Of a stretch of 64,000 nt of DNA, positions 1-64,000 are shown one piece after another (the first letter of the stretch is position 1; every line of letters begins with the position of its first letter). This DNA comes from Rhizobiales bacterium GAS188 (GTDB lineage: Bacteria > Pseudomonadota > Alphaproteobacteria > Rhizobiales > Beijerinckiaceae). The stretch covers positions 5,580,001 through 5,644,000 of the forward strand of contig FNSS01000001.1 in the NCBI GenBank assembly GCA_900104855.1. Reading direction: 5' to 3'. The notes beneath the pieces are model-generated. The model was not told the origin of the DNA. It saw only the letters and a program-made list of their open reading frames with translations, and ran no database searches. The translations under genes were made by a program, and so were the position numbers.

Positions 1-1716
1 CTGGCAGGCGCTGCCAAGGGGGTGAGCGTCTCGCATGCCATCCTCGGCATCGCGGTCGCCGGCCCGCTGGCGCTGACTGTCCTTTACGGGTTGGTGCGCA
101 TTATCATGGTCGTGCTGACCCAGATGCGCGAGGCGCTGTTTGCGCGCGTGGCGCTGCATGCGGTGCGTCGCCTCGCCTGGCGCACCTTCGAGCATATGCA
201 CCGCCTGTCCTTGCGCTTCCATCTCGAACGCAAGACCGGCGGCCTGACGCGCGTGCTGGAGCGCGGGCGCAACGGCATCGAAGAGCTGTCGCGCCTCACC
301 ATGATGACGGTCATCCCGACGGTGGTCGAGTTCGCGCTCGTCATCTCGGTGCTCTGGCTGCACTTCGATTGGCGCTACGTCGTGCTCGTCACCGTGATGA
401 TCGCCGTCTACCTCGCCTATACGGTGATCGCCACCAATTGGCGGATCGGCATCCGCCGCATCATGAACAACTCCGACACCGACGCCACCTCGAAAGCCGT
501 CGACAGCCTGCTCAATTACGAGACCGTCAAATATTTCGGAGCGGAGGCGCGCGAGGCCGAGCGCTATGACCGCTCGATGGAGCGCTATGAGCGCTCGAGC
601 ATCAAATCCTACACCTCGCTCGCCGTGCTCAATACCGGCCAGGCGGCGATCTTCACTATCGGCCTGACCATGGCCATGGCGCTCTGTGCCATGGGCGTCA
701 TCGCCGGCACCGAGACCGTCGGCGATTTCGTGATGGTCAACGCCATGATGGTGCAGCTCTACATCCCGTTGAACTTCATGGGCATGGTCTATCGCGAGAT
801 CAAACAGGCGACGATCGATATCGAGGAGATGTTCTCGATCATCAGCCGCAATCCCGAGATCGCCGATCCTCCCGGCGCCAAGCCGCTGCAGGTGACGCAG
901 GGCGCCGTGAGCTTCGAGGATGTGCGCTTCGCCTATGAGGAGAACCGGCCGATCCTGAAGGGCATCAACTTCGAGGTCCCGGCCGGCAAGACGGTCGCCA
1001 TCGTCGGTCCTTCGGGCGCCGGCAAATCCACCATCTCGCGGCTGCTGTTCCGCTTCTACGAGCCGCAGGATGGGTGCATCCGCATCGACGGCCAGGATAT
1101 CGGCAAGGTCACCCAGGATTCCCTGCGGCGGGCGCTCGGCATGGTGCCGCAGGATACGGTGCTGTTCAACGACACGATCGGCTACAATATCCGCTATGGC
1201 CGCTGGGACGCGTCCGAGGCGGAAGTGGAGGAGGCGGCCGACCTTGCCCAGATCGGCCCCTTCATCAAGTCCTTGCCCGAGGGCTATGACACGCCGGTCG
1301 GCGAGCGCGGCCTGAAATTGTCGGGCGGCGAGAAACAGCGCGTGGCCATCGCCCGCACCATCCTCAAGGGGCCGCCGATCCTGGTCCTGGACGAGGCGAC
1401 CTCGGCGCTCGACAGCTTCACCGAGCAGGAGATCCAGGCGGCGCTCGACCGGGTGGCGCAAGGGCGCACCACGATCGTCATCGCGCATCGCCTCTCGACC
1501 GTGGTGAATGCCGACGAGATCATCGTGCTCGAGAAGGGCGTGGTGGCCGAACGCGGCACCCATCTCGAGCTTCTGGCGCGCAACGGTCTCTATGCGGCCT
1601 TGTGGAACCGCCAGCGCGAGGTGGATGCGGCGCTCGAGACGCTCAAGCGCGCCGAAGCCGAGGAGGCACCGAGCCTGCGCCTGTCGCTCGCGACCGAAGC
1701 CCAGGCGGCCGAATGA
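1..1716 (+). CDS. Atm1/HMT1-family ABC exporter, 5' truncated by the window
   Basis: Fused permease-ATPase half-transporter of the ABCB7/Atm1/HMT1 type, which exports glutathione-linked sulfur or metal compounds across the inner membrane. The frame is open to base 1, so the GTG at 22 is probably internal and the true start lies upstream. The first half carries several membrane segments. The second half has Walker A GPSGAGKS (about 1005-1030), the signature LSGGEKQR (about 1318-1341) and Walker B LVLDEATSALD (about 1380-1413). The segment NYETVKYFGAE (about 517-545) is typical of the Atm1 group. The stop overlaps the next ATG by 4 bases (ATGA), so it is probably co-transcribed with mutT. Confidence 0.9.
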   Translation: MAGAAKGVSVSHAILGIAVAGPLALTVLYGLVRIIMVVLTQMREALFARVALHAVRRLAWRTFEHMHRLSLRFHLERKTGGLTRVLERGRNGIEELSRLTMMTVIPTVVEFALVISVLWLHFDWRYVVLVTVMIAVYLAYTVIATNWRIGIRRIMNNSDTDATSKAVDSLLNYETVKYFGAEAREAERYDRSMERYERSSIKSYTSLAVLNTGQAAIFTIGLTMAMALCAMGVIAGTETVGDFVMVNAMMVQLYIPLNFMGMVYREIKQATIDIEEMFSIISRNPEIADPPGAKPLQVTQGAVSFEDVRFAYEENRPILKGINFEVPAGKTVAIVGPSGAGKSTISRLLFRFYEPQDGCIRIDGQDIGKVTQDSLRRALGMVPQDTVLFNDTIGYNIRYGRWDASEAEVEEAADLAQIGPFIKSLPEGYDTPVGERGLKLSGGEKQRVAIARTILKGPPILVLDEATSALDSFTEQEIQAALDRVAQGRTTIVIAHRLSTVVNADEIIVLEKGVVAERGTHLELLARNGLYAALWNRQREVDAALETLKRAEAEEAPSLRLSLATEAQAAE

Positions 1717-2171
1717 GCGCTCCTGCGGTGCCGGCCGGCGTGCAAGATCCGGGCGGCACGCCGGGGCTGCCGATTCTGCTCGTGGTCGCTTGCGCGCTCG
1801 TCGACGCCGACGGGCGTGTCCTCATCGCCGAGCGCCCCGCCGGCAAGTCGCTCGCGGGGCTGTGGGAATTTCCCGGCGGCAAGCTGCACCCGGGCGAAGG
1901 CCCGGAGACCTGCCTCATCCGCGAGCTCAAGGAGGAGCTCGGCATCACGGTCGAGATCCACTGTCTTGCCCCGCTCACCTTCGCGAGCCACGCCTATGAG
2001 CGCTTCCACCTCTTGATGCCGCTCTTCATCTGCCGCAAATGGACCGGCCTCGCCACACCGCTCGAGGGGCAGCGCCTCGCCTGGGCGCGCCCGGGCAGGC
2101 TGCGCGATTATCCGATGCCGCCCGCCGACGCGCCCTTGATCCCAGCTCTCATCGATCTGCTCGGCGCTTGA
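1713..2171 (+). CDS. mutT: MutT-type Nudix hydrolase (8-oxo-dGTP diphosphatase)
   Basis: A 152-residue Nudix hydrolase, likely clearing 8-oxo-dGTP from the nucleotide pool. The Nudix box runs from GGKLHPGE through RELKEELGI, fitting GX5EX7REUXEEXGU, with the metal-binding glutamates present. The ATG at 1713 was chosen because it overlaps the stop of the upstream ABC gene (ATGA); the longer open frame upstream lies within that gene. The preceding FPGGKL and the short C-terminal part fit the MutT size class. Other Nudix substrates cannot be excluded from sequence alone. Confidence 0.85.
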   Translation: MSAPAVPAGVQDPGGTPGLPILLVVACALVDADGRVLIAERPAGKSLAGLWEFPGGKLHPGEGPETCLIRELKEELGITVEIHCLAPLTFASHAYERFHLLMPLFICRKWTGLATPLEGQRLAWARPGRLRDYPMPPADAPLIPALIDLLGA

Positions 2172-2226
2172 AACCGGGTGAGCCAATGAGCCTGCCTTGA
2201 CGTGACCAGCTGTGATCTTTAGCCCA

Positions 2227-3138
2227 ATGGCCCTTCACGCCGTCTTGCCGGAGGCCCTGTTGCCAGTCACATCCCGCACTCGACCGCAGATTATCGCGAG
2301 CCTTCGCGATCTCGCCGGGGAGTTCGATGTCGTGTTGTGCGATGTCTGGGGCGTGCTGCATAACGGCCTGCAAGCCTATGCGGAAGCCTCGGATGCGCTG
2401 CGCCGGGTGCGGGCGCGCGGCGGCACCGTCGTGCTGGTCTCGAATGCTCCGCGGCCCCACAGCGTCGTCGAGGCGCATCTCAAGCAGCTCGGCGTCGATC
2501 GTGAGGCCTGGGACGAGTTTGTGACGTCGGGCGACCTGACGCGCGAAGTCGTCGCCTCGCGCCCGGGCATTCCCTTGCATCATATCGGTCCGTCGCGCGA
2601 TTTCCGTCTGTTCGACGGGCTCGACGCGCCCCGCGTCGGCGAAGCCGAGGCCCAGTATCTCCTGTGCACCGGCCCGATGCCGGAGGATGTGCGCTCAGCT
2701 GAATATTTTCGCGATGCCTTCAGCGCTGCCGTCGGGCGCGGGCTCGAATTCGTCTGTGCCAATCCCGATCTCGTGGTGGAGAAGGGGGAGGAGCTGTTGC
2801 TCTGTGCCGGTTCGCTCGCTCTTCTCTATGAGAGCCTCGGCGGCCAGGTGCTGTTCGCGGGAAAGCCACATCGCCCGATCTACGAGCTGGCGCTGTCCAA
2901 GGCCGCGCGTCGCCGCGGAGGGCCGGTCGACGCCAGACGGGTGCTGGCGATCGGCGATGCGCCGCGCACCGATATCGCCGGCGCCCAGGCGATCGGGGCG
3001 CGCTCGCTCCTCGTCGCCAAGGGCATTCACGCCAAGGAATTGATGCCGCAAGGCGTCGTCGACAGCTCGGCGGTCGAGCGGATGTTCGCCGAGGCCGCTG
3101 CCCGGCCGGATGCCGTCATCGACCAGCTGCGCTGGTAG
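2227..3138 (+). CDS. HAD-superfamily class IIA-like hydrolase (TIGR01459 type)
   Basis: Haloacid-dehalogenase-like phosphatase of the class IIA (NagD/PGP-like) group, cytosolic, substrate unknown. Motif I is LCDVWGVLHNG near the N-terminus, with the nucleophile Asp. A Thr/Ser motif follows (VLVSNAPRP), then the Lys motif KPHRPIYELAL and the acidic motif IGDAPRTDIAGA. In alphaproteobacteria this family is commonly encoded just upstream of ribF, as here, which suggests a flavin or nucleotide phosphate substrate, but that is inference. The ATG at 2227 is preferred over GTG 2212; neither has a strong ribosome-binding site. Confidence 0.8.
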   Translation: MALHAVLPEALLPVTSRTRPQIIASLRDLAGEFDVVLCDVWGVLHNGLQAYAEASDALRRVRARGGTVVLVSNAPRPHSVVEAHLKQLGVDREAWDEFVTSGDLTREVVASRPGIPLHHIGPSRDFRLFDGLDAPRVGEAEAQYLLCTGPMPEDVRSAEYFRDAFSAAVGRGLEFVCANPDLVVEKGEELLLCAGSLALLYESLGGQVLFAGKPHRPIYELALSKAARRRGGPVDARRVLAIGDAPRTDIAGAQAIGARSLLVAKGIHAKELMPQGVVDSSAVERMFAEAAARPDAVIDQLRW

Positions 3139-3166
3139 CATTTCGCCAGAGGCTCGAGCGTCGATC

Positions 3167-4144
3167 ATGCCGCATATCGCCGTCCTTCACGACCCGCATG
3201 CCTTGCCCGAGGCCTTGGCGAGACCTGTGGTCGCCATCGGTAATTTCGACGGGCTGCATCGCGGCCATCGCGCCGTCATCGACAAGACGCTGGCGCTCGC
3301 CCATCGCCTCGGGCGCCCGAGCGCCGTCCTGACCTTCGAGCCGCATCCGCGCGATTTCTTCCGCCCTGGCTCGCCGGTCTTTCGCCTCACTCCGCTCATT
3401 GAGAAGACCATCATCGCCGAGCGTCTCGGCCTCGATGCGCTGATCGCGCTCAGCTTCGATGCCGGGATGGCGGGAATGGAGGCTTCGGCCTTCATCGAGG
3501 AATGGCTGGTCAGGCGCCTGCGGATAGCAGCCGTGATCGTCGGCACGGATTTCCGCTTCGGCGCCAAGCGCACCGGCACGTCGCAGATGCTCGCGAGCGA
3601 GGGCGCACGCTTGTCCTTCGAGGTCGAGATCCTGCCGGAGGTGGCAATGGAGGGAGGGCGTGTCTCCTCCAGCGCCGTCCGCCAAGCGCTCGAGGCAGGC
3701 GATATCGCGCAGGCGAGCGAATTTCTGGGGCATCGCTGGTTCGTGGCCGGAGAGGTGCTGCATGGTGAGAAGCGGGGGCGCGAGCTCGGCTTTCCGACCG
3801 CAAATCTGCGCCTCGACGCCGCGTGCCGCCTGCGCCACGGCATTTACGCGGTGCGGGTCCTGATCGAGGGCCGCGTGCACGAGGCCGTCGCGAGCTTCGG
3901 TCGGCGCCCGACCTTCGACAATGGCGCACCGCTCCTCGAAGTGTTCGTCTTCGATTTCGAGGGCAACCTCTATGGCCGCTCCCTGACGGTCGAGTTCGTG
4001 GCCTGGCTGCGCGGAGAGGAGAAATTCGCCTCCGTCGAGGCGCTGGTCGCGCAGATGCATGAGGACGTGCTGGAGGCGAGACGCTGCTTGCGCGAGGCAT
4101 CGCCTGGTGCCGATGCCTCGATCTTCGAGGCGCAAATCGCATGA
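3167..4144 (+). CDS. ribF: Bifunctional riboflavin kinase / FAD synthetase
   Basis: Makes FMN and then FAD from riboflavin. The N-terminal nucleotidyltransferase domain shows GNFDGLHRGH near residue 25 and TFEPHPRDFF; the C-terminal flavokinase domain shows GRELGFPTANL and ASFGRRPTFDNG. At 325 residues it is the usual length. The ATG at 3167 starts just before the conserved N-terminus; an upstream in-frame ATG (3110) lies inside the previous gene. The stop overlaps the lspA start (ATGA), so ribF and lspA are probably translationally coupled. Confidence 0.93.
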   Translation: MPHIAVLHDPHALPEALARPVVAIGNFDGLHRGHRAVIDKTLALAHRLGRPSAVLTFEPHPRDFFRPGSPVFRLTPLIEKTIIAERLGLDALIALSFDAGMAGMEASAFIEEWLVRRLRIAAVIVGTDFRFGAKRTGTSQMLASEGARLSFEVEILPEVAMEGGRVSSSAVRQALEAGDIAQASEFLGHRWFVAGEVLHGEKRGRELGFPTANLRLDAACRLRHGIYAVRVLIEGRVHEAVASFGRRPTFDNGAPLLEVFVFDFEGNLYGRSLTVEFVAWLRGEEKFASVEALVAQMHEDVLEARRCLREASPGADASIFEAQIA

Positions 4145-4671
4145 CGGCTTCCAGGACGCAGTCCGGTTGGCGGCTCGGCGCGATCCTCGCGGTCGCGACC
4201 ATCATCCTCGACCAGATCAGCAAATTCTATGTGCTTCAGGTGCTTCGCCTCGACCAAGGCCGGCAGGCGGTCGAGATCACGCCCTTTCTCGATCTCTCAT
4301 TCGTGCCGAATCCAGGCATTTCCTATGGGCTTTTCCCGCAGAACAGCGAATTCGGCCGCTGGGTTCTCATCGGCTTGACGCTCGCTGCCGTCATTTTCAT
4401 CGGCATCTGGCTGGCGCGGACGAAATCCCTTCTGACCGGGGCTGCGCTCGGGCTGATCGCCGGGGGGGCGATCGGAAATGGGGTCGACCGAATGCGCTAT
4501 GGGGCCGTGAACGATTTCCTGCACCTGCATGCTGGAACGATTCCCTGGCTCGATTTTCCCTATTTGTTCAACATCGCCGATGCGGCCATTTCGCTCGGCG
4601 TCGCGCTGCTGCTCGCCGAATCGCTGTTCGGAAAGAAGGTGGCGCTGGAGCAAAGTCACGAAACAGGCTAG
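4141..4671 (+). CDS. lspA: Lipoprotein signal peptidase II
   Basis: Inner-membrane aspartic peptidase that cleaves signal peptides from diacylglyceryl-prolipoproteins. Four hydrophobic segments are visible in 176 residues. Conserved blocks are DQISK near the N-terminus, NPGISYGLF, GGAIGNGVDRMRYGAVNDF (one catalytic Asp) and FNIADAAISLGV (the second Asp). It begins within the ribF stop. The next gene encodes a BamF-like protein, an order also known from other alphaproteobacteria. Confidence 0.95.
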   Translation: MTASRTQSGWRLGAILAVATIILDQISKFYVLQVLRLDQGRQAVEITPFLDLSFVPNPGISYGLFPQNSEFGRWVLIGLTLAAVIFIGIWLARTKSLLTGAALGLIAGGAIGNGVDRMRYGAVNDFLHLHAGTIPWLDFPYLFNIADAAISLGVALLLAESLFGKKVALEQSHETG

Positions 4672-4730
4672 AATGGTCGATGCCTTGGTTCTGCCGCAGG
4701 CGCTTTGTATCTCGGCCGTCAATCCATCGG

Positions 4731-5471
4731 ATGCACATTATGGCTTTCATGCGATCGAGCAGCTTTCGCCGGCAGGCACCGGCGCTGATTCTGGGGGTCG
4801 TCGGGGCGGGTCTCGCCCTTACGGCTCCGGCGGGGGCGCAGGATTTCCTGACCAACGCGCCTTTGAAAGGTGCCTTGACGACGCTTGGCATCATCGCGCC
4901 CGATCGCGATCCGATCGAGTATCATGAGCGGGCTCCGCTGGTCGTGCCGAAGACCATGGCGTTGCCGCCACCGGCGGCGGCTCAGGCCTCGGCGCGCAAC
5001 CCGGCTTGGCCGACCGATCCGGATGCGGCACGCAGGCTGAAAGAGAAGGCCGAAGAGTCCCAGCCGGTATCTCACGCCTTGGGCACCAAGAACGCCGATA
5101 ACCCGCTTTTGCCGATCTGGAGCATCATCGCCGGCAAGTCGAGCGAGGCGCCGGTCCAGGCGGCCGGGCCGGATCCCTACAAGATTCGGGATTCCGGCTA
5201 TATTCCCAATGGCCAGCTGCGCGCGCAGGGAATGCAATTCGCTGCGCAGAACCAAGGTGATAAAGAGGATGAGATCCGCCCCGGCTATGAGCCGAAGCGA
5301 AAATATCTGACCGATCCTCCCTCCGGATATCGGCGTCCCTCCGACAAGGCGAGCTTCAAGAAGCAGTTCGGCGCGCCGCAGAAGAAGAACGATGATGCCA
5401 ATCCGCTGGCCTTCGTCAAGGAGCAGCGCGAACGCCAGAAGGGCAGCTACGACGTCGATCAGAGCCAGTGA
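4731..5471 (+). CDS. BamF-like (DUF3035-type) secreted protein
   Basis: Exported protein of about 246 residues. The N-terminus has a basic stretch, a hydrophobic core and a probable signal peptidase I site after APAGAQ. Then comes the segment YHERAPLVVPKTMALPPP, which resembles the APLVVPP-LPPP core of BamF/DUF3035, an accessory lipoprotein of the outer-membrane barrel assembly machine in Caulobacter. Gene order (lspA, this gene, M16 peptidases) supports that identity. Unusually, no lipobox cysteine is visible, so it may be periplasmic rather than lipid-anchored. The rest is polar, with a KKND/KEQRERQKGSYD C-terminus. Starts at 4731, 4740 and 4749 are all possible. The longer open frame reaching back into lspA is not used. 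Confidence 0.6.
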   Translation: MHIMAFMRSSSFRRQAPALILGVVGAGLALTAPAGAQDFLTNAPLKGALTTLGIIAPDRDPIEYHERAPLVVPKTMALPPPAAAQASARNPAWPTDPDAARRLKEKAEESQPVSHALGTKNADNPLLPIWSIIAGKSSEAPVQAAGPDPYKIRDSGYIPNGQLRAQGMQFAAQNQGDKEDEIRPGYEPKRKYLTDPPSGYRRPSDKASFKKQFGAPQKKNDDANPLAFVKEQRERQKGSYDVDQSQ

Positions 5472-5590
5472 TAGAGCCCGTGATCTCGGCGGCCGGCCGG
5501 GCTTCGGCCGGTCGGAAGGCTGCGAGCTGACGGCCAGGCTTGGCGAAGCAGGCTCGGCGTCGAGAGATCGCGCTTGATCCGGCAGCGCCG

Positions 5591-5613
5591 CTAGTGCAGC
5601 GAATCCGAATTCG
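5591..5613. repeat. CTAGTGC-type repeat half-element
   Basis: CTAGTGCAGCGAATCCGAA followed by TTCG. Nearly the same sequence occurs at 56694-56717 and, inverted, at 56781-56802. It lies in the 240-base gap between the BamF-like gene and the first M16 peptidase, where no other feature was seen. Confidence 0.55.
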
Positions 5614-5711
5614 GTCTTCAACTTGCCAGGCCGATCCAAGACCCGATCGATCCAAGACCCGATCCATGTGATATTCCCCTCGAGCACCTATATGGGTGAC
5701 GACGAGGCGCG

Positions 5712-7052
5712 ATGCTGACGAGGATGGCCGCGATGACGGGTGCGAGCTTGGTCGAAAAAGAGGCTCGGGAGGCCGGTGCCGCGGATGGCGGGATCGCCTA
5801 TAGCGAGTTCCGCCTCGCCAACGGGCTCGACGTCGTCGTCATTCCCGACCATCGGACGCCCGTCGCCACGCATATGATCTGGTATCGCATCGGCGCGGCC
5901 GACGAGCCGCGCGGCCGGGCCGGCATCGCCCATTTTCTCGAGCATCTGATGTTCAAGGGCACTCAGAGCCATCCGGCCGGGGAATTCTCGAGGATGGTGG
6001 CCGAGCTCGGCGGCGAGGAGAACGCCTTCACCTCGAATGACTACACCGCCTATTACCAGCGCGTCGCCAAGGAACATTTGCGCACGATGATGTCCTTCGA
6101 GGCCGATCGCATGCGCGGCCTCGTGCTCACCGACGCCGTCGTCGACCCCGAGCGCGATGTGGTGCTCGAGGAGCGCCGGATGCGCACGGATTCGGTGCCA
6201 TCCTCGCAGCTTGTCGAGGCGATGACCGCGGCGATGTTCGTCAATCACCCCTATGGCGCCCCGATCATCGGCTGGAAGCCCGAGATCGAGCGCCTGAACC
6301 GGGAGGATGCGCTCGCCTTCTATCGCCGCTTCTACGCGCCCAACAACGCCATCCTGGTCGTCGCCGGGGACGTCACCGCCGAGGAGGTCAAGGAGCTCGC
6401 CGAGGAAACCTATGGCAAGGCGCCGTCCGAGCCGGCCATTCCCGCCAGGGAGAGACCCCAGGAGCCCGAGCCGGTGGCGGCTCGCAAAGTGGTGCTCGGC
6501 GATGCCAGGGTGCAGCAGCCCATGCTGCAGCGCATGTATCTGACGCCCTCCTACACCACGGCGAAGCCGGGCGAGGCGGAGGCGCTGGACGTTCTGGCGC
6601 AGGCCCTAGGCGCCCAGTCGACGGGGCGTCTCAACAAGCGCCTGGTGCTCGACCGCAAGCTCGCAGTCTCGGCCGGCGCCTGGTATTCGGGCACCGCGCT
6701 CGATGACCATCTGTTCGGGGTCTATGCCGTGCCCGCCGAAGGCGTTGCGCTCGAGGAGCTGGAGAAGGCGATCGACGAGACGCTCGGCGAGGTCGCGCGC
6801 GAAGGCTTCGCCGATGCCGAGATCGCACGCGCCAAGACCCGGCTCGTCGCGGATGCGATCTATCAGCGCGACAGCCAATCTTCGTTGGCGCGCAGCTTCG
6901 GCGCAGCGCTCGCGACCGGCCTCACGGCCCGGCAGGTCGTGACCTGGCCCGACGGCATCGAGCGTGTCGAGACCAAGGACGTCGGGCAGGTCACCCATTG
7001 GCTCGACAAGAAGCGGTCGGTCACCGGATATCTGACGGGCGAGACACTGTGA
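5712..7052 (+). CDS. M16 family zinc metallopeptidase (active subunit)
   Basis: Pitrilysin/processing-peptidase-like protein of 446 residues. The inverted zinc motif HFLEHLMFKGT (HXXEH) sits near residue 78, followed about 75 residues later by a conserved acidic stretch that includes ERDVVLEERRMR. The C-terminal half is the structural repeat of the M16 fold. No strong signal peptide is seen, unlike many periplasmic relatives, so location is uncertain. It overlaps the next gene by one base (TGATG). The pair of active and inactive M16 subunits is the usual M16B arrangement. Confidence 0.88.
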   Translation: MLTRMAAMTGASLVEKEAREAGAADGGIAYSEFRLANGLDVVVIPDHRTPVATHMIWYRIGAADEPRGRAGIAHFLEHLMFKGTQSHPAGEFSRMVAELGGEENAFTSNDYTAYYQRVAKEHLRTMMSFEADRMRGLVLTDAVVDPERDVVLEERRMRTDSVPSSQLVEAMTAAMFVNHPYGAPIIGWKPEIERLNREDALAFYRRFYAPNNAILVVAGDVTAEEVKELAEETYGKAPSEPAIPARERPQEPEPVAARKVVLGDARVQQPMLQRMYLTPSYTTAKPGEAEALDVLAQALGAQSTGRLNKRLVLDRKLAVSAGAWYSGTALDDHLFGVYAVPAEGVALEELEKAIDETLGEVAREGFADAEIARAKTRLVADAIYQRDSQSSLARSFGAALATGLTARQVVTWPDGIERVETKDVGQVTHWLDKKRSVTGYLTGETL

Positions 7053-8320
7053 TGACGATGGTGGTGACGGCGCCCGCGCGGGCCGCTTCCGTGCGCAAGG
7101 TGACCTCTCCCGGCGGCGTCGAGGCGTGGCTCGTCGAGGACCACACCAATCCGCTGATTGCGATCCAGTTCGCCTTCACGGGTGGTTCCTCGCAGGACCC
7201 GGCCACCAAGCCCGGCCTCGCCTATCTCATGTCGGGCATGCTCGATGAGGGGGCCGGACCCTATGACTCCACGGCCTTTCACGAGAGGGTGGAGGATCTG
7301 GCGATCGACCTGCGCTTCGACGCCGATCGCGATTACGTCACGGGCTCGCTGAAGACCCTGACCAAGAATTGCGACGAGGCTTTCGAGCTGCTGCGCCTGG
7401 CGCTGCAGGAGCCTCGCTTCGATCAAGACGCGGTCGAGCGCGTCAAGGCGCAGGTGCTCGCGGGCTTGCGGCGCGATGCCAATGAGCCGAACGCCGTCGC
7501 CCGCAATGCTTTCGCGGACGCTGCCTTCCCGAACCATCCCTATGGATGGCCGCTGAAGGGCACGCTCGAGGGTGTGCCGACGATCACCGGCCCGGATCTC
7601 GACGCCTATCGCCGCAAGACGCTCGACCGGGCCGGGCTGAAGGTCGCGGTGGTCGGCGATATCGATGCGGCCAGGCTCGCCCAAATCCTCGACCGCATCT
7701 TCGCAGGCCTTCCCGCGAGAGCCGAGCTCCGGCCGGTCGCCGATGTGGTGATGGCAAGCGGGCAGCGCCGCTCGATCGACCTGCCGGTGCCGCAATCCAC
7801 CATCATCTTCGGTCTTCCCGGCCTTGCCCGCAAGGATGCCGATTACGTGCCGGCCGTGGTCATGAACCATATCCTGGGCGGGGGCACCTTCACGTCACGG
7901 CTCTGGACCGAAATCCGCGAGAAGCGTGGCCTTGCCTATTCGGTCTATTCGAGCCTTTCGCCCTTCAGGCACTCAGCGCTCCTGTTCGGCGCGACCTCGA
8001 CCAAGAACGAGCGGGCAAACGAGTCGATCTCGGTGATCTCGGCCGAGATCGAAGCCTTTGCCAGGGACAACATCACGGCCGACGAGCTCGACAAGGCCAA
8101 GAAATATCTCACCGGATCCTATGGGCTGCGCTTCGACACCTCGACCAAGATCGCGCGCGAGCTGCTGCAGGCGCAGCTCGACGATCTCGGCATGGATTAT
8201 TTCGATCGCCGCAATGCCGAGATCGCCGCCGTGACGGCATCGGACATTGCGAGGGTGTCGAAGCGCCTCCTCGATACGGGGAAGATGCTGGTCGTCATCG
8301 TGGGCCGGCCGGTCGGTTGA
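7052..8320 (+). CDS. M16 family peptidase homolog, inactive partner subunit
   Basis: Second M16 protein, 422 residues. At the position of HXXEH it reads GLAYLMSGMLDEG, so the zinc ligands are lost. It keeps the segment TSRLWTEIREKRGLAYSVYSS, the Arg/Tyr region that in M16B heterodimers binds substrate for the active partner. It therefore probably works as a dimer with the product of the upstream gene. The ATG at 7052 overlaps the previous stop; an earlier in-frame start (6998) lies inside that gene. Confidence 0.87.
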   Translation: MTMVVTAPARAASVRKVTSPGGVEAWLVEDHTNPLIAIQFAFTGGSSQDPATKPGLAYLMSGMLDEGAGPYDSTAFHERVEDLAIDLRFDADRDYVTGSLKTLTKNCDEAFELLRLALQEPRFDQDAVERVKAQVLAGLRRDANEPNAVARNAFADAAFPNHPYGWPLKGTLEGVPTITGPDLDAYRRKTLDRAGLKVAVVGDIDAARLAQILDRIFAGLPARAELRPVADVVMASGQRRSIDLPVPQSTIIFGLPGLARKDADYVPAVVMNHILGGGTFTSRLWTEIREKRGLAYSVYSSLSPFRHSALLFGATSTKNERANESISVISAEIEAFARDNITADELDKAKKYLTGSYGLRFDTSTKIARELLQAQLDDLGMDYFDRRNAEIAAVTASDIARVSKRLLDTGKMLVVIVGRPVG

Positions 8321-8431
8321 TCTCGAGTTCCGTGCGGCGCGCCAGAAGGGCTCGCGGGCGCCGGATCCTGGTCTCGCGGTTGCGGGGGAAGCACAAGATG
8401 GCGCAGCTTAGGGCATGACGATTCTCAAACC

Positions 8432-10285
8432 ATGACGATTCGCCGCCTCGACCCCGTACTCGTCGATCGTATCGCCGCGGGCGAGGTCATCGAGCGGCCC
8501 GCCGCGGCCGTCAAGGAGCTCGTGGAGAATGCGCTCGACGCCGGCGCGACGCGCGTCGACGTCGTCGTCGAGGCGGGCGGGCGGCGCCTCATCCGCGTCT
8601 CGGATGACGGCAGCGGCATGCCGGCGCAGGACCTGCTTTTGTCCGTCGAGCGCCACGCCACCTCGAAACTGCCGGACGAAGACCTGTTCGCCATCGCGAC
8701 CTTCGGCTTCCGGGGGGAGGCCTTGCCGTCGATCGCGGCGGTGTCGCGCCTCGAGATCCTGTCGCGCCACGGAGACGCCGGTGGGGCGCATGCGCTGATC
8801 GTCGAGGCCGGCACGATACGCCCCTTGCGACCTGCCGCGCGCCCTCGCGGCACGACCGTCGAGGTCAAGGACCTGTTCTCGGCGGTGCCGGCGCGCCTGA
8901 AATTCCTCAAGAGCGATCGGGCTGAAGCCGCTGCCGTCGCCGATGTCGTCAAGCGCCTCGCCATGGCGCATGCCGATGTCCGCCTGACGCTCGCGGGCGA
9001 CGGCATAGCGACGCTCGATTATGCACGCCTGGGCGAGGGCGAGGCAGCTCTCACGCTGCGCCTCGGCGAGGTGCTCGGCCGTGAGTTCCGCGACAACAGC
9101 GTGGCGATGGACCTTGTCCGCGAAGGGCTCTCCATCAAGGGCTTCGCTGCGCTGCCCGCCTATACGCGGGCGAGCTCCAACGCCATTCATCTCTTCGTCA
9201 ACGGCCGGCCGGTGCGCGACAAGCTGCTGACCGGCGCGGTGCGGGGCGCCTATGCGGATCTTCTGCCGGCCGGGCGCTATCCGGCGATCGCGCTCTATCT
9301 CGAGATCGACCCACGCGCCGTCGACGTGAATGTGCACCCTGCCAAGGCCGAGGTTCGTTTCCGCGAGGCCGGCCTGGTGCGGGCCTTGGTCGTCACCGCC
9401 ATCGGAGAGGCGCTGCGCAAGGGCGGCATCCGTCCCGTGACGCAGGCGAGCGATCGGGCGCTGCAGGCCTTCGCGCCTGGCAGCGGCGCTGGCTGGGGGC
9501 AGCACGGATCGGGGCCACGCGGGTCGAGTTGGGGGAGGTCGGCCTTTGCGCCGATCGGGACGGGGGCGACGTCAATTCGGGGCGCTGAGGCCGACGCTCC
9601 GGGCCATGGCTTCGGCGAGAACCAGGCCGCTTTCGATTATGCGTCGCGCCCTTCGGGGGCCGTCGACATGCGCCCATCGCCCGCCGACGGCGCCGGCAAC
9701 GAGGCCTATCCGCTCGGGGCCGCGCGGGCGCAGCTGCACGAGACCTATATCGTGGCGCAGACGCAGGAGGGGCTGGTGATCGTCGATCAGCATGCCGCCC
9801 ATGAGCGGCTCGTCTATGAGCGGCTGAAGCGGGAGCGCGCCGCGCGCGGCATCGAGCGGCAGATGATGCTCACTCCGGAGATCGTCGATCTCGACCCCGC
9901 CGATTGCGCCAAGCTGCTGGCGCATGCCGAGCTTCTCGAAGGGCTCGGTCTCGTCGTCGAGGCCTTCGGCCCCGGCGCGATCGCCATCCGCGAGGCGCCG
10001 TCGGCGCTGGCGATCGGCAAGCTGCGCAAGCTGATCACCGATCTCGTCGATTCCTTCGATGAATGGGACGCGCCGCTGCTGTTGGAGCGCAGGCTCGATC
10101 ATGTGCTCGCCACCATGGCTTGCCACGGATCGGTGCGCGCCGGGCGGCGCCTGCGGCCGGAGGAGATGGATGCGCTGCTGCGCGAGATGGAGGCGACGCC
10201 CGGCGCCGATGTCTGCAATCACGGCCGCCCGACCTTCATCGCCCTCAAGCTTGCCGATATCGAGCGGCTTTTCGGACGCCGCTGA
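8432..10285 (+). CDS. mutL: DNA mismatch repair protein MutL
   Basis: 617-residue MutL. The N-terminal GHKL ATPase has DRIAAGEVIERPAAAVKELVENALDAG, DDGSGM and TFGFRGEALPSI motifs, and the transducer domain ends with VDVNVHPAKAEVRF. A Gly/Ser/Ala-rich linker follows (about residues 345-420). The C-terminal domain has DQHAAHERLVYE, matching the endonuclease motif DQHA-X2-E-X4-E, plus ACHGS and CNHGRPT, the other metal-site motifs. This points to a nicking MutL, as in organisms without MutH/Dam strand discrimination. It follows the M16 pair at 111 bases. Confidence 0.95.
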   Translation: MTIRRLDPVLVDRIAAGEVIERPAAAVKELVENALDAGATRVDVVVEAGGRRLIRVSDDGSGMPAQDLLLSVERHATSKLPDEDLFAIATFGFRGEALPSIAAVSRLEILSRHGDAGGAHALIVEAGTIRPLRPAARPRGTTVEVKDLFSAVPARLKFLKSDRAEAAAVADVVKRLAMAHADVRLTLAGDGIATLDYARLGEGEAALTLRLGEVLGREFRDNSVAMDLVREGLSIKGFAALPAYTRASSNAIHLFVNGRPVRDKLLTGAVRGAYADLLPAGRYPAIALYLEIDPRAVDVNVHPAKAEVRFREAGLVRALVVTAIGEALRKGGIRPVTQASDRALQAFAPGSGAGWGQHGSGPRGSSWGRSAFAPIGTGATSIRGAEADAPGHGFGENQAAFDYASRPSGAVDMRPSPADGAGNEAYPLGAARAQLHETYIVAQTQEGLVIVDQHAAHERLVYERLKRERAARGIERQMMLTPEIVDLDPADCAKLLAHAELLEGLGLVVEAFGPGAIAIREAPSALAIGKLRKLITDLVDSFDEWDAPLLLERRLDHVLATMACHGSVRAGRRLRPEEMDALLREMEATPGADVCNHGRPTFIALKLADIERLFGRR

Positions 10286-10312
10286 CGGGACAAGGGGAGC
10301 ATCGCCAAACAT

Positions 10313-10346
10313 GATCCCGAAAAGCCTTCGGAGGCCTTCCGGGATC
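10313..10346. terminator. Imperfect hairpin between convergent genes
   Basis: GATCCCG (10313-10319) pairs with CGGGATC (10340-10346), and the stem continues inward with two mismatches through AGCCT/AGGC around a TCGG turn. It lies between the end of mutL and the end of the convergent sugar-binding protein gene. There is no long T tract, so it could equally be a copy of the palindromic repeats frequent in this order. Confidence 0.5.
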
Positions 10347-10416
10347 AGTAGCGGGCCGGGACGAGGTCGCAGCCTGAAATGCGGTCGCAACCCCGATCGC
10401 TTATGGACGAGCCGGT

Positions 10417-11424
10417 TCAGCCGCCGATGCAGGTCGCGGCAGTCTTCTGGGTGCAGACATCGAGGCCCGTATAGGTCGGGTCGGACGGGGCCGTCTTGCC
10501 GTCCTTGATGTCTTTCAGGAAGAACATCGACTTATAGCCCATCTCGAAGGGCCGCTGGCCGACCTGGCCTTGCGAGAGCCCGGCCTTCAGGAGATCCATC
10601 TGGACCGGAAGCGTGTCGGCGACCACCAGAGCGAGCGAGCCGTCATCGATCCTGGCTTTGTATTTCTCGGCGACCTTGCGATAGGCCTGCGGGATGAATT
10701 GCGGGAAACCGCCGGTCGGAACGAAAGCGTCGAGCTTCGGATATTTGCCGAGCGTGTCCTCCATCTGCTGCACCGAGCGGGGGAAGTCGTCATCGGTGTA
10801 GAGCGGGCAGCCATCGGCCTCGGTCCAGCCGTTCTGACCGGTCAGACGGGTGCCGGGGGAGGCAGCGGATTTCTGCCCCGAAAGCGTATCGCGGATGCCC
10901 TGCATGCGCTCATTGTGGTTGGCCGCGGCCGCGCCGCCGGACTGGATACAGATTATCCCACCCTTCGGCTTGATCTGCTGCACCGCCTTGGCGAGATTCA
11001 CGCCGATCTCGTAGTTATGCGTGCCAACATAGGCGATGCGTAGCGCCTTATCCTTGTCGAGCAGGTCGCTGTCCCAGGTCAAAACCGGGATGCCGGCCTT
11101 CTTGGCAGCCTCGAGCGCCTTGCCCATGGCGGCGGCGTTCGAAGGCGACACCGCAATGCCGTCGACCTTCTTGGCGATCAGGTCGTTCACGACCTCGACT
11201 TGCTCCTCGCCTCCGCCATGTTCGCCGGGGCCGATATACATGCACTCGATCCCGCCATTCGATTCCTTCTCGGCCTTCTTGCAGCCATCCCGCGCCTGGT
11301 CGAAGAACGGGTTGTTCATGTTCTTGGGCACCAGGGCGAAGACATATTTCTTGCCTTGGGCGTGGCTGCCGGCGGCAGCGGCGACCAACACGGCCGCGGC
11401 GACGAAGCCTACTAGTTTTTTCAT
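10417..11424 (-). CDS. Periplasmic sugar-binding protein of an ABC importer
   Basis: 335-residue ribose-type substrate-binding protein (periplasmic binding protein family 4/LacI-like fold). The signal peptide runs MKKLVGFVAAAVLVAAAAGSHA. Family motifs follow: NNPFFDQARDGCKKA, DGIAVSPSNA and VLTWDSDL. The last line of the gene has several cysteines (CIGG at the C-terminus, CTQK before it), suggesting a disulfide. It is the third gene of a reverse-strand ABC operon (ATPase, permease, binding protein). The sugar cannot be named from sequence. Confidence 0.87.
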   Translation of the reverse strand: MKKLVGFVAAAVLVAAAAGSHAQGKKYVFALVPKNMNNPFFDQARDGCKKAEKESNGGIECMYIGPGEHGGGEEQVEVVNDLIAKKVDGIAVSPSNAAAMGKALEAAKKAGIPVLTWDSDLLDKDKALRIAYVGTHNYEIGVNLAKAVQQIKPKGGIICIQSGGAAAANHNERMQGIRDTLSGQKSAASPGTRLTGQNGWTEADGCPLYTDDDFPRSVQQMEDTLGKYPKLDAFVPTGGFPQFIPQAYRKVAEKYKARIDDGSLALVVADTLPVQMDLLKAGLSQGQVGQRPFEMGYKSMFFLKDIKDGKTAPSDPTYTGLDVCTQKTAATCIGG

Positions 11425-11474
11425 ATTGTAGCCCTCCCTAAAGTTACCTTGTTACGCGCTCGAGAAGCAGGCGT

Positions 11475-12491
11475 TCACTCGGACGGCCGATGGCGGATGC
11501 GCTGGAGCAAGACCGCGAGAACTATGAATAGCCCAACGAAAGTGCCCTGCCAATTCGAGTCGACGCCGGCCATCAGCAGGCTGTTGCGGATCACCTCGAT
11601 CAAGGCAGCCCCGATGATCGCCCCATAGGCGCCGCCCTCGCCGCCGAGAAGGCTCGCCCCGCCGATCACCGTGGAGGCGATGACCCGCAGCTCATAGCCG
11701 GTGCCCAGCGCATTGATGGCGGAGCCCTGCCAGCCGACGATCATCACCGAGGCGATCGCCGCCGTCAGACCGCAGAGGATATAGGCCTGCAGCTTGATGC
11801 GCCTGACCGGCACGCCCGTCAGCCGGGCCGCGTTCTCGTTGCCGCCGATCGCGAACAGATATTTGCCCCAGGCCGTGAAATTGAAGACGTAGCCGAAGAC
11901 CAGCGTCATGAGGATGAGCAGCCAGACCGGGTTGGCCAGTCCCAAAATGTCGCCCCCGCCGATGGAGCTGAAGGCGTCGCCCCAGGGACCGAGCTGGTAG
12001 ATGATCTTGTTCTGCGACAGCACGATGGCGAGCGAGCGCGCGATCGAGAGCATGCCGAGCGTCACGACGAAGCTCGGCAGCCCGACATAGGCGATCAGGA
12101 AGCCGTTGACGGCGCCGACCGCGGCGCCGGCAAGGAGGCCGGCCCCGATTGCCACCGCCCAGTGATTTTCCCCCTGCAGCAACAATCCGCAGACGACGCC
12201 GACGAGCCCCATGACCGAGCCGACCGAGAGGTCGATGCCGCCCGTCAGGATGACCGCCGTCATGCCGAGCGCCATGATGCCGATGAAGGCGAAGTTGCGC
12301 GTGATGTTGAAGAAGTTGTCGGCCGAGGCGAAGGCATCGGGCTGCTTGACGCTCATCACCGCGCAGATTGCGAGGAGCGCGACCGTCACCCAGAAGGGCT
12401 GGCTCGCCAGCATCCTTTGCAGGACGCTGCGCTCCTTGAGATGCGTCACCTCCTCGATCGCTGCATTGGTCGCGGTGGATTGGCTGGACAT
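11475..12491 (-). CDS. Sugar ABC transporter permease (RbsC-like)
   Basis: 338-residue inner-membrane permease with eight to ten hydrophobic segments. The family signature ILTGGIDLSVGSVMGL is present, as are the conserved cytoplasmic loop (GGNENAARLTGVPVRRIK) and a C-terminal GGASLLGGEGGAYG. The ATG at 12491 was chosen because the frame upstream overlaps the ATPase gene in another frame. It is separated from the ATPase gene by 29 bases and from the binding-protein gene by 50. Confidence 0.9.
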   Translation of the reverse strand: MSSQSTATNAAIEEVTHLKERSVLQRMLASQPFWVTVALLAICAVMSVKQPDAFASADNFFNITRNFAFIGIMALGMTAVILTGGIDLSVGSVMGLVGVVCGLLLQGENHWAVAIGAGLLAGAAVGAVNGFLIAYVGLPSFVVTLGMLSIARSLAIVLSQNKIIYQLGPWGDAFSSIGGGDILGLANPVWLLILMTLVFGYVFNFTAWGKYLFAIGGNENAARLTGVPVRRIKLQAYILCGLTAAIASVMIVGWQGSAINALGTGYELRVIASTVIGGASLLGGEGGAYGAIIGAALIEVIRNSLLMAGVDSNWQGTFVGLFIVLAVLLQRIRHRPSE

Positions 12492-12520
12492 CGCTGCTCC
12501 AAGCTTGCCTTGCGGGCTCG

Positions 12521-13261
12521 TCAGGCGGTGCGGATCGCCCCCGTGATCAGACCCGTGACCTCTTCGGGCGAGGATTGCGAGATCGGCTTGTCGGCGACCT
12601 TGGTGCCGCGGCGCATGACGATGACGCGATCGCTGACGGCGAAGACGTCCGGCATGCGGTGGCTGATCAGCACCACCGCGATGCCCTGGTCCCTCAAGCG
12701 ACGGATCAGGTCGAGGACCTCGGCCACCTGGCGCACGCTGATCGCAGCGGTCGGTTCGTCCATCAGCACGATCTTGGCCTTCGAGAGGCGCGTGCGCGCG
12801 ATCGCGACCGCCTGGCGCTGGCCGCCCGACATCTGCTTGACGAGATCGCGAGGGCGCGTCTCCGACTTCAATTCCGCGAACAGCTCGGCGGCCTTGGCAT
12901 ACATGGCCCGATAATCGAGCACCTGCAGCGGGCCGAGCCGTCGCTTCACCTCGCGCCCGAGGAAGACATTGGCGGCGGCGGTGAGGTTGTTGCACAAGGC
13001 GAGGTCCTGATAGACGACCTCGATGCCCTCGGCGCGCGCATCGACGGGCTTATGGAAGCGTTTGACCTGTCCGCCGATGCGGATTTCGCCTTCGGAAGGC
13101 GGGAAATTCCCGGCGATGACCTTGACGAGCGTCGATTTGCCGGCGCCGTTATCGCCCATCAGGCCGACCACTTCGCCTTCCGCCAGGGCGACGTCCACGC
13201 CCCTCAGGGCTTCGATAGCGCCGAAGTTCTTGGCAATCCCGCTCAGTTCAAGGAGCGCCAT
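12521..13261 (-). CDS. Sugar ABC transporter ATP-binding protein
   Basis: 246-residue single-domain ATPase, first gene of the importer operon. Walker A is GDNGAGKS, the signature MSGGQRQAVAIA, Walker B KIVLMDEPTAA, and the switch His ISHRM. Sugar ATPases of the RbsA type usually have two ATPase domains (about 500 residues); this is the single-domain form. A GGGGAGG ribosome-binding site sits just upstream of the ATG at 13261. No regulator gene adjoins the operon. Confidence 0.9.
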   Translation of the reverse strand: MALLELSGIAKNFGAIEALRGVDVALAEGEVVGLMGDNGAGKSTLVKVIAGNFPPSEGEIRIGGQVKRFHKPVDARAEGIEVVYQDLALCNNLTAAANVFLGREVKRRLGPLQVLDYRAMYAKAAELFAELKSETRPRDLVKQMSGGQRQAVAIARTRLSKAKIVLMDEPTAAISVRQVAEVLDLIRRLRDQGIAVVLISHRMPDVFAVSDRVIVMRRGTKVADKPISQSSPEEVTGLITGAIRTA

Positions 13262-13458
13262 TTTTCCTCCCCGGTGGGTCTGCACCCGGCGAGCCGGGGT
13301 CGCAAGCCAAAACGGCTGTTCTCGTTGAGAGGAGAATATCGCTCGTTACGCCTGAGTAAAGGCAAAGCTTGAGGCAAGTGCCCGAATTCGCGCGCTCTTG
13401 CGCAGTCGGCGCCGTCACATGCCGGTTCAATCGGCTCTTGCTGTGATACAAGCCCGAG

Positions 13459-14466
13459 ATGAACTCCCTATCGATGACTGCCACTTCCGAAATGCGCGGC
13501 GAGCGCCTTGACCGGGCGCTCGCTCGTCATTTCGTCGATCTCAGCCGGGCAAGGCTCCAGGCCCTGATCCGCGAGGGCGCAGCGCGCATCGGCGAGGCTG
13601 CGGTCACCGACCCCTCGCTGAAGCTGCGTGGCGGCGAGACGGTGACGCTCGCCATCCCCGAGCCGGTCGATTCGCTGCCGCTCGGCCAGGATATTCCGCT
13701 CGATGTCGTCTACGAGGACGATCACCTCATCGTGATCGACAAGCCGGCCGGCCTCGTGGTGCATCCGGCGGCCGGCCATGCGGACGGCACCCTGGTCAAC
13801 GCTCTGATCGCCCATTGCGGGGACAGCTTGTCGGGCATCGGCGGCGTCAAGCGGCCCGGCATCGTGCATCGCCTCGACAAGGAGACGTCGGGGCTGATGG
13901 TGGTGGCCAAGACCGACAAGGCGCATCGCGGTCTCGCGGAGCAGTTTGCCGATCACGGCCGGGAAGGTCCGCTCGAGCGCGAATACCAGGCATTCGTCTG
14001 GGGCCGTCCACGCGCCGACAGCTTGATGGTCGACCGCCCGATCGGGCGCGATTCGCGCCATCGCGAGCGCATGGCTGTGGTCGCGCCGGGGCGTGGAAAA
14101 GAGGCGGTGACCTACCTATATGTCGAGGAAAGCTTCCCGCCGGCAGCTGCGGAGCCGATCGCGTCTCGCATCCGCTGCCAGCTCGAAACAGGACGTACCC
14201 ACCAAATCCGCGTTCATCTCTCCTCCCTCGGCCATCCGCTTCTCGGCGATCCCCTTTACGGGGGTGGCTTCAAGACCAAGGCCAACAAGCTCGACGAGCC
14301 TGGTCGCGTCGCGTTGCGGGCGCTCGACCGTCAGGCGCTGCATGCGGCAGTGCTCGGCTTCGCCCATCCGGTCACGGGCGAGCCCATGCGCTTTGCGAGC
14401 GCGTTGCCACCCGACATGGCGGCCCTCGAAGAGGCGCTGCGAGCCCTCGAAACGGCCATCCCTTGA
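13459..14466 (+). CDS. rluD: RluA/RluD-family 23S rRNA pseudouridine synthase
   Basis: 335-residue enzyme that isomerises uridines to pseudouridine in 23S rRNA. An N-terminal S4 RNA-binding domain (LDRALARHFVDLSRARLQALI) is followed by the catalytic domain with HRLDKETSGLMV, which holds the catalytic Asp, and ETGRTHQIRVHL. RluD is the closest match by architecture, but RluC or another RluA-family member is possible. It lies divergently from the sugar importer and 120 bases upstream of rpoH. Confidence 0.85.
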   Translation: MNSLSMTATSEMRGERLDRALARHFVDLSRARLQALIREGAARIGEAAVTDPSLKLRGGETVTLAIPEPVDSLPLGQDIPLDVVYEDDHLIVIDKPAGLVVHPAAGHADGTLVNALIAHCGDSLSGIGGVKRPGIVHRLDKETSGLMVVAKTDKAHRGLAEQFADHGREGPLEREYQAFVWGRPRADSLMVDRPIGRDSRHRERMAVVAPGRGKEAVTYLYVEESFPPAAAEPIASRIRCQLETGRTHQIRVHLSSLGHPLLGDPLYGGGFKTKANKLDEPGRVALRALDRQALHAAVLGFAHPVTGEPMRFASALPPDMAALEEALRALETAIP

Positions 14467-14519
14467 CCCTGGCCGCGACTGAATGTCCATTTTCGCCATG
14501 ATTTTTCGGTATAGAATGA

Positions 14520-14559
14520 GATCGGCGGTGCCTGAGTGGCCGCCGACAGCCCGCCGATC
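14520..14559 (+). promoter_or_regulatory. rpoH leader with two mutually exclusive hairpins
   Basis: GATCGGCGG (14520-14528) can pair over 7 bases with CCGCCGA (14540-14546) or over 9 bases with CCGCCGATC (14551-14559); both use the same left arm. The ribosome-binding site AAGGAG (14574-14579) follows closely. A -10-like TATAGA is at 14510-14515. Translation of rpoH is temperature-controlled by leader structure in several bacteria; whether that applies here is inference. Confidence 0.5.
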
Positions 14560-14586
14560 CTCGGGGGCTTTCTAAGGAGCAATGTG

Positions 14587-15483
14587 ATGGCATCTGCCGC
14601 ACTTCCAATGCTGTCGAGCGAGGGCGGGCTTGCCCGCTATCTCGACGAGATCAAGCGGTTTCCAATGCTGGAGCCGCAACAAGAATACATGCTGGCCAAG
14701 CGCTGGCGCGAGCATGGGGACCGCGAGGCGGCCCATCAGCTCGTGACCTCGCATTTGCGCCTCGTGGCCAAGATCGCCATGGGCTATCGCGGCTATGGGC
14801 TGCCGATGTCCGAAGTGGTCTCCGAGGGCAATGTCGGCCTGATGCAGGCGGTCAAGCGCTTCGAACCGGAGCGCGGCTTTCGCCTGGCGACCTATGCGAT
14901 GTGGTGGATCAAGGCCTCGATCCAGGAATACATCCTGCGCTCATGGTCGCTGGTGAAGATGGGCACCACCGCCAATCAGAAGAAGCTGTTCTTCAATCTG
15001 CGGCGTGCCAAGAGCCGCATCTCGGCGCTCGACGAAGGCGATCTGCGTCCCGATCAGGTCAAGCAGATCGCGACCAAGCTCGGCGTGACCGAGCAGGACG
15101 TGGTCGACATGAACCGGCGCCTGAGCGGAGATGCCTCGCTCAACGCCCCCTTGCGCGAGCAGGGCGAGGGTGAATGGCAGGATTGGCTCGTCGATGACGA
15201 GGACAATCAGGAGCACAAGCTCGTCGAGTCCGAGGAAGCCTCGAACCGCCATGACGCGCTGGTCGATGCTCTTGGCGTCCTCAATCCGCGCGAGCGGCGC
15301 ATCTTCGAGGCGCGCCGCCTCGCCGACGATCCGATGACGCTGGAGGATCTCTCCTCCGAATTCGGAGTGTCGCGCGAGCGCGTGCGCCAGATCGAGGTGC
15401 GGGCCTTCGAGAAGGTGCAGAACGCCGTCAAGGCGGCCTATGCGAAGCGCGAAATGGGGCGTCCGGCACTTCCGGTCTCGTAA
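14587..15483 (+). CDS. rpoH: RNA polymerase heat-shock sigma factor RpoH (sigma-32)
   Basis: 298-residue sigma-70-family factor directing heat-shock transcription. The region 2 core is LVTSHLRLVAKIAMGYRGYG with YAMWWIKASIQEYILRSWSLV. Next is the RpoH-box segment KKLFFNLRRAK, which separates RpoH from the housekeeping sigma. Region 4 ends with LEDLSSEFGVSRERVRQIE. ATG 14587 lies 7 bases after AAGGAG; GTG 14584 is a possible alternative. Many alphaproteobacteria have more than one rpoH, and which paralog this is cannot be told here. Confidence 0.93.
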   Translation: MASAALPMLSSEGGLARYLDEIKRFPMLEPQQEYMLAKRWREHGDREAAHQLVTSHLRLVAKIAMGYRGYGLPMSEVVSEGNVGLMQAVKRFEPERGFRLATYAMWWIKASIQEYILRSWSLVKMGTTANQKKLFFNLRRAKSRISALDEGDLRPDQVKQIATKLGVTEQDVVDMNRRLSGDASLNAPLREQGEGEWQDWLVDDEDNQEHKLVESEEASNRHDALVDALGVLNPRERRIFEARRLADDPMTLEDLSSEFGVSRERVRQIEVRAFEKVQNAVKAAYAKREMGRPALPVS

Positions 15484-15580
15484 CCGTGCTTCCGATCGGC
15501 TGAGGGGCGCAGCCTCGACGCTTTGGTCCGAAGCCTGAATCTCGCGAGGCGGTCGGGCCGGGGCGGCCTCCTCGGCGCCG

Positions 15581-16867
15581 CTACTTCCAGGCGTCCATCG
15601 CCGCGAGAAGGGCCCGGTCCCCGGCGATGCCCTTCTGGAAGACGATGGCGGCGCGTCGCTGGTCGGCGAGCCGGAACTGCACCTCGATCCAGCCGCGCCT
15701 GGTCAGGAGGTCGAAATTCCGGGCGATGTCGCTATCCGCCGCCGAGAGCGCCATCACGAAGAGGTTGGGGCCGAGCGGTTGCTGGATGCCGATGAGCTGA
15801 GCGCCGCGATCCCCCTCATCCGTCTTCATGAGCACGGGAGCGATCTCCTTGACGGCCGACTCCTTGCTCGTGAACACCAGGCCGATCAGATAGGAGGCCG
15901 GCAGCGACGCTTCACGGTTGCGCGTCATCTGCAGCTTCAAGGTGATGCCGGCACCCTGGATCTGGACCGTGCCCACGAGCGCAGGGTCGAGCGGCTGGCC
16001 GGGCTTGCCGACGAGGTTTTCGAAGCTCCATACGACCCGTCCGGGGACTGTGCGCGGCACTTGGTCCGTCGCGCCCGGCACTTCGATGAAGAGTGTCGCG
16101 CTCTGGGCGACAGGGATTTGCTGGGCGTCGTCGGCAACGGCGCCGGACGGGCTCGCGGGGCCGCCGAGACGGGCCGCAATCTTGGCCTCCGGCGCCGCCT
16201 GCGGGGCGGCGGGGTTGGCGGCTGCCTGCTCGGCCTGCTCGCGCCGGGCCGGATCGACCTGGTCGCGAAAGGTGTAGGCGAGCCCTGCGAGCGTCGCGAT
16301 CACCAGGACCGCCGCCGCCCCGATGCCGGCAATTCGCCAGTCGATCGCGAGCAATGGCAATCGCGTGCGCGGCTTCGACGGCGTGTGCGCGTCGCCGGCG
16401 TGTATGGCGTCTTCGCGGTCCTCCGGCGCCCCTCGGACGGTCTCGACCGGATCGCGCCCGCGATGGGCGTGGTCGTCTTGGGCGTGGTCGTCATGGGCGT
16501 GGTCGTCATGGTCATGGTTGTGATGGCCGTGGCCGTCTTGGGCACGGTCATCTTGGGCGTGCTCGTCTTGAGCAGGCTCGGCATGGCCGCCCGCCGCCGC
16601 ATCCTCGGCAGCCTGGGAGTAGCGAAGCGGCGGCTGGGTCGCGGGACGGGAGCGGGCCCGCGCCTCGATCTCGAGCCGCGCAATGACCGCCTCGAGCTGG
16701 GCGCGCTCGCGCTCGATCTGATCTTGCGGCAGCGGCGGGTCGGCCGCCTCGAGCTGGGAACGCAGCGTGGTGCGCGCCCGGTCATAGATGGCGCGTCGTA
16801 CATCCGGCCCGGCCGATTCGCCGAGGTTGACGATGGCTCGGGAAAGGAGCGGATAGTAATCGGCCAT
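15581..16867 (-). CDS. Membrane protein with His/Asp-rich repeat segment, purA-linked
   Basis: 428-residue protein of unknown function. The N-terminus (DYYPLLSRAIVNLGES, then RRAIYDRARTTLRSQL) is a recurring signature of proteins encoded beside purA in Rhizobiales. A coiled-coil-like Glu/Arg-rich stretch follows (about 45-75). Residues 95-138 are a low-complexity HAQDD/HDDHA/HGHH repeat that resembles a metal-binding linker. One membrane helix lies at about 178-200. The C-terminal domain (about 235-428) is presumably periplasmic, with conserved-looking PGRVVWSFEN and LMKTDEGDRGAQL. The open frame runs upstream into purA, but ATG 16867 starts at the conserved N-terminus. Confidence 0.7.
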   Translation of the reverse strand: MADYYPLLSRAIVNLGESAGPDVRRAIYDRARTTLRSQLEAADPPLPQDQIERERAQLEAVIARLEIEARARSRPATQPPLRYSQAAEDAAAGGHAEPAQDEHAQDDRAQDGHGHHNHDHDDHAHDDHAQDDHAHRGRDPVETVRGAPEDREDAIHAGDAHTPSKPRTRLPLLAIDWRIAGIGAAAVLVIATLAGLAYTFRDQVDPARREQAEQAAANPAAPQAAPEAKIAARLGGPASPSGAVADDAQQIPVAQSATLFIEVPGATDQVPRTVPGRVVWSFENLVGKPGQPLDPALVGTVQIQGAGITLKLQMTRNREASLPASYLIGLVFTSKESAVKEIAPVLMKTDEGDRGAQLIGIQQPLGPNLFVMALSAADSDIARNFDLLTRRGWIEVQFRLADQRRAAIVFQKGIAGDRALLAAMDAWK

Positions 16868-16899
16868 TGGGTTCCGTTTGCAGGCACTGCGGCGCCGCG

Positions 16900-18189
16900 T
16901 CAACCCTCGAATGGATTGCGCACCAGAATGGTATCGTTGCGCTCCGGGCTGGTCGACAGGATGGCGACGGGCGCGCCAGTCAATTCCTCGACCCGGCGGA
17001 CATATTTGATGGCCTGTGCCGGCAGGTCCACCCAGGAACGAGCCCCCGCCGTCGATTGCGACCAGCCCTCGAAGGTCTCGTAGATCGGCTCGACCCTGGC
17101 CTGCCCGCCTTCGCTCGCCGGGAGATGGTCGATTTCCTTGCCGTCGAGCCTGTAGCCGGTGCAGATCTTGATCTCCTCGAAGCCGTCGAGGATGTCGAGC
17201 TTGGTCAGCGCGATGCCGTCGATGCCGCTCGTCGACACGGTCTGGCGCACCAGCACCGCGTCGAACCAGCCGCAACGGCGCTTGCGGCCGGTCACGACGC
17301 CGAATTCGCGCCCCCTCTCGCCGATGCGCGCGCCGATCTCGTCATGGAGCTCGGTGGGGAAGGGGCCTTCGCCGACGCGCGTGGTGTAGGCCTTGGCGAT
17401 GCCGAGCACATAACCGATGGCGCTCGGTCCAAGGCCGGAACCGGCGGCCGCTGCGCCCGCGACCGTCGAGGAGGAGGTGACGAAGGGATAGGTGCCGTGA
17501 TCGACATCGAGGAGGGCGCCTTGCGCACCCTCGAACAGGATGCGCCGGCCCGCACGCCGCGCCTCGTCGAGGAGGCGCCAGACCGCATCCATATAGGGCA
17601 GCACCTGCGGCGCCAGCGCGAGCAGCGAGGCGGCGAGCGCCTCGCCGTCGACCTCCGCCATGCCGAGGCCGCGCCGCAGCGCGTTGTGATGGGCGAGCAG
17701 CCGCTCCACCTTGGCTCCGAGCCGGTCCGGTTCCGCAAGGTCCATGAGGCGGATGGCGCGCCGCCCCACCTTGTCCTCATAGGCCGGCCCGATGCCGCGT
17801 TTGGTGGTGCCGATGCGCGTGCCGACATTCGAGGTCTCGCGCGCCGCGTCGAGCTCGCGATGCAACGGCAGGATGAGCGGCACGTTCGAAGCGACGCGCA
17901 GGATCTCCGGCGTGATCTTGAGACCTTGCGCCTCGAGCCGCGAGATCTCGTCGATCAGCGCTTGCGGATCGAGCACCACGCCATTGCCGATCACCGACAG
18001 CTTGCCGCGCACGACGCCCGAAGGCAGGAGCGAGAGCTTGTAGGTCACGCCGTCGATGACGAGCGTATGGCCGGCATTGTGCCCGCCCTGGAAGCGCACC
18101 ACGACGTCGGCCTGCTCGGACAGCCAGTCGACGATCTTTCCCTTGCCCTCGTCACCCCATTGGGCGCCGACGACGACCACATTGGCCAT
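16900..18189 (-). CDS. purA: Adenylosuccinate synthetase
   Basis: 429-residue cytosolic enzyme joining IMP and aspartate with GTP hydrolysis, the first committed step to AMP. Motifs: [16 protein letters not shown] at the N-terminus, [48 protein letters not shown], and C-terminal [15 protein letters not shown]. Length is normal. ATG 18189 fits the conserved [10 protein letters not shown] start. The His/Asp-rich gene begins 32 bases after its stop, so the two may share a transcript. Confidence 0.97.
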
Positions 18190-18518
18190 GAGATCTTGCT
18201 CTTTCCTGCCTTTGCGGCGACGCCGAGTCGCCGCAAGCCTTTGTTCTTCCGGACGCCTTAGCCAATGCGGGGCCAAGGGTCAAAGACGGGTGGCGTCACG
18301 GGCTCTGGGACCGCGGGCGTTCCCGCCCGCTCTTGCAAACGGCTTGGCCGCCGCGCCGCCGGCAGGGCGGGCGACCGAGACGGTCGCGGTCCAGCGTTCC
18401 TGGAATGCTCGACCTGCCATGCCGCCCAAGGTCTTGCGCCGCAGGAGCGGATCGCACAGATTTCGGCATCAAACCGGGATGCGAGCGTATTCCGGCGAAG
18501 TTGCATTGGAGGCATCGC
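18190..18518. other. Gene-free divergent region between purA and the XdhC cluster
   Basis: 329 bases between oppositely oriented genes, expected to hold both promoters. A GC-rich hairpin, GCGGGCG (18313-18319) with CGCCCGC (18324-18330), is the only clear structure. A GGAGG ribosome-binding site at 18508-18512 serves the XdhC-domain gene. An open frame starting at 18333 runs in frame into that gene but lacks family similarity before 18519. Confidence 0.5.
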
Positions 18519-18842
18519 ATGGTCGCAAGCGAATCCGATATCCTCGCAAAGGCCGAGGAATGGGCGAAGGACGCTCGGGGCGTCGCGCTCGCAACCGTCA
18601 TCGAAACCTGGGGCTCGGCGCCGCGTCCGGTCGGCAGCCATCTCGTCATCGACGAGAACGGCTCCTTTCTCGGCTCCGTCTCGGGCGGCTGCGTCGAAGG
18701 CGAAGTGGTCACGCAGGCGATGGATGTGATCGAAACCGGCAAGGCGCGGATGCTGGAATTCGGCGTTGCCGACGAAACGGCCTGGCGGGTCGGATTGTCC
18801 TGCGGCGGCCGCATCAAGGTCTATGTCGAAAAGCTCGATTAG
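18519..18842 (+). CDS. XdhC/CoxI N-terminal-domain protein
   Basis: 107-residue protein equal to the XdhC_CoxI domain. Full XdhC proteins insert or protect the sulfurated molybdenum cofactor of xanthine dehydrogenase-type hydroxylases and CO dehydrogenases. Visible motifs are ATVIETWGSAPRPVGS, VSGGCVEGEVV (with the conserved Cys) and GLSCGGRIKVYVE. The C-terminal Rossmann part is encoded by the next gene, so XdhC is split in two. GGAGG lies 6 bases upstream of ATG 18519. It is the first gene of a four-gene cofactor cluster. Confidence 0.85.
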   Translation: MVASESDILAKAEEWAKDARGVALATVIETWGSAPRPVGSHLVIDENGSFLGSVSGGCVEGEVVTQAMDVIETGKARMLEFGVADETAWRVGLSCGGRIKVYVEKLD

Positions 18843-18899
18843 AGGGCGATGCATGCCCTTGCATGACATCGTTCGCCAGTCTGCATCTGTGAGGATCGC

Positions 18900-19661
18900 A
18901 TGAAGATCGCACTTCTTTCCGTCCTCAACGCCGAACGTGAGAAACGCACGCCGGCCGTGCTCGTCACCGATCTCGATTCGGGCGAGCAGAGGCTGGTCAA
19001 GGCCGGCCAGGTCAAGAAGGACCCGCTGGCCGGGCTCCTGCACGAGCAGTTGCGGCTCGGCAAGAGCGGCACGATCGAGGAGGGCGGCAAGCGCTACTTC
19101 CTCACCGTGCAGGCTCCGCCGGTGCGCATCATGGTGACGGGCGCGGTGCATATCAGCCAGGCATTGGCGCCCATGGCCAGGCTCGTCGATTACGAAGTCG
19201 CGATCGTCGATCCGCGCACTGCCTTTGCGAGCCCGGAACGCTTCCCTGGCGTCAATCTGCACGCCGTCTGGCCGGACGCCTATCTCAAGGAACATCCGCT
19301 CGATCGCTACACCGCGCTGGTGGCGCTGACTCATGATCCGAAGATCGACGATGTGGCCTTGATCGCCGCGCTGAAGGCCGATTGCTTCTATATCGGCGCG
19401 CTCGGCTCCAGGCGCACCCATGCCAAGCGCCTCGAGCGCCTGATGGAGGCCGGATTCAGTGAAGCCGATCTCGCCCGCATCTCGGCGCCGATCGGCCTCG
19501 ACATCGGAGCCGCCACTCCGGCCGAGATCGCACTCGCCACCTTGGCGCAGCTCACCGCCGCGCTGCGCAATACCGCGGCGGCTGTGCCCAAGGGCGGCGC
19601 GCCAAAGAGCGATACGCCAAAGGGCGACGCGCCAAAGAGCAAGGTCGCCGCTTCGAGATGA
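18900..19661 (+). CDS. XdhC C-terminal (Rossmann) domain protein
   Basis: 253-residue partner of the preceding gene. The first 70 residues resemble a degenerate N-terminal domain. The Rossmann part has VTGAVHISQALAPMARLVDYEVAIVDPR, ALTHDPKIDDVAL and YIGALGSRRTHAKR, ending with GLDIGAATPAEIALAT, all typical of XdhC_C. The C-terminal 25 residues are a short repeat (PKGGAPKS, DTPKGDAPKS) that looks like a flexible tail. The ATGA overlap with the next gene suggests coupled translation. Confidence 0.85.
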   Translation: MKIALLSVLNAEREKRTPAVLVTDLDSGEQRLVKAGQVKKDPLAGLLHEQLRLGKSGTIEEGGKRYFLTVQAPPVRIMVTGAVHISQALAPMARLVDYEVAIVDPRTAFASPERFPGVNLHAVWPDAYLKEHPLDRYTALVALTHDPKIDDVALIAALKADCFYIGALGSRRTHAKRLERLMEAGFSEADLARISAPIGLDIGAATPAEIALATLAQLTAALRNTAAAVPKGGAPKSDTPKGDAPKSKVAASR

Positions 19662-20668
19662 GATTTGGTCATGTTCCTCTGGAGGAGGCGATAGGTTCGA
19701 TTTCCGCGCATGCGGTGCGGGCCGGCGATGTGGTGCTGCGCAAAGGTTCGCGCCTCACGGCCGATGTTGCGGCACGGCTGAAAGCCGCCGGCGTGACCGG
19801 GCTCGTTGCCGCTCAGCTCGACGCCAGCGACGTGCATGAGGACGAGGCGGCAAGCGCGCTCGCCAAGGCGCTCGCCGGCGAGCGCATCCGCATCGAGCCG
19901 CCCTTCACGGGACGCGCCAACCTGTTCGCCGAGGAGAGCGGCGTGCTGTTGCTCGATCGCGGGCGCATCGATCGGATCAATGCGGTCGACGAGGCCATCA
20001 CCTTCGCGACCTTGCCGGAATTCCGGGCGGTCAGCGCGGGCGAGATGGTGGCGACGGTGAAGATCATTCCCTACGCGGTGCCGCGCTCGGCGCTCGATGC
20101 GGCGATCCGGGAGGGGGCGACGCCGATCATCAGCGTCGCGCCCTATGCGCGCCGGCGGATCGCGGCGATCTCGACGCTGCTGCCCGGGTTGAAGCCGTCC
20201 ATCGTCGCCAAGACGCTCGACGTGCTCGCCCAACGCCTTGCGCCCGCCGGCGCTTCGATCGTCTTCGAGGAGCGGGTGCCGCATGAGGTCGAGCCGCTTG
20301 CGGGCGCCTTGCGTCGCGCCATGGCCGCCTCGCCCGAGATCGTGATCGTGTTCGGCGCCTCGGCGATTTCCGACCGGCGCGACGTCATTCCGGCCGCGAT
20401 CGAAGAGGCCGGCGGTCGCGTTGAGCATCTCGGCATGCCGGTCGATCCGGGCAATCTGCTGCTCCTCGCCGATATGGGCTCAGCTTCCGTGCTTGGGGCG
20501 CCGGGCTGTGCGCGCAGCCCCAAGGAAAACGGCTTCGATTGGGTGCTGCAACGACTGCTCGCCGCTCTGCCGGTGGGCCGCGCCGAGCTGGTGGCGATGG
20601 GCGTCGGCGGTCTGCTCATGGAGATCAAGACCCGTCCCCAGCCACGCGCCGAACCCCCTAAATCATGA
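19658..20668 (+). CDS. MoeA-like molybdopterin-binding protein
   Basis: 336-residue protein with an N-terminal MoeA-like part (LEEAIGSISAHAVRAGDVVLRKGSRLT) and a C-terminal MoCF/MogA-type molybdopterin-binding domain (IVIVFGASAISDRRDVIPAAIEEAGG). It is shorter than a true MoeA (about 400 residues) and belongs to the group found beside XdhC and MocA in clusters for molybdenum hydroxylases. Likely role: handling molybdopterin before cytidylylation or insertion. It overlaps both neighbours by 4 bases. Confidence 0.75.
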   Translation: MRFGHVPLEEAIGSISAHAVRAGDVVLRKGSRLTADVAARLKAAGVTGLVAAQLDASDVHEDEAASALAKALAGERIRIEPPFTGRANLFAEESGVLLLDRGRIDRINAVDEAITFATLPEFRAVSAGEMVATVKIIPYAVPRSALDAAIREGATPIISVAPYARRRIAAISTLLPGLKPSIVAKTLDVLAQRLAPAGASIVFEERVPHEVEPLAGALRRAMAASPEIVIVFGASAISDRRDVIPAAIEEAGGRVEHLGMPVDPGNLLLLADMGSASVLGAPGCARSPKENGFDWVLQRLLAALPVGRAELVAMGVGGLLMEIKTRPQPRAEPPKS

Positions 20669-21261
20669 GCATCGCCGCGGTCATCCTGGCCGCCGGTCGC
20701 TCGACCCGCATGGGCGCGAACAAGATGCTCGCCGATATCGACGGCGAGCCTCTCATCCGCAGGACGGTCGCCGCCGTGCTCGGCTCGCAGGCGAACCCGG
20801 TCATCCTGGTCAGCGGGCATGAGGCGAAGGCCCTGACCGAGGCGCTCGCCGGGCTCGACCTGCTGCACGTCCACAATCCCCGCTACGCACAGGGGCTTTC
20901 GACTTCGCTCATCGCCGGGATCGGGGCCGTTCCCCAGTCCGCAGCGGGCGCCGTCATCTGCCTGGGCGATATGGCGCTCGTCGGGGCCGGCATCATCGGT
21001 GCGCTGATGGCACGTTTCGAGCAGGTGCCGGCAGTGGGCGCGGTGGTGCCGGTGCATGCGGGCGAATGGGGCAATCCGGTGCTGGTGGCGCGCAAGCTCT
21101 TCCCGGAGATCGTGACCCTCAGCGGCGATGCCGGCGCGCGCAAATTGCTGCAAGGACGCGAGGATGTGGAGGTCGTCGAGATCGCCGACGATGCCGTGCT
21201 GATCGATGCCGACACGCCCGCGGCTCTGGAGAGCATGCGCGCCAAATTAGGCCGGCCCTGA
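20665..21261 (+). CDS. mocA: Molybdenum cofactor cytidylyltransferase (MocA-like)
   Basis: 198-residue MobA-like NTP transferase that would attach CMP to molybdopterin to give MCD, the cofactor form of xanthine dehydrogenase and CODH-family hydroxylases. The nucleotide loop is VILAAGRSTRMGANKML, followed by GLSTSLIAGI, VICLGDMALV and a GNPVLVARKLFPEI region. A GTP-using MobA would make MGD instead; the XdhC neighbours favour CTP. Last gene of the cluster. No hydroxylase structural genes occur in the window. Confidence 0.83.
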   Translation: MSIAAVILAAGRSTRMGANKMLADIDGEPLIRRTVAAVLGSQANPVILVSGHEAKALTEALAGLDLLHVHNPRYAQGLSTSLIAGIGAVPQSAAGAVICLGDMALVGAGIIGALMARFEQVPAVGAVVPVHAGEWGNPVLVARKLFPEIVTLSGDAGARKLLQGREDVEVVEIADDAVLIDADTPAALESMRAKLGRP

Positions 21262-21272
21262 ACCCGCATTTG

Positions 21273-22079
21273 CTACTCGTCGTCCGGTCCGCGTCGCGGC
21301 TTGCCGCGAGCCGGCTGCGCGCGGACATCGCGCGGCCCGGCGCCGAGCGTTCGGCGCATCATGGCCGTGAACGCGCTCGGGCTGCCATAGCCGCAGCGAC
21401 GCGCCACTTCGGCGACGCTCAACCCTTCGGCGAGCTGCGCGCTCGCTTCGGCAAGCCGCAGGCGGTTGCGCCAGGCAGTGAAGCTCAACCCGGTCTCGGC
21501 AGCGAATTCGCGCGCCAGGGTGCGCGGGCTCGCGCCGACCTCGCGCGCCAGCTCCTCGAGGCCGAGCCTCGAGGCGGGATTTGCGAGCAGCCGGTCGCAG
21601 GCGCTCTTCAATCTCTTGCCGTGCGGTATCGGCACGCCGAGCGGCGTGCGCGGCAGATGCGAGAGCTCGTCCTGCATGAGCCTGAAGATCAGCCCGCCGC
21701 GGCCAACCTCGTCATAGTCGACCGGTTCCTCGAGGGCGGCGAGGATCAGGTGACGCAACAGGGGCGTCGTGATCAGGACGCAGCAACTCGACGGCAAGGC
21801 GCCGATCGCCGCGCGGGCGAGATAGATGGTGCGCACCTCGACGGCGCCGCGCGCCTGCACCGCATGGATGGTTCCGGGCGGGATCCACAAGCCGCGATCG
21901 GGAGGTATCACCCAAACCGATTTCGCGGCCGCGACACGCATCACCCCCGTGATGGCGTGCAGGAACTGGGCGCGCGGATGCGCATGCGCCTTGCCGCGAT
22001 AGCCGGGCGGGAAGGTCTGCGCCATCACGGCGAGCGGACGCGGCACATGTTGGTAATCGGCGGCGTTTGAGCTGCGCAT
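21273..22079 (-). CDS. AraC-family regulator with N-terminal cupin
   Basis: 268-residue regulator. The N-terminal half is a cupin-like sensor (HAHPRAQFLHAITGVMRV, then PPGTIHAV) and the C-terminal half a double helix-turn-helix AraC domain (LGLEELAREVGASPRTLAREF and LSVAEVARRCGYGSPSAFTAMMRRTLG). It is divergent from the MFS gene 98 bases away, the usual layout of this subfamily with a drug or metabolite exporter that it controls. Confidence 0.87.
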   Translation of the reverse strand: MRSSNAADYQHVPRPLAVMAQTFPPGYRGKAHAHPRAQFLHAITGVMRVAAAKSVWVIPPDRGLWIPPGTIHAVQARGAVEVRTIYLARAAIGALPSSCCVLITTPLLRHLILAALEEPVDYDEVGRGGLIFRLMQDELSHLPRTPLGVPIPHGKRLKSACDRLLANPASRLGLEELAREVGASPRTLAREFAAETGLSFTAWRNRLRLAEASAQLAEGLSVAEVARRCGYGSPSAFTAMMRRTLGAGPRDVRAQPARGKPRRGPDDE

Positions 22080-22177
22080 ATGTGTTTGTCCGATTCGCGA
22101 CGATATTTGGCAAGACGCCTCGCCGCAGCCAAGCTATAGGCGGGACGAAAGCCTGATCCGCAGCTGAGAGCCGAGCC

Positions 22178-23401
22178 ATGTCCGCCGTGCCTGAGACGCA
22201 GAAGAACCGCATCATCTGGTTCGCCAATCTCGGGCATTCGCTCGACCACTACATCATGCTCATCTACCCGACGACCATCCTCGCCATGGAAAAGGCCTTT
22301 CCGGAGGTGAGCTACGGCACGCTGCTGCAGCTGTCGCTCGGTTCCTTCGTGCTGATCGGCCTCGGCTCGCTCCCTTCGGGCTGGCTCGGCGACCGCTGGA
22401 GCCGGCGCGGCATGATGATCATCTTCTTCTTCGGCTCGGGCCTCGCCTGCCTCGCGACCGCGGCCACCAACTCCTTCTTCACGCTGGCGGTCGGCTTGGG
22501 GGCGATCGGCCTCGTCGCCTCGATCTATCATCCGGTCGGGGCGCCGATGATGGTGGCGAGCGCTGCTCCCGGGCGCCTGGGGCGCGTCATCGGGCTCAAC
22601 GGCGTGTTCGGCAATCTTGCCATCGCGGCGGCGCCCTTCGTCACCGGCGCCGTCACCGATCTCGCCGGCTGGCGCATGGCCTTCATCCTCCCGGGCATCG
22701 CGGCGCTGGGGCTCGGGGTGGCCTTCATGCGCATGGTGCCGGCCGCGGCCGAACGCGCCACGCGCAAGAGCCCGCATGCGGGTAGCCATTCGCGCTTCAC
22801 GGTGTTTCGCGTCTTCGGCATCCTGTTCTTCTGCACCTTCGCGGCCGGCCTCATCTTCAACGTGGCAAGCGTCACCTTCCCGAAATTCTTCGAGGAGCGC
22901 CTGCCCGATCTCGTGCATTCGGCAACCGCAGCGGGCGCCGTGACCACGGCGGTGACGATCGTCGGCGCTCTCGCGCAATTCACCGTCGGGCGCTGCATGG
23001 ACCGCTTCTCGCTCGGAACCGTGTTCCTGGTCACCGCCGGGTTGCAGATGATCGGCTTGTTCTTCCTCATCAACGCCTTCGGCATTGCGGCGCCGTGCGC
23101 CGCCATGGTGGCGATGCTCGGCCAGTTCGGGCAGGTCACGGTCAATGAGGCGATGACCGCGAAATACGCGCCCGACCGGCTGCGAGGGCGCATCTATGCG
23201 GTGCGTTATTTCCTGAACTTCGCGGTCGCGGCTTTCGCCGTCACCATGGCGGCCAAGATGCATGACGCGACCGGCGAATTCGTCGGCGCCTACCGCATCC
23301 TGGCGATATGCGGCGCTCTGATCTTCGTCGGGGCGCTGTTCTTTCCGCGCCGCGACGTCGAGCCCATTGCCGCGCGGCCGGCGGTGCAGCCGGCCGGGTA
23401 A
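22178..23401 (+). CDS. MFS transporter (fosmidomycin-resistance-like)
   Basis: 407-residue major facilitator with about 12 membrane segments. The N-terminus (FANLGHSLDHYIMLIYPTTI) and the loop GWLGDRWSRRGMM resemble FSR-type exporters. A substrate cannot be named. It lies opposite the AraC gene, which probably regulates it. No partner genes follow. Confidence 0.82.
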   Translation: MSAVPETQKNRIIWFANLGHSLDHYIMLIYPTTILAMEKAFPEVSYGTLLQLSLGSFVLIGLGSLPSGWLGDRWSRRGMMIIFFFGSGLACLATAATNSFFTLAVGLGAIGLVASIYHPVGAPMMVASAAPGRLGRVIGLNGVFGNLAIAAAPFVTGAVTDLAGWRMAFILPGIAALGLGVAFMRMVPAAAERATRKSPHAGSHSRFTVFRVFGILFFCTFAAGLIFNVASVTFPKFFEERLPDLVHSATAAGAVTTAVTIVGALAQFTVGRCMDRFSLGTVFLVTAGLQMIGLFFLINAFGIAAPCAAMVAMLGQFGQVTVNEAMTAKYAPDRLRGRIYAVRYFLNFAVAAFAVTMAAKMHDATGEFVGAYRILAICGALIFVGALFFPRRDVEPIAARPAVQPAG

Positions 23402-23755
23402 AGGCTCCGGCGAGGCGTTGAAGTCAGCCTTGGATGCATGATGTCCCCAAGGAAGACGCGCCCTTGCGACGCGATCAAGAGCAACGACAACAGGTCGCAG
23501 CCACGGCCGGCGTACCCCGTAAGGGCAGGGCCGAAATCGCGGAAGCGCGGCCCCAAAAGCTGCCGAAGAGCTTAAAACTTCTGGCGGCACGGATTTTGCG
23601 ATACCATATCCAGGATGGCGCCTGCAGGTCAGGCGGAGAAATGCTAGTGTTTGTCGATGAACCTCGGGCCTGTCCTGCGTAACTAAGGGTTAACGCCTTC
23701 GTCGGATGATGATTCGTCCGACGCATGGCCGCTTCTCTCTCGCAAGGAGGACGGA
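23402..23755. other. Gene-free stretch before usg
   Basis: 354 bases with no convincing gene on either strand. The last part is a leader for usg: CGTCGGA (23700-23706) pairs with TCCGACG (23717-23723), and AAGGAGGA precedes the ATG. TTGCGATACC near 23594 could be part of a promoter, but this is weak. Confidence 0.4.
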
Positions 23756-24025
23756 ATGGTCTCCAAGGATTTCATCCGGCAACTTGCCGGCTATGGGTTG
23801 ACGACGGCAGAGATATTTTACTGCCTGCCCGATTACCCGTTCTTTCTGCAAAGCTATATTTGGAGGGACTATGATGTCGCGCCGCGCTTTCCGGTGCTGC
23901 ATGACTTTCTTGACTTTTGGACCGAGAAGCTCGACGGGCGTCTGCACTCCGTGCGTGTGGCCCATTCGAAATTGATCAAGCCCTGCGAGCTGCGCCTGCT
24001 CGACAAGGAATATGCCATCAACTGA
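23756..24025 (+). CDS. usg: Usg family protein
   Basis: 89-residue protein of the Usg family, first noted beside trp genes; function unknown. The whole length matches: QLAGYGLTTAEIFYCLPDYP, SYIWRDYDVAPRFP, LHDFLDFWTEKLDGRLHSV and AHSKLIKPCELRL. It is largely confined to alphaproteobacteria, which supports the taxonomic reading. A strong AAGGAGGA ribosome-binding site precedes ATG 23756. Here it stands alone rather than in a trp operon. Confidence 0.88.
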   Translation: MVSKDFIRQLAGYGLTTAEIFYCLPDYPFFLQSYIWRDYDVAPRFPVLHDFLDFWTEKLDGRLHSVRVAHSKLIKPCELRLLDKEYAIN

Positions 24026-24235
24026 GCCCGCGTGGGTCGGTTCGGTGACGTTGGAGCGTCCGGTTTCGCCAAGATCACCGGCTCAACTTGTTGTTATAAC
24101 GCTTGGTTCCGAGAGAATATGGTGGCGCAGCCGCGCGGCCGGGTCGACGATCTTTTGCTCCGCCTCGAGATCGGCTAGAAGGGCAGCGCGCCGATATGCC
24201 CGCGGCGTTTCCCCGGTCTGGAATCGTCGTCGCGC

Positions 24236-24835
24236 GTGTCCGCTGCTCGTCACACCTCCGATATCCTGAACGACATCGCCGCCAACACCCATGGCGTGCG
24301 CGTGACGCTCGGCGAGATCGTGGCTTCGCTCGGCGATCGCGGCTTCGCGCTGCTGATGGTCGTGCTCGGCCTGCCCAATGTCCTGCCCCTGCCGCCGCCT
24401 ATCCCCTTGCTCTGCGGCTTCCTGCTCGTCTTCATCGCCTTGCAAATCGTGCTCGGCCGCCGGCACCCCTGGCTGCCGGCGCGTGCGCTCGCGGCCTCGG
24501 TGGCGCATGACCGGCTCGTCAGCGTCTTGGCGCGCGCTACGCCGGTGCTGCGCAAGCTCGAGCGCTTCTCGAGCCGCCGCTTGAGCTTCCTGCCGGTGTC
24601 CTGGGAGTTGCGCGGGGCCGGCCTGCTGTTGCTGATCGTCTCGGTGGGCCTCGTTTGCGCCGCCCCCCTGATCGGGCAGATCCCGATGGGCGTGTCGATC
24701 TGCCTGATCGGGCTGGCGCTGGTCGAGCGTGATGGCGTGATCATGAGCGTCGCGGCCCTGTTCGGCGCGCTCGGCCTCATCCTCAATTTCGGCTTCATCC
24801 TGGCGGTCGTGAAAGGCATCATGGCGCTCGTCTGA
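24236..24835 (+). CDS. exoD: ExoD-family exopolysaccharide synthesis membrane protein
   Basis: 199-residue membrane protein. The N-terminus TSDILNDIAANTHGVRVTLGEIVASLGDRGFALLMVVLGLPN followed by PLPPPIPLL is the ExoD family signature, and four or five hydrophobic segments follow. ExoD in Sinorhizobium affects exopolysaccharide production and alkali tolerance; the biochemical role is unknown. The start is GTG 24236. It stands alone between usg and a convergent gene. Confidence 0.8.
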   Translation: MSAARHTSDILNDIAANTHGVRVTLGEIVASLGDRGFALLMVVLGLPNVLPLPPPIPLLCGFLLVFIALQIVLGRRHPWLPARALAASVAHDRLVSVLARATPVLRKLERFSSRRLSFLPVSWELRGAGLLLLIVSVGLVCAAPLIGQIPMGVSICLIGLALVERDGVIMSVAALFGALGLILNFGFILAVVKGIMALV

Positions 24836-24961
24836 GCGCCGGCCGCCGGAAGGTCGGCTGCCGCCCCTGAAGCCGCGCTCGGCTATATCTGCCTCGGCAA
24901 GGGGGCAGGGGCCCCGCGCCAAGCGGTGCTCCGCCACCGCGGAGCTCCGCTCGGGCAGCTT

Positions 24962-25528
24962 TCAAAGGCCATATCGGCCGATGAAACTGCCCTTGGCGAG
25001 CGTGTGGAAGTGCAGATTGAAGCCGACCACCGCGGCCGAAGCGTTCGCATCGGCGTCGAGATGATCCACATCGACCGCGAAGATCGTGAAGATGTAGTGA
25101 TGGGGCTTGTCGCCTTTCGGCGGACACGGGCCACCATAACCTGGCGTGCCGTAATCGGTGCGGCTCTGCACGCTGCCCGCCGGGGCAAGGTTCGCCTTGG
25201 GGTCGCCGGCATTCTTCGGCAGGGAGGGTGTGGTCGGCGGGATGTTGAAGACGACCCAATGCCAGAAGCCGCTGCCGGTCGGGGCGTCGGGATCGTAGAC
25301 CGTCAGCGCGAGACTCTTGGTGTCGGCCGGCGCGCCCTTCCAGCTCAATTGCGGCGAGACATTGCCGCCGGCGCATCCGAACCCTTTGAACACTTGCTCC
25401 TCGTTGATCGTGGCGCCGGGCTTGATGTCGTCGCTCATCAGCGACATTTTGGCTGGCATCTTCCCGGCTGCGCCAATCAGGACGCTCAGCGCTGCCGCTG
25501 CGCCAGTCATTACCAATTTTTGGAACAT
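24962..25528 (-). CDS. YbhB/YbcL-family PEBP-like protein, exported
   Basis: 188-residue phosphatidylethanolamine-binding-protein-like (Raf kinase inhibitor-like) protein. A short signal peptide (FQKLVMTGAAAALSVLIGAAGK) is followed by GGNVSPQLSWKGAP, ALTVYDPDAPTGSGFWHWVVFNIP, DYGTPGYGGPCPP and HHYIFTIFAVDVD, the ligand-pocket motifs of the family. The ATG at 25528 follows GGGGAGGAAAT. Function in bacteria is unclear. Confidence 0.88.
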   Translation of the reverse strand: MFQKLVMTGAAAALSVLIGAAGKMPAKMSLMSDDIKPGATINEEQVFKGFGCAGGNVSPQLSWKGAPADTKSLALTVYDPDAPTGSGFWHWVVFNIPPTTPSLPKNAGDPKANLAPAGSVQSRTDYGTPGYGGPCPPKGDKPHHYIFTIFAVDVDHLDADANASAAVVGFNLHFHTLAKGSFIGRYGL

Positions 25529-25642
25529 TATTTCCTCCCCATTTCGTGGAATTCGTCCAGTATTCGGGCGAGGAGCGACACTGTCAACCAAACGCACCAG
25601 CAGGATGGCCGTCACATCTTCGCGAGACCTACTTCGGCCTGT

Positions 25643-26179
25643 TCAGCGCGCCCGCGCCATCGTCACAAGCTTTCGCACCGTATTCCAGTTTCGCGCTGTA
25701 GCGGGCGTATCGAGCCAGCGCTCGATCACCGATGGCATCAGCTTGGAGCCGGTGACGCCCTGGACATAATCGATGCAGAGGTCGTGGCCGATGAGCTTGA
25801 ACCGCTCCGGCCCCTGATAGCGCTCGAGCTTTGCGAGACCGTCGCTGCTCGGCGCCCGGTCCAGGAAGCAGACCGCCAATCCGCTTGGCCGAACCGCGGC
25901 GGCCTCGGGAAAGGGATCGGCGGCGAGGAGGGCCGCAAGGTCTTCGGGCTTGCGCAGCACGACGTGATTGGCGAGATCGAAGCCGCGCAACACGCCTGCG
26001 ACGATCCTGTGCACGGTCGCAGCCGATTTGCGGGTTCGAACGATGAGGTTGCCGGTCTGGATATAGGTCGCGACCTTTTCGAGCCCCGCGGCTTCGCAGC
26101 CGTCGCGCAGATCCTTCATCGACATCTTGACATGGGTCGCCGGCCCGATGGCTCGCAAGAGCACGATGAATACAGGCAT
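25643..26179 (-). CDS. DUF1697 protein, copy 1
   Basis: 178-residue cytosolic protein of the DUF1697 family, function unknown. Family features are FIVLLRAIGP at the N-terminus, LRDGCEAAGLEKVATYIQTGNLIV, and the C-terminal ERWLDTPATARNWNTVRKLVTMA. A paralog is encoded just upstream on the same strand (32 bases apart), so the two look like an old tandem duplication. Confidence 0.85.
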   Translation of the reverse strand: MPVFIVLLRAIGPATHVKMSMKDLRDGCEAAGLEKVATYIQTGNLIVRTRKSAATVHRIVAGVLRGFDLANHVVLRKPEDLAALLAADPFPEAAAVRPSGLAVCFLDRAPSSDGLAKLERYQGPERFKLIGHDLCIDYVQGVTGSKLMPSVIERWLDTPATARNWNTVRKLVTMARAR

Positions 26180-26211
26180 GAACGGGGTCTCCGAGACCGG
26201 ATCGACGGACG

Positions 26212-26760
26212 CTAATGCTCGAGCGCCCGCGCCATGGCCAAAAGCGTGTTGGTGGTGTTCCAGTTGCGGCCGGTCGCCGGCACCTTCAGCGCCTTGTCGA
26301 GGACGGCGGGTGTCAGCTTCGATTTCCCGATGCTCTCCCTATAGTCGACATAGAGGTGGTCGCCGTCGAGATGCAGCCGCTCCGGTCCGTCGAAGGCGGC
26401 CAGCGCCTCGGCAGCGCCGGCTTGCGGGAGGCCATCGAGGAAGGCGACGATCAGCAGCTTGGGTCGCTCGGCCGCGGCGTCCGCGAAGGGGTTGCGGGCG
26501 ATCACCCTGGCGAGGTCGTCGGACCTACGGATCAGCGCATGGTTCTTGGTCAGGCCGAAGCGATCGCGCAAGAGGCCGGCGATCAGGCTCTTCACCGCCG
26601 CGGCGGATTTGGCGCTCTCGAAGACGATGTTGCCGCTGGCGATATAGGTCGAGACCTGTTTCAACCCGGCCTCCTCGCAGGCGGCTTTGAGCTCCTTCAT
26701 CGGCAGCTTGCCCGTTCCGCCGACATTGACGGCGCGAAGCAGAGCGATGAAGGCGGCCAT
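26212..26760 (-). CDS. DUF1697 protein, copy 2
   Basis: 182-residue paralog of the gene below it. It shows ALLRAVNVGGTGKLPMKELK, CEEAGLKQVSTYIASGNIVFE and KVPATGRNWNTTNTLLAMA. It is closer to the family consensus than copy 1 (RAVNVGG versus RAIGPAT), so copy 1 seems to be the diverged one. The ATG at 26760 fits the conserved N-terminus; the frame upstream of it is not conserved-looking. Confidence 0.85.
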   Translation of the reverse strand: MAAFIALLRAVNVGGTGKLPMKELKAACEEAGLKQVSTYIASGNIVFESAKSAAAVKSLIAGLLRDRFGLTKNHALIRRSDDLARVIARNPFADAAAERPKLLIVAFLDGLPQAGAAEALAAFDGPERLHLDGDHLYVDYRESIGKSKLTPAVLDKALKVPATGRNWNTTNTLLAMARALEH

Positions 26761-27170
26761 GGACAGAAACTCCAAATGCATCTCGGAACGCCGATGCGGC
26801 AGTCGGCGCAATTCCGGGCGAAGCGGTGGCTGCTTCTCCGAAGGCGCATATATCAAAGAATGAGAGCTCAATCCCAGATCCCGTCGCCGCTGACGAAATC
26901 CCGTGTGCGGGAGCGGAGGCGCCGCCCAAAATGCTGGCTCCGCGGGTCGCCGGAAGGTCCAACCGGGCTCCTCTCGGTCACTTCAGCCTGCCTCTATTTC
27001 AGCTCGTCCGGGCTGACTGAGGGCAGGCGAAAAAGGCCGAGCCCCAACAAATTCGGGTTGTGCTGCCGGCTGGAAGCCAGCGATCCAAAAGGGCGTTGGC
27101 ACAACGGTTCAGCTGGGCGCAACCTTCGGACCGCCGGCTTCCAGCCGGCAATGCACGATTAGGGGTCGCG
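26761..27170. other. Gene-free region containing a palindromic element
   Basis: 410 bases between DUF1697 copy 2 and the GST gene. It contains the palindromic repeat listed at 27064-27150. The rest shows no convincing gene or structure. Confidence 0.5.
27064..27150. repeat. Dispersed palindromic repeat, copy 1
   Basis: The left arm 27064-27086 (TGCCGGCTGGAAGCC...) pairs with the right arm 27128-27150 over 23 bases with two mismatches, around a 41-base loop. The core CCGGCTGGAAGCC/GGCTTCCAGCCGG is shared with the longer hairpin at 57030-57100. Confidence 0.75.
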
Positions 27171-27818
27171 CTATTTCGGCACCATGTTGAGATAAGGCTG
27201 TGCCTCCTCGAGGACCTGAGCGAAGGACGGTCGTTGCTTAAGGCGGTTGAAATAGGCCGCCACGTTCTTGTGGTTGTCGCCGAAGGGCTGCACCATATTG
27301 GCGTAGAACAATGCCGGTGCGGCGGCGCAGTCAGCGATGCTGAAAGTATCGCCGATAGCCCAGGTCTTGGTCGCCATCTCCCGGTCGATGACGCCGAGAG
27401 ACGTCTGTAGCAACGTCTTCGCCTGCTCGACGCCGTGCGCATCATTCTGTCCGGCGGGACGGAGCCTGTCGGTGATCACCTTCTGCATGGGCACTTCGAC
27501 GTAGCAGTCATAGAAGCGATCGCTCAGGCGCGCCTGCAGGGCGAGATCCGGATCTGCGGGCAGGAGCTTCGCGTTGCCCGAGTGGTGCAGCGCCAGATAC
27601 TCGATGATGATGCTCGATTCCGGGATCGTGCGGCCCCTTGCTTCGTCGCGCAGCACGGGGAATTTCCCGATCGGCCAGATCTTCAAGAACGCTGCGCGGC
27701 TGGCATCGTCGCCGAGGTCGACGATGTGCCGCTCGAAGGGCGTCTCGCATTCGTAGAGGGCGATGAGCACCTTCTGGCAGAAGGACGCCAGCGGATGGAA
27801 ATAGAGCTTGAGAGACAT
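27171..27818 (-). CDS. Glutathione S-transferase family protein
   Basis: 215-residue GST-like protein. The thioredoxin-fold N-terminus is LYFHPLASFCQKVLIALYE, with a possible catalytic Ser or Cys, then IGKFPVLRDEARGRTIPESSIIIEYL, the glutathione-binding cis-Pro and Glu-Ser pair. The all-alpha C-terminal domain has WAIGDTFSIADCAAAPALFY. It is divergent from an HxlR regulator with an inverted repeat between them, suggesting that the regulator controls it. Confidence 0.88.
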   Translation of the reverse strand: MSLKLYFHPLASFCQKVLIALYECETPFERHIVDLGDDASRAAFLKIWPIGKFPVLRDEARGRTIPESSIIIEYLALHHSGNAKLLPADPDLALQARLSDRFYDCYVEVPMQKVITDRLRPAGQNDAHGVEQAKTLLQTSLGVIDREMATKTWAIGDTFSIADCAAAPALFYANMVQPFGDNHKNVAAYFNRLKQRPSFAQVLEEAQPYLNMVPK

Positions 27819-27974
27819 GTGGGCACTCTTCAGTTTGGCTGTTCGTTCATCCGTGTCAGGCGGCGGGTCGGCGCAGCGATCGGCCTGGCATGTCGATCGC
27901 AGCCGTGCGCGATGACGAAGTGATGCTGCGGCCGGCCACTGTGGCGCCCTCTACAAGTGATTGCAATTAGCAAG

Positions 27975-28013
27975 CAGTTGCATCTTAGGATCATTGATGT
28001 CATAATGCAACTG
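27975..28013. promoter_or_regulatory. Inverted repeat in the GST/hxlR intergenic region
   Basis: CAGTTGCAT (27975-27983) and ATGCAACTG (28005-28013) are perfect 9-base arms 30 bases apart centre to centre, about three helical turns. It lies between divergent genes 40 bases before the HxlR start, so it is a candidate operator for that regulator. Confidence 0.55.
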
Positions 28014-28052
28014 GGTTTTTTGGGCGACGCGGATTTCTTTCGAGGGTGACGC

Positions 28053-28595
28053 ATGAGCGACGAACACAGGTCGGGTTGCCCAATCAATCTCACGCTCGAG
28101 GTGGTGGGCGATAAGTGGAGCCTCCTGATCATTCGCGACATGATCTTCGGCAACAGGCGCCATTTCCGGGAATTGCTCACGCAGTCGGAGGAGGGCATCG
28201 CCTCCAACATTCTGGCTGATCGCCTGCGTCGGCTTCTCGAGGCGGGGATCATCAGCAAGGCCGACGATCCGAGCCACAAGCAGAAGGCGATCTACAGCCT
28301 CACCGAACAGGGCATCGAGCTGCTTCCCGTTCTCGCCCAGATGGCCAGCTGGGGATACAAGTTCCTCCCCGTGAGCGAAGAGCTCGGCATCCGTGCGCAA
28401 CTGCTCGCCGAGGGCGGCCCGAAGATGTGGGACGAGTTCATGTGCGAATTGCGCGAGACCCATCTCGGCCTGCCGCGGGATGCGTCCGGGGCGCGCCGCT
28501 CGAAATCCGCCCGAGCCTCGGTCGGCGCCAGGCTGCAGGCGGCCTATGAGGAGGTCGTCGCTCGGCGCGCCTCGGTGACAGCCTCGGGGCGATGA
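28053..28595 (+). CDS. HxlR-family winged-helix regulator
   Basis: 180-residue regulator. The family signature is CPINLTLEVVGDKWSLLIIRDMIFG with Cys near residue 9, then FRELLTQSEEGIASNILADRLRRLLEAGII and a wing (KQKAIYSLTEQG). The C-terminal 70 residues extend beyond the basic fold and end in a basic stretch. HxlR proteins often respond to electrophiles or aldehydes through the conserved Cys. The divergent GST gene is the natural target. Confidence 0.88.
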   Translation: MSDEHRSGCPINLTLEVVGDKWSLLIIRDMIFGNRRHFRELLTQSEEGIASNILADRLRRLLEAGIISKADDPSHKQKAIYSLTEQGIELLPVLAQMASWGYKFLPVSEELGIRAQLLAEGGPKMWDEFMCELRETHLGLPRDASGARRSKSARASVGARLQAAYEEVVARRASVTASGR

Positions 28596-28620
28596 GCGGC
28601 GACTTTCCTTCGATTGTCCT

Positions 28621-29538
28621 TCAAGCGGTTTGCGGGCCGCCATCATGTCGCGCCTGCGCCTTGAGGAAATCGACGAGCACTTGCAGGGCAGCGGGAGTCT
28701 GGCGTCGGCTGGGATAATAGAGGAAGAAGCCCACCGAACGTGGCGCCCAATCCTGCAGCAAGGGAATGAGCCGTGCCTGCCGGACGAGATCCTCGACCGA
28801 GCTCAGCGGCAAGCGAGCGATGCCGGCTCCATCCACGGCCGCACGCGCCGCAATATCGCCATCGCTGACGATGAGTGAACCCTCGACCATGACCTCGAGG
28901 CTCTTGCCGCGCTTCTCGAATGCCCATTGAGGGATCACGCCGCTGGCGAAGCGTTGGCGGATGCAGTTATGGGCCTGCAGATCTCCGGGCACCTTCGGGC
29001 GGGGGTGGCGAAGCAGATAGCCCGGCGAGGCAACGATAGTGGGACGCGCATCCTCTCCCACGCGCACCGCGATCATGTCCCGCTCGACACGATGCCCGGG
29101 CCGGATGCCGGCGTCGAAGCGATTGCGCACGATGTCGGTGAGCGCGCTGTCGGTGACGATTTCGAGGGTGATGGCAGGATAGGCCGCGAGGAATTTTGCG
29201 AGTACGGGCGCGAGCACCACTCTCGCGGCCGGGCGTGGAACCGTGAGACGTAGATGCCCGGCCGGCTTGTCGCGAAACATGTTGATGGACTCGACCGCGG
29301 CTTCAAAGCCATCCAGGGCAGGTCGCAGCGCCGCCAACAGGCGCTCGCCAACCTCGGTCAAGGCGACGCTGCGGGTCGTCCGATTGAGCAGGCGGACGCC
29401 CAGCTTGTCTTCGAGGATGCGGATCGTTTCGCTGAGAGCCGAGCGCGAGATGCCGAGATGAATCGCAGCCTTGGCGAAGCTCGAACGTTCGGCGATCGCC
29501 ACGAAGGCCGTCATCTCCGCAAAGCCCGGCTTGCGCAT
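28621..29538 (-). CDS. LysR-family transcriptional regulator
   Basis: 305-residue LysR regulator. The N-terminal helix-turn-helix is FVAIAERSSFAKAAIHLGISRSALSETIRILEDKLGVRLLNRTTRSVALTEVG, and the effector domain follows, with AGIRPGHRVERDMIAVRVG and an ARAAVDGAGIARLPLS segment near the end. It is divergent from the cytochrome b561 gene and probably controls the block that begins there. TTGTTCG (29538-29544) and CGAACAA (29583-29589) form an inverted repeat in the shared promoter region. Confidence 0.9.
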   Translation of the reverse strand: MRKPGFAEMTAFVAIAERSSFAKAAIHLGISRSALSETIRILEDKLGVRLLNRTTRSVALTEVGERLLAALRPALDGFEAAVESINMFRDKPAGHLRLTVPRPAARVVLAPVLAKFLAAYPAITLEIVTDSALTDIVRNRFDAGIRPGHRVERDMIAVRVGEDARPTIVASPGYLLRHPRPKVPGDLQAHNCIRQRFASGVIPQWAFEKRGKSLEVMVEGSLIVSDGDIAARAAVDGAGIARLPLSSVEDLVRQARLIPLLQDWAPRSVGFFLYYPSRRQTPAALQVLVDFLKAQARHDGGPQTA

Positions 29539-29686
29539 TGTTCGGATTCTCCGATGAGGTCATGCGGATAATGCCAGATTGTCGAACAAACGGCAAAACC
29601 CTACCTGCTGAGCGGACCAGCATGGGGATCTGAGCTTGCCCACCCTTTTGCCGATCCGGACCGCGTCCCTCGACAGAGAACTGAGC

Positions 29687-30280
29687 ATGATCAAGGTTTC
29701 GCGCTACCACCCGCTGCTCGTGGCGTTGCACTGGCTGCTCGCCGTGCTGATCGTCGCCGCATTGGCGCTCGGCGCTTTGGTGATGGTGAAGATCCCGAAC
29801 AGCGATCCCATGAAGCTCGAAGCGCTGCGCAGCCATATGAGCGGGGGCGCGCTGATCCTGCTGCTGATGCTCGTGCGCCTCGTCGTGCGGGTGCGGACCG
29901 AGCACCCGGCGCCGGCTTCGGCCGGGAACCCGACCTTGGATCGTCTGGCCTTCGCGTCGCACCGGCTATTCTATGTCGCTGTGCTCGGGATGGCGGGCAG
30001 CGGCGCCTTCATGGCGCTTCAGACCGGCTTGCCCGGCATCGTCTTCGGCGACGGTGGCACTCTGCCCAGCGATTTCTGGGTCTTCCCGATACGGACGGTT
30101 CACTACCTATTCTCGCGGCTGCTGATGGCGCTGATCGCGCTGCACGTCGCCGGCGCGCTCTACCACACGCTGATCCTGAAGGACGGCTTGCTGAGGCGGA
30201 TGGTCTTCGGCCGGCGCCTCGTCGCCGCAGGCAGTTCCGCAGCTGCTCTCGACCGGCCGTTTTCCGGAGCGCAACAATGA
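29687..30280 (+). CDS. Cytochrome b561-family membrane protein
   Basis: 197-residue di-haem b-type cytochrome of the bacterial b561 type, with four membrane helices. Candidate haem-ligand histidines are in RYHPLLVALHWLLA, LEALRSHMSGG, ASHRLFYVAVLGM and VHYLFSRLLMALIALHVAGALYH. Such proteins pass electrons from quinol to partners, including superoxide. ATG 29687 was chosen over an upstream TTG. The ATGA overlap with the next gene suggests an operon. Confidence 0.87.
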   Translation: MIKVSRYHPLLVALHWLLAVLIVAALALGALVMVKIPNSDPMKLEALRSHMSGGALILLLMLVRLVVRVRTEHPAPASAGNPTLDRLAFASHRLFYVAVLGMAGSGAFMALQTGLPGIVFGDGGTLPSDFWVFPIRTVHYLFSRLLMALIALHVAGALYHTLILKDGLLRRMVFGRRLVAAGSSAAALDRPFSGAQQ

Positions 30281-30843
30281 ATGTCCTGTTGCCCGCACAG
30301 GCATCCGCCCAGCTTCTCAGCTTGATCGTGTTCGCAGCGATCGCGCGGTGGCACGTGGCGCCCTGGCTCAACAGAAGCGCGCGCGCCGATGCCTTGATCG
30401 CGCTCATCTGGGTGCATGTGTTCCGCTATGTCGCCTTGCAGGTCTTCTCCGCGCAACGCGACGGCTTTCCGATCTCGGATGGCGGGGCGATGGAGATCGT
30501 AGCTGGCGATGTCGGCGGCGCCATCATCGCCTTCATCGCGATCGCGCTGCTCCGTCAGCGCGCCCGTCTTGCCATCCCTCTGGTCTGGCTGCTGGCGGCC
30601 GAGACCGTCTACGACACCATCGCCAACATACGCGGCGGCGTCCGCGAACATCTCATGGGAGCGGCCAGCGGAGTTTCCTGGCTGGTTCTGAGCTTCTTCG
30701 TCCCGATGCTGGTGGTGAGCACGGGGTTGATCATCTGGCAGCTCTATTCGCGGCGCAACGAGGCGCTCGATCCGGCCGCCGCAGGCGTTCACCGTACGCA
30801 AGAAGCCCCCGTCCTGCGGGCTTCATCAACCGCAGGCGGCTGA
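30277..30843 (+). CDS. Membrane protein of unknown function
   Basis: 188-residue hydrophobic protein with about five membrane segments (for example LLSLIVFAAIARWHVAPWL and LSFFVPMLVVSTGLIIWQLY). I do not recognise the family. It is coupled to the b561 gene by a 4-base overlap and followed by a VOC gene after 59 bases, so it probably belongs to the same accessory operon. Confidence 0.65.
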   Translation: MNVLLPAQASAQLLSLIVFAAIARWHVAPWLNRSARADALIALIWVHVFRYVALQVFSAQRDGFPISDGGAMEIVAGDVGGAIIAFIAIALLRQRARLAIPLVWLLAAETVYDTIANIRGGVREHLMGAASGVSWLVLSFFVPMLVVSTGLIIWQLYSRRNEALDPAAAGVHRTQEAPVLRASSTAGG

Positions 30844-30902
30844 AGCGCTTCTTGGCGCGGCTGGACTGCCTGAACCGACAGCTCTCAAAGGCGGATGCTT
30901 CC

Positions 30903-31286
30903 ATGAAACTCGCTCACGCAAGAATCGTCACGAACGATGTTCCGGGTCTCACTCGATTCTACCAAGAGGTGACCGGGATGACCCCGGTCGGCGATGAACG
31001 CTATGTCGAGTTTCATGGCGCCGAGCTGGCGCTGGCGATCAGCAGCCGGCAGGTGATCGATCTCCACAGCGCAGGCGCCGCAACTCCGCAAGCGAACCGC
31101 TCGATGATCCTCGATTTCGAGGTCGAGGATGTCGACGCGGAGCGGCTGCGGCTGCAGGCCATCGTCGCTGAATTCGTCATGGAGCCCAAGACGCAGCCCT
31201 GGGGCAATCGGTCGATGTTGTTCCGCGATCCGGACGGCAACCTGATCAATATGTTCGCCGTCGCACGCGCAACCGCGAAGGCCTGA
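30903..31286 (+). CDS. VOC/glyoxalase-superfamily protein
   Basis: 127-residue single-domain vicinal-oxygen-chelate protein. The N-terminus HARIVTNDVPGLTRFYQEVTGMTP and C-terminus SMLFRDPDGNLINMF are the family hallmarks. Possible metal ligands are His5 and a C-terminal acidic residue (FRDPDGNLIN), but the set is incomplete, so enzymatic activity is uncertain. It ends 4 bases before the SDR gene. Confidence 0.8.
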   Translation: MKLAHARIVTNDVPGLTRFYQEVTGMTPVGDERYVEFHGAELALAISSRQVIDLHSAGAATPQANRSMILDFEVEDVDAERLRLQAIVAEFVMEPKTQPWGNRSMLFRDPDGNLINMFAVARATAKA

Positions 31287-31290
31287 AGCG

Positions 31291-32196
31291 ATGCGCGGAA
31301 AGGTCGTGCTCATCACCGGGGCGAATAGCGGCGTCGGCTTCGCGACCGCGCGGCGGCTTGCCGAACTCGGCGCGACCATCGTCATGGTCTGTCGCGATGC
31401 CGGTCGTGGAGCTGCCGCAAGGGACGAGGTCGCGAACGCCGCGAAGGGCGAGGCGCCCATGCTGTTGATCGCGGATCTGTCCTCGCAGATCGCAATTCGC
31501 GCTCTTGCACATGAGCTGCACGCTCGGTTCGATCGCATCGACGTGCTGGTCAACAATGCCGGCGGCATCTTCGCCGACCGCGAGCTGACCGCCGACGGCA
31601 TCGAGAAGACCTTCGCGACCAATCACCTCGGCCCCTTCTTGTTGACCAATCTCGTGCTCGACCTGCTGCGCGCGGCACCGTCCGGCCGCATCGTCACGGT
31701 GGCAGCGCAGACCTACAGCTCCGCTCTCGATTTCGACAATCTGCAGAGCGAGAGGCACCATAATTTTCTTGGCGCTTACCGTCGATCGAAGCTCGCGAAC
31801 ATCCTCTTCACCTACGAATTGGCGCGACGCCTCGAAGGCAGCGGCGTTACGGCGAATTGCCTCTGTCCAGGTCCGACCGCGACCCGCTTCGGGGATGATA
31901 TGCGCGGCCTGCCATCTCTCTTCCCGCTGCTGATGAAGCAGATCCCCTTCCTCTTCGCCAGCCCCGAGAAGGGCGCCGGCACCTCGATCTATCTGGCCTC
32001 CTCGCCGGAAGTGGCGGGCCTGTCGGGCCGCTTCTTCTTGGGGCAACGGGAGAGGCGAACCAAGCCCGTGACCCGCGATACCAAAGTTGCGGCGCGGCTT
32101 TGGCGCGTCAGCGCCGAGCTCGTGGGGTTGCTTGTCGAGCAGCTTGTGGCGCCGCGCCGGATGCCGCTGGAAATGTCTTCACGAGGCACATCATGA
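31291..32196 (+). CDS. Short-chain dehydrogenase/reductase (retinol-dehydrogenase-like)
   Basis: 301-residue classical SDR. The cofactor motif is TGANSGVG (residues 9-16), then VLVNNAGG near 86-92, and the active-site YRRSK with Tyr163 and Lys167. The catalytic Ser is not in the usual place: the strand reads RIVTVAAQTYSS, so Ser143 or Ser144 would have to serve. The C-terminus extends past the fold. It overlaps the DUF4345 gene by 4 bases and is similar to the pseudo-SDR two genes on. Confidence 0.85.
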   Translation: MRGKVVLITGANSGVGFATARRLAELGATIVMVCRDAGRGAAARDEVANAAKGEAPMLLIADLSSQIAIRALAHELHARFDRIDVLVNNAGGIFADRELTADGIEKTFATNHLGPFLLTNLVLDLLRAAPSGRIVTVAAQTYSSALDFDNLQSERHHNFLGAYRRSKLANILFTYELARRLEGSGVTANCLCPGPTATRFGDDMRGLPSLFPLLMKQIPFLFASPEKGAGTSIYLASSPEVAGLSGRFFLGQRERRTKPVTRDTKVAARLWRVSAELVGLLVEQLVAPRRMPLEMSSRGTS

Positions 32197-32618
32197 ATTT
32201 CTGGAGGCTCGCGCCCTGGCTGAACCGCCTCATCATCCTGGCGGTCGCTGCTCTCTTCGCGATGATCGGTCTCAAATTCGCCCTTGACCCGCAGCACGCG
32301 GCCGCGAGTTCCGGCATCACCCTCGAGCCGGGTCCCGGCTACACCACTATGCGGGCAGGGTTTGGCGGCTTTCCCTTGAGCTTCACCGCGATCCTGGCGT
32401 TCTGCCTGTTCTCGTCGCGAAGACATTTGGCGGCGCTGTCGTCCATCGTCACCGTCTCGGCGGTGGTTTTGGTGGTCAGGCTCTATGGCGTCGAACAGGA
32501 CGGCACCCTCAGCCAGAATGTGCGTCTGCTGATCCCGGAAGTGGTGATCCTCGTCGTCTCGCTCCTTTGCGTGCTGATGGAGACGAAGCGCCGCGCTCTC
32601 GATGCGAAGGTCGGCTGA
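32193..32618 (+). CDS. DUF4345-like membrane protein
   Basis: 141-residue protein with four predicted membrane helices. The block LDPQHAAASSGITLEPGPGYTTMRAGFGGFPL fits the DUF4345 family, whose role is unknown; the C-terminus has RLLIPEVVILVVSLL. It overlaps the genes on both sides (ATGA and TGATG), tying the two SDRs into one operon. Confidence 0.72.
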   Translation: MNFWRLAPWLNRLIILAVAALFAMIGLKFALDPQHAAASSGITLEPGPGYTTMRAGFGGFPLSFTAILAFCLFSSRRHLAALSSIVTVSAVVLVVRLYGVEQDGTLSQNVRLLIPEVVILVVSLLCVLMETKRRALDAKVG

Positions 32619-33607
32619 TGCCCGACGAAGAGCACGAGGCTGGCTCGCGGTCGGCGCCGTCCGAACCAATATTGTGTCTCCACGGCAGGACGGCCCTGGT
32701 TACCGGAGGCACGGACGGTATCGGCAAGGAGATCGCCCGAGGGCTCGCCCGGCGGGGCTGCCGTCTGATCATCGTCGGGCGGGACGCCGAGAAGGGTGCA
32801 AGGGCGGAGCAGGAGTTGCGCCTGTCGACGGAAAATTGCGATGTCGATTATCTGCAGGCCGATCTCGGCCTCATGCGGCATGTGAAGCGGCTCGCGGACG
32901 AAGTCGGCGCGCGCTGGCCCTCGCTGCACTATCTGGTGCATGACGCAGGCGTCGTCCTCGGCCGCCGCGAACTCACGGCCGAGGGCATCGAATCGAACTT
33001 CGCCATCAACTATTTGAGCCGCTTCGCGTTGACCCGGCACTTGCTGCCTCTGCTCTTGGCAGGTGGCGGGCCGGAACGGGCGGCTCGCATCGTCATCGTG
33101 AGTGGAGCCGCGCAGGGCGGCAAGGTCCATTTCGAGGATGTGAACCTCACCTCGAATTTCGCCACGCTGCGCGCAGTCATGCAATCCTGTCGGGCCAATG
33201 ACCTGTTCACAGCCGAACTCGCGCAGCGTCTGCCGTCGCAATCGCCGGATCCACAGGTCACGGTCACCTGTCTCAAGATCGGAGTGGTGAAGACGCAAAT
33301 CCGGCGCGGATTCCCCCTATGGATGAGGGTGCTCGTGCCGCTGCTGTTCGACCCGTTGCTGGGGCAGACGCCTCAGGATGCTGCCGAGGCGGCCATGAGG
33401 CTGCTGCTGGCCAAGGACCTCGAAGGCGTGACGGGCGCTCTGTTCATGAAAATCAGAAAGCTCAAGCGCATCGCACCGGACAACGATCCGCGCGACCGTG
33501 AGGACGGTCGGCTTCTGTGGCAGCTCAGCGAGGAATTGGCGGCAAGGGGGCTGGCTTTCGCGGACATGCCTGCTCGGCGGTCGATGGCAGCCGGTGTCGC
33601 AGGGTGA
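32618..33607 (+). CDS. SDR-fold protein lacking the catalytic Tyr and Lys
   Basis: 329-residue SDR relative. The dinucleotide motif is intact (TGGTDGIG, residues 29-36), but the active site is not. Alignment by eye with the SDR two genes upstream (RRSKLANILFTYELARRL against MQSCRANDLFTAELAQRL) places Val187 where the catalytic Tyr should be and Cys191 where the Lys should be. NNAG is replaced by HDAG. The frame is open and full length, so this is a pseudoenzyme rather than a decayed gene. A structural, scaffold or NAD-sensing role is possible. Confidence 0.8.
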   Translation: MPDEEHEAGSRSAPSEPILCLHGRTALVTGGTDGIGKEIARGLARRGCRLIIVGRDAEKGARAEQELRLSTENCDVDYLQADLGLMRHVKRLADEVGARWPSLHYLVHDAGVVLGRRELTAEGIESNFAINYLSRFALTRHLLPLLLAGGGPERAARIVIVSGAAQGGKVHFEDVNLTSNFATLRAVMQSCRANDLFTAELAQRLPSQSPDPQVTVTCLKIGVVKTQIRRGFPLWMRVLVPLLFDPLLGQTPQDAAEAAMRLLLAKDLEGVTGALFMKIRKLKRIAPDNDPRDREDGRLLWQLSEELAARGLAFADMPARRSMAAGVAG

Positions 33608-33640
33608 TGAGGCGAAGGGGTCGAGCAAGCTCCGTGGCGA

Positions 33641-33799
33641 TCATCGCTTGGGCTTCAGCCTGGCGACGAGGCTGGCGACCACGCTCCTCACGAATTTGTC
33701 GTCGATCGGCTCGCGCGAGAACCAGCGGCGATAAAAGAACGGGCCGATGATGGAGGCCACGATATCGGTGGGATTCCGGCCACAGGAAGGAACAGGCAT
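33641..33799 (-). pseudogene. C-terminal remnant of a TetR-family regulator
   Basis: On the reverse strand a 52-codon frame ends at 33641 and reads [20 protein letters not shown] followed by PIDDKFVRSVVASLVARL. This is the typical last segment of a TetR/AcrR ligand domain. The helix-turn-helix part and most of the ligand domain are missing; upstream of about 33780 the frame runs into the dehalogenase start region. It looks like the 3' end of a regulator cut off when the dehalogenase segment arrived. Confidence 0.65.
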
Positions 33800-34691
33800 G
33801 CAAGCGAACGATCCTCATCCGAGGAAGCGCATCACCGTGCTCGACACCGAGATGAGCTATGTCGATACCGGGGAGGGGGACCCGATCGTGTTCCTCCATG
33901 GCAACCCGACCTCGTCCTTTCTCTGGCGCAACATCATCCCTTATGTGAGCGGGCGCGGACGATGCCTCGCGCCTGACCTTGTCGGCATGGGCAGATCGAA
34001 ACGGTCGCCGACCTATTCCTATCGCTTCGTCGATCACGCCCGCTATCTCGACGCCTGGTTCGAGGCGATGGATCTCGTCAGGAACGTCATTCTCGTCGTT
34101 CACGATTGGGGATCGGCGCTCGGATTCTACCGCGCCTTCCGCTATCCCCAGCACATCGCCGCCATCGTTTATATGGAGGCGATCGTCCAACCGCGGCGCT
34201 GGCAGGATTTCGGGGAGGCCGGCGGCATTTTCCGCGCGCTGCGCTCCGAGCAAGGCGAGTCTCTGGTTTTCGATCAAAATGCCTTTGTCGAAATGGTGCT
34301 GCCACGGGCCATCATCCGCGCGCTGAGCGAGGAAGAGATGGCCGCCTATCGCGCGCCCTTCGGCGAAAGGGAGGCGCGGCTGCCGACCCTCGTCTGGCCG
34401 CGGCAGATCCCGATCGATGGCGAGCCCGCCGACGTCACGGCGATCGTCGAGAGCTACGGGAAATGGTTGGCGGAAAGCCCTATTCCCAAACTCTTCGTTG
34501 CCGGCGACCCAGGGGCGATCATCACCGCGACCGGGAGCGATCGCGCCTTCTGTCGGACTTTCCCGAACCAGCGCGAAGTCACGGTCAAAGGGAGGCATTT
34601 CCTGCAGGAGGACTCGGCCGACGAGATCGGCATGGCGCTGCGGGAATTCGTGGAATCCGTGCGCGGAGAGATACGGCCGCCGCCGTCCTGA
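33798..34691 (+). CDS. dhaA: Haloalkane dehalogenase (HLD-II, DhaA/LinB-like)
   Basis: 297-residue alpha/beta hydrolase that would split carbon-halogen bonds to an alcohol and halide. The full catalytic pentad of subfamily II is visible: nucleophile Asp103 in [10 protein letters not shown], halide-binding Asn36 (HGNPTSS) and Trp104, catalytic acid Glu127 (VYMEAIV) and base His267 (KGRHFLQED). Length and spacing match LinB/DhaA. ATG 33798 follows AGGAAGGA. A nitrilase-superfamily gene follows 103 bases later, and a TetR remnant lies at its 5' end. The natural substrate is unknown. Confidence 0.9.
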
Positions 34692-34794
34692 ATCGGAAAC
34701 TCGAAGAGGGAGAGAATGCCCTTTCTTCCATAGACCAGAGGATGATGGATGATCGGCTCTCGAAGCCCGAGCCGAAATAGAGCATATCTTAGCC

Positions 34795-35535
34795 ATGAAG
34801 ACCGCAAGAATCGCCGCCGCCCAGACCGTTGAATTTCGGGAAGACATCGAGGCGGCGTTGAACTGCGTGGCAGATGTCGCCGCGCGCGCCGAAGCCGAAG
34901 GCGCCTCGCTGCTGTGTTTTCCCGAAGGCTTCCTTCAGGGGTATCTGATCGACGAGGCACCGGCACGACGAAACGCTCTGGACGTCGGGTCACCCGCATT
35001 CGAGGCTGTGCTGAACCGGCTCCCGAAGACCGGACCGATGATGGTCATGGGGCTGATCGAGGTAGAGGAAGGGCGATTGTTCAACACTGCCATCGTGGTG
35101 GATCGCGGCGCCGTCATCGGTCGCTATCGCAAGGCGCACCTCCTCGGCGGCGAACACATTTTCGACGCTGGAAGCGATAGCCATATCTTCGAGATTGCCG
35201 GTCTGCGTTTCGGAATCAACATTTGCTACGACACGAGCTTTCCCGAGGCGGCGCGGAAGATAGCGGACCTCGGCGCCTCCTTGATCGTGTGCCCGGCCAA
35301 CAATATGCACCGCCGCAAGACGTCGGAGGCGTTCAAGGACGTGCACAATTCCGTACGGGGTGAGCGATGCCGTGAAACAGGCCTTTGGCTCGTCTCGTCC
35401 GATGTGACCGGCGAGCGCGATGGGCGTATTTCCTGGGGTCCCACGGCTGTCCTCAATCCAACCGGCGAGGTCGTGGCGCAGCTGCCTTTGGAAAAGCCCG
35501 GATTGTTGGTCTTCGATATTCCTTGCCGCCTGTAA
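34795..35535 (+). CDS. Nitrilase-superfamily carbon-nitrogen hydrolase
   Basis: 246-residue hydrolase with the Glu-Lys-Cys triad: Glu44 (CFPEGFLQGY), Lys113 (RYRKAHLLGGE) and Cys144 (NICYDTSFPEAAR). It would act on an amide, carbamoyl or nitrile bond in the cytosol; the branch cannot be fixed by eye. Length is at the short end for the superfamily. It sits between the dehalogenase and an SDR on the same strand, which suggests a shared catabolic role. Confidence 0.87.
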   Translation: MKTARIAAAQTVEFREDIEAALNCVADVAARAEAEGASLLCFPEGFLQGYLIDEAPARRNALDVGSPAFEAVLNRLPKTGPMMVMGLIEVEEGRLFNTAIVVDRGAVIGRYRKAHLLGGEHIFDAGSDSHIFEIAGLRFGINICYDTSFPEAARKIADLGASLIVCPANNMHRRKTSEAFKDVHNSVRGERCRETGLWLVSSDVTGERDGRISWGPTAVLNPTGEVVAQLPLEKPGLLVFDIPCRL

Positions 35536-35670
35536 GACCGCGGAACGCGGCCGCCGACGGCCCCGCACCACATTCGTGCAGGTCTCGCACGAGAGTGGTG
35601 CCAGACCTCGCTTTTTCTCGAGATGACTATCGGGAAAGCTCCGGCCGTCGCCACCCTCGGAGATCCCAAC

Positions 35671-36390
35671 ATGGATATCGCACATTCCACCGCCCTCGTG
35701 ACCGGCGCCAATCGCGGCATCGGCCGGGCCCTCGTCCACGCCCTGCTTGCCGCCGGCGCCGCGAAAGTCTTTGCCGCCGCGCGCAGCGTCGAGAAGCTCG
35801 ACGGCCTCCTGGGCGACGGGCGGGTCGTCGCCGTCCCGCTCGACGTCACCAGCGAACGATCCGTCTCGGCTCTCGCCGAGCGGGCCGGCGACGTCACGCT
35901 CCTGATCAACAATGCCGGCGTGTTGGACTTCGGCACTGTCCTCGAGACCCCGCGGGAAGCGTTCGAGCGCAACTTCGGCACGAATTTCTACGGCGTCCTC
36001 TCCATGTCCCGGAGCTTCGCGCCGGTCATCGAGCGTAATGGCGGAGGTGCCATCGTCAATATCCTCACTCTCGTGGCACTCGCCAGCATGCCGGGCCTTG
36101 GCGCCTACAACGCCTCGAAGGCCGCGGCGTGGTCGCTGAGCCAGTCGTTACGTGCCGGGCTTGCGAGCCGGATGGTGGCAGTGCACAGCGTTTTCCCCGG
36201 CGCCGTCGACACGGACATGCTGGCTGGCGTCGACATGCCGAAGACGAGCCCGGCCGATGTCGCCAGAGCCATCGTCGACGGTGTCGCGAAATCTGTCGAG
36301 GATATCTTCCCCGACCCCATGTCGGCGTCGATCTATGAGGCGTGGAGGAAGGACCACAAGGCCGTCGAGAAGCAATTCGCCGCAATGTGA
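35671..36390 (+). CDS. Short-chain dehydrogenase/reductase
   Basis: 239-residue classical SDR with TGANRGIG near the N-terminus, LLINNAGV, and active-site YNASK. The Ser strand reads AIVNILTLVALASMPG, so the usual Ser is replaced by Leu-Thr, a variation known in some subgroups. It could oxidise the alcohol made by the dehalogenase, but this is inference from proximity. The ATG at 35671 starts the family homology; an upstream in-frame ATG (35623) has no supporting similarity. Confidence 0.83.
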   Translation: MDIAHSTALVTGANRGIGRALVHALLAAGAAKVFAAARSVEKLDGLLGDGRVVAVPLDVTSERSVSALAERAGDVTLLINNAGVLDFGTVLETPREAFERNFGTNFYGVLSMSRSFAPVIERNGGGAIVNILTLVALASMPGLGAYNASKAAAWSLSQSLRAGLASRMVAVHSVFPGAVDTDMLAGVDMPKTSPADVARAIVDGVAKSVEDIFPDPMSASIYEAWRKDHKAVEKQFAAM

Positions 36391-36893
36391 GCGGCGGGAC
36401 ATCACCGCCGCGCATCGGCCGGCTGAGGACTATTTCGCAGGCCTCGCCTGCCGTCCGGATCGAGCCCATCACCGTTTTTGGCGCAAGCCAGGGGAGCGGC
36501 TTGGACCGCGGGGGCGGCCGTGCCCGAGATCGGTGTCGCGACGCATCATGCTGATTAAAAACAATTTTCTTTGTGAGCCAATGGAGCCGGACCTGGCCGT
36601 GATGATCCCGCATCCTCACAAGCCTTGCCGATCAGTGACCATGGGCAGGGCAGATCGGTCAGATCTTGCCGATCCCGCGCGCCTGAGCTCACGGGCGCGG
36701 TCCATGACTGGGGCCCCGCAGCGCCTCATGACGCGGAGAGCCGGAAGTCCCGATTTACATTGTAACCTCTTCAATTATCTTGATAGGTTATAACGATCAT
36801 GCGGGCTCCGATCCTGATCGTAGCGCCTCGTGTCCGACGTAACGGCAGAAAAACAAAGATATCGGGGGCGAGGACAAGATCCGGGAGAGCGCA
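36391..36893. other. Gene-free stretch with an inverted repeat
   Basis: 503 bases with no convincing gene. TTGTAACCT (36760-36768) and AGGTTATAA (36785-36793) form an inverted repeat with one mismatch, about 100 bases before the next start, and are a candidate operator. The stretch from about 36540 is less GC-rich than its surroundings. Confidence 0.45.
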
Positions 36894-37307
36894 ATGTCAG
36901 TCTCAGCCAAGACCGGCGATGCCGCGCCGCCTGGAGATGCGCCGGGGCGGGCGGCATCAGCAGGAATCTCGACCGCTAATCCGACAAGATTGATCGCGCG
37001 GATCTGGCGCGGACAGACGTTCGCGGCCAGGGCAGACGAATACACGAGCTATCTTCACGAGGCGGGGGTCCGCAAGATTGCGGCGATCCCGGGCAATCGC
37101 GGCGTCCAGATGTTGCGATCGGTCCGCGACGATATCGCGGATTTCCAGGTTCATTCCTATTGGGATTCCTTCGAGGCCATCAAGCTGTTCGCGGGGGACG
37201 ATTATGAAAAAGTTCGTCACCTGCCCAAAGATCCCGAGTACATGATCGGAAAGGAGCCCACAGTCCAGCATTTCGAGGTCGTCGTGAACGACTGGCCGCA
37301 GCGATGA
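36894..37307 (+). CDS. Dimeric alpha/beta-barrel (ABM-like) protein
   Basis: 137-residue protein. From about residue 35 it reads as a small ferredoxin-like (antibiotic-biosynthesis-monooxygenase-like) domain: RIWRGQTFAARADEYTSYLHEAGV, PGNRGVQMLRSV, and YWDSFEAIKLFAGDDYEKV. The first 30 residues are Ala/Pro/Gly-rich. A GGGAG ribosome-binding site precedes it. It lies 110 bases before the LivK-like gene; a functional link is possible but unproven. Confidence 0.7.
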   Translation: MSVSAKTGDAAPPGDAPGRAASAGISTANPTRLIARIWRGQTFAARADEYTSYLHEAGVRKIAAIPGNRGVQMLRSVRDDIADFQVHSYWDSFEAIKLFAGDDYEKVRHLPKDPEYMIGKEPTVQHFEVVVNDWPQR

Positions 37308-37417
37308 TAAGGTTGTCCTGCTCGGATGCGAGCGGGACAATCACGTGCCGCAATCCGTCAGCTCGATGAGCACTGCCGGAAGGATAGAAATCACGGCTTC
37401 ACGAGGGAGGATAGAAG

Positions 37418-38674
37418 ATGAAATATCGCAATTGCCTTCCGATATCGACATGCGTCGTACTGGCCGCGGCAGCTTTGACCGCGGCCCCCATGGCCAACGC
37501 CGCCGAGACCAAGGGTCCCGTCACCGACGACATCGGCGTCTTGATGATCCCGAAAGGCGCACCGATCCAGCTCGGCGCTTATTGGGTGATGTCAGGAGCC
37601 GATTCGGCGCTCGGCATCGACGAGAAGCGCGGCGTCGAGATCGCCATCAAGGACCATGGCGGCACGCTCCTCGGCCACCCCATCAAGCTCAATGTCGAGG
37701 ATGATCTGTGCAATGCCGAGGGCGGACAGACGGCCGCGACGAAACTCGCCGCGAACCCCAATACCGCGATCGTCTTGGGGCCTGCCTGTTCGAGCGCGGC
37801 GACGCCCGGAGCTCCGATTCTGTGGAAGGCCGGGGTCACCAATATCGCCACGGCGACCACGGCCCCGGCACTGACCGCACCGGAGCGCAAGCCCGAATAT
37901 GCCGGCTATATGCGCACCGTCTATAGCGACATCGATCAGGGCCGCTCGGACGCGAAATATGTGCACGATGTCCTGAAGGCGAAGAAGATCGTGACGATCC
38001 ACGACGGCAGCCCTTATGCCCAGCAGCTCGCCACGGTGATGGGAGACAATTTCAAGAAGCTCGGCGGGACCGTGCTGTCCCAGGAGGCCGTGGCGCCGAC
38101 CGACGTCGATATGCACCCCGTCCTGACGCGCGTCGCAACCGAGAAGCCCGATGTGATCTACGCGCCGGTCTTCGTCGCCGCCGGCGCGCAGCTGCTGCGC
38201 CAATCGAAGGACATACCGGGCCTCGAGAAAGTGCCGCTGATCGGCAGCTCGGGGCAGATGGCGCCCGATCTGGTCGAGGCTGCCCGGGCGGCCGCGGTCG
38301 GATACAAGATCACCTACCCCGACGTCTCGCCGCAAGCGATGGGCACGGGCTATCCGAAATTCGTCGAGGCCTACAAGAAGGCTTACGGCGAAGCGCCGAT
38401 CTCAGGGTATCATGCGAATGCCTATGACGCAGCGGAGCTTGCCTTCAAGGCAATCGAAAAGGTGGCGAAGACGGACGCGAACGGTGTCACCTATATCGGC
38501 CGCAAGGCGTTGCGCGACGCCGTGCTGACGATCAAGTTCGAGGGTGTCAGCGGCCCGATCGGCTGCGACCAATACGGTCAATGCGCGCAATTCAAGCCCG
38601 CCGTCTACGAGTTCACCAATGGGGACCCGAAGACCTTCAAGATCGGCGAGAATCCCAAAAAGATCTGGCCCTGA
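37418..38674 (+). CDS. Branched-chain amino acid-type ABC substrate-binding protein
   Basis: 418-residue periplasmic binding protein of the LivK family. The signal peptide covers about the first 27 residues (LAAAALTAAPMANA). Then ADSALGIDEKRGVEIAIKDHGGTLLGHPI, LNVEDDLCNAEGGQTAATKLA and GPACSSAATPG are typical of the group. A GGAGG site lies just upstream. It starts a five-gene importer. These systems carry amino acids, but also urea, short amides and aromatic acids, so the ligand is open. Confidence 0.88.
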   Translation: MKYRNCLPISTCVVLAAAALTAAPMANAAETKGPVTDDIGVLMIPKGAPIQLGAYWVMSGADSALGIDEKRGVEIAIKDHGGTLLGHPIKLNVEDDLCNAEGGQTAATKLAANPNTAIVLGPACSSAATPGAPILWKAGVTNIATATTAPALTAPERKPEYAGYMRTVYSDIDQGRSDAKYVHDVLKAKKIVTIHDGSPYAQQLATVMGDNFKKLGGTVLSQEAVAPTDVDMHPVLTRVATEKPDVIYAPVFVAAGAQLLRQSKDIPGLEKVPLIGSSGQMAPDLVEAARAAAVGYKITYPDVSPQAMGTGYPKFVEAYKKAYGEAPISGYHANAYDAAELAFKAIEKVAKTDANGVTYIGRKALRDAVLTIKFEGVSGPIGCDQYGQCAQFKPAVYEFTNGDPKTFKIGENPKKIWP

Positions 38675-38767
38675 CAATCGCAGTTACTCAGCCTGACACA
38701 AACGCCATGGCGTCGCCTTGCGGCACCATGGCGCCGCTCTCTTGTTTCAATAGGTCGGTGAGGCAAA

Positions 38768-39862
38768 ATGCGTGAGGTCGCGGCAGGCCGGACCTTGATA
38801 CCGAAGCTCAGCTCGCTGTCGCGCTTCACCTTCGTCGATGTCATCCTCTGGGGATTGCGCATCGGTGTCGTGATCGTGGTTGTCGGCGGCACGGTCGGCA
38901 CCTTGATCAAGGGCCGCTACGCCGCCGCCCAGTGGTTCGACTTCCTGGTGTTCGGCCTCACCATCGGCAGCGTCTATGCTTTGGTCGCGCTCGGCTACAC
39001 CATGGTCTACGGGGTCTTGCGCCTGATCAATTTCGCGCATGGCGACATCATGATGACGGGCGCCTTCTCGGGATATTTCGTGGCCTCGCAATTTGCCGAG
39101 ACCGGGCTTCTGGACCGCAGCCCGGTGCTGGCAATGCTGGGAATCCTCGCTGTCGCCGTCACGACATCGACGACCATCGCGGTGCTCACCGAGAGGCTCG
39201 CCTATCGGCCCTTCCGCCATGTCCGAGGCTTGGCGCCGCTGATCTGCGCGATCGGCGTGTCGTTCTTCCTCGAACAGACTTTCCGCGGCTCCTTCGGCTC
39301 GGGGATCAGGGCCTATCCCGATCCGAAATGGCAGAAGGAAGTGATTTCCGTTTTCGGCTTCGGCATTCCCCTTGTCGAAGCCTTGGTGGTGGTCGCAGCC
39401 CTCGTCTCGATGCTCATCCTCTATCTCATCGTGCAACGCACCCGGATGGGAACGGCGATGCGCGCGGTCTCGGAAGACACCGATGCGGCGGCCCTGATGG
39501 GCATCGATGTGAACAAGGTCGTGGTCTTCACCTTTGCGCTCGGCGGCGCCATGGCTGGCATCGCCGGCGTTTGTTATGCGTTCGTGTTCAAGCAGGTCTA
39601 TTTCTTCATGGGCTTCACGCCCGGCATCAAGGCGTTCGGCGCGGCCGTGCTCGGCGGCATCGGCAGCGTGCCCGGCGCCATGCTCGGCGGGCTTTTTCTC
39701 GGCATCGTCGAATCGGTCGGGCCCGCCCTCTTCCTCGATGGGATCGGCATTCCGGCGCCCTATCAACTGCGCGATCTCATCGCCTTCACGCTTCTCATCA
39801 TGGTCCTGATCTTCCGGCCTTACGGGATCTTGGGCGAGCGCATGGCGAAGAAGCGGGCATGA
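38768..39862 (+). CDS. livH: Liv-type ABC transporter permease 1 (LivH-like)
   Basis: 364-residue inner-membrane permease. The core has VYALVALGYTMVYGVLRLINFAHGDIMM, the strongest LivH signature, plus a C-terminal AVLGGIGSVPGAMLGG loop that contacts the ATPase. The first 60 residues precede the usual start of LivH and include one more hydrophobic segment. It overlaps the LivM start by 4 bases. Confidence 0.9.
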   Translation: MREVAAGRTLIPKLSSLSRFTFVDVILWGLRIGVVIVVVGGTVGTLIKGRYAAAQWFDFLVFGLTIGSVYALVALGYTMVYGVLRLINFAHGDIMMTGAFSGYFVASQFAETGLLDRSPVLAMLGILAVAVTTSTTIAVLTERLAYRPFRHVRGLAPLICAIGVSFFLEQTFRGSFGSGIRAYPDPKWQKEVISVFGFGIPLVEALVVVAALVSMLILYLIVQRTRMGTAMRAVSEDTDAAALMGIDVNKVVVFTFALGGAMAGIAGVCYAFVFKQVYFFMGFTPGIKAFGAAVLGGIGSVPGAMLGGLFLGIVESVGPALFLDGIGIPAPYQLRDLIAFTLLIMVLIFRPYGILGERMAKKRA

Positions 39863-41649
39863 CCCTCGCGACGACAAACCCCGCCACCCGCCGGCAGCGC
39901 CGGGAGCAGTCCCCCCTCGAGCGGGCGCTCAGGATCGGCCTCATCTTCGGCGTCGTCGCGGTCTACATCTCGGTCGTCGGCATCCTGTCCCTGATCGATG
40001 CGCGCTGGATCATTGTCGGCGTCGCGTCGCTCGGCGATGCCGCGCTCATCGCGATCGGGCTTGGCGCCGGCGCCACAGTGGCCGCGCGAAGGGCGTCCGC
40101 CGCATTCGCGCCACTTGTCCTGCCGAGCCTCGTCGCCGGGGCGGTCGCCGGCGGGCTCCTGGCGCTGCTCGCATTGGCTATCCAGTTCCTCGACTTGCGC
40201 CCGATCTTCATCGCCCTCTCGCCCGCTCTGCTCGGGACGCTGACCTTCGGGCTTGGAGTGCCGCTCGGCCCGGCGATACTGGTCGGCGCCGGGGCGTTGC
40301 TGGGCCTGCTGGGCGCCGCGCTCTCGCTCGCCCCGGCGACCATCCGCAAGCCGGTCGTCGTCGGCGTCGCCTTCGTCATGGTCTTCGGGGTCTTCCAGGA
40401 GCTCATCCAGATCATGATGCAGTTCGGCGAGATCGTCGGCGACCTGCGCGAGGCGATCTACAGCTGGGAGGGCCTCAGTCCCGAGGGCGCCCTGGTGATC
40501 TTCGTCCTTGCGTCCGGCGCGACGGTCTTGTGGACGACGATGTTGCGCCGGCAGGTCGATGAGCGCCTGGCGCGGCTCAGCCCGGCACAGCAGCGCTATG
40601 CCAAGGGCGCGCGGATCGTCCTCTTCATCCTCCTGCTCGTCCTGTTTCCGGTCGTCGCCGGCTCCTATATCGGCCAGGTGATGATGCTGGTCGGGCTCTA
40701 TATCCTCATGGGGATGGGGCTCAATCTCGAGGTCGGGCTCGCAGGGCTCCTCGATCTTGGTTTCGTCGCTTTCTTCGCGGTCGGCGCCTATGCGACGGCG
40801 CTCCTGACCGCCGACAGCCCGCATGCGCTGGCGAGCTACACCATGCTGCCGAGCCTCTCCTATTGGGCCGCGATGCCGATCGCGGTCATCGCTTCGATCA
40901 TCGTCGGGGTGCTGTTCGGCATCCCCGTGCTCGGGGTGCGCGGCGACTATCTGGCGGTCGCCACCATGGGCCTCGGCGAGATCGTGCGCGTCATCGTGCA
41001 ATCGGACATGGCGGCGCCGCTCCTCGCCGGCGCCCAGGGCATCCTGCAGATCCCGAAGCCGAGGATCGGCAGCTTCGAGCTCGCCGACCCGGTCGATCTC
41101 TTCTACTTGACGCTCGCGGCCTCGGCGGTCGCCGCCTATTTCGCCTGGCGCCTGGAGAATTCGCGCCTCGGGCGGGCCTGGATGGCGGTCCGCGACGACG
41201 AGGACGTGGCGCAGGCGCTCGGCATCAACCTCGTCAAGGTCAAGCTCCTGGCCTATGGGCTCGGCGCTGCCTTCGCGGGCCTCGCCGGCTCGATCTTCGC
41301 GGTCATGCTGACATCGATCTATCCCAGCAGCTTCCAGCTCTTGATCTCGATCAACGTGCTCGCCCTGATCATCGTCGGCGGCATGGGCAGCCTGCCTGGA
41401 GTGGTGGTTGGCGCCGTGGCGCTGGTCGGCTTGCCGGAGCTGCTGCGCGAGTTCGGCGAGTTCCGCTTCCTGTTCTACGGCGCCGTCCTCATCATCATGA
41501 TGCGTATCAAGCCCGAGGGCCTCTGGCCTTCGGCGACCCGTCGTCGCGAGCTGCGCGCCGCCGCCGGCGAAGGCGTGCCCGATGATCCGCAGGAGGCCGC
41601 CATGTTCGCTGCCGCGCCGTCATCGGCGGCGCAAGGCTCAGGCCACTAA
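39859..41649 (+). CDS. livM: Liv-type ABC transporter permease 2 (LivM-like), long form
   Basis: 596-residue permease, far longer than the usual 320-430. The LivM core begins near residue 278 (GLYILMGMGLNLEVGLAGLLDLGFVAFFAVGAYATALL) and includes GVRGDYLAVATMGLGEIVR and GGMGSLPGVVVGAVAL. The preceding 270 residues are themselves rich in hydrophobic segments (roughly six). They may be an added membrane domain rather than a fusion with a soluble partner. No frameshift is needed to read through. Confidence 0.88.
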   Translation: MTLATTNPATRRQRREQSPLERALRIGLIFGVVAVYISVVGILSLIDARWIIVGVASLGDAALIAIGLGAGATVAARRASAAFAPLVLPSLVAGAVAGGLLALLALAIQFLDLRPIFIALSPALLGTLTFGLGVPLGPAILVGAGALLGLLGAALSLAPATIRKPVVVGVAFVMVFGVFQELIQIMMQFGEIVGDLREAIYSWEGLSPEGALVIFVLASGATVLWTTMLRRQVDERLARLSPAQQRYAKGARIVLFILLLVLFPVVAGSYIGQVMMLVGLYILMGMGLNLEVGLAGLLDLGFVAFFAVGAYATALLTADSPHALASYTMLPSLSYWAAMPIAVIASIIVGVLFGIPVLGVRGDYLAVATMGLGEIVRVIVQSDMAAPLLAGAQGILQIPKPRIGSFELADPVDLFYLTLAASAVAAYFAWRLENSRLGRAWMAVRDDEDVAQALGINLVKVKLLAYGLGAAFAGLAGSIFAVMLTSIYPSSFQLLISINVLALIIVGGMGSLPGVVVGAVALVGLPELLREFGEFRFLFYGAVLIIMMRIKPEGLWPSATRRRELRAAAGEGVPDDPQEAAMFAAAPSSAAQGSGH

Positions 41650-42507
41650 ATGGCGGGCGCGACGCAAGGGGCGATCCTCACGACCGAGCGGCTGACGATG
41701 CGCTTCGGCGGTCTCGTCGCTGTCGGCGAGCTCGATCTCGAGGTTCGCGAGCGCGCCATACACTCGATCATCGGGCCGAACGGCGCCGGCAAGACGACCG
41801 TTTTCAACTGCATCATGCAGATCCTGCAGATATCCGCCGGCCAGATCTGGTTTCGCGGCGAGCGCGTGGACGGCCTGACACCCGATCGCGTCGCGGCCGC
41901 CGGGATCAGCCGCACCTATCAGAATATCCGGCTGTTCCGGAACATCACCGCCATGGAGAATCTGCTGGTCGGCATGCATCTTCATCTGCGTTCCCATTGG
42001 TGGGGCGCGCTGCTCAACTCGCCGCACACCAGGCGGGACGAGGAACAGGCCCATGAGGAGGCGCTGAAGCTCCTGCATTTCGTCGGGCTGCGGGGCCGTG
42101 GCGATGTGCTGGCCCGCAATCTCGCCTATGGGGAGCAACGGCGCCTCGAGATCGGCCGGGCGCTCGCGACCCGTCCGCAGCTGCTCATGCTCGACGAACC
42201 GACGGCCGGCATGAACCCGCGCGAGACCTCCGAGATGATGGCCTTCATCCGCGAGGTGCGCGAATCCTTCGGGATCACCATCCTTCTCATCGAGCATCAA
42301 ATGCGCGTCGTCATGGCGATGTCGGATGTGGTGACGGTGCTCGACCATGGCGTGAAGATTGCCGAAGGATCCCCGGCCGAGATCCAGAACAACCCGAAGG
42401 TCATCGAGGCCTATCTCGGCAGTCCCAAGGCCGCGCCGGAAGCCGCTCGCCTGCACGCGATCGAGCATATGGGCGAAACCCCGATCGCGCCGGCTCGCGA
42501 CGAATAG
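41650..42507 (+). CDS. livG: Liv-type ABC transporter ATPase 1 (LivG-like)
   Basis: 285-residue ATPase. Walker A is GPNGAGKTTVFN, the signature region NLAYGEQRRLEIGRAL and Walker B LLMLDEPTAGMNPRE, with ILLIEHQM. The sequence RTYQNIRLFRNITAMENLLVG is characteristic of LivG. It begins directly after the LivM stop. The C-terminal 30 residues past the fold are poorly conserved in appearance. Confidence 0.92.
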   Translation: MAGATQGAILTTERLTMRFGGLVAVGELDLEVRERAIHSIIGPNGAGKTTVFNCIMQILQISAGQIWFRGERVDGLTPDRVAAAGISRTYQNIRLFRNITAMENLLVGMHLHLRSHWWGALLNSPHTRRDEEQAHEEALKLLHFVGLRGRGDVLARNLAYGEQRRLEIGRALATRPQLLMLDEPTAGMNPRETSEMMAFIREVRESFGITILLIEHQMRVVMAMSDVVTVLDHGVKIAEGSPAEIQNNPKVIEAYLGSPKAAPEAARLHAIEHMGETPIAPARDE

Positions 42508-42516
42508 CGAGACAGC

Positions 42517-43224
42517 ATGGCTCTTCTCGAAATCGACGATATTCACGTCTTCTACGACAATATCGAGGCGCTGAAGGGTGTCTCGATCAAGGTCGAGACG
42601 AAGCAGATCGTCACGCTTGTCGGAGCGAACGGCGCCGGCAAGACGACGACCTTGCGGGCCGTCAGTGGGCTGCTTCATCCCCGGATCGGGGACATCCGCC
42701 TCGACGGCGAGAGCCTTGGCGATGTCGCGCCCCATGAGATCGCCGCCATGGGGGTGCTGCAAGTGCCGGAGGGGCGGCGCATCTTCGCCCGGCTGACGAT
42801 CGAGGAGAATCTGGCGATGGGCGCCTTCGCGCGCCGGGATCGCCAGGCGGTCGCCGAGGACAAGGAGCGCATGCTGACGCTCTTTCCGCGTCTGCGTGAG
42901 CGCCTCAAGCAGGTTGCAGGGACGCTTTCCGGCGGCGAGCAGCAAATGCTGGCGACGGCACGCGCCTTGATGGGGCGGCCGCGCGTGCTGCTCATGGACG
43001 AACCCAGCATGGGGCTGTCCCCGGTCCTGGTCGAGCAGGTGTTCGAAACCATCCGGACGATCAACCAGCAAGGCGTCACCATCCTGCTCGTCGAACAGAA
43101 CGCCTTGATGGCGCTGAATATTGCCGATTACGCCTATGTCATGGAGAGCGGCAGGATTGTCCTGACCGGTCGCGGCAAAGATCTGCTCGATGACGAGAAG
43201 GTGCAGCGCGCTTATCTCGGCTAG
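42517..43224 (+). CDS. livF: Liv-type ABC transporter ATPase 2 (LivF-like)
   Basis: 235-residue ATPase, last gene of the importer. Walker A is GANGAGKTTTLR, the signature TLSGGEQQMLATARAL and Walker B VLLMDEPSMGLSPVLVEQV. VPEGRRIFARLTIEENL is typical of LivF. It begins 9 bases after livG. No terminator hairpin is obvious in the 200 bases that follow, which hold only fragments resembling a degenerate repeat. Confidence 0.93.
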   Translation: MALLEIDDIHVFYDNIEALKGVSIKVETKQIVTLVGANGAGKTTTLRAVSGLLHPRIGDIRLDGESLGDVAPHEIAAMGVLQVPEGRRIFARLTIEENLAMGAFARRDRQAVAEDKERMLTLFPRLRERLKQVAGTLSGGEQQMLATARALMGRPRVLLMDEPSMGLSPVLVEQVFETIRTINQQGVTILLVEQNALMALNIADYAYVMESGRIVLTGRGKDLLDDEKVQRAYLG

Positions 43225-43424
43225 GGCGTGTACTCATAAAACGAAGTTCGTGAGCGCGGCTTGACCCAAGTCCGCTATCCGGCGAATTGCAGACTCAAGC
43301 CGGACATCGCTAGGTCCGAAAGGTGCCAGCGGACCTGTAGCGGTGGATTGTCGAGTATGTTTGCAATAGGAGCGAGGCGGAGGCGCGGCAGGGCGCGCAG
43401 CGGCGCGAGCGGATCGGTCCTGCT

Positions 43425-44015
43425 TCAGTCCTTCACCAAGAGCGCCCGCGCCCGGGTGAATTCGCGGCAGCGGGCGAGGCCGGGCCAGACCACCAGCGAG
43501 GCCTTCTTGTGGGCTCCGAAGCCGGGCGCGAGCGCTAGCACTTCGGCATGCAGGCCGGGATAGGGGCCGGGGCCCGGGCGGAGCAGGGCATCGAGGCGGC
43601 CGGCGAGAAGATCGGCCACATCGTCGGTCGCCACCGCCCGCACATAATCGGGCGGGCGCTTCGTGCCGGCGAGACGGGCGAGCAGGCGGTCGGGCTCGTC
43701 ACTCAGGGCCGGCGAGATGCCGAGGCGGAGCGGCTTCGTCTTCAGAGCCTTCGCGACCGTGTCGCTGGCCTCCGACAGGCGTTCGAAGGCTTCCGTCACT
43801 TCCGGCAGCAAGGCCTCGCCCTGCGAGGTGAGGATCAGGCTGCGGTGCAGGCGCTGGAACAGCGGCACGCCGAGCGCCTGTTCCAGGTGCTTCACCTGCT
43901 GGCTGACGGCACCGGGCGTGACGGAGAGTTCCGTCGCGGCGGCCTTGAAGCTCAGGTGGCGGCCGGCGGCCTCGAAGGCGCGTAATCCGTTCAGAGGGGG
44001 CAGGCGATAGCTCAT
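43425..44015 (-). CDS. Short LysR-type regulator with reduced effector domain
   Basis: 196-residue protein. The helix-turn-helix is complete (LNGLRAFEAAGRHLSFKAAATELSVTPGAVSQQVKHLEQALGVPLFQRL) and the linker helix is present. The effector part has only about 100 residues where about 210 are expected, ending WPGLARCREFTRARALLVKD. It could be an internal deletion, a natural half-size regulator or a decaying gene. Start 44015 was preferred over 44033; neither has a clear ribosome-binding site. Confidence 0.6.
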   Translation of the reverse strand: MSYRLPPLNGLRAFEAAGRHLSFKAAATELSVTPGAVSQQVKHLEQALGVPLFQRLHRSLILTSQGEALLPEVTEAFERLSEASDTVAKALKTKPLRLGISPALSDEPDRLLARLAGTKRPPDYVRAVATDDVADLLAGRLDALLRPGPGPYPGLHAEVLALAPGFGAHKKASLVVWPGLARCREFTRARALLVKD

Positions 44016-44211
44016 GGGTGCGGGTCCGGGCATGAAGGTGACGGCTTCAGAATAGAAAAACTCTTCCAGGCAGTCAGAAACAATCGGTTGAGCGGGGCCC
44101 GGGCGTGCGGGAGAAAGCGGGCACCGATCACGCCTTCAGGAAGATCATCATGCAGCAGCGCAACGTCAATACCGAAACCGCTTTCGGCTAATTGTGCTAG
44201 AGAGGTGTCCA

Positions 44212-44889
44212 ATGGCTGAGATCATCCATCCCTTTTACGAGTCGCATCGCGGTGCAATGGAGGCCGCCATGCGCCATCGCCTCGACCTTGCCGAAGCGAT
44301 GTTGTGCGAGCGCGCGCATCTATCCAATATTGATGGAATTAGGCAGGAGGTGATGGACGAATTCGAAATCGTGCTCACCCAAATGCCCTATGTCGGAGGC
44401 GCGGCAAGTCGTATGAGCGATTTCTTCATGCGTCTCATGGGCTTTATGGCCATCAGCCGAGTGCTCCGGCGACACGGCGTGTCGCTGTCCGTGATCGGCG
44501 AAATCGAGCGAGAAACCTACAAGGCGCAATTGCTCACCGTGCCCGAAGCGGAACGTCTCGCCTCGGGGCGTCAATTCATGTCGTCAGAGAATCAGACTTT
44601 GCTGCGCGAGCAGGCTACAAAAAGCCATCAGAAAGAATTTCCGGAAGATTTCGTCTACGATTTCGTCGAGCCGGGCCCGGGTGACAACTTTGAATTCGGC
44701 ATCAACTACAAAGCTTGCGGCTTTTGCAAATTCGCGGCTCGCCATGGAGATAAAGAAATCTTGCCGAACATTTGTGGACTTGATTTCGACGCCTATGCAA
44801 CGCGAGGCATCCACCTGGAAAGGACACAAACGTTGGCTGGCGGCGCGAACCACTGCAATTTCCGATTCTCGCGGCTCCCGTCGGACTAG
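44212..44889 (+). CDS. L-2-amino-thiazoline-4-carboxylic acid hydrolase-like protein
   Basis: 225-residue protein resembling the ATC-hydrolase family, which opens the thiazoline ring during cysteine formation from DL-ATC and is also fused or linked to other enzymes. The fit rests on overall pattern: an all-helical N-terminal half and the C-terminal FEFGINYKACGFCKFAARHG, CGLDFDAYATRGIHLERTQTLAGGANHCNFRFSR. Several Cys and the final Cys-Asn-Phe-Arg-Phe are family features. The other cysteine-forming enzyme (a carbamoylase) is not nearby. AGAGG precedes ATG 44212. Confidence 0.7.
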   Translation: MAEIIHPFYESHRGAMEAAMRHRLDLAEAMLCERAHLSNIDGIRQEVMDEFEIVLTQMPYVGGAASRMSDFFMRLMGFMAISRVLRRHGVSLSVIGEIERETYKAQLLTVPEAERLASGRQFMSSENQTLLREQATKSHQKEFPEDFVYDFVEPGPGDNFEFGINYKACGFCKFAARHGDKEILPNICGLDFDAYATRGIHLERTQTLAGGANHCNFRFSRLPSD

Positions 44890-45029
44890 GACGACGTACG
44901 TGTGTGCTTCGGGTCGTTCGCGTCGCTTTTGACATCTCAGCATGTGCGCTATCCGGCCTCGTCATGCTAAGCAGAGATACCTGGATCGTCACAAACGTCG
45001 CTGCTTGTAGTCTCTGATATCGCATCTTT

Positions 45030-45048
45030 TTTTCCGAAAGGCGGAAAA
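45030..45048. terminator. Bidirectional terminator hairpin
   Basis: TTTTCCG (45030-45036) pairs perfectly with CGGAAAA (45042-45048) across a 5-base loop, with additional T bases before it and A bases after it. It lies between two convergent genes, as expected for a terminator working in both directions. Confidence 0.65.
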
Positions 45049-45067
45049 CCACTTTTTGGAATGACGC

Positions 45068-45502
45068 TTAGAGCGCCGCAAGATTGTCGTTGAGGTTCGC
45101 AACTCTGCTCCTTCCAATCTTGCCCGCAACCCGCACACCTTCACTGCGAAGGCGCCTCGCCTGCTCAATCCCGCGGCCAGGATAGGTCGTCATCATTTCG
45201 CCGCTCCCCATCACAACCCGCCAGTAGGGCGCCGTCGTTTCAGGATCTTCCGCGATCGCCATCAACGCCCGCTTGGTCAGGAACGGACAAGTCACCTGAG
45301 CATCGTGCTGTTCGGCGAGTACTTTGCGCAGAAGCGTTGTGGTCAGGACCATGCCGCGTGGAACCTTCTCCACGAGAGCCTCGACGCTCGCTCGACTGGG
45401 CTTCAGCATTTTGCCTGCGCAGCCGAAGCGACGTTCCTGCTCCTTCGGGATGTCCACCAGCACGTCGCTTCGAAGCTCGTCGTCCACGCTCCGCCTAACC
45501 AC
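45068..45502 (-). CDS. MGMT-like (Ada DNA-binding-domain-type) protein
   Basis: 144-residue protein resembling a group annotated as MGMT family by its DNA-binding fold. Visible parts are KMLKPSRASVEALVEKVPRGMVLTTTLLRKVLAEQHDAQVTCPF and APYWRVVMGSGEMMTTYPGRGIEQARRLRSEGVRV. The PCHRV active-site motif of true alkyltransferases is absent and PYWRVV stands where it would be, so alkyl transfer is unlikely. A DNA- or nucleotide-binding role is possible. Confidence 0.65.
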   Translation of the reverse strand: MVRRSVDDELRSDVLVDIPKEQERRFGCAGKMLKPSRASVEALVEKVPRGMVLTTTLLRKVLAEQHDAQVTCPFLTKRALMAIAEDPETTAPYWRVVMGSGEMMTTYPGRGIEQARRLRSEGVRVAGKIGRSRVANLNDNLAAL

Positions 45503-45517
45503 GTCGACCCCTTCTGT

Positions 45518-46351
45518 TCAGCGGCCTACCGGCATCCAGACTTCGATCGGGCCGGTGCCGGTCATCGGATTGAATTCCTTGCCGTAGCGCTCGAAGTTCG
45601 GTGCATCCGCTATCGCCATGCCGGAAGCCGGCAACCATTTGTTCCAGATCGTGTAATGCGTGCGCCGCAGCATCGATACGTGCTCAGGATGGCGGAACAC
45701 CGCATAGCGCTCGGCGGGGATCCGGACCGTTGCGAACCCTTCAGGCAGCGCGCCGAAATCGGAAACCTGCACGCCTGCGATGTATTCGAAACTTCCCCCA
45801 TCGTCGAAATTACAGGCGACCCCATAGGTTTCGGGCCCAACCTGTCGCGCAACGTTGCCGATATGCGGCCCGAACCGTTGCCATTGCGCTGGAATGCCTT
45901 GGTTCGTTTCGAAAGTATAACGCGCGCCATAGCCGGCGATCAGCAATTCTTTGAGTTCTTCGAAGTGCGGTTCGGCGAGGCCGATCAGCAGTGATTTGTC
46001 CATACGAATGGGCTCCACGAGTTGGATTTGATCGATGCTGCCCACGGAGCGGCAATAGTCGGGCGTGACGCCGAATTGTTCGCGAAACGCTCGGGTGAAC
46101 GCCTCATGCGAACCATAACCTGCGTCGAGGGCGACGGTCAGGATATCGGGCGCCCCGGCAATCAGTGACCGTGCGGCTTCGCTGAGACGGCGGCCCCGCG
46201 CATATCGCATGAGCGATTGTCCGGTCGCCGCACCGAAGGCTCGTGCCAAATGATGATTGGATACGCCGGCCGAATGGGCGATCGCTTGCAGTGAAATTTC
46301 CCCCGCAAGCCGGTTTTCAATGAACCAGAGGGCCTTTTCGATCGGATTCAT
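45518..46351 (-). CDS. AraC-family regulator with GyrI-like effector domain
   Basis: 277-residue Rob-like regulator. The AraC domain is N-terminal (EISLQAIAHSAGVSNHHLARAFGAATGQSLMRYARGRRLSEAARSL, then DAGYGSHEAFTRAFREQFGVTP), and the C-terminal half is a GyrI-like/SHS2 small-molecule-binding domain ending GTGPIEVWMPVG. ATG 46351 follows GGGGGAG; the frame upstream is not conserved. It lies 241 bases from the divergent FAD oxidoreductase and next to the MGMT-like gene. Confidence 0.87.
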   Translation of the reverse strand: MNPIEKALWFIENRLAGEISLQAIAHSAGVSNHHLARAFGAATGQSLMRYARGRRLSEAARSLIAGAPDILTVALDAGYGSHEAFTRAFREQFGVTPDYCRSVGSIDQIQLVEPIRMDKSLLIGLAEPHFEELKELLIAGYGARYTFETNQGIPAQWQRFGPHIGNVARQVGPETYGVACNFDDGGSFEYIAGVQVSDFGALPEGFATVRIPAERYAVFRHPEHVSMLRRTHYTIWNKWLPASGMAIADAPNFERYGKEFNPMTGTGPIEVWMPVGR

Positions 46352-46531
46352 ATCTCCCCCATTCCGCACGCGATGAGTCTGCCGGCAAATCGATCTCTTC
46401 GCTTGATCAGGATTGATCACGGCTGCCAAGTCGTTTGGTCGCCTCAGCTGAAATCTCTGGTCCTAGCTGAATGCACTGTCACTGAAACCGAAACCCCGAT
46501 CACCAATTCTTGCGCCCCCATGCATCGCCCC

Positions 46532-46558
46532 TGTCACGTTTCAGCCTGCTGGCGTGTC
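46532..46558 (+). promoter_or_regulatory. Candidate ECF41-type promoter
   Basis: TGTCAC (46532-46537) and CGTGTC (46553-46558), 15 bases apart, stand 34 bases before the FAD-oxidoreductase start. ECF41 sigma factors are reported to use a TGTCACA -35 and a CGTC -10 element, so this may be the autoregulated promoter of the oxidoreductase-sigma pair. The -10 match is imperfect. Confidence 0.45.
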
Positions 46559-46592
46559 TTGATCTGTAGGGCACCAATCAGCGGAGCTGCGC

Positions 46593-47891
46593 ATGCGTGC
46601 GACACGGACGGCAGAAAATCTCCTCACCTATGACGTGGTCATCTTGGGCGCCGGCTATGCCGGGCTCATGGCGGCGCTGCGGCTCGGCCGACGAAAATGG
46701 CGATTGCGCATCGCCCTCATCAATCCCCGCGATCAGTTCCTGGAACGCGTGAGGCTGCAGGAGAGCATCGTGGCCGCCGTCTCGCCGCGCATCGCGTCGA
46801 TTTCGGCATTCGTCGCGGGAACCAATATCGAATTCATCCGCGGCAGCGTGACCGCGCTCGACGCCGACCAGCGGCGCATCCGCATCGCCGACGAAACGCA
46901 GGAGCGCGAGATCGCCTTCGATCAAGCCATCTATGCGCTGGGTTCGACTATCGATGTCGATGATATTCCAGGCGCGGCCGAGCACGCCTATCGGCTCGAG
47001 GCCGGCGACGGTCCGCGCTCCGCGGCGGCGCTGCGGTCGAGGCTACAGGAGGCCGCCGGCCGAAAGCTGCGCGTCGTCACGGTCGGCGGCGCCGAGACCG
47101 GGATCGAAGTCGCGGGCGAGATCAAGACCGCCTGGCCGGGCGCCGAGGTGACCATGGTCAGCCGATCACGATGCGGTGATTTCAGGGGCGCGCGCGTGGA
47201 AAAGGCCGTGCGCGCCGAGCTCGCGCGATTGGGGGTCGGATTGATCGACGGCGAGACCGTCAGCGAGGTCCGCTCGGCCGAGGTCATGACCGCGAGAGGC
47301 CGATCCATCGCCTGCGATATATGCGTGTGGTCGGGTGGGCTGCGCTCGGCGCCGGTTGCCCGTGATGCCGGTCTGGCGACGGACCCGCAGGGGCGGATCT
47401 GGGTCGATGCCAATCTGCGGTCGATTTCTCACGCGCATATCGTGGCAGTCGGCGACGCCGCCCATCCGATCGCTCCGACCGGCGCGCCCTACCGGCTGTC
47501 CGCCTTCGCGGCGCTGGTATCGGGAGCCCATGCGGCGGATGCCATCATGGCGCAGAAGGCTGGCCGGCAGCTGCAGCCGTTCAGCTACTCCACCTTCGGC
47601 CAGGGCGTCGCGATCGGTCGCGGCGGCGTTGGCTTTCCCAGCTATCCCGACGACAAGCAAATCCTGTTCATCCTGACAGGCCGAACCGCACGCAACGTGC
47701 GCAATTTCTTCGTGTGGTTTATCACCTATGCGCTCAAGCTCGAGCGTAGATTTCCGGGCTTTTTCTTCTGGCCGGGGCGGCGGCGAGTGTCATGGCACCA
47801 AGCAAACGACGCGATACGCAAGGTCGAGACGACGCAGAAAATCCAAGTGTCGCAGAAAATTCAAGTGTCGCAGAAAATCCAAGCGGCGTGA
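46593..47891 (+). CDS. FAD-dependent oxidoreductase (NDH-2-like)
   Basis: 432-residue pyridine-nucleotide-disulfide-type flavoprotein. The FAD motif is VVILGAGYAGLMAALRLG, the NAD(P) motif VTVGGAETGIEVAGEI, and the second FAD motif HIVAVGDAAHPI. The C-terminus has amphipathic segments (NVRNFFVWFITYALKLERRF) like membrane-associated NDH-2 enzymes. The tail is a threefold repeat of KIQVSQ. It overlaps the sigma-factor gene that follows. ECF41 sigma genes typically lie next to oxidoreductase, carboxymuconolactone decarboxylase or epimerase genes, so this is a plausible target. Confidence 0.85.
   Translation: MRATRTAENLLTYDVVILGAGYAGLMAALRLGRRKWRLRIALINPRDQFLERVRLQESIVAAVSPRIASISAFVAGTNIEFIRGSVTALDADQRRIRIADETQEREIAFDQAIYALGSTIDVDDIPGAAEHAYRLEAGDGPRSAAALRSRLQEAAGRKLRVVTVGGAETGIEVAGEIKTAWPGAEVTMVSRSRCGDFRGARVEKAVRAELARLGVGLIDGETVSEVRSAEVMTARGRSIACDICVWSGGLRSAPVARDAGLATDPQGRIWVDANLRSISHAHIVAVGDAAHPIAPTGAPYRLSAFAALVSGAHAADAIMAQKAGRQLQPFSYSTFGQGVAIGRGGVGFPSYPDDKQILFILTGRTARNVRNFFVWFITYALKLERRFPGFFFWPGRRRVSWHQANDAIRKVETTQKIQVSQKIQVSQKIQAA
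47835..47888. repeat. 18-base tandem repeat, three copies, across gene overlap
   Basis: Units 47835-47852, 47853-47870 and 47871-47888 (CAGAAAATCCAAGTGTCG with small changes). In the oxidoreductase frame each unit encodes QKIQVS. In the sigma-factor frame upstream of GTG 47888 it encodes ENPSVA. If the sigma gene starts at ATG 47792 the repeat is read in both frames. Confidence 0.8.
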
Positions 47892-48757
47892 CTCTCGATC
47901 GGGCCTTCAGCGAGCTGCGGCCCGCCATGTTCGCGCTCGCCTACCGGATCACCGGCAGCCGGGCCGATGCCGAGGACATCGTGCAGGACGCCTTCATGCG
48001 CCTGCATGATGCGGAGCCGAAAGAGGCGGTGCGCTCGTTCAAGGCCTATCTCGCGACCATCACGGCGCGGCTCAGCCTCAATCGCTTGCGCGATCTGCGC
48101 GCACGCCGCGAAACCTATGTCGGCGAATGGCTGCCCGAACCGCTGCTGACCAAGGACGAACCCACCGTGCGCGCCGAGGACGTGTCGTTCGCCCTGCTCG
48201 TCGTGCTTGAACGCCTTTCGCCGGTGGAGCGTGTGGTGTTCGTGTTGCGCAACGCCTTCGATCTGACCTTCGAGGAGATCGCTCCGGTGGTCCGGCGCGA
48301 CGTCGTGGCGTGCCGCAAGATCTTCAGCCGCGCCCGCGCCCGGGTCGCCGAGGAACGACCGCGCTTCACCGTAGACCGCGCACATCATCGTGTCCTGATG
48401 CATTCCTTTTTCGACGCCGCTCGCGGGCAGGACCTGGAAAAGCTGGTCTTGCTGCTCGACGACAATGTCGTGCTGCATGGCGATGGCGGCGGCAAGGCCT
48501 TTGCGACCAAGAAGCCGGTCATAGGCAGTCTCGCCGTCGCGCGCTTCGTGATCGCGGTGACACGGACACTGCCGCTTGGAGCGACCGTGGAAGAGATCGA
48601 GCTCAATGGGGCGCCTGGGCTGGTCGTGAAGGCAGGAGGACGCCCAGTGGTGGTGGTCATGATCGATTCGGACGGCGAGCATATCCATTCGGTCTTCGCG
48701 GTCGCCAATCCCGACAAGCTCAACGCGATCGCACAACTTCGTGAGGTCGGTCGGTGA
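47888..48757 (+). CDS. ECF41-family sigma factor with SnoaL-like C-terminal domain
   Basis: 289 residues if begun at GTG 47888. Sigma region 2 (FALAYRITGSRADAEDIVQDAFMRL) and region 4 (LSPVERVVFVLRNAFDLTFEEIA) are joined by the ECF41 linker motif WLPEP (residues 81-85). The fused NTF2/SnoaL-like domain carries the ECF41 hallmarks DGGGK (199-203) and NPDKL (274-278); in studied members it regulates the sigma without a separate anti-sigma. GTG 47888 overlaps the previous stop by 4 bases and fits the family N-terminus. ATG 47792 would add 32 residues, mostly repeat-encoded. Confidence 0.87.
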   Translation: MTLDRAFSELRPAMFALAYRITGSRADAEDIVQDAFMRLHDAEPKEAVRSFKAYLATITARLSLNRLRDLRARRETYVGEWLPEPLLTKDEPTVRAEDVSFALLVVLERLSPVERVVFVLRNAFDLTFEEIAPVVRRDVVACRKIFSRARARVAEERPRFTVDRAHHRVLMHSFFDAARGQDLEKLVLLLDDNVVLHGDGGGKAFATKKPVIGSLAVARFVIAVTRTLPLGATVEEIELNGAPGLVVKAGGRPVVVVMIDSDGEHIHSVFAVANPDKLNAIAQLREVGR

Positions 48758-48936
48758 ACCGGCTCAAGGCTTGAGGCGAGCGCTTGCCCCAACTAAGCAA
48801 ATAGCTCGCGGGAAATCATCGCCAAAGCCGACCTGCTCAAGACGAGTTCGCCCTTCGTCGCGGTGGCGGAGGTGGATAGACATGGGCTCTATTTCCAATG
48901 GCGTAACGAGCGGGCTTGGACAAAAAAGGGGGAAAC

Positions 48937-49367
48937 ATGACACACATCAATACAGGTCGGGTCGTCCTTGGGGGCGTTGTTGCGGCGATCGTCCTCTTCA
49001 TCGTGTCGGGCATCGTCAACGGAGCTATTCTGGGTTCGAGCTGGCAAGCCTGGCTGCAAGCCATGGGGAGCCTCAATCACGCTCCCGCCGAGCCAGCGGG
49101 CTTAGCACTTTGGGCCATCGTCTCGCTGGTGTTCGGTCTGACCGGCGTTTGGATCTATGCAGGCATCCGGCCGCGCTATGCGCCGGGCCGAAGACCGCGG
49201 TGCTGGCGGGTCTCCTGCTTTGGCTCGCAGGCTGGCTTGCGCCGGCATTGGGCCAAATCGCGCTCGGGGCTATTCCCAACAATGTGACGGTCGTCGGCTG
49301 TGTCGGGGGGCTTGCGGGCGCTCTCCTTGCTCTCCTTGCCGGAGCTGCCCTTTACCAGGAGAGCTAG
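48937..49367 (+). pseudogene. Small membrane protein gene with a -1 frameshift
   Basis: A frame from ATG 48937 (after AAAGGGGGA) encodes a membrane protein through IYAGIRPRYAPG. At about 49187 the likely continuation, KTAVLAGLLLWLAGWLAPALG..., lies in the -1 frame and runs to TAG 49367. One missing base in the GCCGGGCC tract would join them into about 143 residues with four hydrophobic segments. Read as is, the frame continues 33 codons out of phase. It may be a recent pseudogene, a sequencing error or a programmed shift. Confidence 0.65.
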
Positions 49368-49454
49368 TGCTGGATTGATAGTGGACGATAGCTGCAACGA
49401 GCGACAGGGGTCGCGTGTGGCGGAGCGGGGAGGGCGGCAGATCGGAGGATGAAT

Positions 49455-50024
49455 ATGTCCTGGTACGATTCGGTCGCCCAAGTTTTCTTCGATGCCGTGT
49501 TCGACATCGCACCCATCTCTTGTCATTCATTCACCGTTCCGGACTGCCTCGCCCGATGGATCGACACCAATATGCCGGGCCTAAAGGGCGTCCGACACGT
49601 CTCTTTCTATTGCTGCGACTCCGGTGATCTTCCCATCGGCCCGATCATGAACCTGGTAGGCGCCCGGGGACTCACCCTTGGCGACCATGTCCACATCCGC
49701 CAGGACATCTGTCCGATCGATCAGTGTAACCCCGATAAGGTTCGCCTCCTGCTGCACGAGCTCGTCCATGTCGAGCAGTATCGCGCGGATTCGGGCTTCC
49801 CAGTCAAATACATCGCGGACCATCTACGGCACGGCTATCAGAACAACCCCGCGGAGATCGCCGCCCGTGCCCGTGCGCAGTCGCTGCTATCCGCCTACAT
49901 GGCGGCGAACCCCTGCCATGGACCTCGCAATGGATGTCGAGACCGTCGACGGGCGCAGCCGCCGGGTGGATGCCTGCCACTCCCATCGCGGCTTGAACAC
50001 GATCCCGGGATCCAACGCGCTTGA
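49455..50024 (+). CDS. HExxH zinc-peptidase-like protein
   Basis: 189-residue protein of unrecognised family with a clear zinc-peptidase core LLLHELVHVEQYR near residue 100 and a downstream ADHLRHGYQNNPAEIAARA, where Glu would be the third ligand. This resembles short DUF4157-like proteins. Six Cys lie mostly N-terminal to it. No signal peptide is seen. The ATG at 49455 is spaced 6 bases from GGAGG, better than the adjacent ATG 49449. The C-terminal 35 residues are Arg/Pro/Gly-rich and may not be conserved. It is 1.5 kb from the protease cluster at 51.5 kb but on the other strand. Confidence 0.6.
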   Translation: MSWYDSVAQVFFDAVFDIAPISCHSFTVPDCLARWIDTNMPGLKGVRHVSFYCCDSGDLPIGPIMNLVGARGLTLGDHVHIRQDICPIDQCNPDKVRLLLHELVHVEQYRADSGFPVKYIADHLRHGYQNNPAEIAARARAQSLLSAYMAANPCHGPRNGCRDRRRAQPPGGCLPLPSRLEHDPGIQRA

Positions 50025-50048
50025 CAGCTGCAACGCATTCGGTACTTA

Positions 50049-50064
50049 TTGGTTCCGGAACCAA
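50049..50064. promoter_or_regulatory. Perfect 16-base palindrome upstream of the SRPBCC gene
   Basis: TTGGTTCCGGAACCAA is a perfect palindrome centred 117 bases before the SRPBCC start. Such sites bind dimeric repressors. No regulator gene is next to it, so the binding protein would be encoded elsewhere. Confidence 0.5.
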
Positions 50065-50173
50065 ATGAGGCCGAACGACCGTGGGTCAGCTCAGTCAGAC
50101 TTTCTTCGCTCTGTCGGATGCCACAAGGCGAGCTCGCGCGCATTCGAAAAGGTGAGCTGAAGGATCCCCACCA

Positions 50174-50686
50174 ATGACTGATGAACTCAGCGAGTTTGAA
50201 CTCGAGCGGATCTACGATGCGCCTCGCGATCTCGTCTACAAGGTCTGGACCGATCCACGCTATGTCCGGTTGTGGTGGGGAATAGACGCCTCGACGATCG
50301 GGAGCTGCGAGCTCGATGTGCGCGAGGGCGGCGCCTGGCGCATCGACATGCGCACGCAGAGCGGCGTGGTCTACCCAAATGGCGGTGTCTTTACCGAGGT
50401 GATCGAGAATGAGCGGCTGGTCTACACCAACATCGCCGATCCACGCTCGCCCGCCTGGGTCGCTGAATCGCCGCCAGGGCCGTTGGTGCACACCGTGCGT
50501 TTCGAGGACCATGCTGACGGCAAGACCAAGGTCTCGATGGTCACTCGCGCCAGCTCGGCCGGGGATCTTAGCCATTTGCTGCGCCGGGGCTTCGCTGCCG
50601 GGCTCAGCCAAGGACTGGAACGTCTCGCCGGCCTGCTGGAGACATTGCGGCAGCCGATGCGCGAAAGAGAGCGCGGCAGCACATGA
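50174..50686 (+). CDS. SRPBCC/AHSA1-domain protein
   Basis: 170-residue START-like protein. Family features are the N-terminal ELERIYDAPRDLVYKVWTDPRYVRLWWG, GGAWRIDM, FTEVIENERLVYTN, and a C-terminal helix FAAGLSQGLERLAGLLE. Such proteins bind hydrophobic ligands and are usually paired with an ArsR regulator; none is adjacent here, unlike the second copy at 57354. AAGGA precedes the ATG. Confidence 0.85.
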   Translation: MTDELSEFELERIYDAPRDLVYKVWTDPRYVRLWWGIDASTIGSCELDVREGGAWRIDMRTQSGVVYPNGGVFTEVIENERLVYTNIADPRSPAWVAESPPGPLVHTVRFEDHADGKTKVSMVTRASSAGDLSHLLRRGFAAGLSQGLERLAGLLETLRQPMRERERGST

Positions 50687-50988
50687 ACCTGGCCGTCCGC
50701 TTTGCATGGACGCCGCTCGACCCGGATGGGCGCGTCCGCTGGCTCAAATACGCGTTCGGACCCGGAACGGCTAACGCCTTGGCGGTGCGACCGCGCTGAT
50801 CGACTTCCGGCTGACGCCGTGACCCGATCGGCCTTGGTTGCCTGGATGATGGCGTCCATGGGATGCCGCCGATCATCACCAGCGCGGAAACCCAGCGCCA
50901 AAAAAAATCTCTCTGACGTTGTCGGGCCGGTCTATCTCGGTTTCGTCCTTGGGGGGCGAACGAGACACCAGATGGAAAGGCTCGAGTC
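50687..50988. other. Gene-free stretch
   Basis: 302 bases. A 38-codon frame (50684-50800, starting in the last codons of the SRPBCC gene) has no recognisable features. A purine-rich run is near 50900. Otherwise nothing was seen. Confidence 0.4.
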
Positions 50989-51492
50989 ATGAAGGATGCA
51001 ACTCTCAATCGGCCCCACAGCGCGGCAGGTGGCGCCAAGGGCCGCATTCGATTTCGCACGACGATTCTGCAAGCCGGCAAGACGGCCACCGGAATCCAGG
51101 TTCCGGACGACGTCGTGGCGAAGCTCGCATCTGGCAAGCGCCCTGCGGTGCGCATCACGATCAACGGTTACACCTATCGCAGCACCGTCGCGGTCATGGG
51201 CGGGAAATTCATGGTCGGAGTCAACGCTGAAAATCGCGACAAGGCCAAGGTCGCCGGCGGCGACGAGGTCGACATTGACATCGAACTCGACATCGAGCCT
51301 CGCGAGGTGATCGTGCCGCCCGACTTCGCGGCGGAACTGAATGGCGACGCGAAAGCCCGCCAGCGCTTTGATGCCCTGTCATACAGCAAGAAGAAAGTGC
51401 TCGTTCAAGGGATCGCGGACGCGAAGACGGCTGAGACCCGACAGCGGCGCATCGATAACGCGCTCACCGAGCTGCGCAAGGCGGCGACGTAG
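50989..51492 (+). CDS. DUF1905 / YdeI (OmdA)-type protein
   Basis: 167-residue protein. The N-terminal half is DUF1905-like (RIRFRTTILQAGKTATGIQVPDDVVAKL, GKRPAVRITINGYTYRSTVAVMGGKFMVGV) and the C-terminal half has the YdeI/OmpD-associated pattern (LDIEPREVIVPPDFAAELNG, ALSYSKKKVLVQGIADAKTAETRQRRI). The family is linked to bacteriocin protection in Salmonella; its molecular role is unknown. It ends 46 bases before the convergent protease cluster. Confidence 0.83.
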   Translation: MKDATLNRPHSAAGGAKGRIRFRTTILQAGKTATGIQVPDDVVAKLASGKRPAVRITINGYTYRSTVAVMGGKFMVGVNAENRDKAKVAGGDEVDIDIELDIEPREVIVPPDFAAELNGDAKARQRFDALSYSKKKVLVQGIADAKTAETRQRRIDNALTELRKAAT

Positions 51493-51537
51493 ATCCTGAG
51501 CACCGCGCGGTGCTCACGGGACCGCCCAACGCCGATA

Positions 51538-52086
51538 TCAGGGAAGGCGCCAGCCCGCGAAGGAATGCTCCGGAAGCGAGGCCGCTGGCGGGGATCGTCC
51601 GGTCGTTGCCGCATAGAGTTCCGGCGTCGCGAGGATGACGTGCAAGCACATGCTTTCGTGCTCACCTGCTCCTGCGAGCTCGATCATCAGGCTTTGACGC
51701 GCGAGGTCCGCGGGCGCGCCTGCGACGGATACGCTGTTGCGGTCGATGGCGCGGATGCCGCCCTGCGCCGACACCGCATCGAGGCCGAGCAGGCGGTCGC
51801 CGCCAGCGACTGCACTCAGCTCAGTGACTACGAGAGCGTCCCCATCGACGGTCGTGCCACGCAACGTGAAATCCGGCTCGAGCATCGCGGCGATCCATAT
51901 CTCTTCGCCTTCCGGAAGCGGGACGATGACGCTCAGCTCGGCCGGCCGGCTCTCCAGCACCTGACAGGGCAGGGCGCCTCGGTTTGGCGATCGATCCTTG
52001 CCGCCGGGGTCCGTGACCCGGCGCTGGAAAGATATCGACCAGCCTTTGCCGGAAATCTCGAACGGGCTGGGTCCGGAGTCCGTCAC
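51538..52086 (-). CDS. Unknown protein, last gene of the caspase cluster
   Basis: 182-residue protein I do not recognise. It is mainly beta-type in composition (SVIVPLPEGEEIWIAAMLEPDFTLRGTTVDGDALVVTEL), with no signal peptide or membrane segment, and ends in a Pro/Ser-rich tail. It overlaps the upstream 488-residue gene by 4 bases, so the two are almost certainly expressed together. It may be a partner or regulator of the peptidases encoded just upstream. Confidence 0.6.
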   Translation of the reverse strand: MTDSGPSPFEISGKGWSISFQRRVTDPGGKDRSPNRGALPCQVLESRPAELSVIVPLPEGEEIWIAAMLEPDFTLRGTTVDGDALVVTELSAVAGGDRLLGLDAVSAQGGIRAIDRNSVSVAGAPADLARQSLMIELAGAGEHESMCLHVILATPELYAATTGRSPPAASLPEHSFAGWRLP

Positions 52087-53549
52087 AGTTTCGCAAGCAT
52101 CGCATTCAGAGCCGAACCCGTCACGCCGAGGCTGCGCGTCAGCTCCGCCTTGACGTCGGCGCCGAGGTCGACTCGGGCCGTCGTGCCGGTCGCCCGCGGC
52201 GCCGTCCCCTCCGACGGCGCTCCGAAGCGCTTCTCGAGGATTGACGCCATGCCCGGCAGGTCGGCTGTGGGGTCCTCAGCGGCCCCCACCTCCAGTGATT
52301 CCGCCACTGGCGCTCCGGCCGTCCCGCTGATGCCGCGTCCCAGCCCTGCGGCTTCGCCATGCCCATGGACGAACTCTGCGAGCGCCGCCATCTTCTGCTG
52401 CTGCGCTCGCTTCAGGATCGCGGCCCTCTGTTCGCCTGCTTGCCAAGTGAGCCACGGCGCCGTCGGCAGGACCAGGCTCATGATGCTCGCGGCGATCGAG
52501 CGCTTCGGTACCTTCACCGTCAACGCAACGCTTGCTGCCGTGATCAGGTCCCAGCTGGCGCGCAGCATCGGCGGCCAGCGGAAAGAATGCTCCTTTGACT
52601 TCTCCGCGGCTCCAGGATCGCCGAGCTCCAGCGCGCGGACATCCGGATGCTCGGCGCCGAGCATGGCTCTCACATTGGTCAGCACCTCCTTGCGAATATC
52701 CCGCTTCTCCGGCTCGTCGCGAAGCAGCAGATGTGCCGCCAGGAGCCCGAGAATCGGATCCTGGAACTTCAGCTGGAGAAGCTCCTGATAGACCGCGTCG
52801 GCGATCTTGCGGTCCTGCGTCAGCGCATATCGGGCAAGCACGGCGACCCGCTCGGCCTTCCCGCCTGGATCGAACGCCCCCTTCGACATCAATATAGCAC
52901 CGCCGGCCAGGTCCGCCCGGCGCTCTTCGCCATAATCGCGCATCAACATGAAGATCTGCGTCTGCCATTGCGGCACACCGATGATGATGCGCTCCGATGC
53001 CGTCTTGTCGGGAAGCGTCAGCCGCAACCGATAGGCGCCCGGCACGACGCTGATCAAGCTGCCGGCCGAGACATCGCCTTGCCGGCGCACATCGGCGACA
53101 TCTTCGAGCTTGAGCATCTGGCTCCCGGCCGCATCGTGCAGCGTCAAGCCCGCCATCGGCGCTCCCGCTGCCGTCTCCCCAGGGGTCCAATCGCGCGAGA
53201 AGATGAGGAGCGTCGCGCCTTCGCCCAGCTTCACCGGTTTGCTGACGCTGGCGTCAAGCGCAGCCTGCATATGGTATTCATGAGATCGCGACGTGCCCAT
53301 CAACGGCACGGGCGTGGGGAATTTCAGCTCCTCCGTTTGGAAAGAAATCACCCGGTCCTGGTCGAGCGACACGAGCTGCTCGCTCGTCGCCGACCCGACG
53401 CGGACGCGCACCTTGTAGAGCCCCGCCGGCAGTTCGGCCTTGAGCTGTCCCAGCCCGGTCGCGACGCGGTTCTGGCTGCCGTCCAGCACGGCGATCTCCG
53501 CGACCTTGTCCGGAGTCTCGACGCGCAGCACGTTAGGGGATGGAGACAT
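52083..53549 (-). CDS. Large unknown protein of the caspase cluster
   Basis: 488-residue protein of unknown function. The N-terminal 60 residues resemble a small beta-sandwich (VLRVETPDKVAEIAVLDGSQ, then ELPAGLYKVRVRVG). A second sandwich-like part ends near 200 (VPGAYRLRLTLPDK). An alpha-helical repeat-like segment follows (about 215-320), then a hydrophobic patch and a Gly/Ala/Ser-rich C-terminal third. No export signal. It overlaps the caspase-gene end by 17 bases. ATG 53549 was chosen over 53585 because the latter would lie deeper in that gene. Confidence 0.6.
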   Translation of the reverse strand: MSPSPNVLRVETPDKVAEIAVLDGSQNRVATGLGQLKAELPAGLYKVRVRVGSATSEQLVSLDQDRVISFQTEELKFPTPVPLMGTSRSHEYHMQAALDASVSKPVKLGEGATLLIFSRDWTPGETAAGAPMAGLTLHDAAGSQMLKLEDVADVRRQGDVSAGSLISVVPGAYRLRLTLPDKTASERIIIGVPQWQTQIFMLMRDYGEERRADLAGGAILMSKGAFDPGGKAERVAVLARYALTQDRKIADAVYQELLQLKFQDPILGLLAAHLLLRDEPEKRDIRKEVLTNVRAMLGAEHPDVRALELGDPGAAEKSKEHSFRWPPMLRASWDLITAASVALTVKVPKRSIAASIMSLVLPTAPWLTWQAGEQRAAILKRAQQQKMAALAEFVHGHGEAAGLGRGISGTAGAPVAESLEVGAAEDPTADLPGMASILEKRFGAPSEGTAPRATGTTARVDLGADVKAELTRSLGVTGSALNAMLAKL

Positions 53550-54597
53550 TGACGACTTCTCCGCTGCCATCGGGCCGCAATGCACCGCTCACCTCGAACA
53601 GGCGTGTTCCCTGCCCGGCGACCACCAGCTTGTAAATGCCGATCGCGAGCTGCAAGTTCCAGACCTGCGCTCCGTTGCCCTGCTCGACGACCGCAAAGCT
53701 CGAATCCTCTATATGGGCCTGGAGACCTGCGGCGGACAGAGTGATGCGCACCGGAAATTTGCGGATTGCGGCGGCGACCACGGGCGCTTTCACGATCACG
53801 CATGGATCGGGATCGAAGACATCCGGATCCTGCGCGATGTCGTCATTCTGCAATTCGGTCGGCGACAGCTTGGCCTTCATGTTCTTCTGCAGATAGGCCT
53901 TCAGCTGGGCGCTGGTGATGTCCCCAGTCGCCGGATCGCGCGCCGCGCCGCGCAGCCCTTCCATCAGCGTCGAGGTGAATATGCCGCGCACCTGCCCGGC
54001 ACCGTTCGGCTTCTCCAGGGCGACCTTCCCGTCTTTCGCGGAGAATGCGTAGAAGCGCCACGGATTGCCCCTTCCGGGCATGACGCGCGGCTTGAGAAAA
54101 GGCGGCATCAGCTCGCTGACCCCGACAGAGCTGCGGCAGGCGTCCTGGAACAGCAGGACCTCGTCGAACCAGCCACCCTGGAAGAGCCGGTCCGCCCAAA
54201 GCCTGCCGGCGACGTTGTCCAGCAAGGTGAGGGTCGTATTGGCCATGAGCACCGCCGACCGGTCGTAGGACGGTGCGAAGCCGTGGCCGGAAAAGAACAT
54301 ATACAGCCGCCGGCCGGCCTTCAGGCCGAGGCTCAGCCCATTATTCTCGTTTGCGCATTCGTCGATGTCGGTGAAGAAGCGCTCGATCTGATACCTCGCC
54401 GGTTCGGCATCCTTCACCTTCGGCGAGGCGCCTTCGCGGCTCAAGATCAGCTGCGCCATCGCCGGAGCGACGCCGCCGCCCGCCGGATCCGTCACCCATG
54501 CGTGGAAGTCCAGGGCATCGGCCTCCGCCCCCTGGAGCGAGCCGATCGCCGGATAGCGGTTGATCCCGACGACCAGCGCACGATCAGCCAGCGCCAT
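53533..54597 (-). CDS. C14-family caspase-like peptidase
   Basis: 354-residue protein with a caspase-hemoglobinase fold. The His is in MFFSGHGFAP (His105) and the Cys in LLFQDACRSS (Cys154), with the preceding beta strands typical of metacaspase-type p20 domains; ALVVGINRYP at the N-terminus is also typical. The region after about 270 is a small beta-sandwich (ITLSAAGLQAHIEDSS, then LAIGIYKLVVAG) like the start of the next protein. Cytosolic by appearance. It starts 2 bases after the zinc-peptidase gene. Confidence 0.85.
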   Translation of the reverse strand: MALADRALVVGINRYPAIGSLQGAEADALDFHAWVTDPAGGGVAPAMAQLILSREGASPKVKDAEPARYQIERFFTDIDECANENNGLSLGLKAGRRLYMFFSGHGFAPSYDRSAVLMANTTLTLLDNVAGRLWADRLFQGGWFDEVLLFQDACRSSVGVSELMPPFLKPRVMPGRGNPWRFYAFSAKDGKVALEKPNGAGQVRGIFTSTLMEGLRGAARDPATGDITSAQLKAYLQKNMKAKLSPTELQNDDIAQDPDVFDPDPCVIVKAPVVAAAIRKFPVRITLSAAGLQAHIEDSSFAVVEQGNGAQVWNLQLAIGIYKLVVAGQGTRLFEVSGALRPDGSGEVVNVSIP

Positions 54598-54599
54598 GG

Positions 54600-55298
54600 C
54601 TACGGGTACATCTTCTTGATGAAGGTGCGGTCGACGGGCGACAGGTCAGTGTTCAGGCCGGCCGACTTATTGTCGGTTCTCCAGCTGACCGGCACCGGAT
54701 ACATCATGATCGAGGTGGTATCCAGCGTCGTGCCCTCGATGCTGTTTGCCGGGTACGTGTCGAACATATTGTGCTGGATTGTCGCGGCATCCCATTTGTT
54801 GGGCGGCTTCGACAAATCGGCGATCACGGCCGGCTTGTTCCAACCATTCGCATCCATTCTCTGATGCTCGTGGATCAACCCGATCGCGTGGCCGAACTCG
54901 TGGAGAATGACGCGTCGCGCCTCCGTGTCCTGGACACCCGGCGTCAGCCAGCCGAAATTCATGGTCGGCTGATCCTTGGCGATGCTCTTGCAGGTGGTCC
55001 CGATCACCGACCACGACCCGCTATAGAGAAACGTTATCCTCACATCGCTCTGCGCCGGATCATCCACCCAGCTGAAATTCAAGTTCGCGAGATTCGTCGT
55101 CCATTCGACCGCGAAGCGTTTGACCAGGGCGATCTGTTCGGGGGTGCCGTCCAGGAACGCGATCCTGATCGCGCCGCCTGCCGGCCATTTGGAGGATAGG
55201 AGCAAGCCGGCCTTCGCGGCGGCGTCGCTCGCCGGCGGCGCCTCGAACCAGGCGAAGCACCATTTGTCGCTATTCACGCTGGATTGATCATCGGCCAT
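54600..55298 (-). CDS. Astacin/matrixin-like zinc metallopeptidase
   Basis: 232-residue metzincin. The zinc motif HEFGHAIGLIHEHQRMD (starting at residue 133) has all three His and the astacin-like HEH, and the Met-turn SIMMYP is near 196-201. PTMNFGWLTP and ANLNFSWV...DVRITF before it are the usual strands of the bacterial M12/matrixin group. No signal or pro-peptide is visible, unusual for secreted astacins. The ribosome-binding site and ATG are preceded by a second, nearly identical GGAGG-ATG copy. Confidence 0.87.
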   Translation of the reverse strand: MADDQSSVNSDKWCFAWFEAPPASDAAAKAGLLLSSKWPAGGAIRIAFLDGTPEQIALVKRFAVEWTTNLANLNFSWVDDPAQSDVRITFLYSGSWSVIGTTCKSIAKDQPTMNFGWLTPGVQDTEARRVILHEFGHAIGLIHEHQRMDANGWNKPAVIADLSKPPNKWDAATIQHNMFDTYPANSIEGTTLDTTSIMMYPVPVSWRTDNKSAGLNTDLSPVDRTFIKKMYP

Positions 55299-55328
55299 GA
55301 CTACCTCCTGACATGACTGCCTCCTGTT

Positions 55329-56189
55329 TTACACTGAGATTGCCGCATAGGTGACCTTGTCGCGATCTCCGGCGCGCCAGGCAAAGTTGATTGTCGTGTT
55401 CTTCGCTCCGACGCCGCCGAGGCGGCCCCAATAGGCTGTCGGATAAAGTCCATGGGCAAGGCCGCCGCTCACGACGACGACGACATGCCCGTGAGGGGAG
55501 GGGGTTTGCTGGTCGCTTCCTTTCAGACCGGCGATGACCAGATCCCCATTATCGGCCGCGGCCTTCGCGGCGGGTCCATCGGGGAGCAGCCGCCACGGAT
55601 CGGCGCTGATCTCGCCGACGATGTCGTTGGCGAGGCCGTTCAGCGTGACTCCGAAACGAGCCGACACGGCCTTCACGAAGGCGCTGCAATCGCCCTTATT
55701 GGCGGCCCATAGGTCCTCGCATGCCGAGATGATCTGGGCGGCCTTTCCGACCGTCATCGCGCTCGCGCGCGCCGATCGGGGAATTGGTGCCGCGGGCGCA
55801 AGCTCGCGCGCGAGCGGAGGGAGCTGGATATCCATCGGCCGAACCGTCGGCGCGACCGAATCGGGAATGTAGTAAGGCTCTTCCGGTCGCTTGCGGCGCC
55901 CGTCGAGAAACCAATCGAGGTCAAAGTTCGCCGAACTATTGACCAAGTAGATCAGAACCAGGAAATAGCCGAAGAATCCGACGAAGAGCCCGATGCCGTA
56001 GGCGCCGAAAAGACCGGTGCTCGCCGGAAACAACGCCGTGATGGCGGCGCCCCCGACCACGCCTATGATCGTGGTGAGGTCGCCTATCTGCACATCGCCT
56101 TTGCGGTAGCGATTGATATAGTAGACATACCAGCCGACCAGGGCGCCGAAGCCCGCGGCGCCGAAATACTCAAGGTTGTTCACGAGCAT
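55329..56189 (-). CDS. Membrane-anchored NlpC/P60- or CHAP-like protein
   Basis: 286 residues. Three hydrophobic segments occupy about residues 8-25, 38-54 and 60-83, followed by a Pro-rich linker (110-140). The C-terminal domain has CSAFVKAVSARFGV with Cys168 and HGHVVVVVSGG with His235, the spacing and context of NlpC/P60 or CHAP cysteine hydrolases of peptidoglycan or peptide bonds. If the N-terminus is outside the membrane, the domain would face the cytosol or periplasm; topology cannot be told. It overlaps the next gene upstream by 20 bases. Confidence 0.68.
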   Translation of the reverse strand: MLVNNLEYFGAAGFGALVGWYVYYINRYRKGDVQIGDLTTIIGVVGGAAITALFPASTGLFGAYGIGLFVGFFGYFLVLIYLVNSSANFDLDWFLDGRRKRPEEPYYIPDSVAPTVRPMDIQLPPLARELAPAAPIPRSARASAMTVGKAAQIISACEDLWAANKGDCSAFVKAVSARFGVTLNGLANDIVGEISADPWRLLPDGPAAKAAADNGDLVIAGLKGSDQQTPSPHGHVVVVVSGGLAHGLYPTAYWGRLGGVGAKNTTINFAWRAGDRDKVTYAAISV

Positions 56190-56475
56190 CGCCCATTCCC
56201 CCTCGCTTTCCTGCCGACCTAAGCGCTGCTGGTGCGCATATCGCGGCACCTGCCCCGACCAATATTCCCAAAAAGACCAACCCACCGCGACTTCCCGGAA
56301 TCAGCCACCCGACAGCTTGACCGGCGATGAGCAGAGCCGCGGCGAACACAGCCGGCCGGAAGGACCGGATGGCGAGCGAATACAAGCGCCAGATCGCGAG
56401 CCACCCGACGACCGCTCCGAACGCCAACCCGCCGATCACCACAAGCGGGTCGCCAGTGAAAACCAAAGAGAACAT
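56170..56475 (-). CDS. Small membrane protein, first gene of the caspase cluster
   Basis: 101-residue hydrophobic protein with three likely membrane helices (VVIGGLAFGAVVGWLAIWRLY, AVFAAALLIAGQAVGWLI, and VFLGILVGAGAAICAP). The ATG at 56475 follows a GGGGGAG site 9-10 bases away; an upstream GTG/TTG (56496/56499) is possible. It begins the reverse-strand cluster, with no gene for 0.9 kb upstream. Role unknown: anchor, pore or immunity functions are all conceivable. Confidence 0.6.
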   Translation of the reverse strand: MFSLVFTGDPLVVIGGLAFGAVVGWLAIWRLYSLAIRSFRPAVFAAALLIAGQAVGWLIPGSRGGLVFLGILVGAGAAICAPAALRSAGKRGGMGDAREQP

Positions 56476-56693
56476 CACGATCGGTTGCTCCCCCACCAAC
56501 GAGATCGGCCGGCTCAGGTCGCCGGCACGATCAATGACCGTCTGGCATGCGCCGGCAGCGATACCCGCGACTCTTGGAAATAACGGTGCGGCCGCACTTC
56601 ATTCTGATGATGGCCCCCTTGAGATCGCGGCCCCCCGCCGCCGCAGGCCACTATATTGGCTCCGAAGAATTATAGCCGGAATTCATTGCGAGG

Positions 56694-56802
56694 CTAGTGC
56701 GGCGAATCCGAAATTCGCATCACCTTGGGGCAACGCAACCTTGGAGCAACGCAACCTTGGAGCAACGCACTTGGCGAATATCGGATTCGAAAGCTGCACT
56801 AG
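56694..56802. repeat. CTAGTGC-flanked element with tandem repeats
   Basis: The outer ends are inverted copies (CTAGTGCGGCGAATCCGAAA at 56694 and the inverted CGGATTCGAAAGCTGCACTAG to 56802). Between them is a 15-16-base tandem repeat, CAACCTTGGAGCAACG, in two full copies (56736-56751 and 56752-56767) and one variant (56721-56735). The outer sequence also occurs at 5591-5613. Confidence 0.7.
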
Positions 56803-57029
56803 CAAGTTATTGTTTCGAGGGTGGTTTTCGATTTCGAAGTTCCTACAGAGAGGAACAGCACGTGCCAGACATCATGCCTCTCATCACGATTCACGCATCA
56901 CCCGACCACCCAGGAACCAGCCATTGATCGTGGCTCCCAAGGCCGAAGATCGTGGCTCGCGGGGGGAGGGAGGCGCCCGACGTTTGCGCATTTCACCGGA
57001 GTGAGCGATCTGCGCTGGGCGTCTCCCTC

Positions 57030-57100
57030 CCCACGAAGCCGGCTGGAAGCCGGCGGTCCAAGGGAAGATTGGACCGCCGGCTTCCAGCCGGCTTCGTGGG
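57030..57100. repeat. Dispersed palindromic repeat, copy 2 (32-base perfect hairpin)
   Basis: Arms 57030-57061 and 57069-57100 are perfect inverted copies of 32 bases with a 7-base loop. The inner core matches copy 1 at 27064-27150. Transcripts across it would form a very stable hairpin, so it could act as a terminator or an mRNA stabiliser as well as a REP-like element. Confidence 0.8.
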
Positions 57101-57353
57101 TTACGAGTAAGGGTATGGGTGGGGGGCATTCGAGCCAGCGGAAAAGATTCACTTATTCTTCGGCGTTGCTTAAGGCCGCGAAACATCTCGAGGTCGCGCC
57201 GCAGGCGATCGAGATCACGGCGGCAACCTCCAGCCCGCCCAACACTTCGGCCGGCATCAGGTCAGCTGCTCCGCATCGCTTCGGCGATATCGGCTTCGAT
57301 CGGAGCAAGGTGCGCGCTCACGCTGCGAGGGAGCCCTGTCGGAACGCGGCGCC

Positions 57354-57833
57354 TCATCCGACCTTTTCGTTCATGACCGCTTCCAGGCGATCGTAGCTCA
57401 TGGACATTCCATCGGTCATGCCCGATTGCAGCGCCTGGTCGCGAGCCTCTTTCGACGAGAACAGCATGGTCGTGCTCAGCGTCGTCCGCCCGCCGCTTTC
57501 GACGAATGTCAGCGTGCACAGCGCTTCCCCCTCAGCCCCATCCATGCTCTCGCTGTGCACGAGGCGCGCAGGCGCTGCAATTTCACGATACTCGCCACGC
57601 GCCCCGAACTCCGCGCCGTTGCCCGCGTTCCGCCACACGTAATGGTAGCGCCCGCCAACTCTCAGATCGATCTCGCAGACCGGCATGCTCCAACCGGGCG
57701 GCCCCAGAAGCCATCTTTGCACATGCTCGGCCTTGGTGTGGAAGTCGAAGACCAGTCTCGCCGGTGCATCAAACACACGCGTGACCTTGATTTCGCGCTC
57801 GGACGGGGTCGTTACATCAACAGTTGCCGGCAT
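57354..57833 (-). CDS. SRPBCC/AHSA1-domain protein, ArsR-linked
   Basis: 159-residue START-like protein: IKVTRVFDAPARLVFDFHTKAEHVQRWLLGPPGW, GGRYHYVWRN, RLVHSESM and a C-terminal GMSMSYDRLEAVM. It begins 32 bases after the ArsR gene, the standard two-gene unit in which the ArsR protein represses the pair. Ligand unknown. It shares its fold, but little sequence, with the copy at 50174. Confidence 0.87.
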   Translation of the reverse strand: MPATVDVTTPSEREIKVTRVFDAPARLVFDFHTKAEHVQRWLLGPPGWSMPVCEIDLRVGGRYHYVWRNAGNGAEFGARGEYREIAAPARLVHSESMDGAEGEALCTLTFVESGGRTTLSTTMLFSSKEARDQALQSGMTDGMSMSYDRLEAVMNEKVG

Positions 57834-57865
57834 GAATCTCTCTCCTATGTGCTGAGCTTGTCGAA

Positions 57866-58228
57866 TTACGTCTTGGATGGCTTGTCAGATGATTTGCCGG
57901 TCGCCTTCATCTCGGCGGCCAATAAGGCGTCGAGACGTTGATAGGTGCTCTCCCAAAGGTCGCGATACCGTTCGATCCAGGCGCTGGCTTCGATCATGGG
58001 CCTCGGCTCGAGCCGACAGGGGCGGCGCTGTGCATCGCGGCTCCGTCGGATCAACCCCGCCTTCTCCAGCACTTTGAGGTGCCGGGAGATGGCAGGTTGG
58101 CTCAACGCGAACGGTTCGGTCAGCTCCGCGACCGACGCGTCGCCACTCGCCAGGCGACCTAAGATCGCTCGCCGCGTCGGATCGGCCAGTGCGAAAAAGG
58201 TGGCGTCGAGGCGTTGAGCATCCATCAT
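57866..58228 (-). CDS. ArsR-family regulator
   Basis: 120-residue winged-helix repressor: FFALADPTRRAILGRLASGDASVAELTEPFALSQPAISRHLKVLEKAGLIRR. The metal-binding Cys motif of true ArsR/SmtB is absent, as in the SRPBCC-linked subgroup. The operator candidate lies just upstream of its start. The C-terminus is a helix followed by a Lys/Ser tail. Confidence 0.9.
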   Translation of the reverse strand: MMDAQRLDATFFALADPTRRAILGRLASGDASVAELTEPFALSQPAISRHLKVLEKAGLIRRSRDAQRRPCRLEPRPMIEASAWIERYRDLWESTYQRLDALLAAEMKATGKSSDKPSKT

Positions 58229-58248
58229 TGTTCATAACCGATTCATTC

Positions 58249-58266
58249 TATAACATCTCTGTTATA
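58249..58266. promoter_or_regulatory. Operator-like inverted repeat upstream of arsR
   Basis: TATAAC (58249-58254) and GTTATA (58261-58266) are perfect arms with a 6-base spacer, 20 bases before the ArsR start, in an AT-rich promoter segment. This size fits ArsR-family sites. Confidence 0.6.
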
Positions 58267-58336
58267 TACGAACGCGAGCAGAGTCAATGACGATCTGCAC
58301 CACCGCCGCCATGACTCAATCTTGGTCTCAGCGAAC

Positions 58337-59551
58337 TCAACGAGATCCGTTCGGCCGCCGTTCCGTCGCGAAATAGATGAGAGCCGCTATGGGAAACGCA
58401 ATCCCGACCCAGGAGGCGAGTGTCCATCCACCCTTCGCGTAGGCCCAGCCGCCGGTCGCCGAGCCGATGGCGCCGCCGGCGAAGAAGGTCGCCATGTAGA
58501 CCCCGTTGAGACGGGCGCGATACTCGGCTCCGAGCGAGTAGATGGCGCGCTGCGAGATGGCCATATGCGCGGCGACTCCGAAGTCCAGCAGGATCCCCGC
58601 CGCGACCAGGAAGCCAAGAGCAAAGGGCGAGCCTTCGGAGCCGATACGGGTCATCGGGAAGGCTCCCGCAACCATCAGCATCGCGAGCGCGGTGGCGGGG
58701 CGGCTCAATCCCATGTCGGCGACCCGGCCGCCGATCGGAGAGGCGACGGCTCCGGCGACTCCGGCGAGCGCGAACAGCGCGATGCCATTCTGCGACAAGT
58801 GGAAGGGGCCTGCCAGCAACAACGGCGTCGCGGTCCAAAAGACGCTGAAGGCCCCGAAGAGACAGGCATGATACAGGGCGCGCCGCCGCAGGATCGGCTC
58901 GGCCGAGGCGAGGCGGCCCATCGATGCGAGCAACTCGCCGTAGCGCAGAGGCGAGGTCGGGGCGCGCTTCGGCAGCGCTCGAGCGAGCACCACGGCCAGA
59001 GCCGACATGGCAGCCGCTGAGAGAAAGAATATGGCGCGCCACGAGGACAGTTCGGTGATGAAGCTCGAGACCGGGCGAGCAAGCATGATGCCGAGCATCA
59101 AGCCGCTCATGACGTTGCCGACCACCCGGCCGCGAATGGCTTCCGGCGCCAGATGCGCCGCAAAGGGTACCAGCACTTGCACCGCGACGGTGCCAAGGCC
59201 GATGAAAAGGGCCGCGGCGAGAAAGCCCAATGGTTGCGTCGACAAGGCCGCTCCCAGCAGCGCCAATGCGGCGACGCCGGTCATCGTCACGGCGAGGCGG
59301 CGGTTCTCGATCAAATCGCCGAGCGGCACGATAAGCAGGAGGCCCGCGCCATAGCCGATCTGCGTCAAGGTGACGATGAGGCCGGTCGCCTCGGGGGAGA
59401 GGCCCAGTGACGTGCTGATCGGTCCGGCCAAAGGCTGGGCATAGTAGATGTTGGCCGCGATCAGCCCGGAAGCTCCAGCGAGAAGGAGGGTGGTCTCGGT
59501 GGAGATCGTGGTGTCGCAAGAGCTGTCCAAGGAGCGTCTCCTTCGGCGCAT
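58337..59551 (-). CDS. MFS transporter
   Basis: 404-residue major facilitator, about 12 helices. The N-terminus LLLAGASGLIAANIYYAQPLAGPIS and loop VPLGDLIENRRLAV resemble the drug-proton antiporter group. ATG 59551 gives the usual family length; the longer frame to 59698 would add 49 non-conserved residues. It is divergent from a LysR gene that probably controls it. Confidence 0.85.
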   Translation of the reverse strand: MRRRRRSLDSSCDTTISTETTLLLAGASGLIAANIYYAQPLAGPISTSLGLSPEATGLIVTLTQIGYGAGLLLIVPLGDLIENRRLAVTMTGVAALALLGAALSTQPLGFLAAALFIGLGTVAVQVLVPFAAHLAPEAIRGRVVGNVMSGLMLGIMLARPVSSFITELSSWRAIFFLSAAAMSALAVVLARALPKRAPTSPLRYGELLASMGRLASAEPILRRRALYHACLFGAFSVFWTATPLLLAGPFHLSQNGIALFALAGVAGAVASPIGGRVADMGLSRPATALAMLMVAGAFPMTRIGSEGSPFALGFLVAAGILLDFGVAAHMAISQRAIYSLGAEYRARLNGVYMATFFAGGAIGSATGGWAYAKGGWTLASWVGIAFPIAALIYFATERRPNGSR

Positions 59552-59696
59552 GGAATGTGAGCTTTCGGGTGGACGCCGAAATGCGGCGCGCTGATCCCTG
59601 TTGAATCGAGCGGGATGAGCACGGATAATGCTCGCCTTGGAATAACCTCGAGTCCAATGGCCATTCGTCATAGGCCCATTAATTGGAGTAATGAGC

Positions 59697-60719
59697 ATGG
59701 TTAGCCCTTACCGTGCCGTCCCGCCGCTTCCGACTCTGCGGACCTTCGAGGCGGTGGCGAGAAAGGGCAGCTTCACCCGCGCCGCCGAAGATCTCGCGAT
59801 CACTCAGGGAGCCGTCAGCCATCAGATCCGCGCGCTCGAGGAGTTTCTCGGCGCGTCGCTCTTCCACCGGCTCAATCCCGGCGTCGAGCTGACCGCAGAA
59901 GGACATATGCTGCTCGAGAGCGTCCGAACGGGAATGGACTTGATCTTGCGGGCCTCCGACCGGATCCGCAGCCCCCGGCAAGTCGGTGTGCTCACGGTCG
60001 CGGCGCCTGGCGCCTTTGCGACGTGGTGGCTCGTTCCGAGGCTTGGGCGGTTCGCGGCTCGCCATCCGCAGATCGAGATCCGCATCGCGACGATGGATTA
60101 TCGAGAACCCGACTTCGAACGCGATGGCCTCGATGCGGCGATTGTTCTGCGCCCGAGCGGAAGGGACCTACGCAGGAACGAGCTTTTGTTGCTCCGGGAG
60201 CGCATTTTTCCCGTATGCAGTCCCGGCTTCATGACGGGCGACAAGCCGTTGCGTGCCCCCACCGACCTCGCCCGGCACACCTTCATCGAGGAAGATTCGG
60301 AGCCGGATTCGCCGTTCAATTGGGAGTTCTGGTTGAGACGCCTCAACGTGCCGCATGAGCGCCCGATATCACGGCTCCGTTTCACCCATTATGGCGTCGC
60401 TCTGTCTGCTGCGATCGATGGCCTTGGCGTTGCTTTGGGACGGTCGCCGATGGTCGATGTCGAGCTCTCCGCTGGACGGTTGGTCCGCCCGTTCGGCAAG
60501 AAGGTGGCCTGCATGGCGCCGGATGTCTTCGCCCTTGCCTGGTCGGACGCGAGCAGCAAGGACCAACGCCTCATCGCGTTCCGGGATTTCGTCCTCGACG
60601 AGGCCTGCGGCTGCGAACTTGCCGCCGGGCCGTGCGGGGCTCCTCCTTCGCCGAGGGATGAGCTGGACGAGGAACGTGCTGGGGCCCGAGCGATGCGCCG
60701 CCTCGCGGTTGGCGCGTGA
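59697..60719 (+). CDS. LysR-family regulator (GcvA-like)
   Basis: 340-residue LysR protein. The helix-turn-helix is LPTLRTFEAVARKGSFTRAAEDLAITQGAVSHQIRALEEFLGASLFHR, and the effector domain has LVPRLGRFAARHPQIEIRIATMDY and GLDAAIVLRPSGRD. The C-terminal 40 residues extend beyond the usual end. ATG 59697 is spaced 8 bases from GGAG, whereas ATG 59691 is too close. It faces the MFS gene across 145 bases. Confidence 0.88.
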   Translation: MVSPYRAVPPLPTLRTFEAVARKGSFTRAAEDLAITQGAVSHQIRALEEFLGASLFHRLNPGVELTAEGHMLLESVRTGMDLILRASDRIRSPRQVGVLTVAAPGAFATWWLVPRLGRFAARHPQIEIRIATMDYREPDFERDGLDAAIVLRPSGRDLRRNELLLLRERIFPVCSPGFMTGDKPLRAPTDLARHTFIEEDSEPDSPFNWEFWLRRLNVPHERPISRLRFTHYGVALSAAIDGLGVALGRSPMVDVELSAGRLVRPFGKKVACMAPDVFALAWSDASSKDQRLIAFRDFVLDEACGCELAAGPCGAPPSPRDELDEERAGARAMRRLAVGA

Positions 60720-60817
60720 CTCGCTGTGACATTTTTCGCGCGACGGGCGCGATTTTTGAGATGCACCAGCTTCATGGATGCGTTCCTGGATGCGCGAGAC
60801 CCTGCTGCTGCAGCCAC

Positions 60818-61264
60818 CTATTCGTGAGTGTTTTCAGACCGGAGGCTCTGCAAAATTCTCTCGAGCGCCTCGAGATCCGCCACCCGCAGATTGCTGAGTT
60901 GCGGCGGCGGCACACGGAATTCGTCGAGCAATTCCTTTTTCGCTTGAGCGCCGCGTGAGGTGAGAGCGACCAGCTTCACCCGGCGATCTCCAGCCGCAGC
61001 ACGACGTTCGGCCAATCCTGCTTTTTCCAGGCGGTCGATGATAAACGTGGCGTTCGAAGGATCGCAGCCCCACTCGCTGGCCAGCGTCCCGATAGGACGC
61101 CCTTGATCTTCGTCCAGGCTGAACAAGGCGCGTGAGTCGTTGGGCGTCAGCCCGCGGCGTTGCAGGCTTTGCTGGCGCGCCGGCACGGTGAAAATCAGGA
61201 AATCGAACATGAGCTGCCACGCGCGTCGCGCGAGCTCCGCTTTGCTCCGGCGTGAGTCGGTCAT
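60818..61264 (-). CDS. MarR-family regulator
   Basis: 148-residue winged-helix protein: GLTPNDSRALFSLDEDQGRPIGTLASEWGCDPSNATFIIDRLEKAGLAERRAAAGDRRVKLVALTSRG. The recognition helix and wing are complete. It is divergent from the flavin monooxygenase gene, with two palindromes between them, so autoregulation and control of that gene are likely. Confidence 0.9.
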   Translation of the reverse strand: MTDSRRSKAELARRAWQLMFDFLIFTVPARQQSLQRRGLTPNDSRALFSLDEDQGRPIGTLASEWGCDPSNATFIIDRLEKAGLAERRAAAGDRRVKLVALTSRGAQAKKELLDEFRVPPPQLSNLRVADLEALERILQSLRSENTHE

Positions 61265-61306
61265 GTCGCGATCCTATGCCAGAAAGCGCATTGCTGGAAC
61301 CCACTA

Positions 61307-61343
61307 GACATTTATGTCGATTTGATATTTGAATCACTTCAAA
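61307..61343. promoter_or_regulatory. Two palindromic operators between marR and the monooxygenase gene
   Basis: GACAT-TT-ATGTC (61307-61318) and TTTGAA-TCAC-TTCAAA (61328-61343) are perfect palindromes. The second lies inside a wider ATATTTG/CAAATAT pair (61325-61331 and 61344-61350). Size and position fit MarR dimer sites. Confidence 0.65.
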
Positions 61344-61367
61344 CAAATATATATGGAGAGATGCGTC

Positions 61368-62939
61368 ATGGTCGCTGAAGCGCCCGTTCTGATCGTCGGA
61401 GGAAGCCTGAACGGTCTGTCGACCGCGCTCTTCCTCGCCCACCAGGGTGTGCGATGCATCGTGGTCGAGCGACATGCGTCGACGACGGTTCAATACAAGT
61501 TCCGCGGCATCTCTCCGCGGTCGATGGAGATTTATCGCAGTGTCGGCATCGAGCCGGACATTCGGGCCCGCGATACGGGCGATCAGGTCCATGGCATCGC
61601 TCGGGCGAAGAATCTGTCCGATCCGAATGTTCAATGGACGGGGCTCGGCTGGCCGGACACGACCGATCTCAGCCCGACGCCGCCGGCGACATGCGATCAG
61701 GACCGGCTCGAGCCGGTCCTGCGCGCCCATGCCGAACGGCTTGGCGCTGAGATGCGCTTCAATACGGAGCTGATGGAATTCGAGCAGGACGAGCGCGAGG
61801 TCCGCGCCCGCATACGCAACCGCGAAACCGGCGCCGAGGAGACCGTGAGCGCTGCCTATCTGGTCGCCGCCGACGGGACGAACGGCAAGATCCGAAAAAA
61901 ACTTGGCCTATCGCGCCATGGCGCTGGCACCTTGCAGCATTGGATGAGCATCATCTTCGAGACCGATTTGCAGCCTGTGCTGGGCGGCCGGCGCTTCACG
62001 TCGTGTTTCGTCACGGACCTCAATGGCAGCATCGTGCCGCGCGGCACGGAGGGCAGATGGCTTCTTGGCGTCCAGTATTCTCCGGAGCGCGGCGAGCGGC
62101 CGGAGCAATTCGACGAGGCTTTCTGCCGCGAGCTCGTTCGCAAGGCCGCCGGCCGGCCTGATGTCGAAGCCCGTCTGGTCGACGCGCGGCCTTGGGAGGT
62201 CGCTGCCTATGTGGCTGACCGCTTTCGCCGAGGCCGGGTCTTTCTTGTCGGCGATGCGGCGCATGTCATGCCACCGACCGGCGGCTTCGGCGGCAATACC
62301 GGCATTCATGACGCGCATAATCTCGCCTGGAAGATCGCCCATGTGCTGCACCGCGGGGCTGCTCGCGAACTGCTCGACACTTATGACAGCGAAAGGCGCC
62401 CCGTCGCCGACGCTACGCTGGCGCAGGCGCTGGCGCGCCTTGCCGCCTGGTTCAAGGACCCGAACAAACGGCTGCCGGCCCCCGTCGACACCGTGCCGGA
62501 AGCTAGCGTGATCTTCGGTCAGCTCTATCCCGCCGGAGCCTTCATCCCGGATGCCGAGGCTTCAAAGTATGTTTTCGAGGATCCCGGCCATCCGTCCGGT
62601 CGCCCGGGATCGCGCGCACCGCATGTCGTCGTCGAGCATGAGGGGAAAAGACTCTCCACGCTCGACCTGTTCGGTCGAGGTTTTGTGCTATTGGCTGGAG
62701 CCGATGGCGAGGCTTGGATCGAGGCGTCCCTGGAGATCTCGCTGCGGACGGGCGTCGAGATACAGGCCTATCGGATGGGCAGAAATCTCAGGGATGTCGA
62801 GGGTCTTTGGCAGGCCAAATGCGGCGTGAACGCAAGCGGGGCCGTGCTCGTCCGGCCCGACGGCATCGTCGCCTGGCGCTCGCGCGACGGCGAAAGGCTG
62901 CCGCACAAGGTGATCATCGCAGCGCTGGCATTACGGTGA
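61368..62939 (+). CDS. FAD-dependent aromatic monooxygenase (PheA/TfdB-like)
   Basis: 523-residue class A flavin hydroxylase. The FAD motif is VLIVGGSLNGLSTALFLA, the middle motif CDQDRLEPVL, and the GD motif RVFLVGDAAHVMPPTGGFGGNTGIHDAHNLAWK. The C-terminal third is thioredoxin-like (LDLFGRGFVLLAG and VLVRPDGIVAWRS), as in phenol hydroxylase-type enzymes. It would hydroxylate a phenolic or polyketide substrate with NAD(P)H and oxygen. The ATG at 61368 is 7 bases from GGAGAG. Confidence 0.87.
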   Translation: MVAEAPVLIVGGSLNGLSTALFLAHQGVRCIVVERHASTTVQYKFRGISPRSMEIYRSVGIEPDIRARDTGDQVHGIARAKNLSDPNVQWTGLGWPDTTDLSPTPPATCDQDRLEPVLRAHAERLGAEMRFNTELMEFEQDEREVRARIRNRETGAEETVSAAYLVAADGTNGKIRKKLGLSRHGAGTLQHWMSIIFETDLQPVLGGRRFTSCFVTDLNGSIVPRGTEGRWLLGVQYSPERGERPEQFDEAFCRELVRKAAGRPDVEARLVDARPWEVAAYVADRFRRGRVFLVGDAAHVMPPTGGFGGNTGIHDAHNLAWKIAHVLHRGAARELLDTYDSERRPVADATLAQALARLAAWFKDPNKRLPAPVDTVPEASVIFGQLYPAGAFIPDAEASKYVFEDPGHPSGRPGSRAPHVVVEHEGKRLSTLDLFGRGFVLLAGADGEAWIEASLEISLRTGVEIQAYRMGRNLRDVEGLWQAKCGVNASGAVLVRPDGIVAWRSRDGERLPHKVIIAALALR

Positions 62940-63128
62940 CACGTCACTCCGCAATTCCCCGTCGCGGCCGCGGCTCACGAGATCGGCTTCTGCGCCCCAA
63001 AGCTCGTATACCCGTTGCGTCCGACGAATAATCCGGTCACGGACCGACAGGCGCCATCTTCGCGTCCCAGGCGATTGCATTCCGGCCTCGAATATCGGCG
63101 TGTCGCCGAGCCGTGGGTGGGGCCCCCT

Positions 63129-64000
63129 ATGATGAATTTCAAGCTCTCCGTTTTCCAACTGCGCATGCGCGGTTGGACACGCAATCTGCAATCCTGCGGG
63201 AGGTGGAGTATTGCCGTTTCTTTCGGCGGACCGCCGGCATTGATCAGGTCCCTCCTGCTCGTGCTGGCTCTTGCCCTCGGATCGGGCACGGTCATGGCCG
63301 ACGACTTGCCTTGCTATCCCACATTCTACCAGACGAAGAATATTCGGTGTATAGATGGGTTGGTGAGCTCCTTGTCAACGCTGAAGAGCGCCGCTCCCGA
63401 CGCGCATACCGGGATACATTCGAACATTGAGGGCGCCGTCGGCTTCTTGGCTCGGTTATTTCACGATCACCCCGAAGAAAGAAGGCGCCTCCTGACAAAT
63501 TCGGTCTCGGTCGATGTCAAAGGCATCTACATCGAATCCCTTTATAGAGCTGGATTGACTTGGGATGCCAGGACTTATGCTGATGCAAATAGCCTATCGG
63601 AACTCTTCAAGGGTTATATGACCGGGAACCTATCATCTATAAGAGAAACCAAATCAACGTACATAGCGTCAGTCAATGATCTGCTGATTGGTGCATATTT
63701 TGCGTCCGGTGATTTGCGCTATATCAACAATATACTAACGAACTACACCACGCTGATGATGAAATGGTAAGCGATGCTATCAGGATAGGTCTGCTTCACA
63801 GCAAATTCGGATCCAATCTCGCAGGGCCAGTCAGGCCCGGCGGGGCCGCATCGCGCGCGGCCTGCGATAGATATCGGTGTAAACTGGACCGAAGAACTTC
63901 CTGCGCGTGCTGACGCTTTCCAGCGCAATCTGGGCGCTTCAGTCGCTCAGCGAACACGACGAAGGCATTAAGAAGTATTTCGCCAAATTCTTTGAGAACG
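63129..64000 (+). pseudogene. Signal-peptide protein with two probable frameshifts, cut by the window end
   Basis: The first frame (63129-63770) encodes a hydrophobic signal segment (LIRSLLLVLALALGSGTVMA) and a helical domain with DDLPCYPTFYQTKNIRCIDG and YADANSLSELFKGY. Near 63750 the sense moves to another frame (ADDEMVSDAIRIGLLHSKFG, then CDRYRCKLD). Near 63890 it moves again (KNFLRVLTLSSAIWALQSLS, then EHDEGIKKYFAKFF), which is open to the window end. Each step is a -1 shift, consistent with single missing bases. TTG 63240 is an alternative start. The middle part is unusually AT-rich for this window. Confidence 0.6.

Follow-up and report, generated by a model that had tools for sequence, protein, structure and literature searches.

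The window, the whole stretch of 64,000 nucleotides that was analysed, contains a compact cluster of six minus-strand open reading frames, g1 to g6, whose positions and junctions match those given in a preliminary description of this DNA (Table 1). The assignments made there for g4, a C14 caspase with a catalytic dyad, and for g3, a metzincin, hold: g4 scores 26.8 bits against Pfam Peptidase_C14 (cut-off 21.4) and matches the PADLOC caspase model at E 1.6e-9, whereas g3 scores 31.8 bits against Pfam Astacin (cut-off 22.5) and contains HEFGHAIGLIHEH and a Met-turn. The Cys/His hydrolase label proposed for g2 is weak because its NLPC_P60 score in Pfam is 13.9 bits, below the cut-off of 23. No Pfam match above the cut-off was obtained for g1, g5 or g6; for g5, a longer form with a GTG start at 53585 is possible.

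Table 1. Genes of the cluster and predicted functional sites of g3
Feature	Positions	Strand	Description	Junction	Basis
g1	56170-56475	-	small membrane protein		ORF and sequence
g2	55329-56189	-	membrane module and NlpC/P60-like Cys/His domain	overlaps g1 by 20 bases	
g3	54600-55298	-	myroilysin-like (M12A astacin-type) metzincin, predicted zymogen	30-base gap to g2	
Cys14 codon of g3	55257-55259	-	candidate cysteine-switch residue		
Lys29-Ala30 codons of g3	55209-55214	-	candidate activation cut site		
Zinc site of g3	54864-54902	-	HEFGHAIGLIHEH		alignments
g4	53533-54597	-	caspase (C14), catalytic His105/Cys154	2-base gap to g3	
g5	52083-53549	-	caspase partner protein	overlaps g4 by 17 bases	
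g6	51538-52086	-	predicted beta-rich protein, often with metzincin	overlaps g5 by 4 bases	

A simple hydropathy scan finds no membrane segment in g3 to g6, and g3 by eye also has no signal-like segment. Pfam detects no delivery domain in the cluster proteins. Scanned together with four neighbouring genes, the six also yield no Pfam match to vWA or MoxR, components of the VMAP/vWA-MoxR ternary systems (PMC7159879). At E < 0.01, g4 is the sole cluster protein recognized by PADLOC, and the set is not named by any model of PADLOC 2023 or NCBIfam so that, as far as tested, the combination is as unfamiliar as it had seemed from the sequence. Location in a defence island, also raised at that stage, finds no sign in the window: among 10 neighbouring genes compared with PADLOC, one ArsR-like regulator was matched. 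An eCIS-core-like protein (Pfam) is encoded 1.5 kb from the cluster.

Recurrence of the caspase-g5 core and its exchangeable partners

The g3 metzincin, g4 caspase, g5 and g6 form a recurrent set; the six-gene unit originally proposed stands for these genes and not for g1 and g2, which are not part of it. A g5 homologue is encoded downstream of, or fused to, a caspase in at least 41 loci including the window (fusions in L002, L004, L018, L020 and L049). The partners of this core are a metzincin in 11 loci, an alpha/beta hydrolase in 19, a second caspase in 7 and other proteins in 4; among the matches listed, metzincin and alpha/beta hydrolase never share a locus. Homologues that never lie side by side, the outcome named in the preliminary description as contrary to its view, are not what is seen, since metzincin, caspase and g5 occur together in 11 of these at least 41 loci; these 11 belong to Acidobacteriota and to Alpha-, Beta- and Gammaproteobacteria. 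This grouping exceeds chance, although the 11 loci share descent; on the caspase tree, they entail only 2 label changes. The collection scan used a three-row caspase alignment, a six-row version having proved too diverse for it, and the counts refer to records, not independent events, given that close relatives were kept (near copies among the Flavobacterium and Chitinophaga rows, L014/L068 and L012/L075). Caspases without g5 account for 12 of the 39 scan loci among the matches listed and for 1 of 12 plasmid caspase records. When metzincins on plasmids served as the starting point, a caspase-domain neighbour was present in 4 of the 13 records examined (15 were found; H24 and H25 were left out) and the remaining 9 had no clear caspase neighbour.

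The distribution is patchy: among 100 relatives, the set is found in the host's own genome only, and it is present in 3 of 398 genomes of the host's phylum, its own included. The first g5 profile, searched against the host's class, also recovered the own genome only (1/289), a weak negative because no more than the best 5 candidates per genome were scored. Several copies are carried by conjugative plasmids or have transposases nearby. Programmed cell death or stress proteolysis, independent of phages and responding to envelope or other stress, is an improbable function for such genes: it would agree with the predicted membrane location of g2, with the fact that no phage trigger is known and with PADLOC identifying no defence gene beside the cluster apart from g4, but the scattered occurrence, the plasmid-borne copies and the nearby transposases look more like a mobile defence set than like a housekeeping pathway for stress.

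Additional partner domains at related loci include lysozyme, CHAP, GDSL lipase, NucA and trypsin; NucA-trypsin proteins are encoded at L005, L017 and L058 and fused to g5 in L064. These hydrolases, the eCIS-core-like protein 1.5 kb away and the weak similarity of the C-terminal domain of g2 to NlpC/P60 enzymes would fit a polymorphic-toxin-like or inter-bacterial weapon, with hydrolases delivered to rivals and g6 as the immunity protein. Such a role appears quite unlikely, considering that g3 to g6 have no membrane or signal-like hydrophobic segment in the simple scan and no delivery domain in Pfam, and that g6-like proteins also occur away from metzincins. Specifically, a g6-first search of 398 genomes yielded 3 besides the own one, all from one family, and in all three g6 follows a protein that reads as HTH-like, with no metzincin within 3.0-3.8 kb. 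A g6 homologue is nevertheless present in 7 of 11 metzincin loci versus 0 of 30 other caspase-g5 loci among the matches listed, and in Kovacikia (L069) g6 adjoins a metzincin in a locus without g5. The idea of g6 as a strict metzincin partner was dropped because of the three genomes that have g6 without a metzincin. The g6 model is poor (pLDDT 58), and a fold search with this poor model as query gave no match below E 0.001.

The first two genes look like local additions and accessory components. A phmmer search of the related loci found no homologue of g1. The g2 protein as a whole is not conserved: its N-terminal half aligns with L020 of Pseudomonas izuensis (7376-8194; 44% over aligned columns, with a profile match too), where the homologue of the membrane part bears a different C-terminal half, whereas residues 150-287 share 55% identity with a protein of Rhizobium brockwellii (L008), the sole homologue of the NlpC-like part in related loci, encoded on a plasmid stretch without other cluster genes.

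Candidate activation of a metzincin zymogen by the caspase

Among the matches listed, the His105/Cys154 dyad is kept in all 41 caspases with a g5 partner, and so, nearly without exception, are three acidic residues, Asp27 (40/41), Asp152 (41/41) and Glu195 (40/41), which appear to match Asp365, Asp462 and Glu500 of the animal paracaspase MALT1. These MALT1 residues hold P1-Arg, according to the available part of the source (PMC4626109). The likeness thus concerns the acids that bind a basic P1 residue and rests on position and motif rather than on a direct g4-MALT1 alignment; a profile search of solved structures with the caspase found metacaspases and not MALT1. With MALT1-type acids apparently matched, the g4 pocket appears suited to a basic P1 residue. 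No caspase homologue was found in phage records.

The g5 partner is predicted to consist of two Ig-like beta-sandwich domains and a helical domain (AlphaFold2 model, mean pLDDT 79.7, pTM 0.74), and Foldseek matched the model to Ig-domain proteins. The C-terminal part of the caspase profile weakly matches the first residues of the g5 homologues of L031 and L039 (E ~0.001), and the further C-terminal region of g4 may itself be Ig-like.

The nearest solved relative of g3 is myroilysin (PDB 5gwd, 5czw and 5zjk), the catalytic domain of which is matched over its whole length (profile E 2e-76; single sequence E 8e-44). In alignments, g3 has the complete HExxHxxGxxH zinc site, the Glu after the third His and the Met-turn, and HEFGHAIGLIHEH with the Met-turn is shared by its relatives at caspase-g5 loci. 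Among the matches listed, an N-terminal pro-segment Cys is present in 11 of 11 g3 homologues at caspase-g5 loci. This Cys was considered as a marker of caspase linkage and dropped because several homologues without g5 carry it too. Ala30 of g3 aligns with the residue at which the deposited myroilysin chain 5zjk begins, a start that may reflect the construct rather than the maturation site, and Lys29 aligns with the Arg that precedes this start in longer myroilysin chains. Among the matches listed, Lys or Arg occupies this position in 11 of 11 homologues at caspase-g5 loci versus 3 of 14 others. This contrast was spotted post hoc, the first group shares descent, and the aligned position cannot be placed with certainty in remote homologues. 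The count excludes the second fragment of the split L069 metzincin, and the structure alignment omits L021, whose sequence contains masked residues. Outside caspase-g5 loci, the basic residue occurs in myroilysin itself, L010, L069 and L072; the caspase-g5 locus L023 encodes a canonical astacin without it. The conserved pro-segment Cys and basic position suggest that g3 may be made in a latent form.

The recurrence of the set in distant bacteria suggests a proteolytic cascade, with the caspase unlocking the metalloprotease. Given the pro-segment Cys, the Lys/Arg position, the kept dyad and the P1-pocket acids, g4 probably cleaves the K29|A30 bond, releasing the metalloprotease much as the Canu caspase releases its nuclease. 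We lean slightly towards a mobile, defence-type two-protease cascade, in which g4 and g5 would activate the g3 zymogen by the cut at Lys29. Under this scenario, g4 and its Ig-domain partner would be the sensing, initiating protease, and g3 would be made as an inactive cytoplasmic zymogen with the catalytic zinc blocked by Cys14. Upon a trigger, the caspase would cut g3 after Lys29, the new Ala30 N-terminus would be buried and pair with the Glu that follows the third zinc His, and the freed metalloprotease would break down cellular proteins, so that the cell dies or is arrested. For g6, a regulatory role on the metzincin side is probable (inhibitor, chaperone or substrate adaptor), and g2 could be a membrane-anchored accessory effector. 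The membrane-linked proteolytic cascade originally envisaged is thus supported in its cascade part, which can be narrowed to a caspase whose pocket appears to take a basic P1 residue and, next to it, a myroilysin-like metzincin that carries the pro-segment Cys and a Lys/Arg cut site. It is weak in its membrane part, g1 having no homologue in the related loci searched and the halves of g2 one each, in separate loci.

The reverse order, with the metzincin as an upstream activator, itself switched on through autolysis or some other protease of the host and then processing the caspase or g5, leaving the caspase as a substrate or parallel effector, is unlikely. Myroilysin has Arg at the aligned position with no caspase requirement known, so other proteases can also act at a basic site, and the myroilysin-like metzincin is absent from 30 of 41 caspase-g5 loci among the matches listed, so that the caspase is independent of g3. 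Yet caspase and g5 are common to all 41 of these loci and the metzincin is one exchangeable partner, which places the caspase at the centre.

Comparison with known systems

If the caspase-to-metzincin cascade exists, bacterial immunity or cell death would gain protease-to-protease cascades, the many caspase loci in which the hydrolase is exchangeable would become explicable, and the prediction would narrow to one lysine in the g3 pro-segment. More broadly, and tentatively, caspase-g5 might be a general bacterial initiator platform for exchangeable latent effectors, driving here a cascade from the caspase to a cysteine-switch metalloprotease that would be a counterpart, with different enzymes, of animal initiator-to-executioner steps. 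No bacterial caspase-metzincin or caspase-astacin system appeared among the top-ranked titles of a literature search, most subscription literature being outside its scope.

Myroilysin is a secreted enzyme. Unlike it, g3 shows no signal-like segment by eye or in the hydropathy scan and adjoins a caspase; the two proteins share the basic-small residue pair at the deposited chain start, but their pro-segments do not align by sequence. The cysteine switch of myroilysin is described as proven in the available part of the source (PMC9848320).

Conflict systems that combine a caspase with an alpha/beta hydrolase, and NucA with trypsin, are described in the accessible part of PMC7159879, and these resemble the present set in placing a caspase beside an exchangeable hydrolase. 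That part uses the word metzincin once, in the reference list, and names a metallopeptidase as a rare effector. The NucA endonuclease and trypsin-like protease of its System 3 are absent from the six genes according to Pfam, and g4 scores 27.1 bits against the NCBIfam model of the EACC1-associated caspase, below the cut-off of 140.

As far as tested, the closest published system is Canu (CanABC), a caspase-nuclease antiphage system and the known case of a bacterial caspase that switches on a nuclease. According to the available portion of its description (PMC12799240), antiphage defence by Canu involves activation of a pro-effector, encoded in the same locus, by the caspase and its co-encoded partner (the CanA-CanB complex); Ig-like domains are present at these loci, whose composition varies. 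The Canu caspase bears such a domain at its C-terminus, where g4 may carry one too. Both Canu and the cluster have a caspase with the catalytic His/Cys and a co-encoded partner, sequence homology between g5 and CanB aside. The Canu effector, as described there, is the MBL-fold pro-nuclease CanC, whereas the cluster has no such gene, with none of the six proteins matching in Pfam; a narrow MBL-nuclease motif scan of 35 caspase-g5 loci among the matches listed gave one match, on the opposite strand in L023. The co-encoded inactive proenzyme that this portion reports for Canu may have a counterpart in the cluster in g3, whose sequence conserves the pro-segment Cys and the basic position.

The cluster and its genomic surroundings

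The six minus-strand genes (g1 to g6 in transcription order), their junctions and the catalytic motifs all agree with the preliminary description. They encode a small membrane protein (g1), a membrane module joined to an NlpC/P60-like domain (g2), a metzincin (g3), a caspase with His105 and Cys154 (g4), its partner protein (g5), and a small protein that often accompanies the metzincin (g6). The assignment of an NlpC/P60 domain to g2 is softer than previously indicated: Pfam scores it at 13.9 bits, below the cut-off of 23. The host genome comprises 9.09 Mb in 3 contigs (window, C1:5580001-5644000). Rarity, the location of several copies on conjugative plasmids and the proximity of transposases point to a mobile gene set. 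A PADLOC scan of 10 genes near the cluster gave a sole match, of an ArsR-like regulator to Csa3-type models, which is no evidence of CRISPR. A protein with an eCIS-core-like domain (PF13699, 24.4 bits, cut-off 22) is encoded about 1.5 kb off the cluster.

Coordinates of the cluster and of features at related loci (L handles denote loci in other genomes or plasmids)
Locus	Position	Strand	Feature
Window	51538-56475	-	g1 to g6
Window	54600-55298	-	g3
Window	49449-50024	+	eCIS-core-like domain protein
L003, Mesorhizobium onobrychidis	5989-10338		g5 protein
L010, Candidatus Thiodictyon plasmid	5878-8345		metzincin and TIR-annotated protein
L023, Niastella	7700-8536		canonical astacin
L064, Rhizobium gallicum	7028-10786		g5 fusion
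L066	2367-4106		CHAP-like plus PG-binding domains
L067, Rhodopseudomonas plasmid	3170-11894		caspase-containing stretch
L068	2502-4268		phage-type lysozyme domain
L069, Kovacikia plasmid	2802-4895		g6 homologue and split metzincin

The caspase-g5 pair and its partners

A plasmid search with g4 returned 12 records, all inspected, and in 11 of these a g5 homologue immediately follows the caspase or is fused to it; the single record lacking one is L067, where the stretch encodes two TIR-annotated proteins, two caspases (one within a protein annotated as a DEAD/DEAH helicase) and one PLD protein. When one genome of each species was scanned with an alignment of three caspases, at least 39 loci emerged; among the 39 listed, an iterated g5 profile places g5 beside the caspase, or in one protein with it, in 27. 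The tblastn E-values to g4 are 5e-13 or weaker at the 12 listed loci that lack g5 and 3e-17 or stronger at 26 of the 27 that have it; L049, the remaining one, stands at 2e-7. Two more loci, found by searching 398 genomes from the host's phylum with g5, bring the total to at least 41 caspase-g5 loci (11 plasmid, 27 scan, 2 phylum and the window). Five natural fusions (L002, L004, L018, L020 and L049) argue that the caspase and g5 act together.

The AlphaFold2 model of g5 (19 sequences, mean pLDDT 79.7, pTM 0.74) is beta-rich at about 1-70 and 108-225 and helical at about 229-345, with residues 398-434 and 445-458 below pLDDT 50. Its best Foldseek matches include many Ig-domain proteins, among them LAG-3 and NCAM2 (E about 1e-4). 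On model length, their global TM-scores do not exceed 0.15, so that the Ig-likeness denotes a fold class, not a family. The g5 profile also weakly matches an Ig-like gingipain domain (E 0.01).

Partner genes were sought up to three genes either side of the pair in the 41 listed loci. A myroilysin-like metzincin is the partner in 11: the window, Sinorhizobium terangae (L002), Cupriavidus campinensis (L004), Blastocatellia (L016), Bryobacter (L017), Burkholderiales (L018), Pseudomonas izuensis (L020), Acidobacteria (L024), Alphaproteobacteria (L027), Ruegeria (L029) and another family of the host's order (L058). It lies immediately upstream in all but L024, where it is downstream on the opposite strand. 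In L027, metzincin and GDSL hydrolase are parts of one fusion protein, and L029 closely resembles L027 along its length. An alpha/beta hydrolase is immediately upstream in 19 of the 41; this group was collected with an iterated profile that started from L019, an alpha/beta hydrolase by Pfam (26.7 bits, cut-off 20.5), and some other members match no Pfam family. The two partners never occur together in the 41 loci. A second caspase follows the pair in seven, every one from Chitinophaga. Other partners are NucA-trypsin downstream (L005), a subtilase upstream (L006), a canonical astacin two genes upstream (L023) and a CHAT protein downstream (L049). The L064 g5 is fused to trypsin plus NucA nuclease downstream, and the L003 g5 protein, annotated as phospholipase D-like, contains the trypsin-like motif GNSGS. 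Proteins with peptidoglycan-related domains are encoded upstream of the alpha/beta hydrolase-caspase-g5 loci L066 and L068.

Homologues of g6 are present in 7 of the 11 metzincin loci versus none of the 30 other listed loci (hand-calculated odds of about 1 in 68,000 if independent). In three other genomes of the host's phylum, all from one family (L076, L077 and L078), a g6 homologue follows a protein that looks HTH-like on inspection, with no metzincin in the stretch examined; g6 is thus a member of a wider family. Its structure model is poor. In L069, a g6 homologue lies beside a metzincin split over two reading frames, without g5. The membrane half of g2, at its N-terminus, has one counterpart, in L020, joined to a different C-terminal half; the NlpC-like half also has one, in L008, on a different N-terminus; g1 has no homologue in the related-locus set.

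Descent and predicted latency of the metzincin

In a quick tree of the 41 listed caspases, 2 changes suffice to explain the metzincin label, a value that none of 500 shufflings matched (mean 9.9). The 11 metzincin-locus caspases fall into one group of 14 together with L005, L006 and a further locus, L059 (SH-aLRT 90, not starred). The metzincin-caspase-g5 trio therefore looks old, and distinct phyla have it in common; loss or exchange of its partner seems to have occurred. The details of the tree are unsure because several terminal branches are long.

A metzincin-first search of plasmids yielded 15 matching records. Among the 13 examined, a caspase-domain protein adjoins the metzincin in four: with g5 in L002 and L004, with no g5 match in L009, and in L010 as a TIR-annotated protein that the caspase profile detects (E 4e-28). 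For the remaining nine this profile finds no caspase, apart from a weak opposite-strand match in L069 (E 3e-4), and two further metzincins of the host have no caspase or g5 match within about 3.6 kb around each.

The nearest solved relatives of g3 are myroilysin entries (profile E 2e-76; window sequence alone, 8e-44), and the alignment indicates that g3 keeps the Glu after the third zinc His. For myroilysin, a cysteine switch is established (PMC9848320). NCBIfam NF050131 (beta-glucuronidase AbsR1) also matches g3 (E 4e-31, 108 bits against a cut-off of 650); its name and a metzincin domain do not fit together. All 11 metzincins at the listed caspase-g5 loci have an N-terminal Cys 12-24 residues ahead of Lys/Arg followed by Ala/Gly/Ile (Lys29-Ala30 in g3, the candidate cut site). 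This bond aligns with Arg-Gly of longer myroilysin chains, and the deposited 5zjk chain, which we take to be mature myroilysin (the review PMC9848320 cites a mature structure, from Ran et al. 2020), starts at the aligned Gly. Only 3 of 14 other homologues in this alignment (L010, L069 and L072) have a basic residue there, versus 11 of 11 (hand-calculated odds of about 1 in 12,000 under independence of the rows, an assumption that does not hold). In L010, this residue belongs to an Arg-Gly pair, and the metzincin directly precedes the TIR-annotated protein. Among the 11 homologues without it is the L023 astacin, which itself belongs to a caspase-g5 locus; YEGDI in its pro-region resembles the aspartate-switch motif of animal astacins, given as FXGDI in the review (PMC9848320).

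The putative P1 pocket of the caspase, a possible mechanism and Canu

His105 and Cys154 are kept in all 41 listed caspases, as is Asp152, two residues before Cys154; in the animal paracaspase MALT1, Asp462 is two residues ahead of the catalytic Cys. Asp27 is present in 40 of 41 (a gap in L015, where the gene start is cut short) and Glu195 in 40 of 41 (Met in L023). According to PMC4626109, MALT1 holds P1-Arg with three acids: Asp365, which lies in the first helix; Asp462, which takes the position of Gln161 in caspase-3; and Glu500. That Asp27, Asp152 and Glu195 are the respective counterparts is proposed from position and motif rather than from a direct alignment. When six g4-type caspases are combined into a profile, it matches PDB metacaspases over about the first 110 residues; g4 alone has no match in PDB.

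The best-supported reading, to which we give somewhat better than even chances, is that the caspase and g5 form an initiator that would cut and thereby unlock the putatively latent g3 metzincin. Among the top-ranked titles of the literature searches, none deals with a bacterial system that pairs a caspase with a metzincin. The reading is modelled on Canu (CanABC), in which a caspase-partner complex switches on a pro-nuclease and gives phage defence (PMC12799240). Since it lacks the MBL nuclease, the present set is not classed as Canu itself; the likeness lies in a caspase and partner that activate a co-encoded pro-effector, putatively so here.
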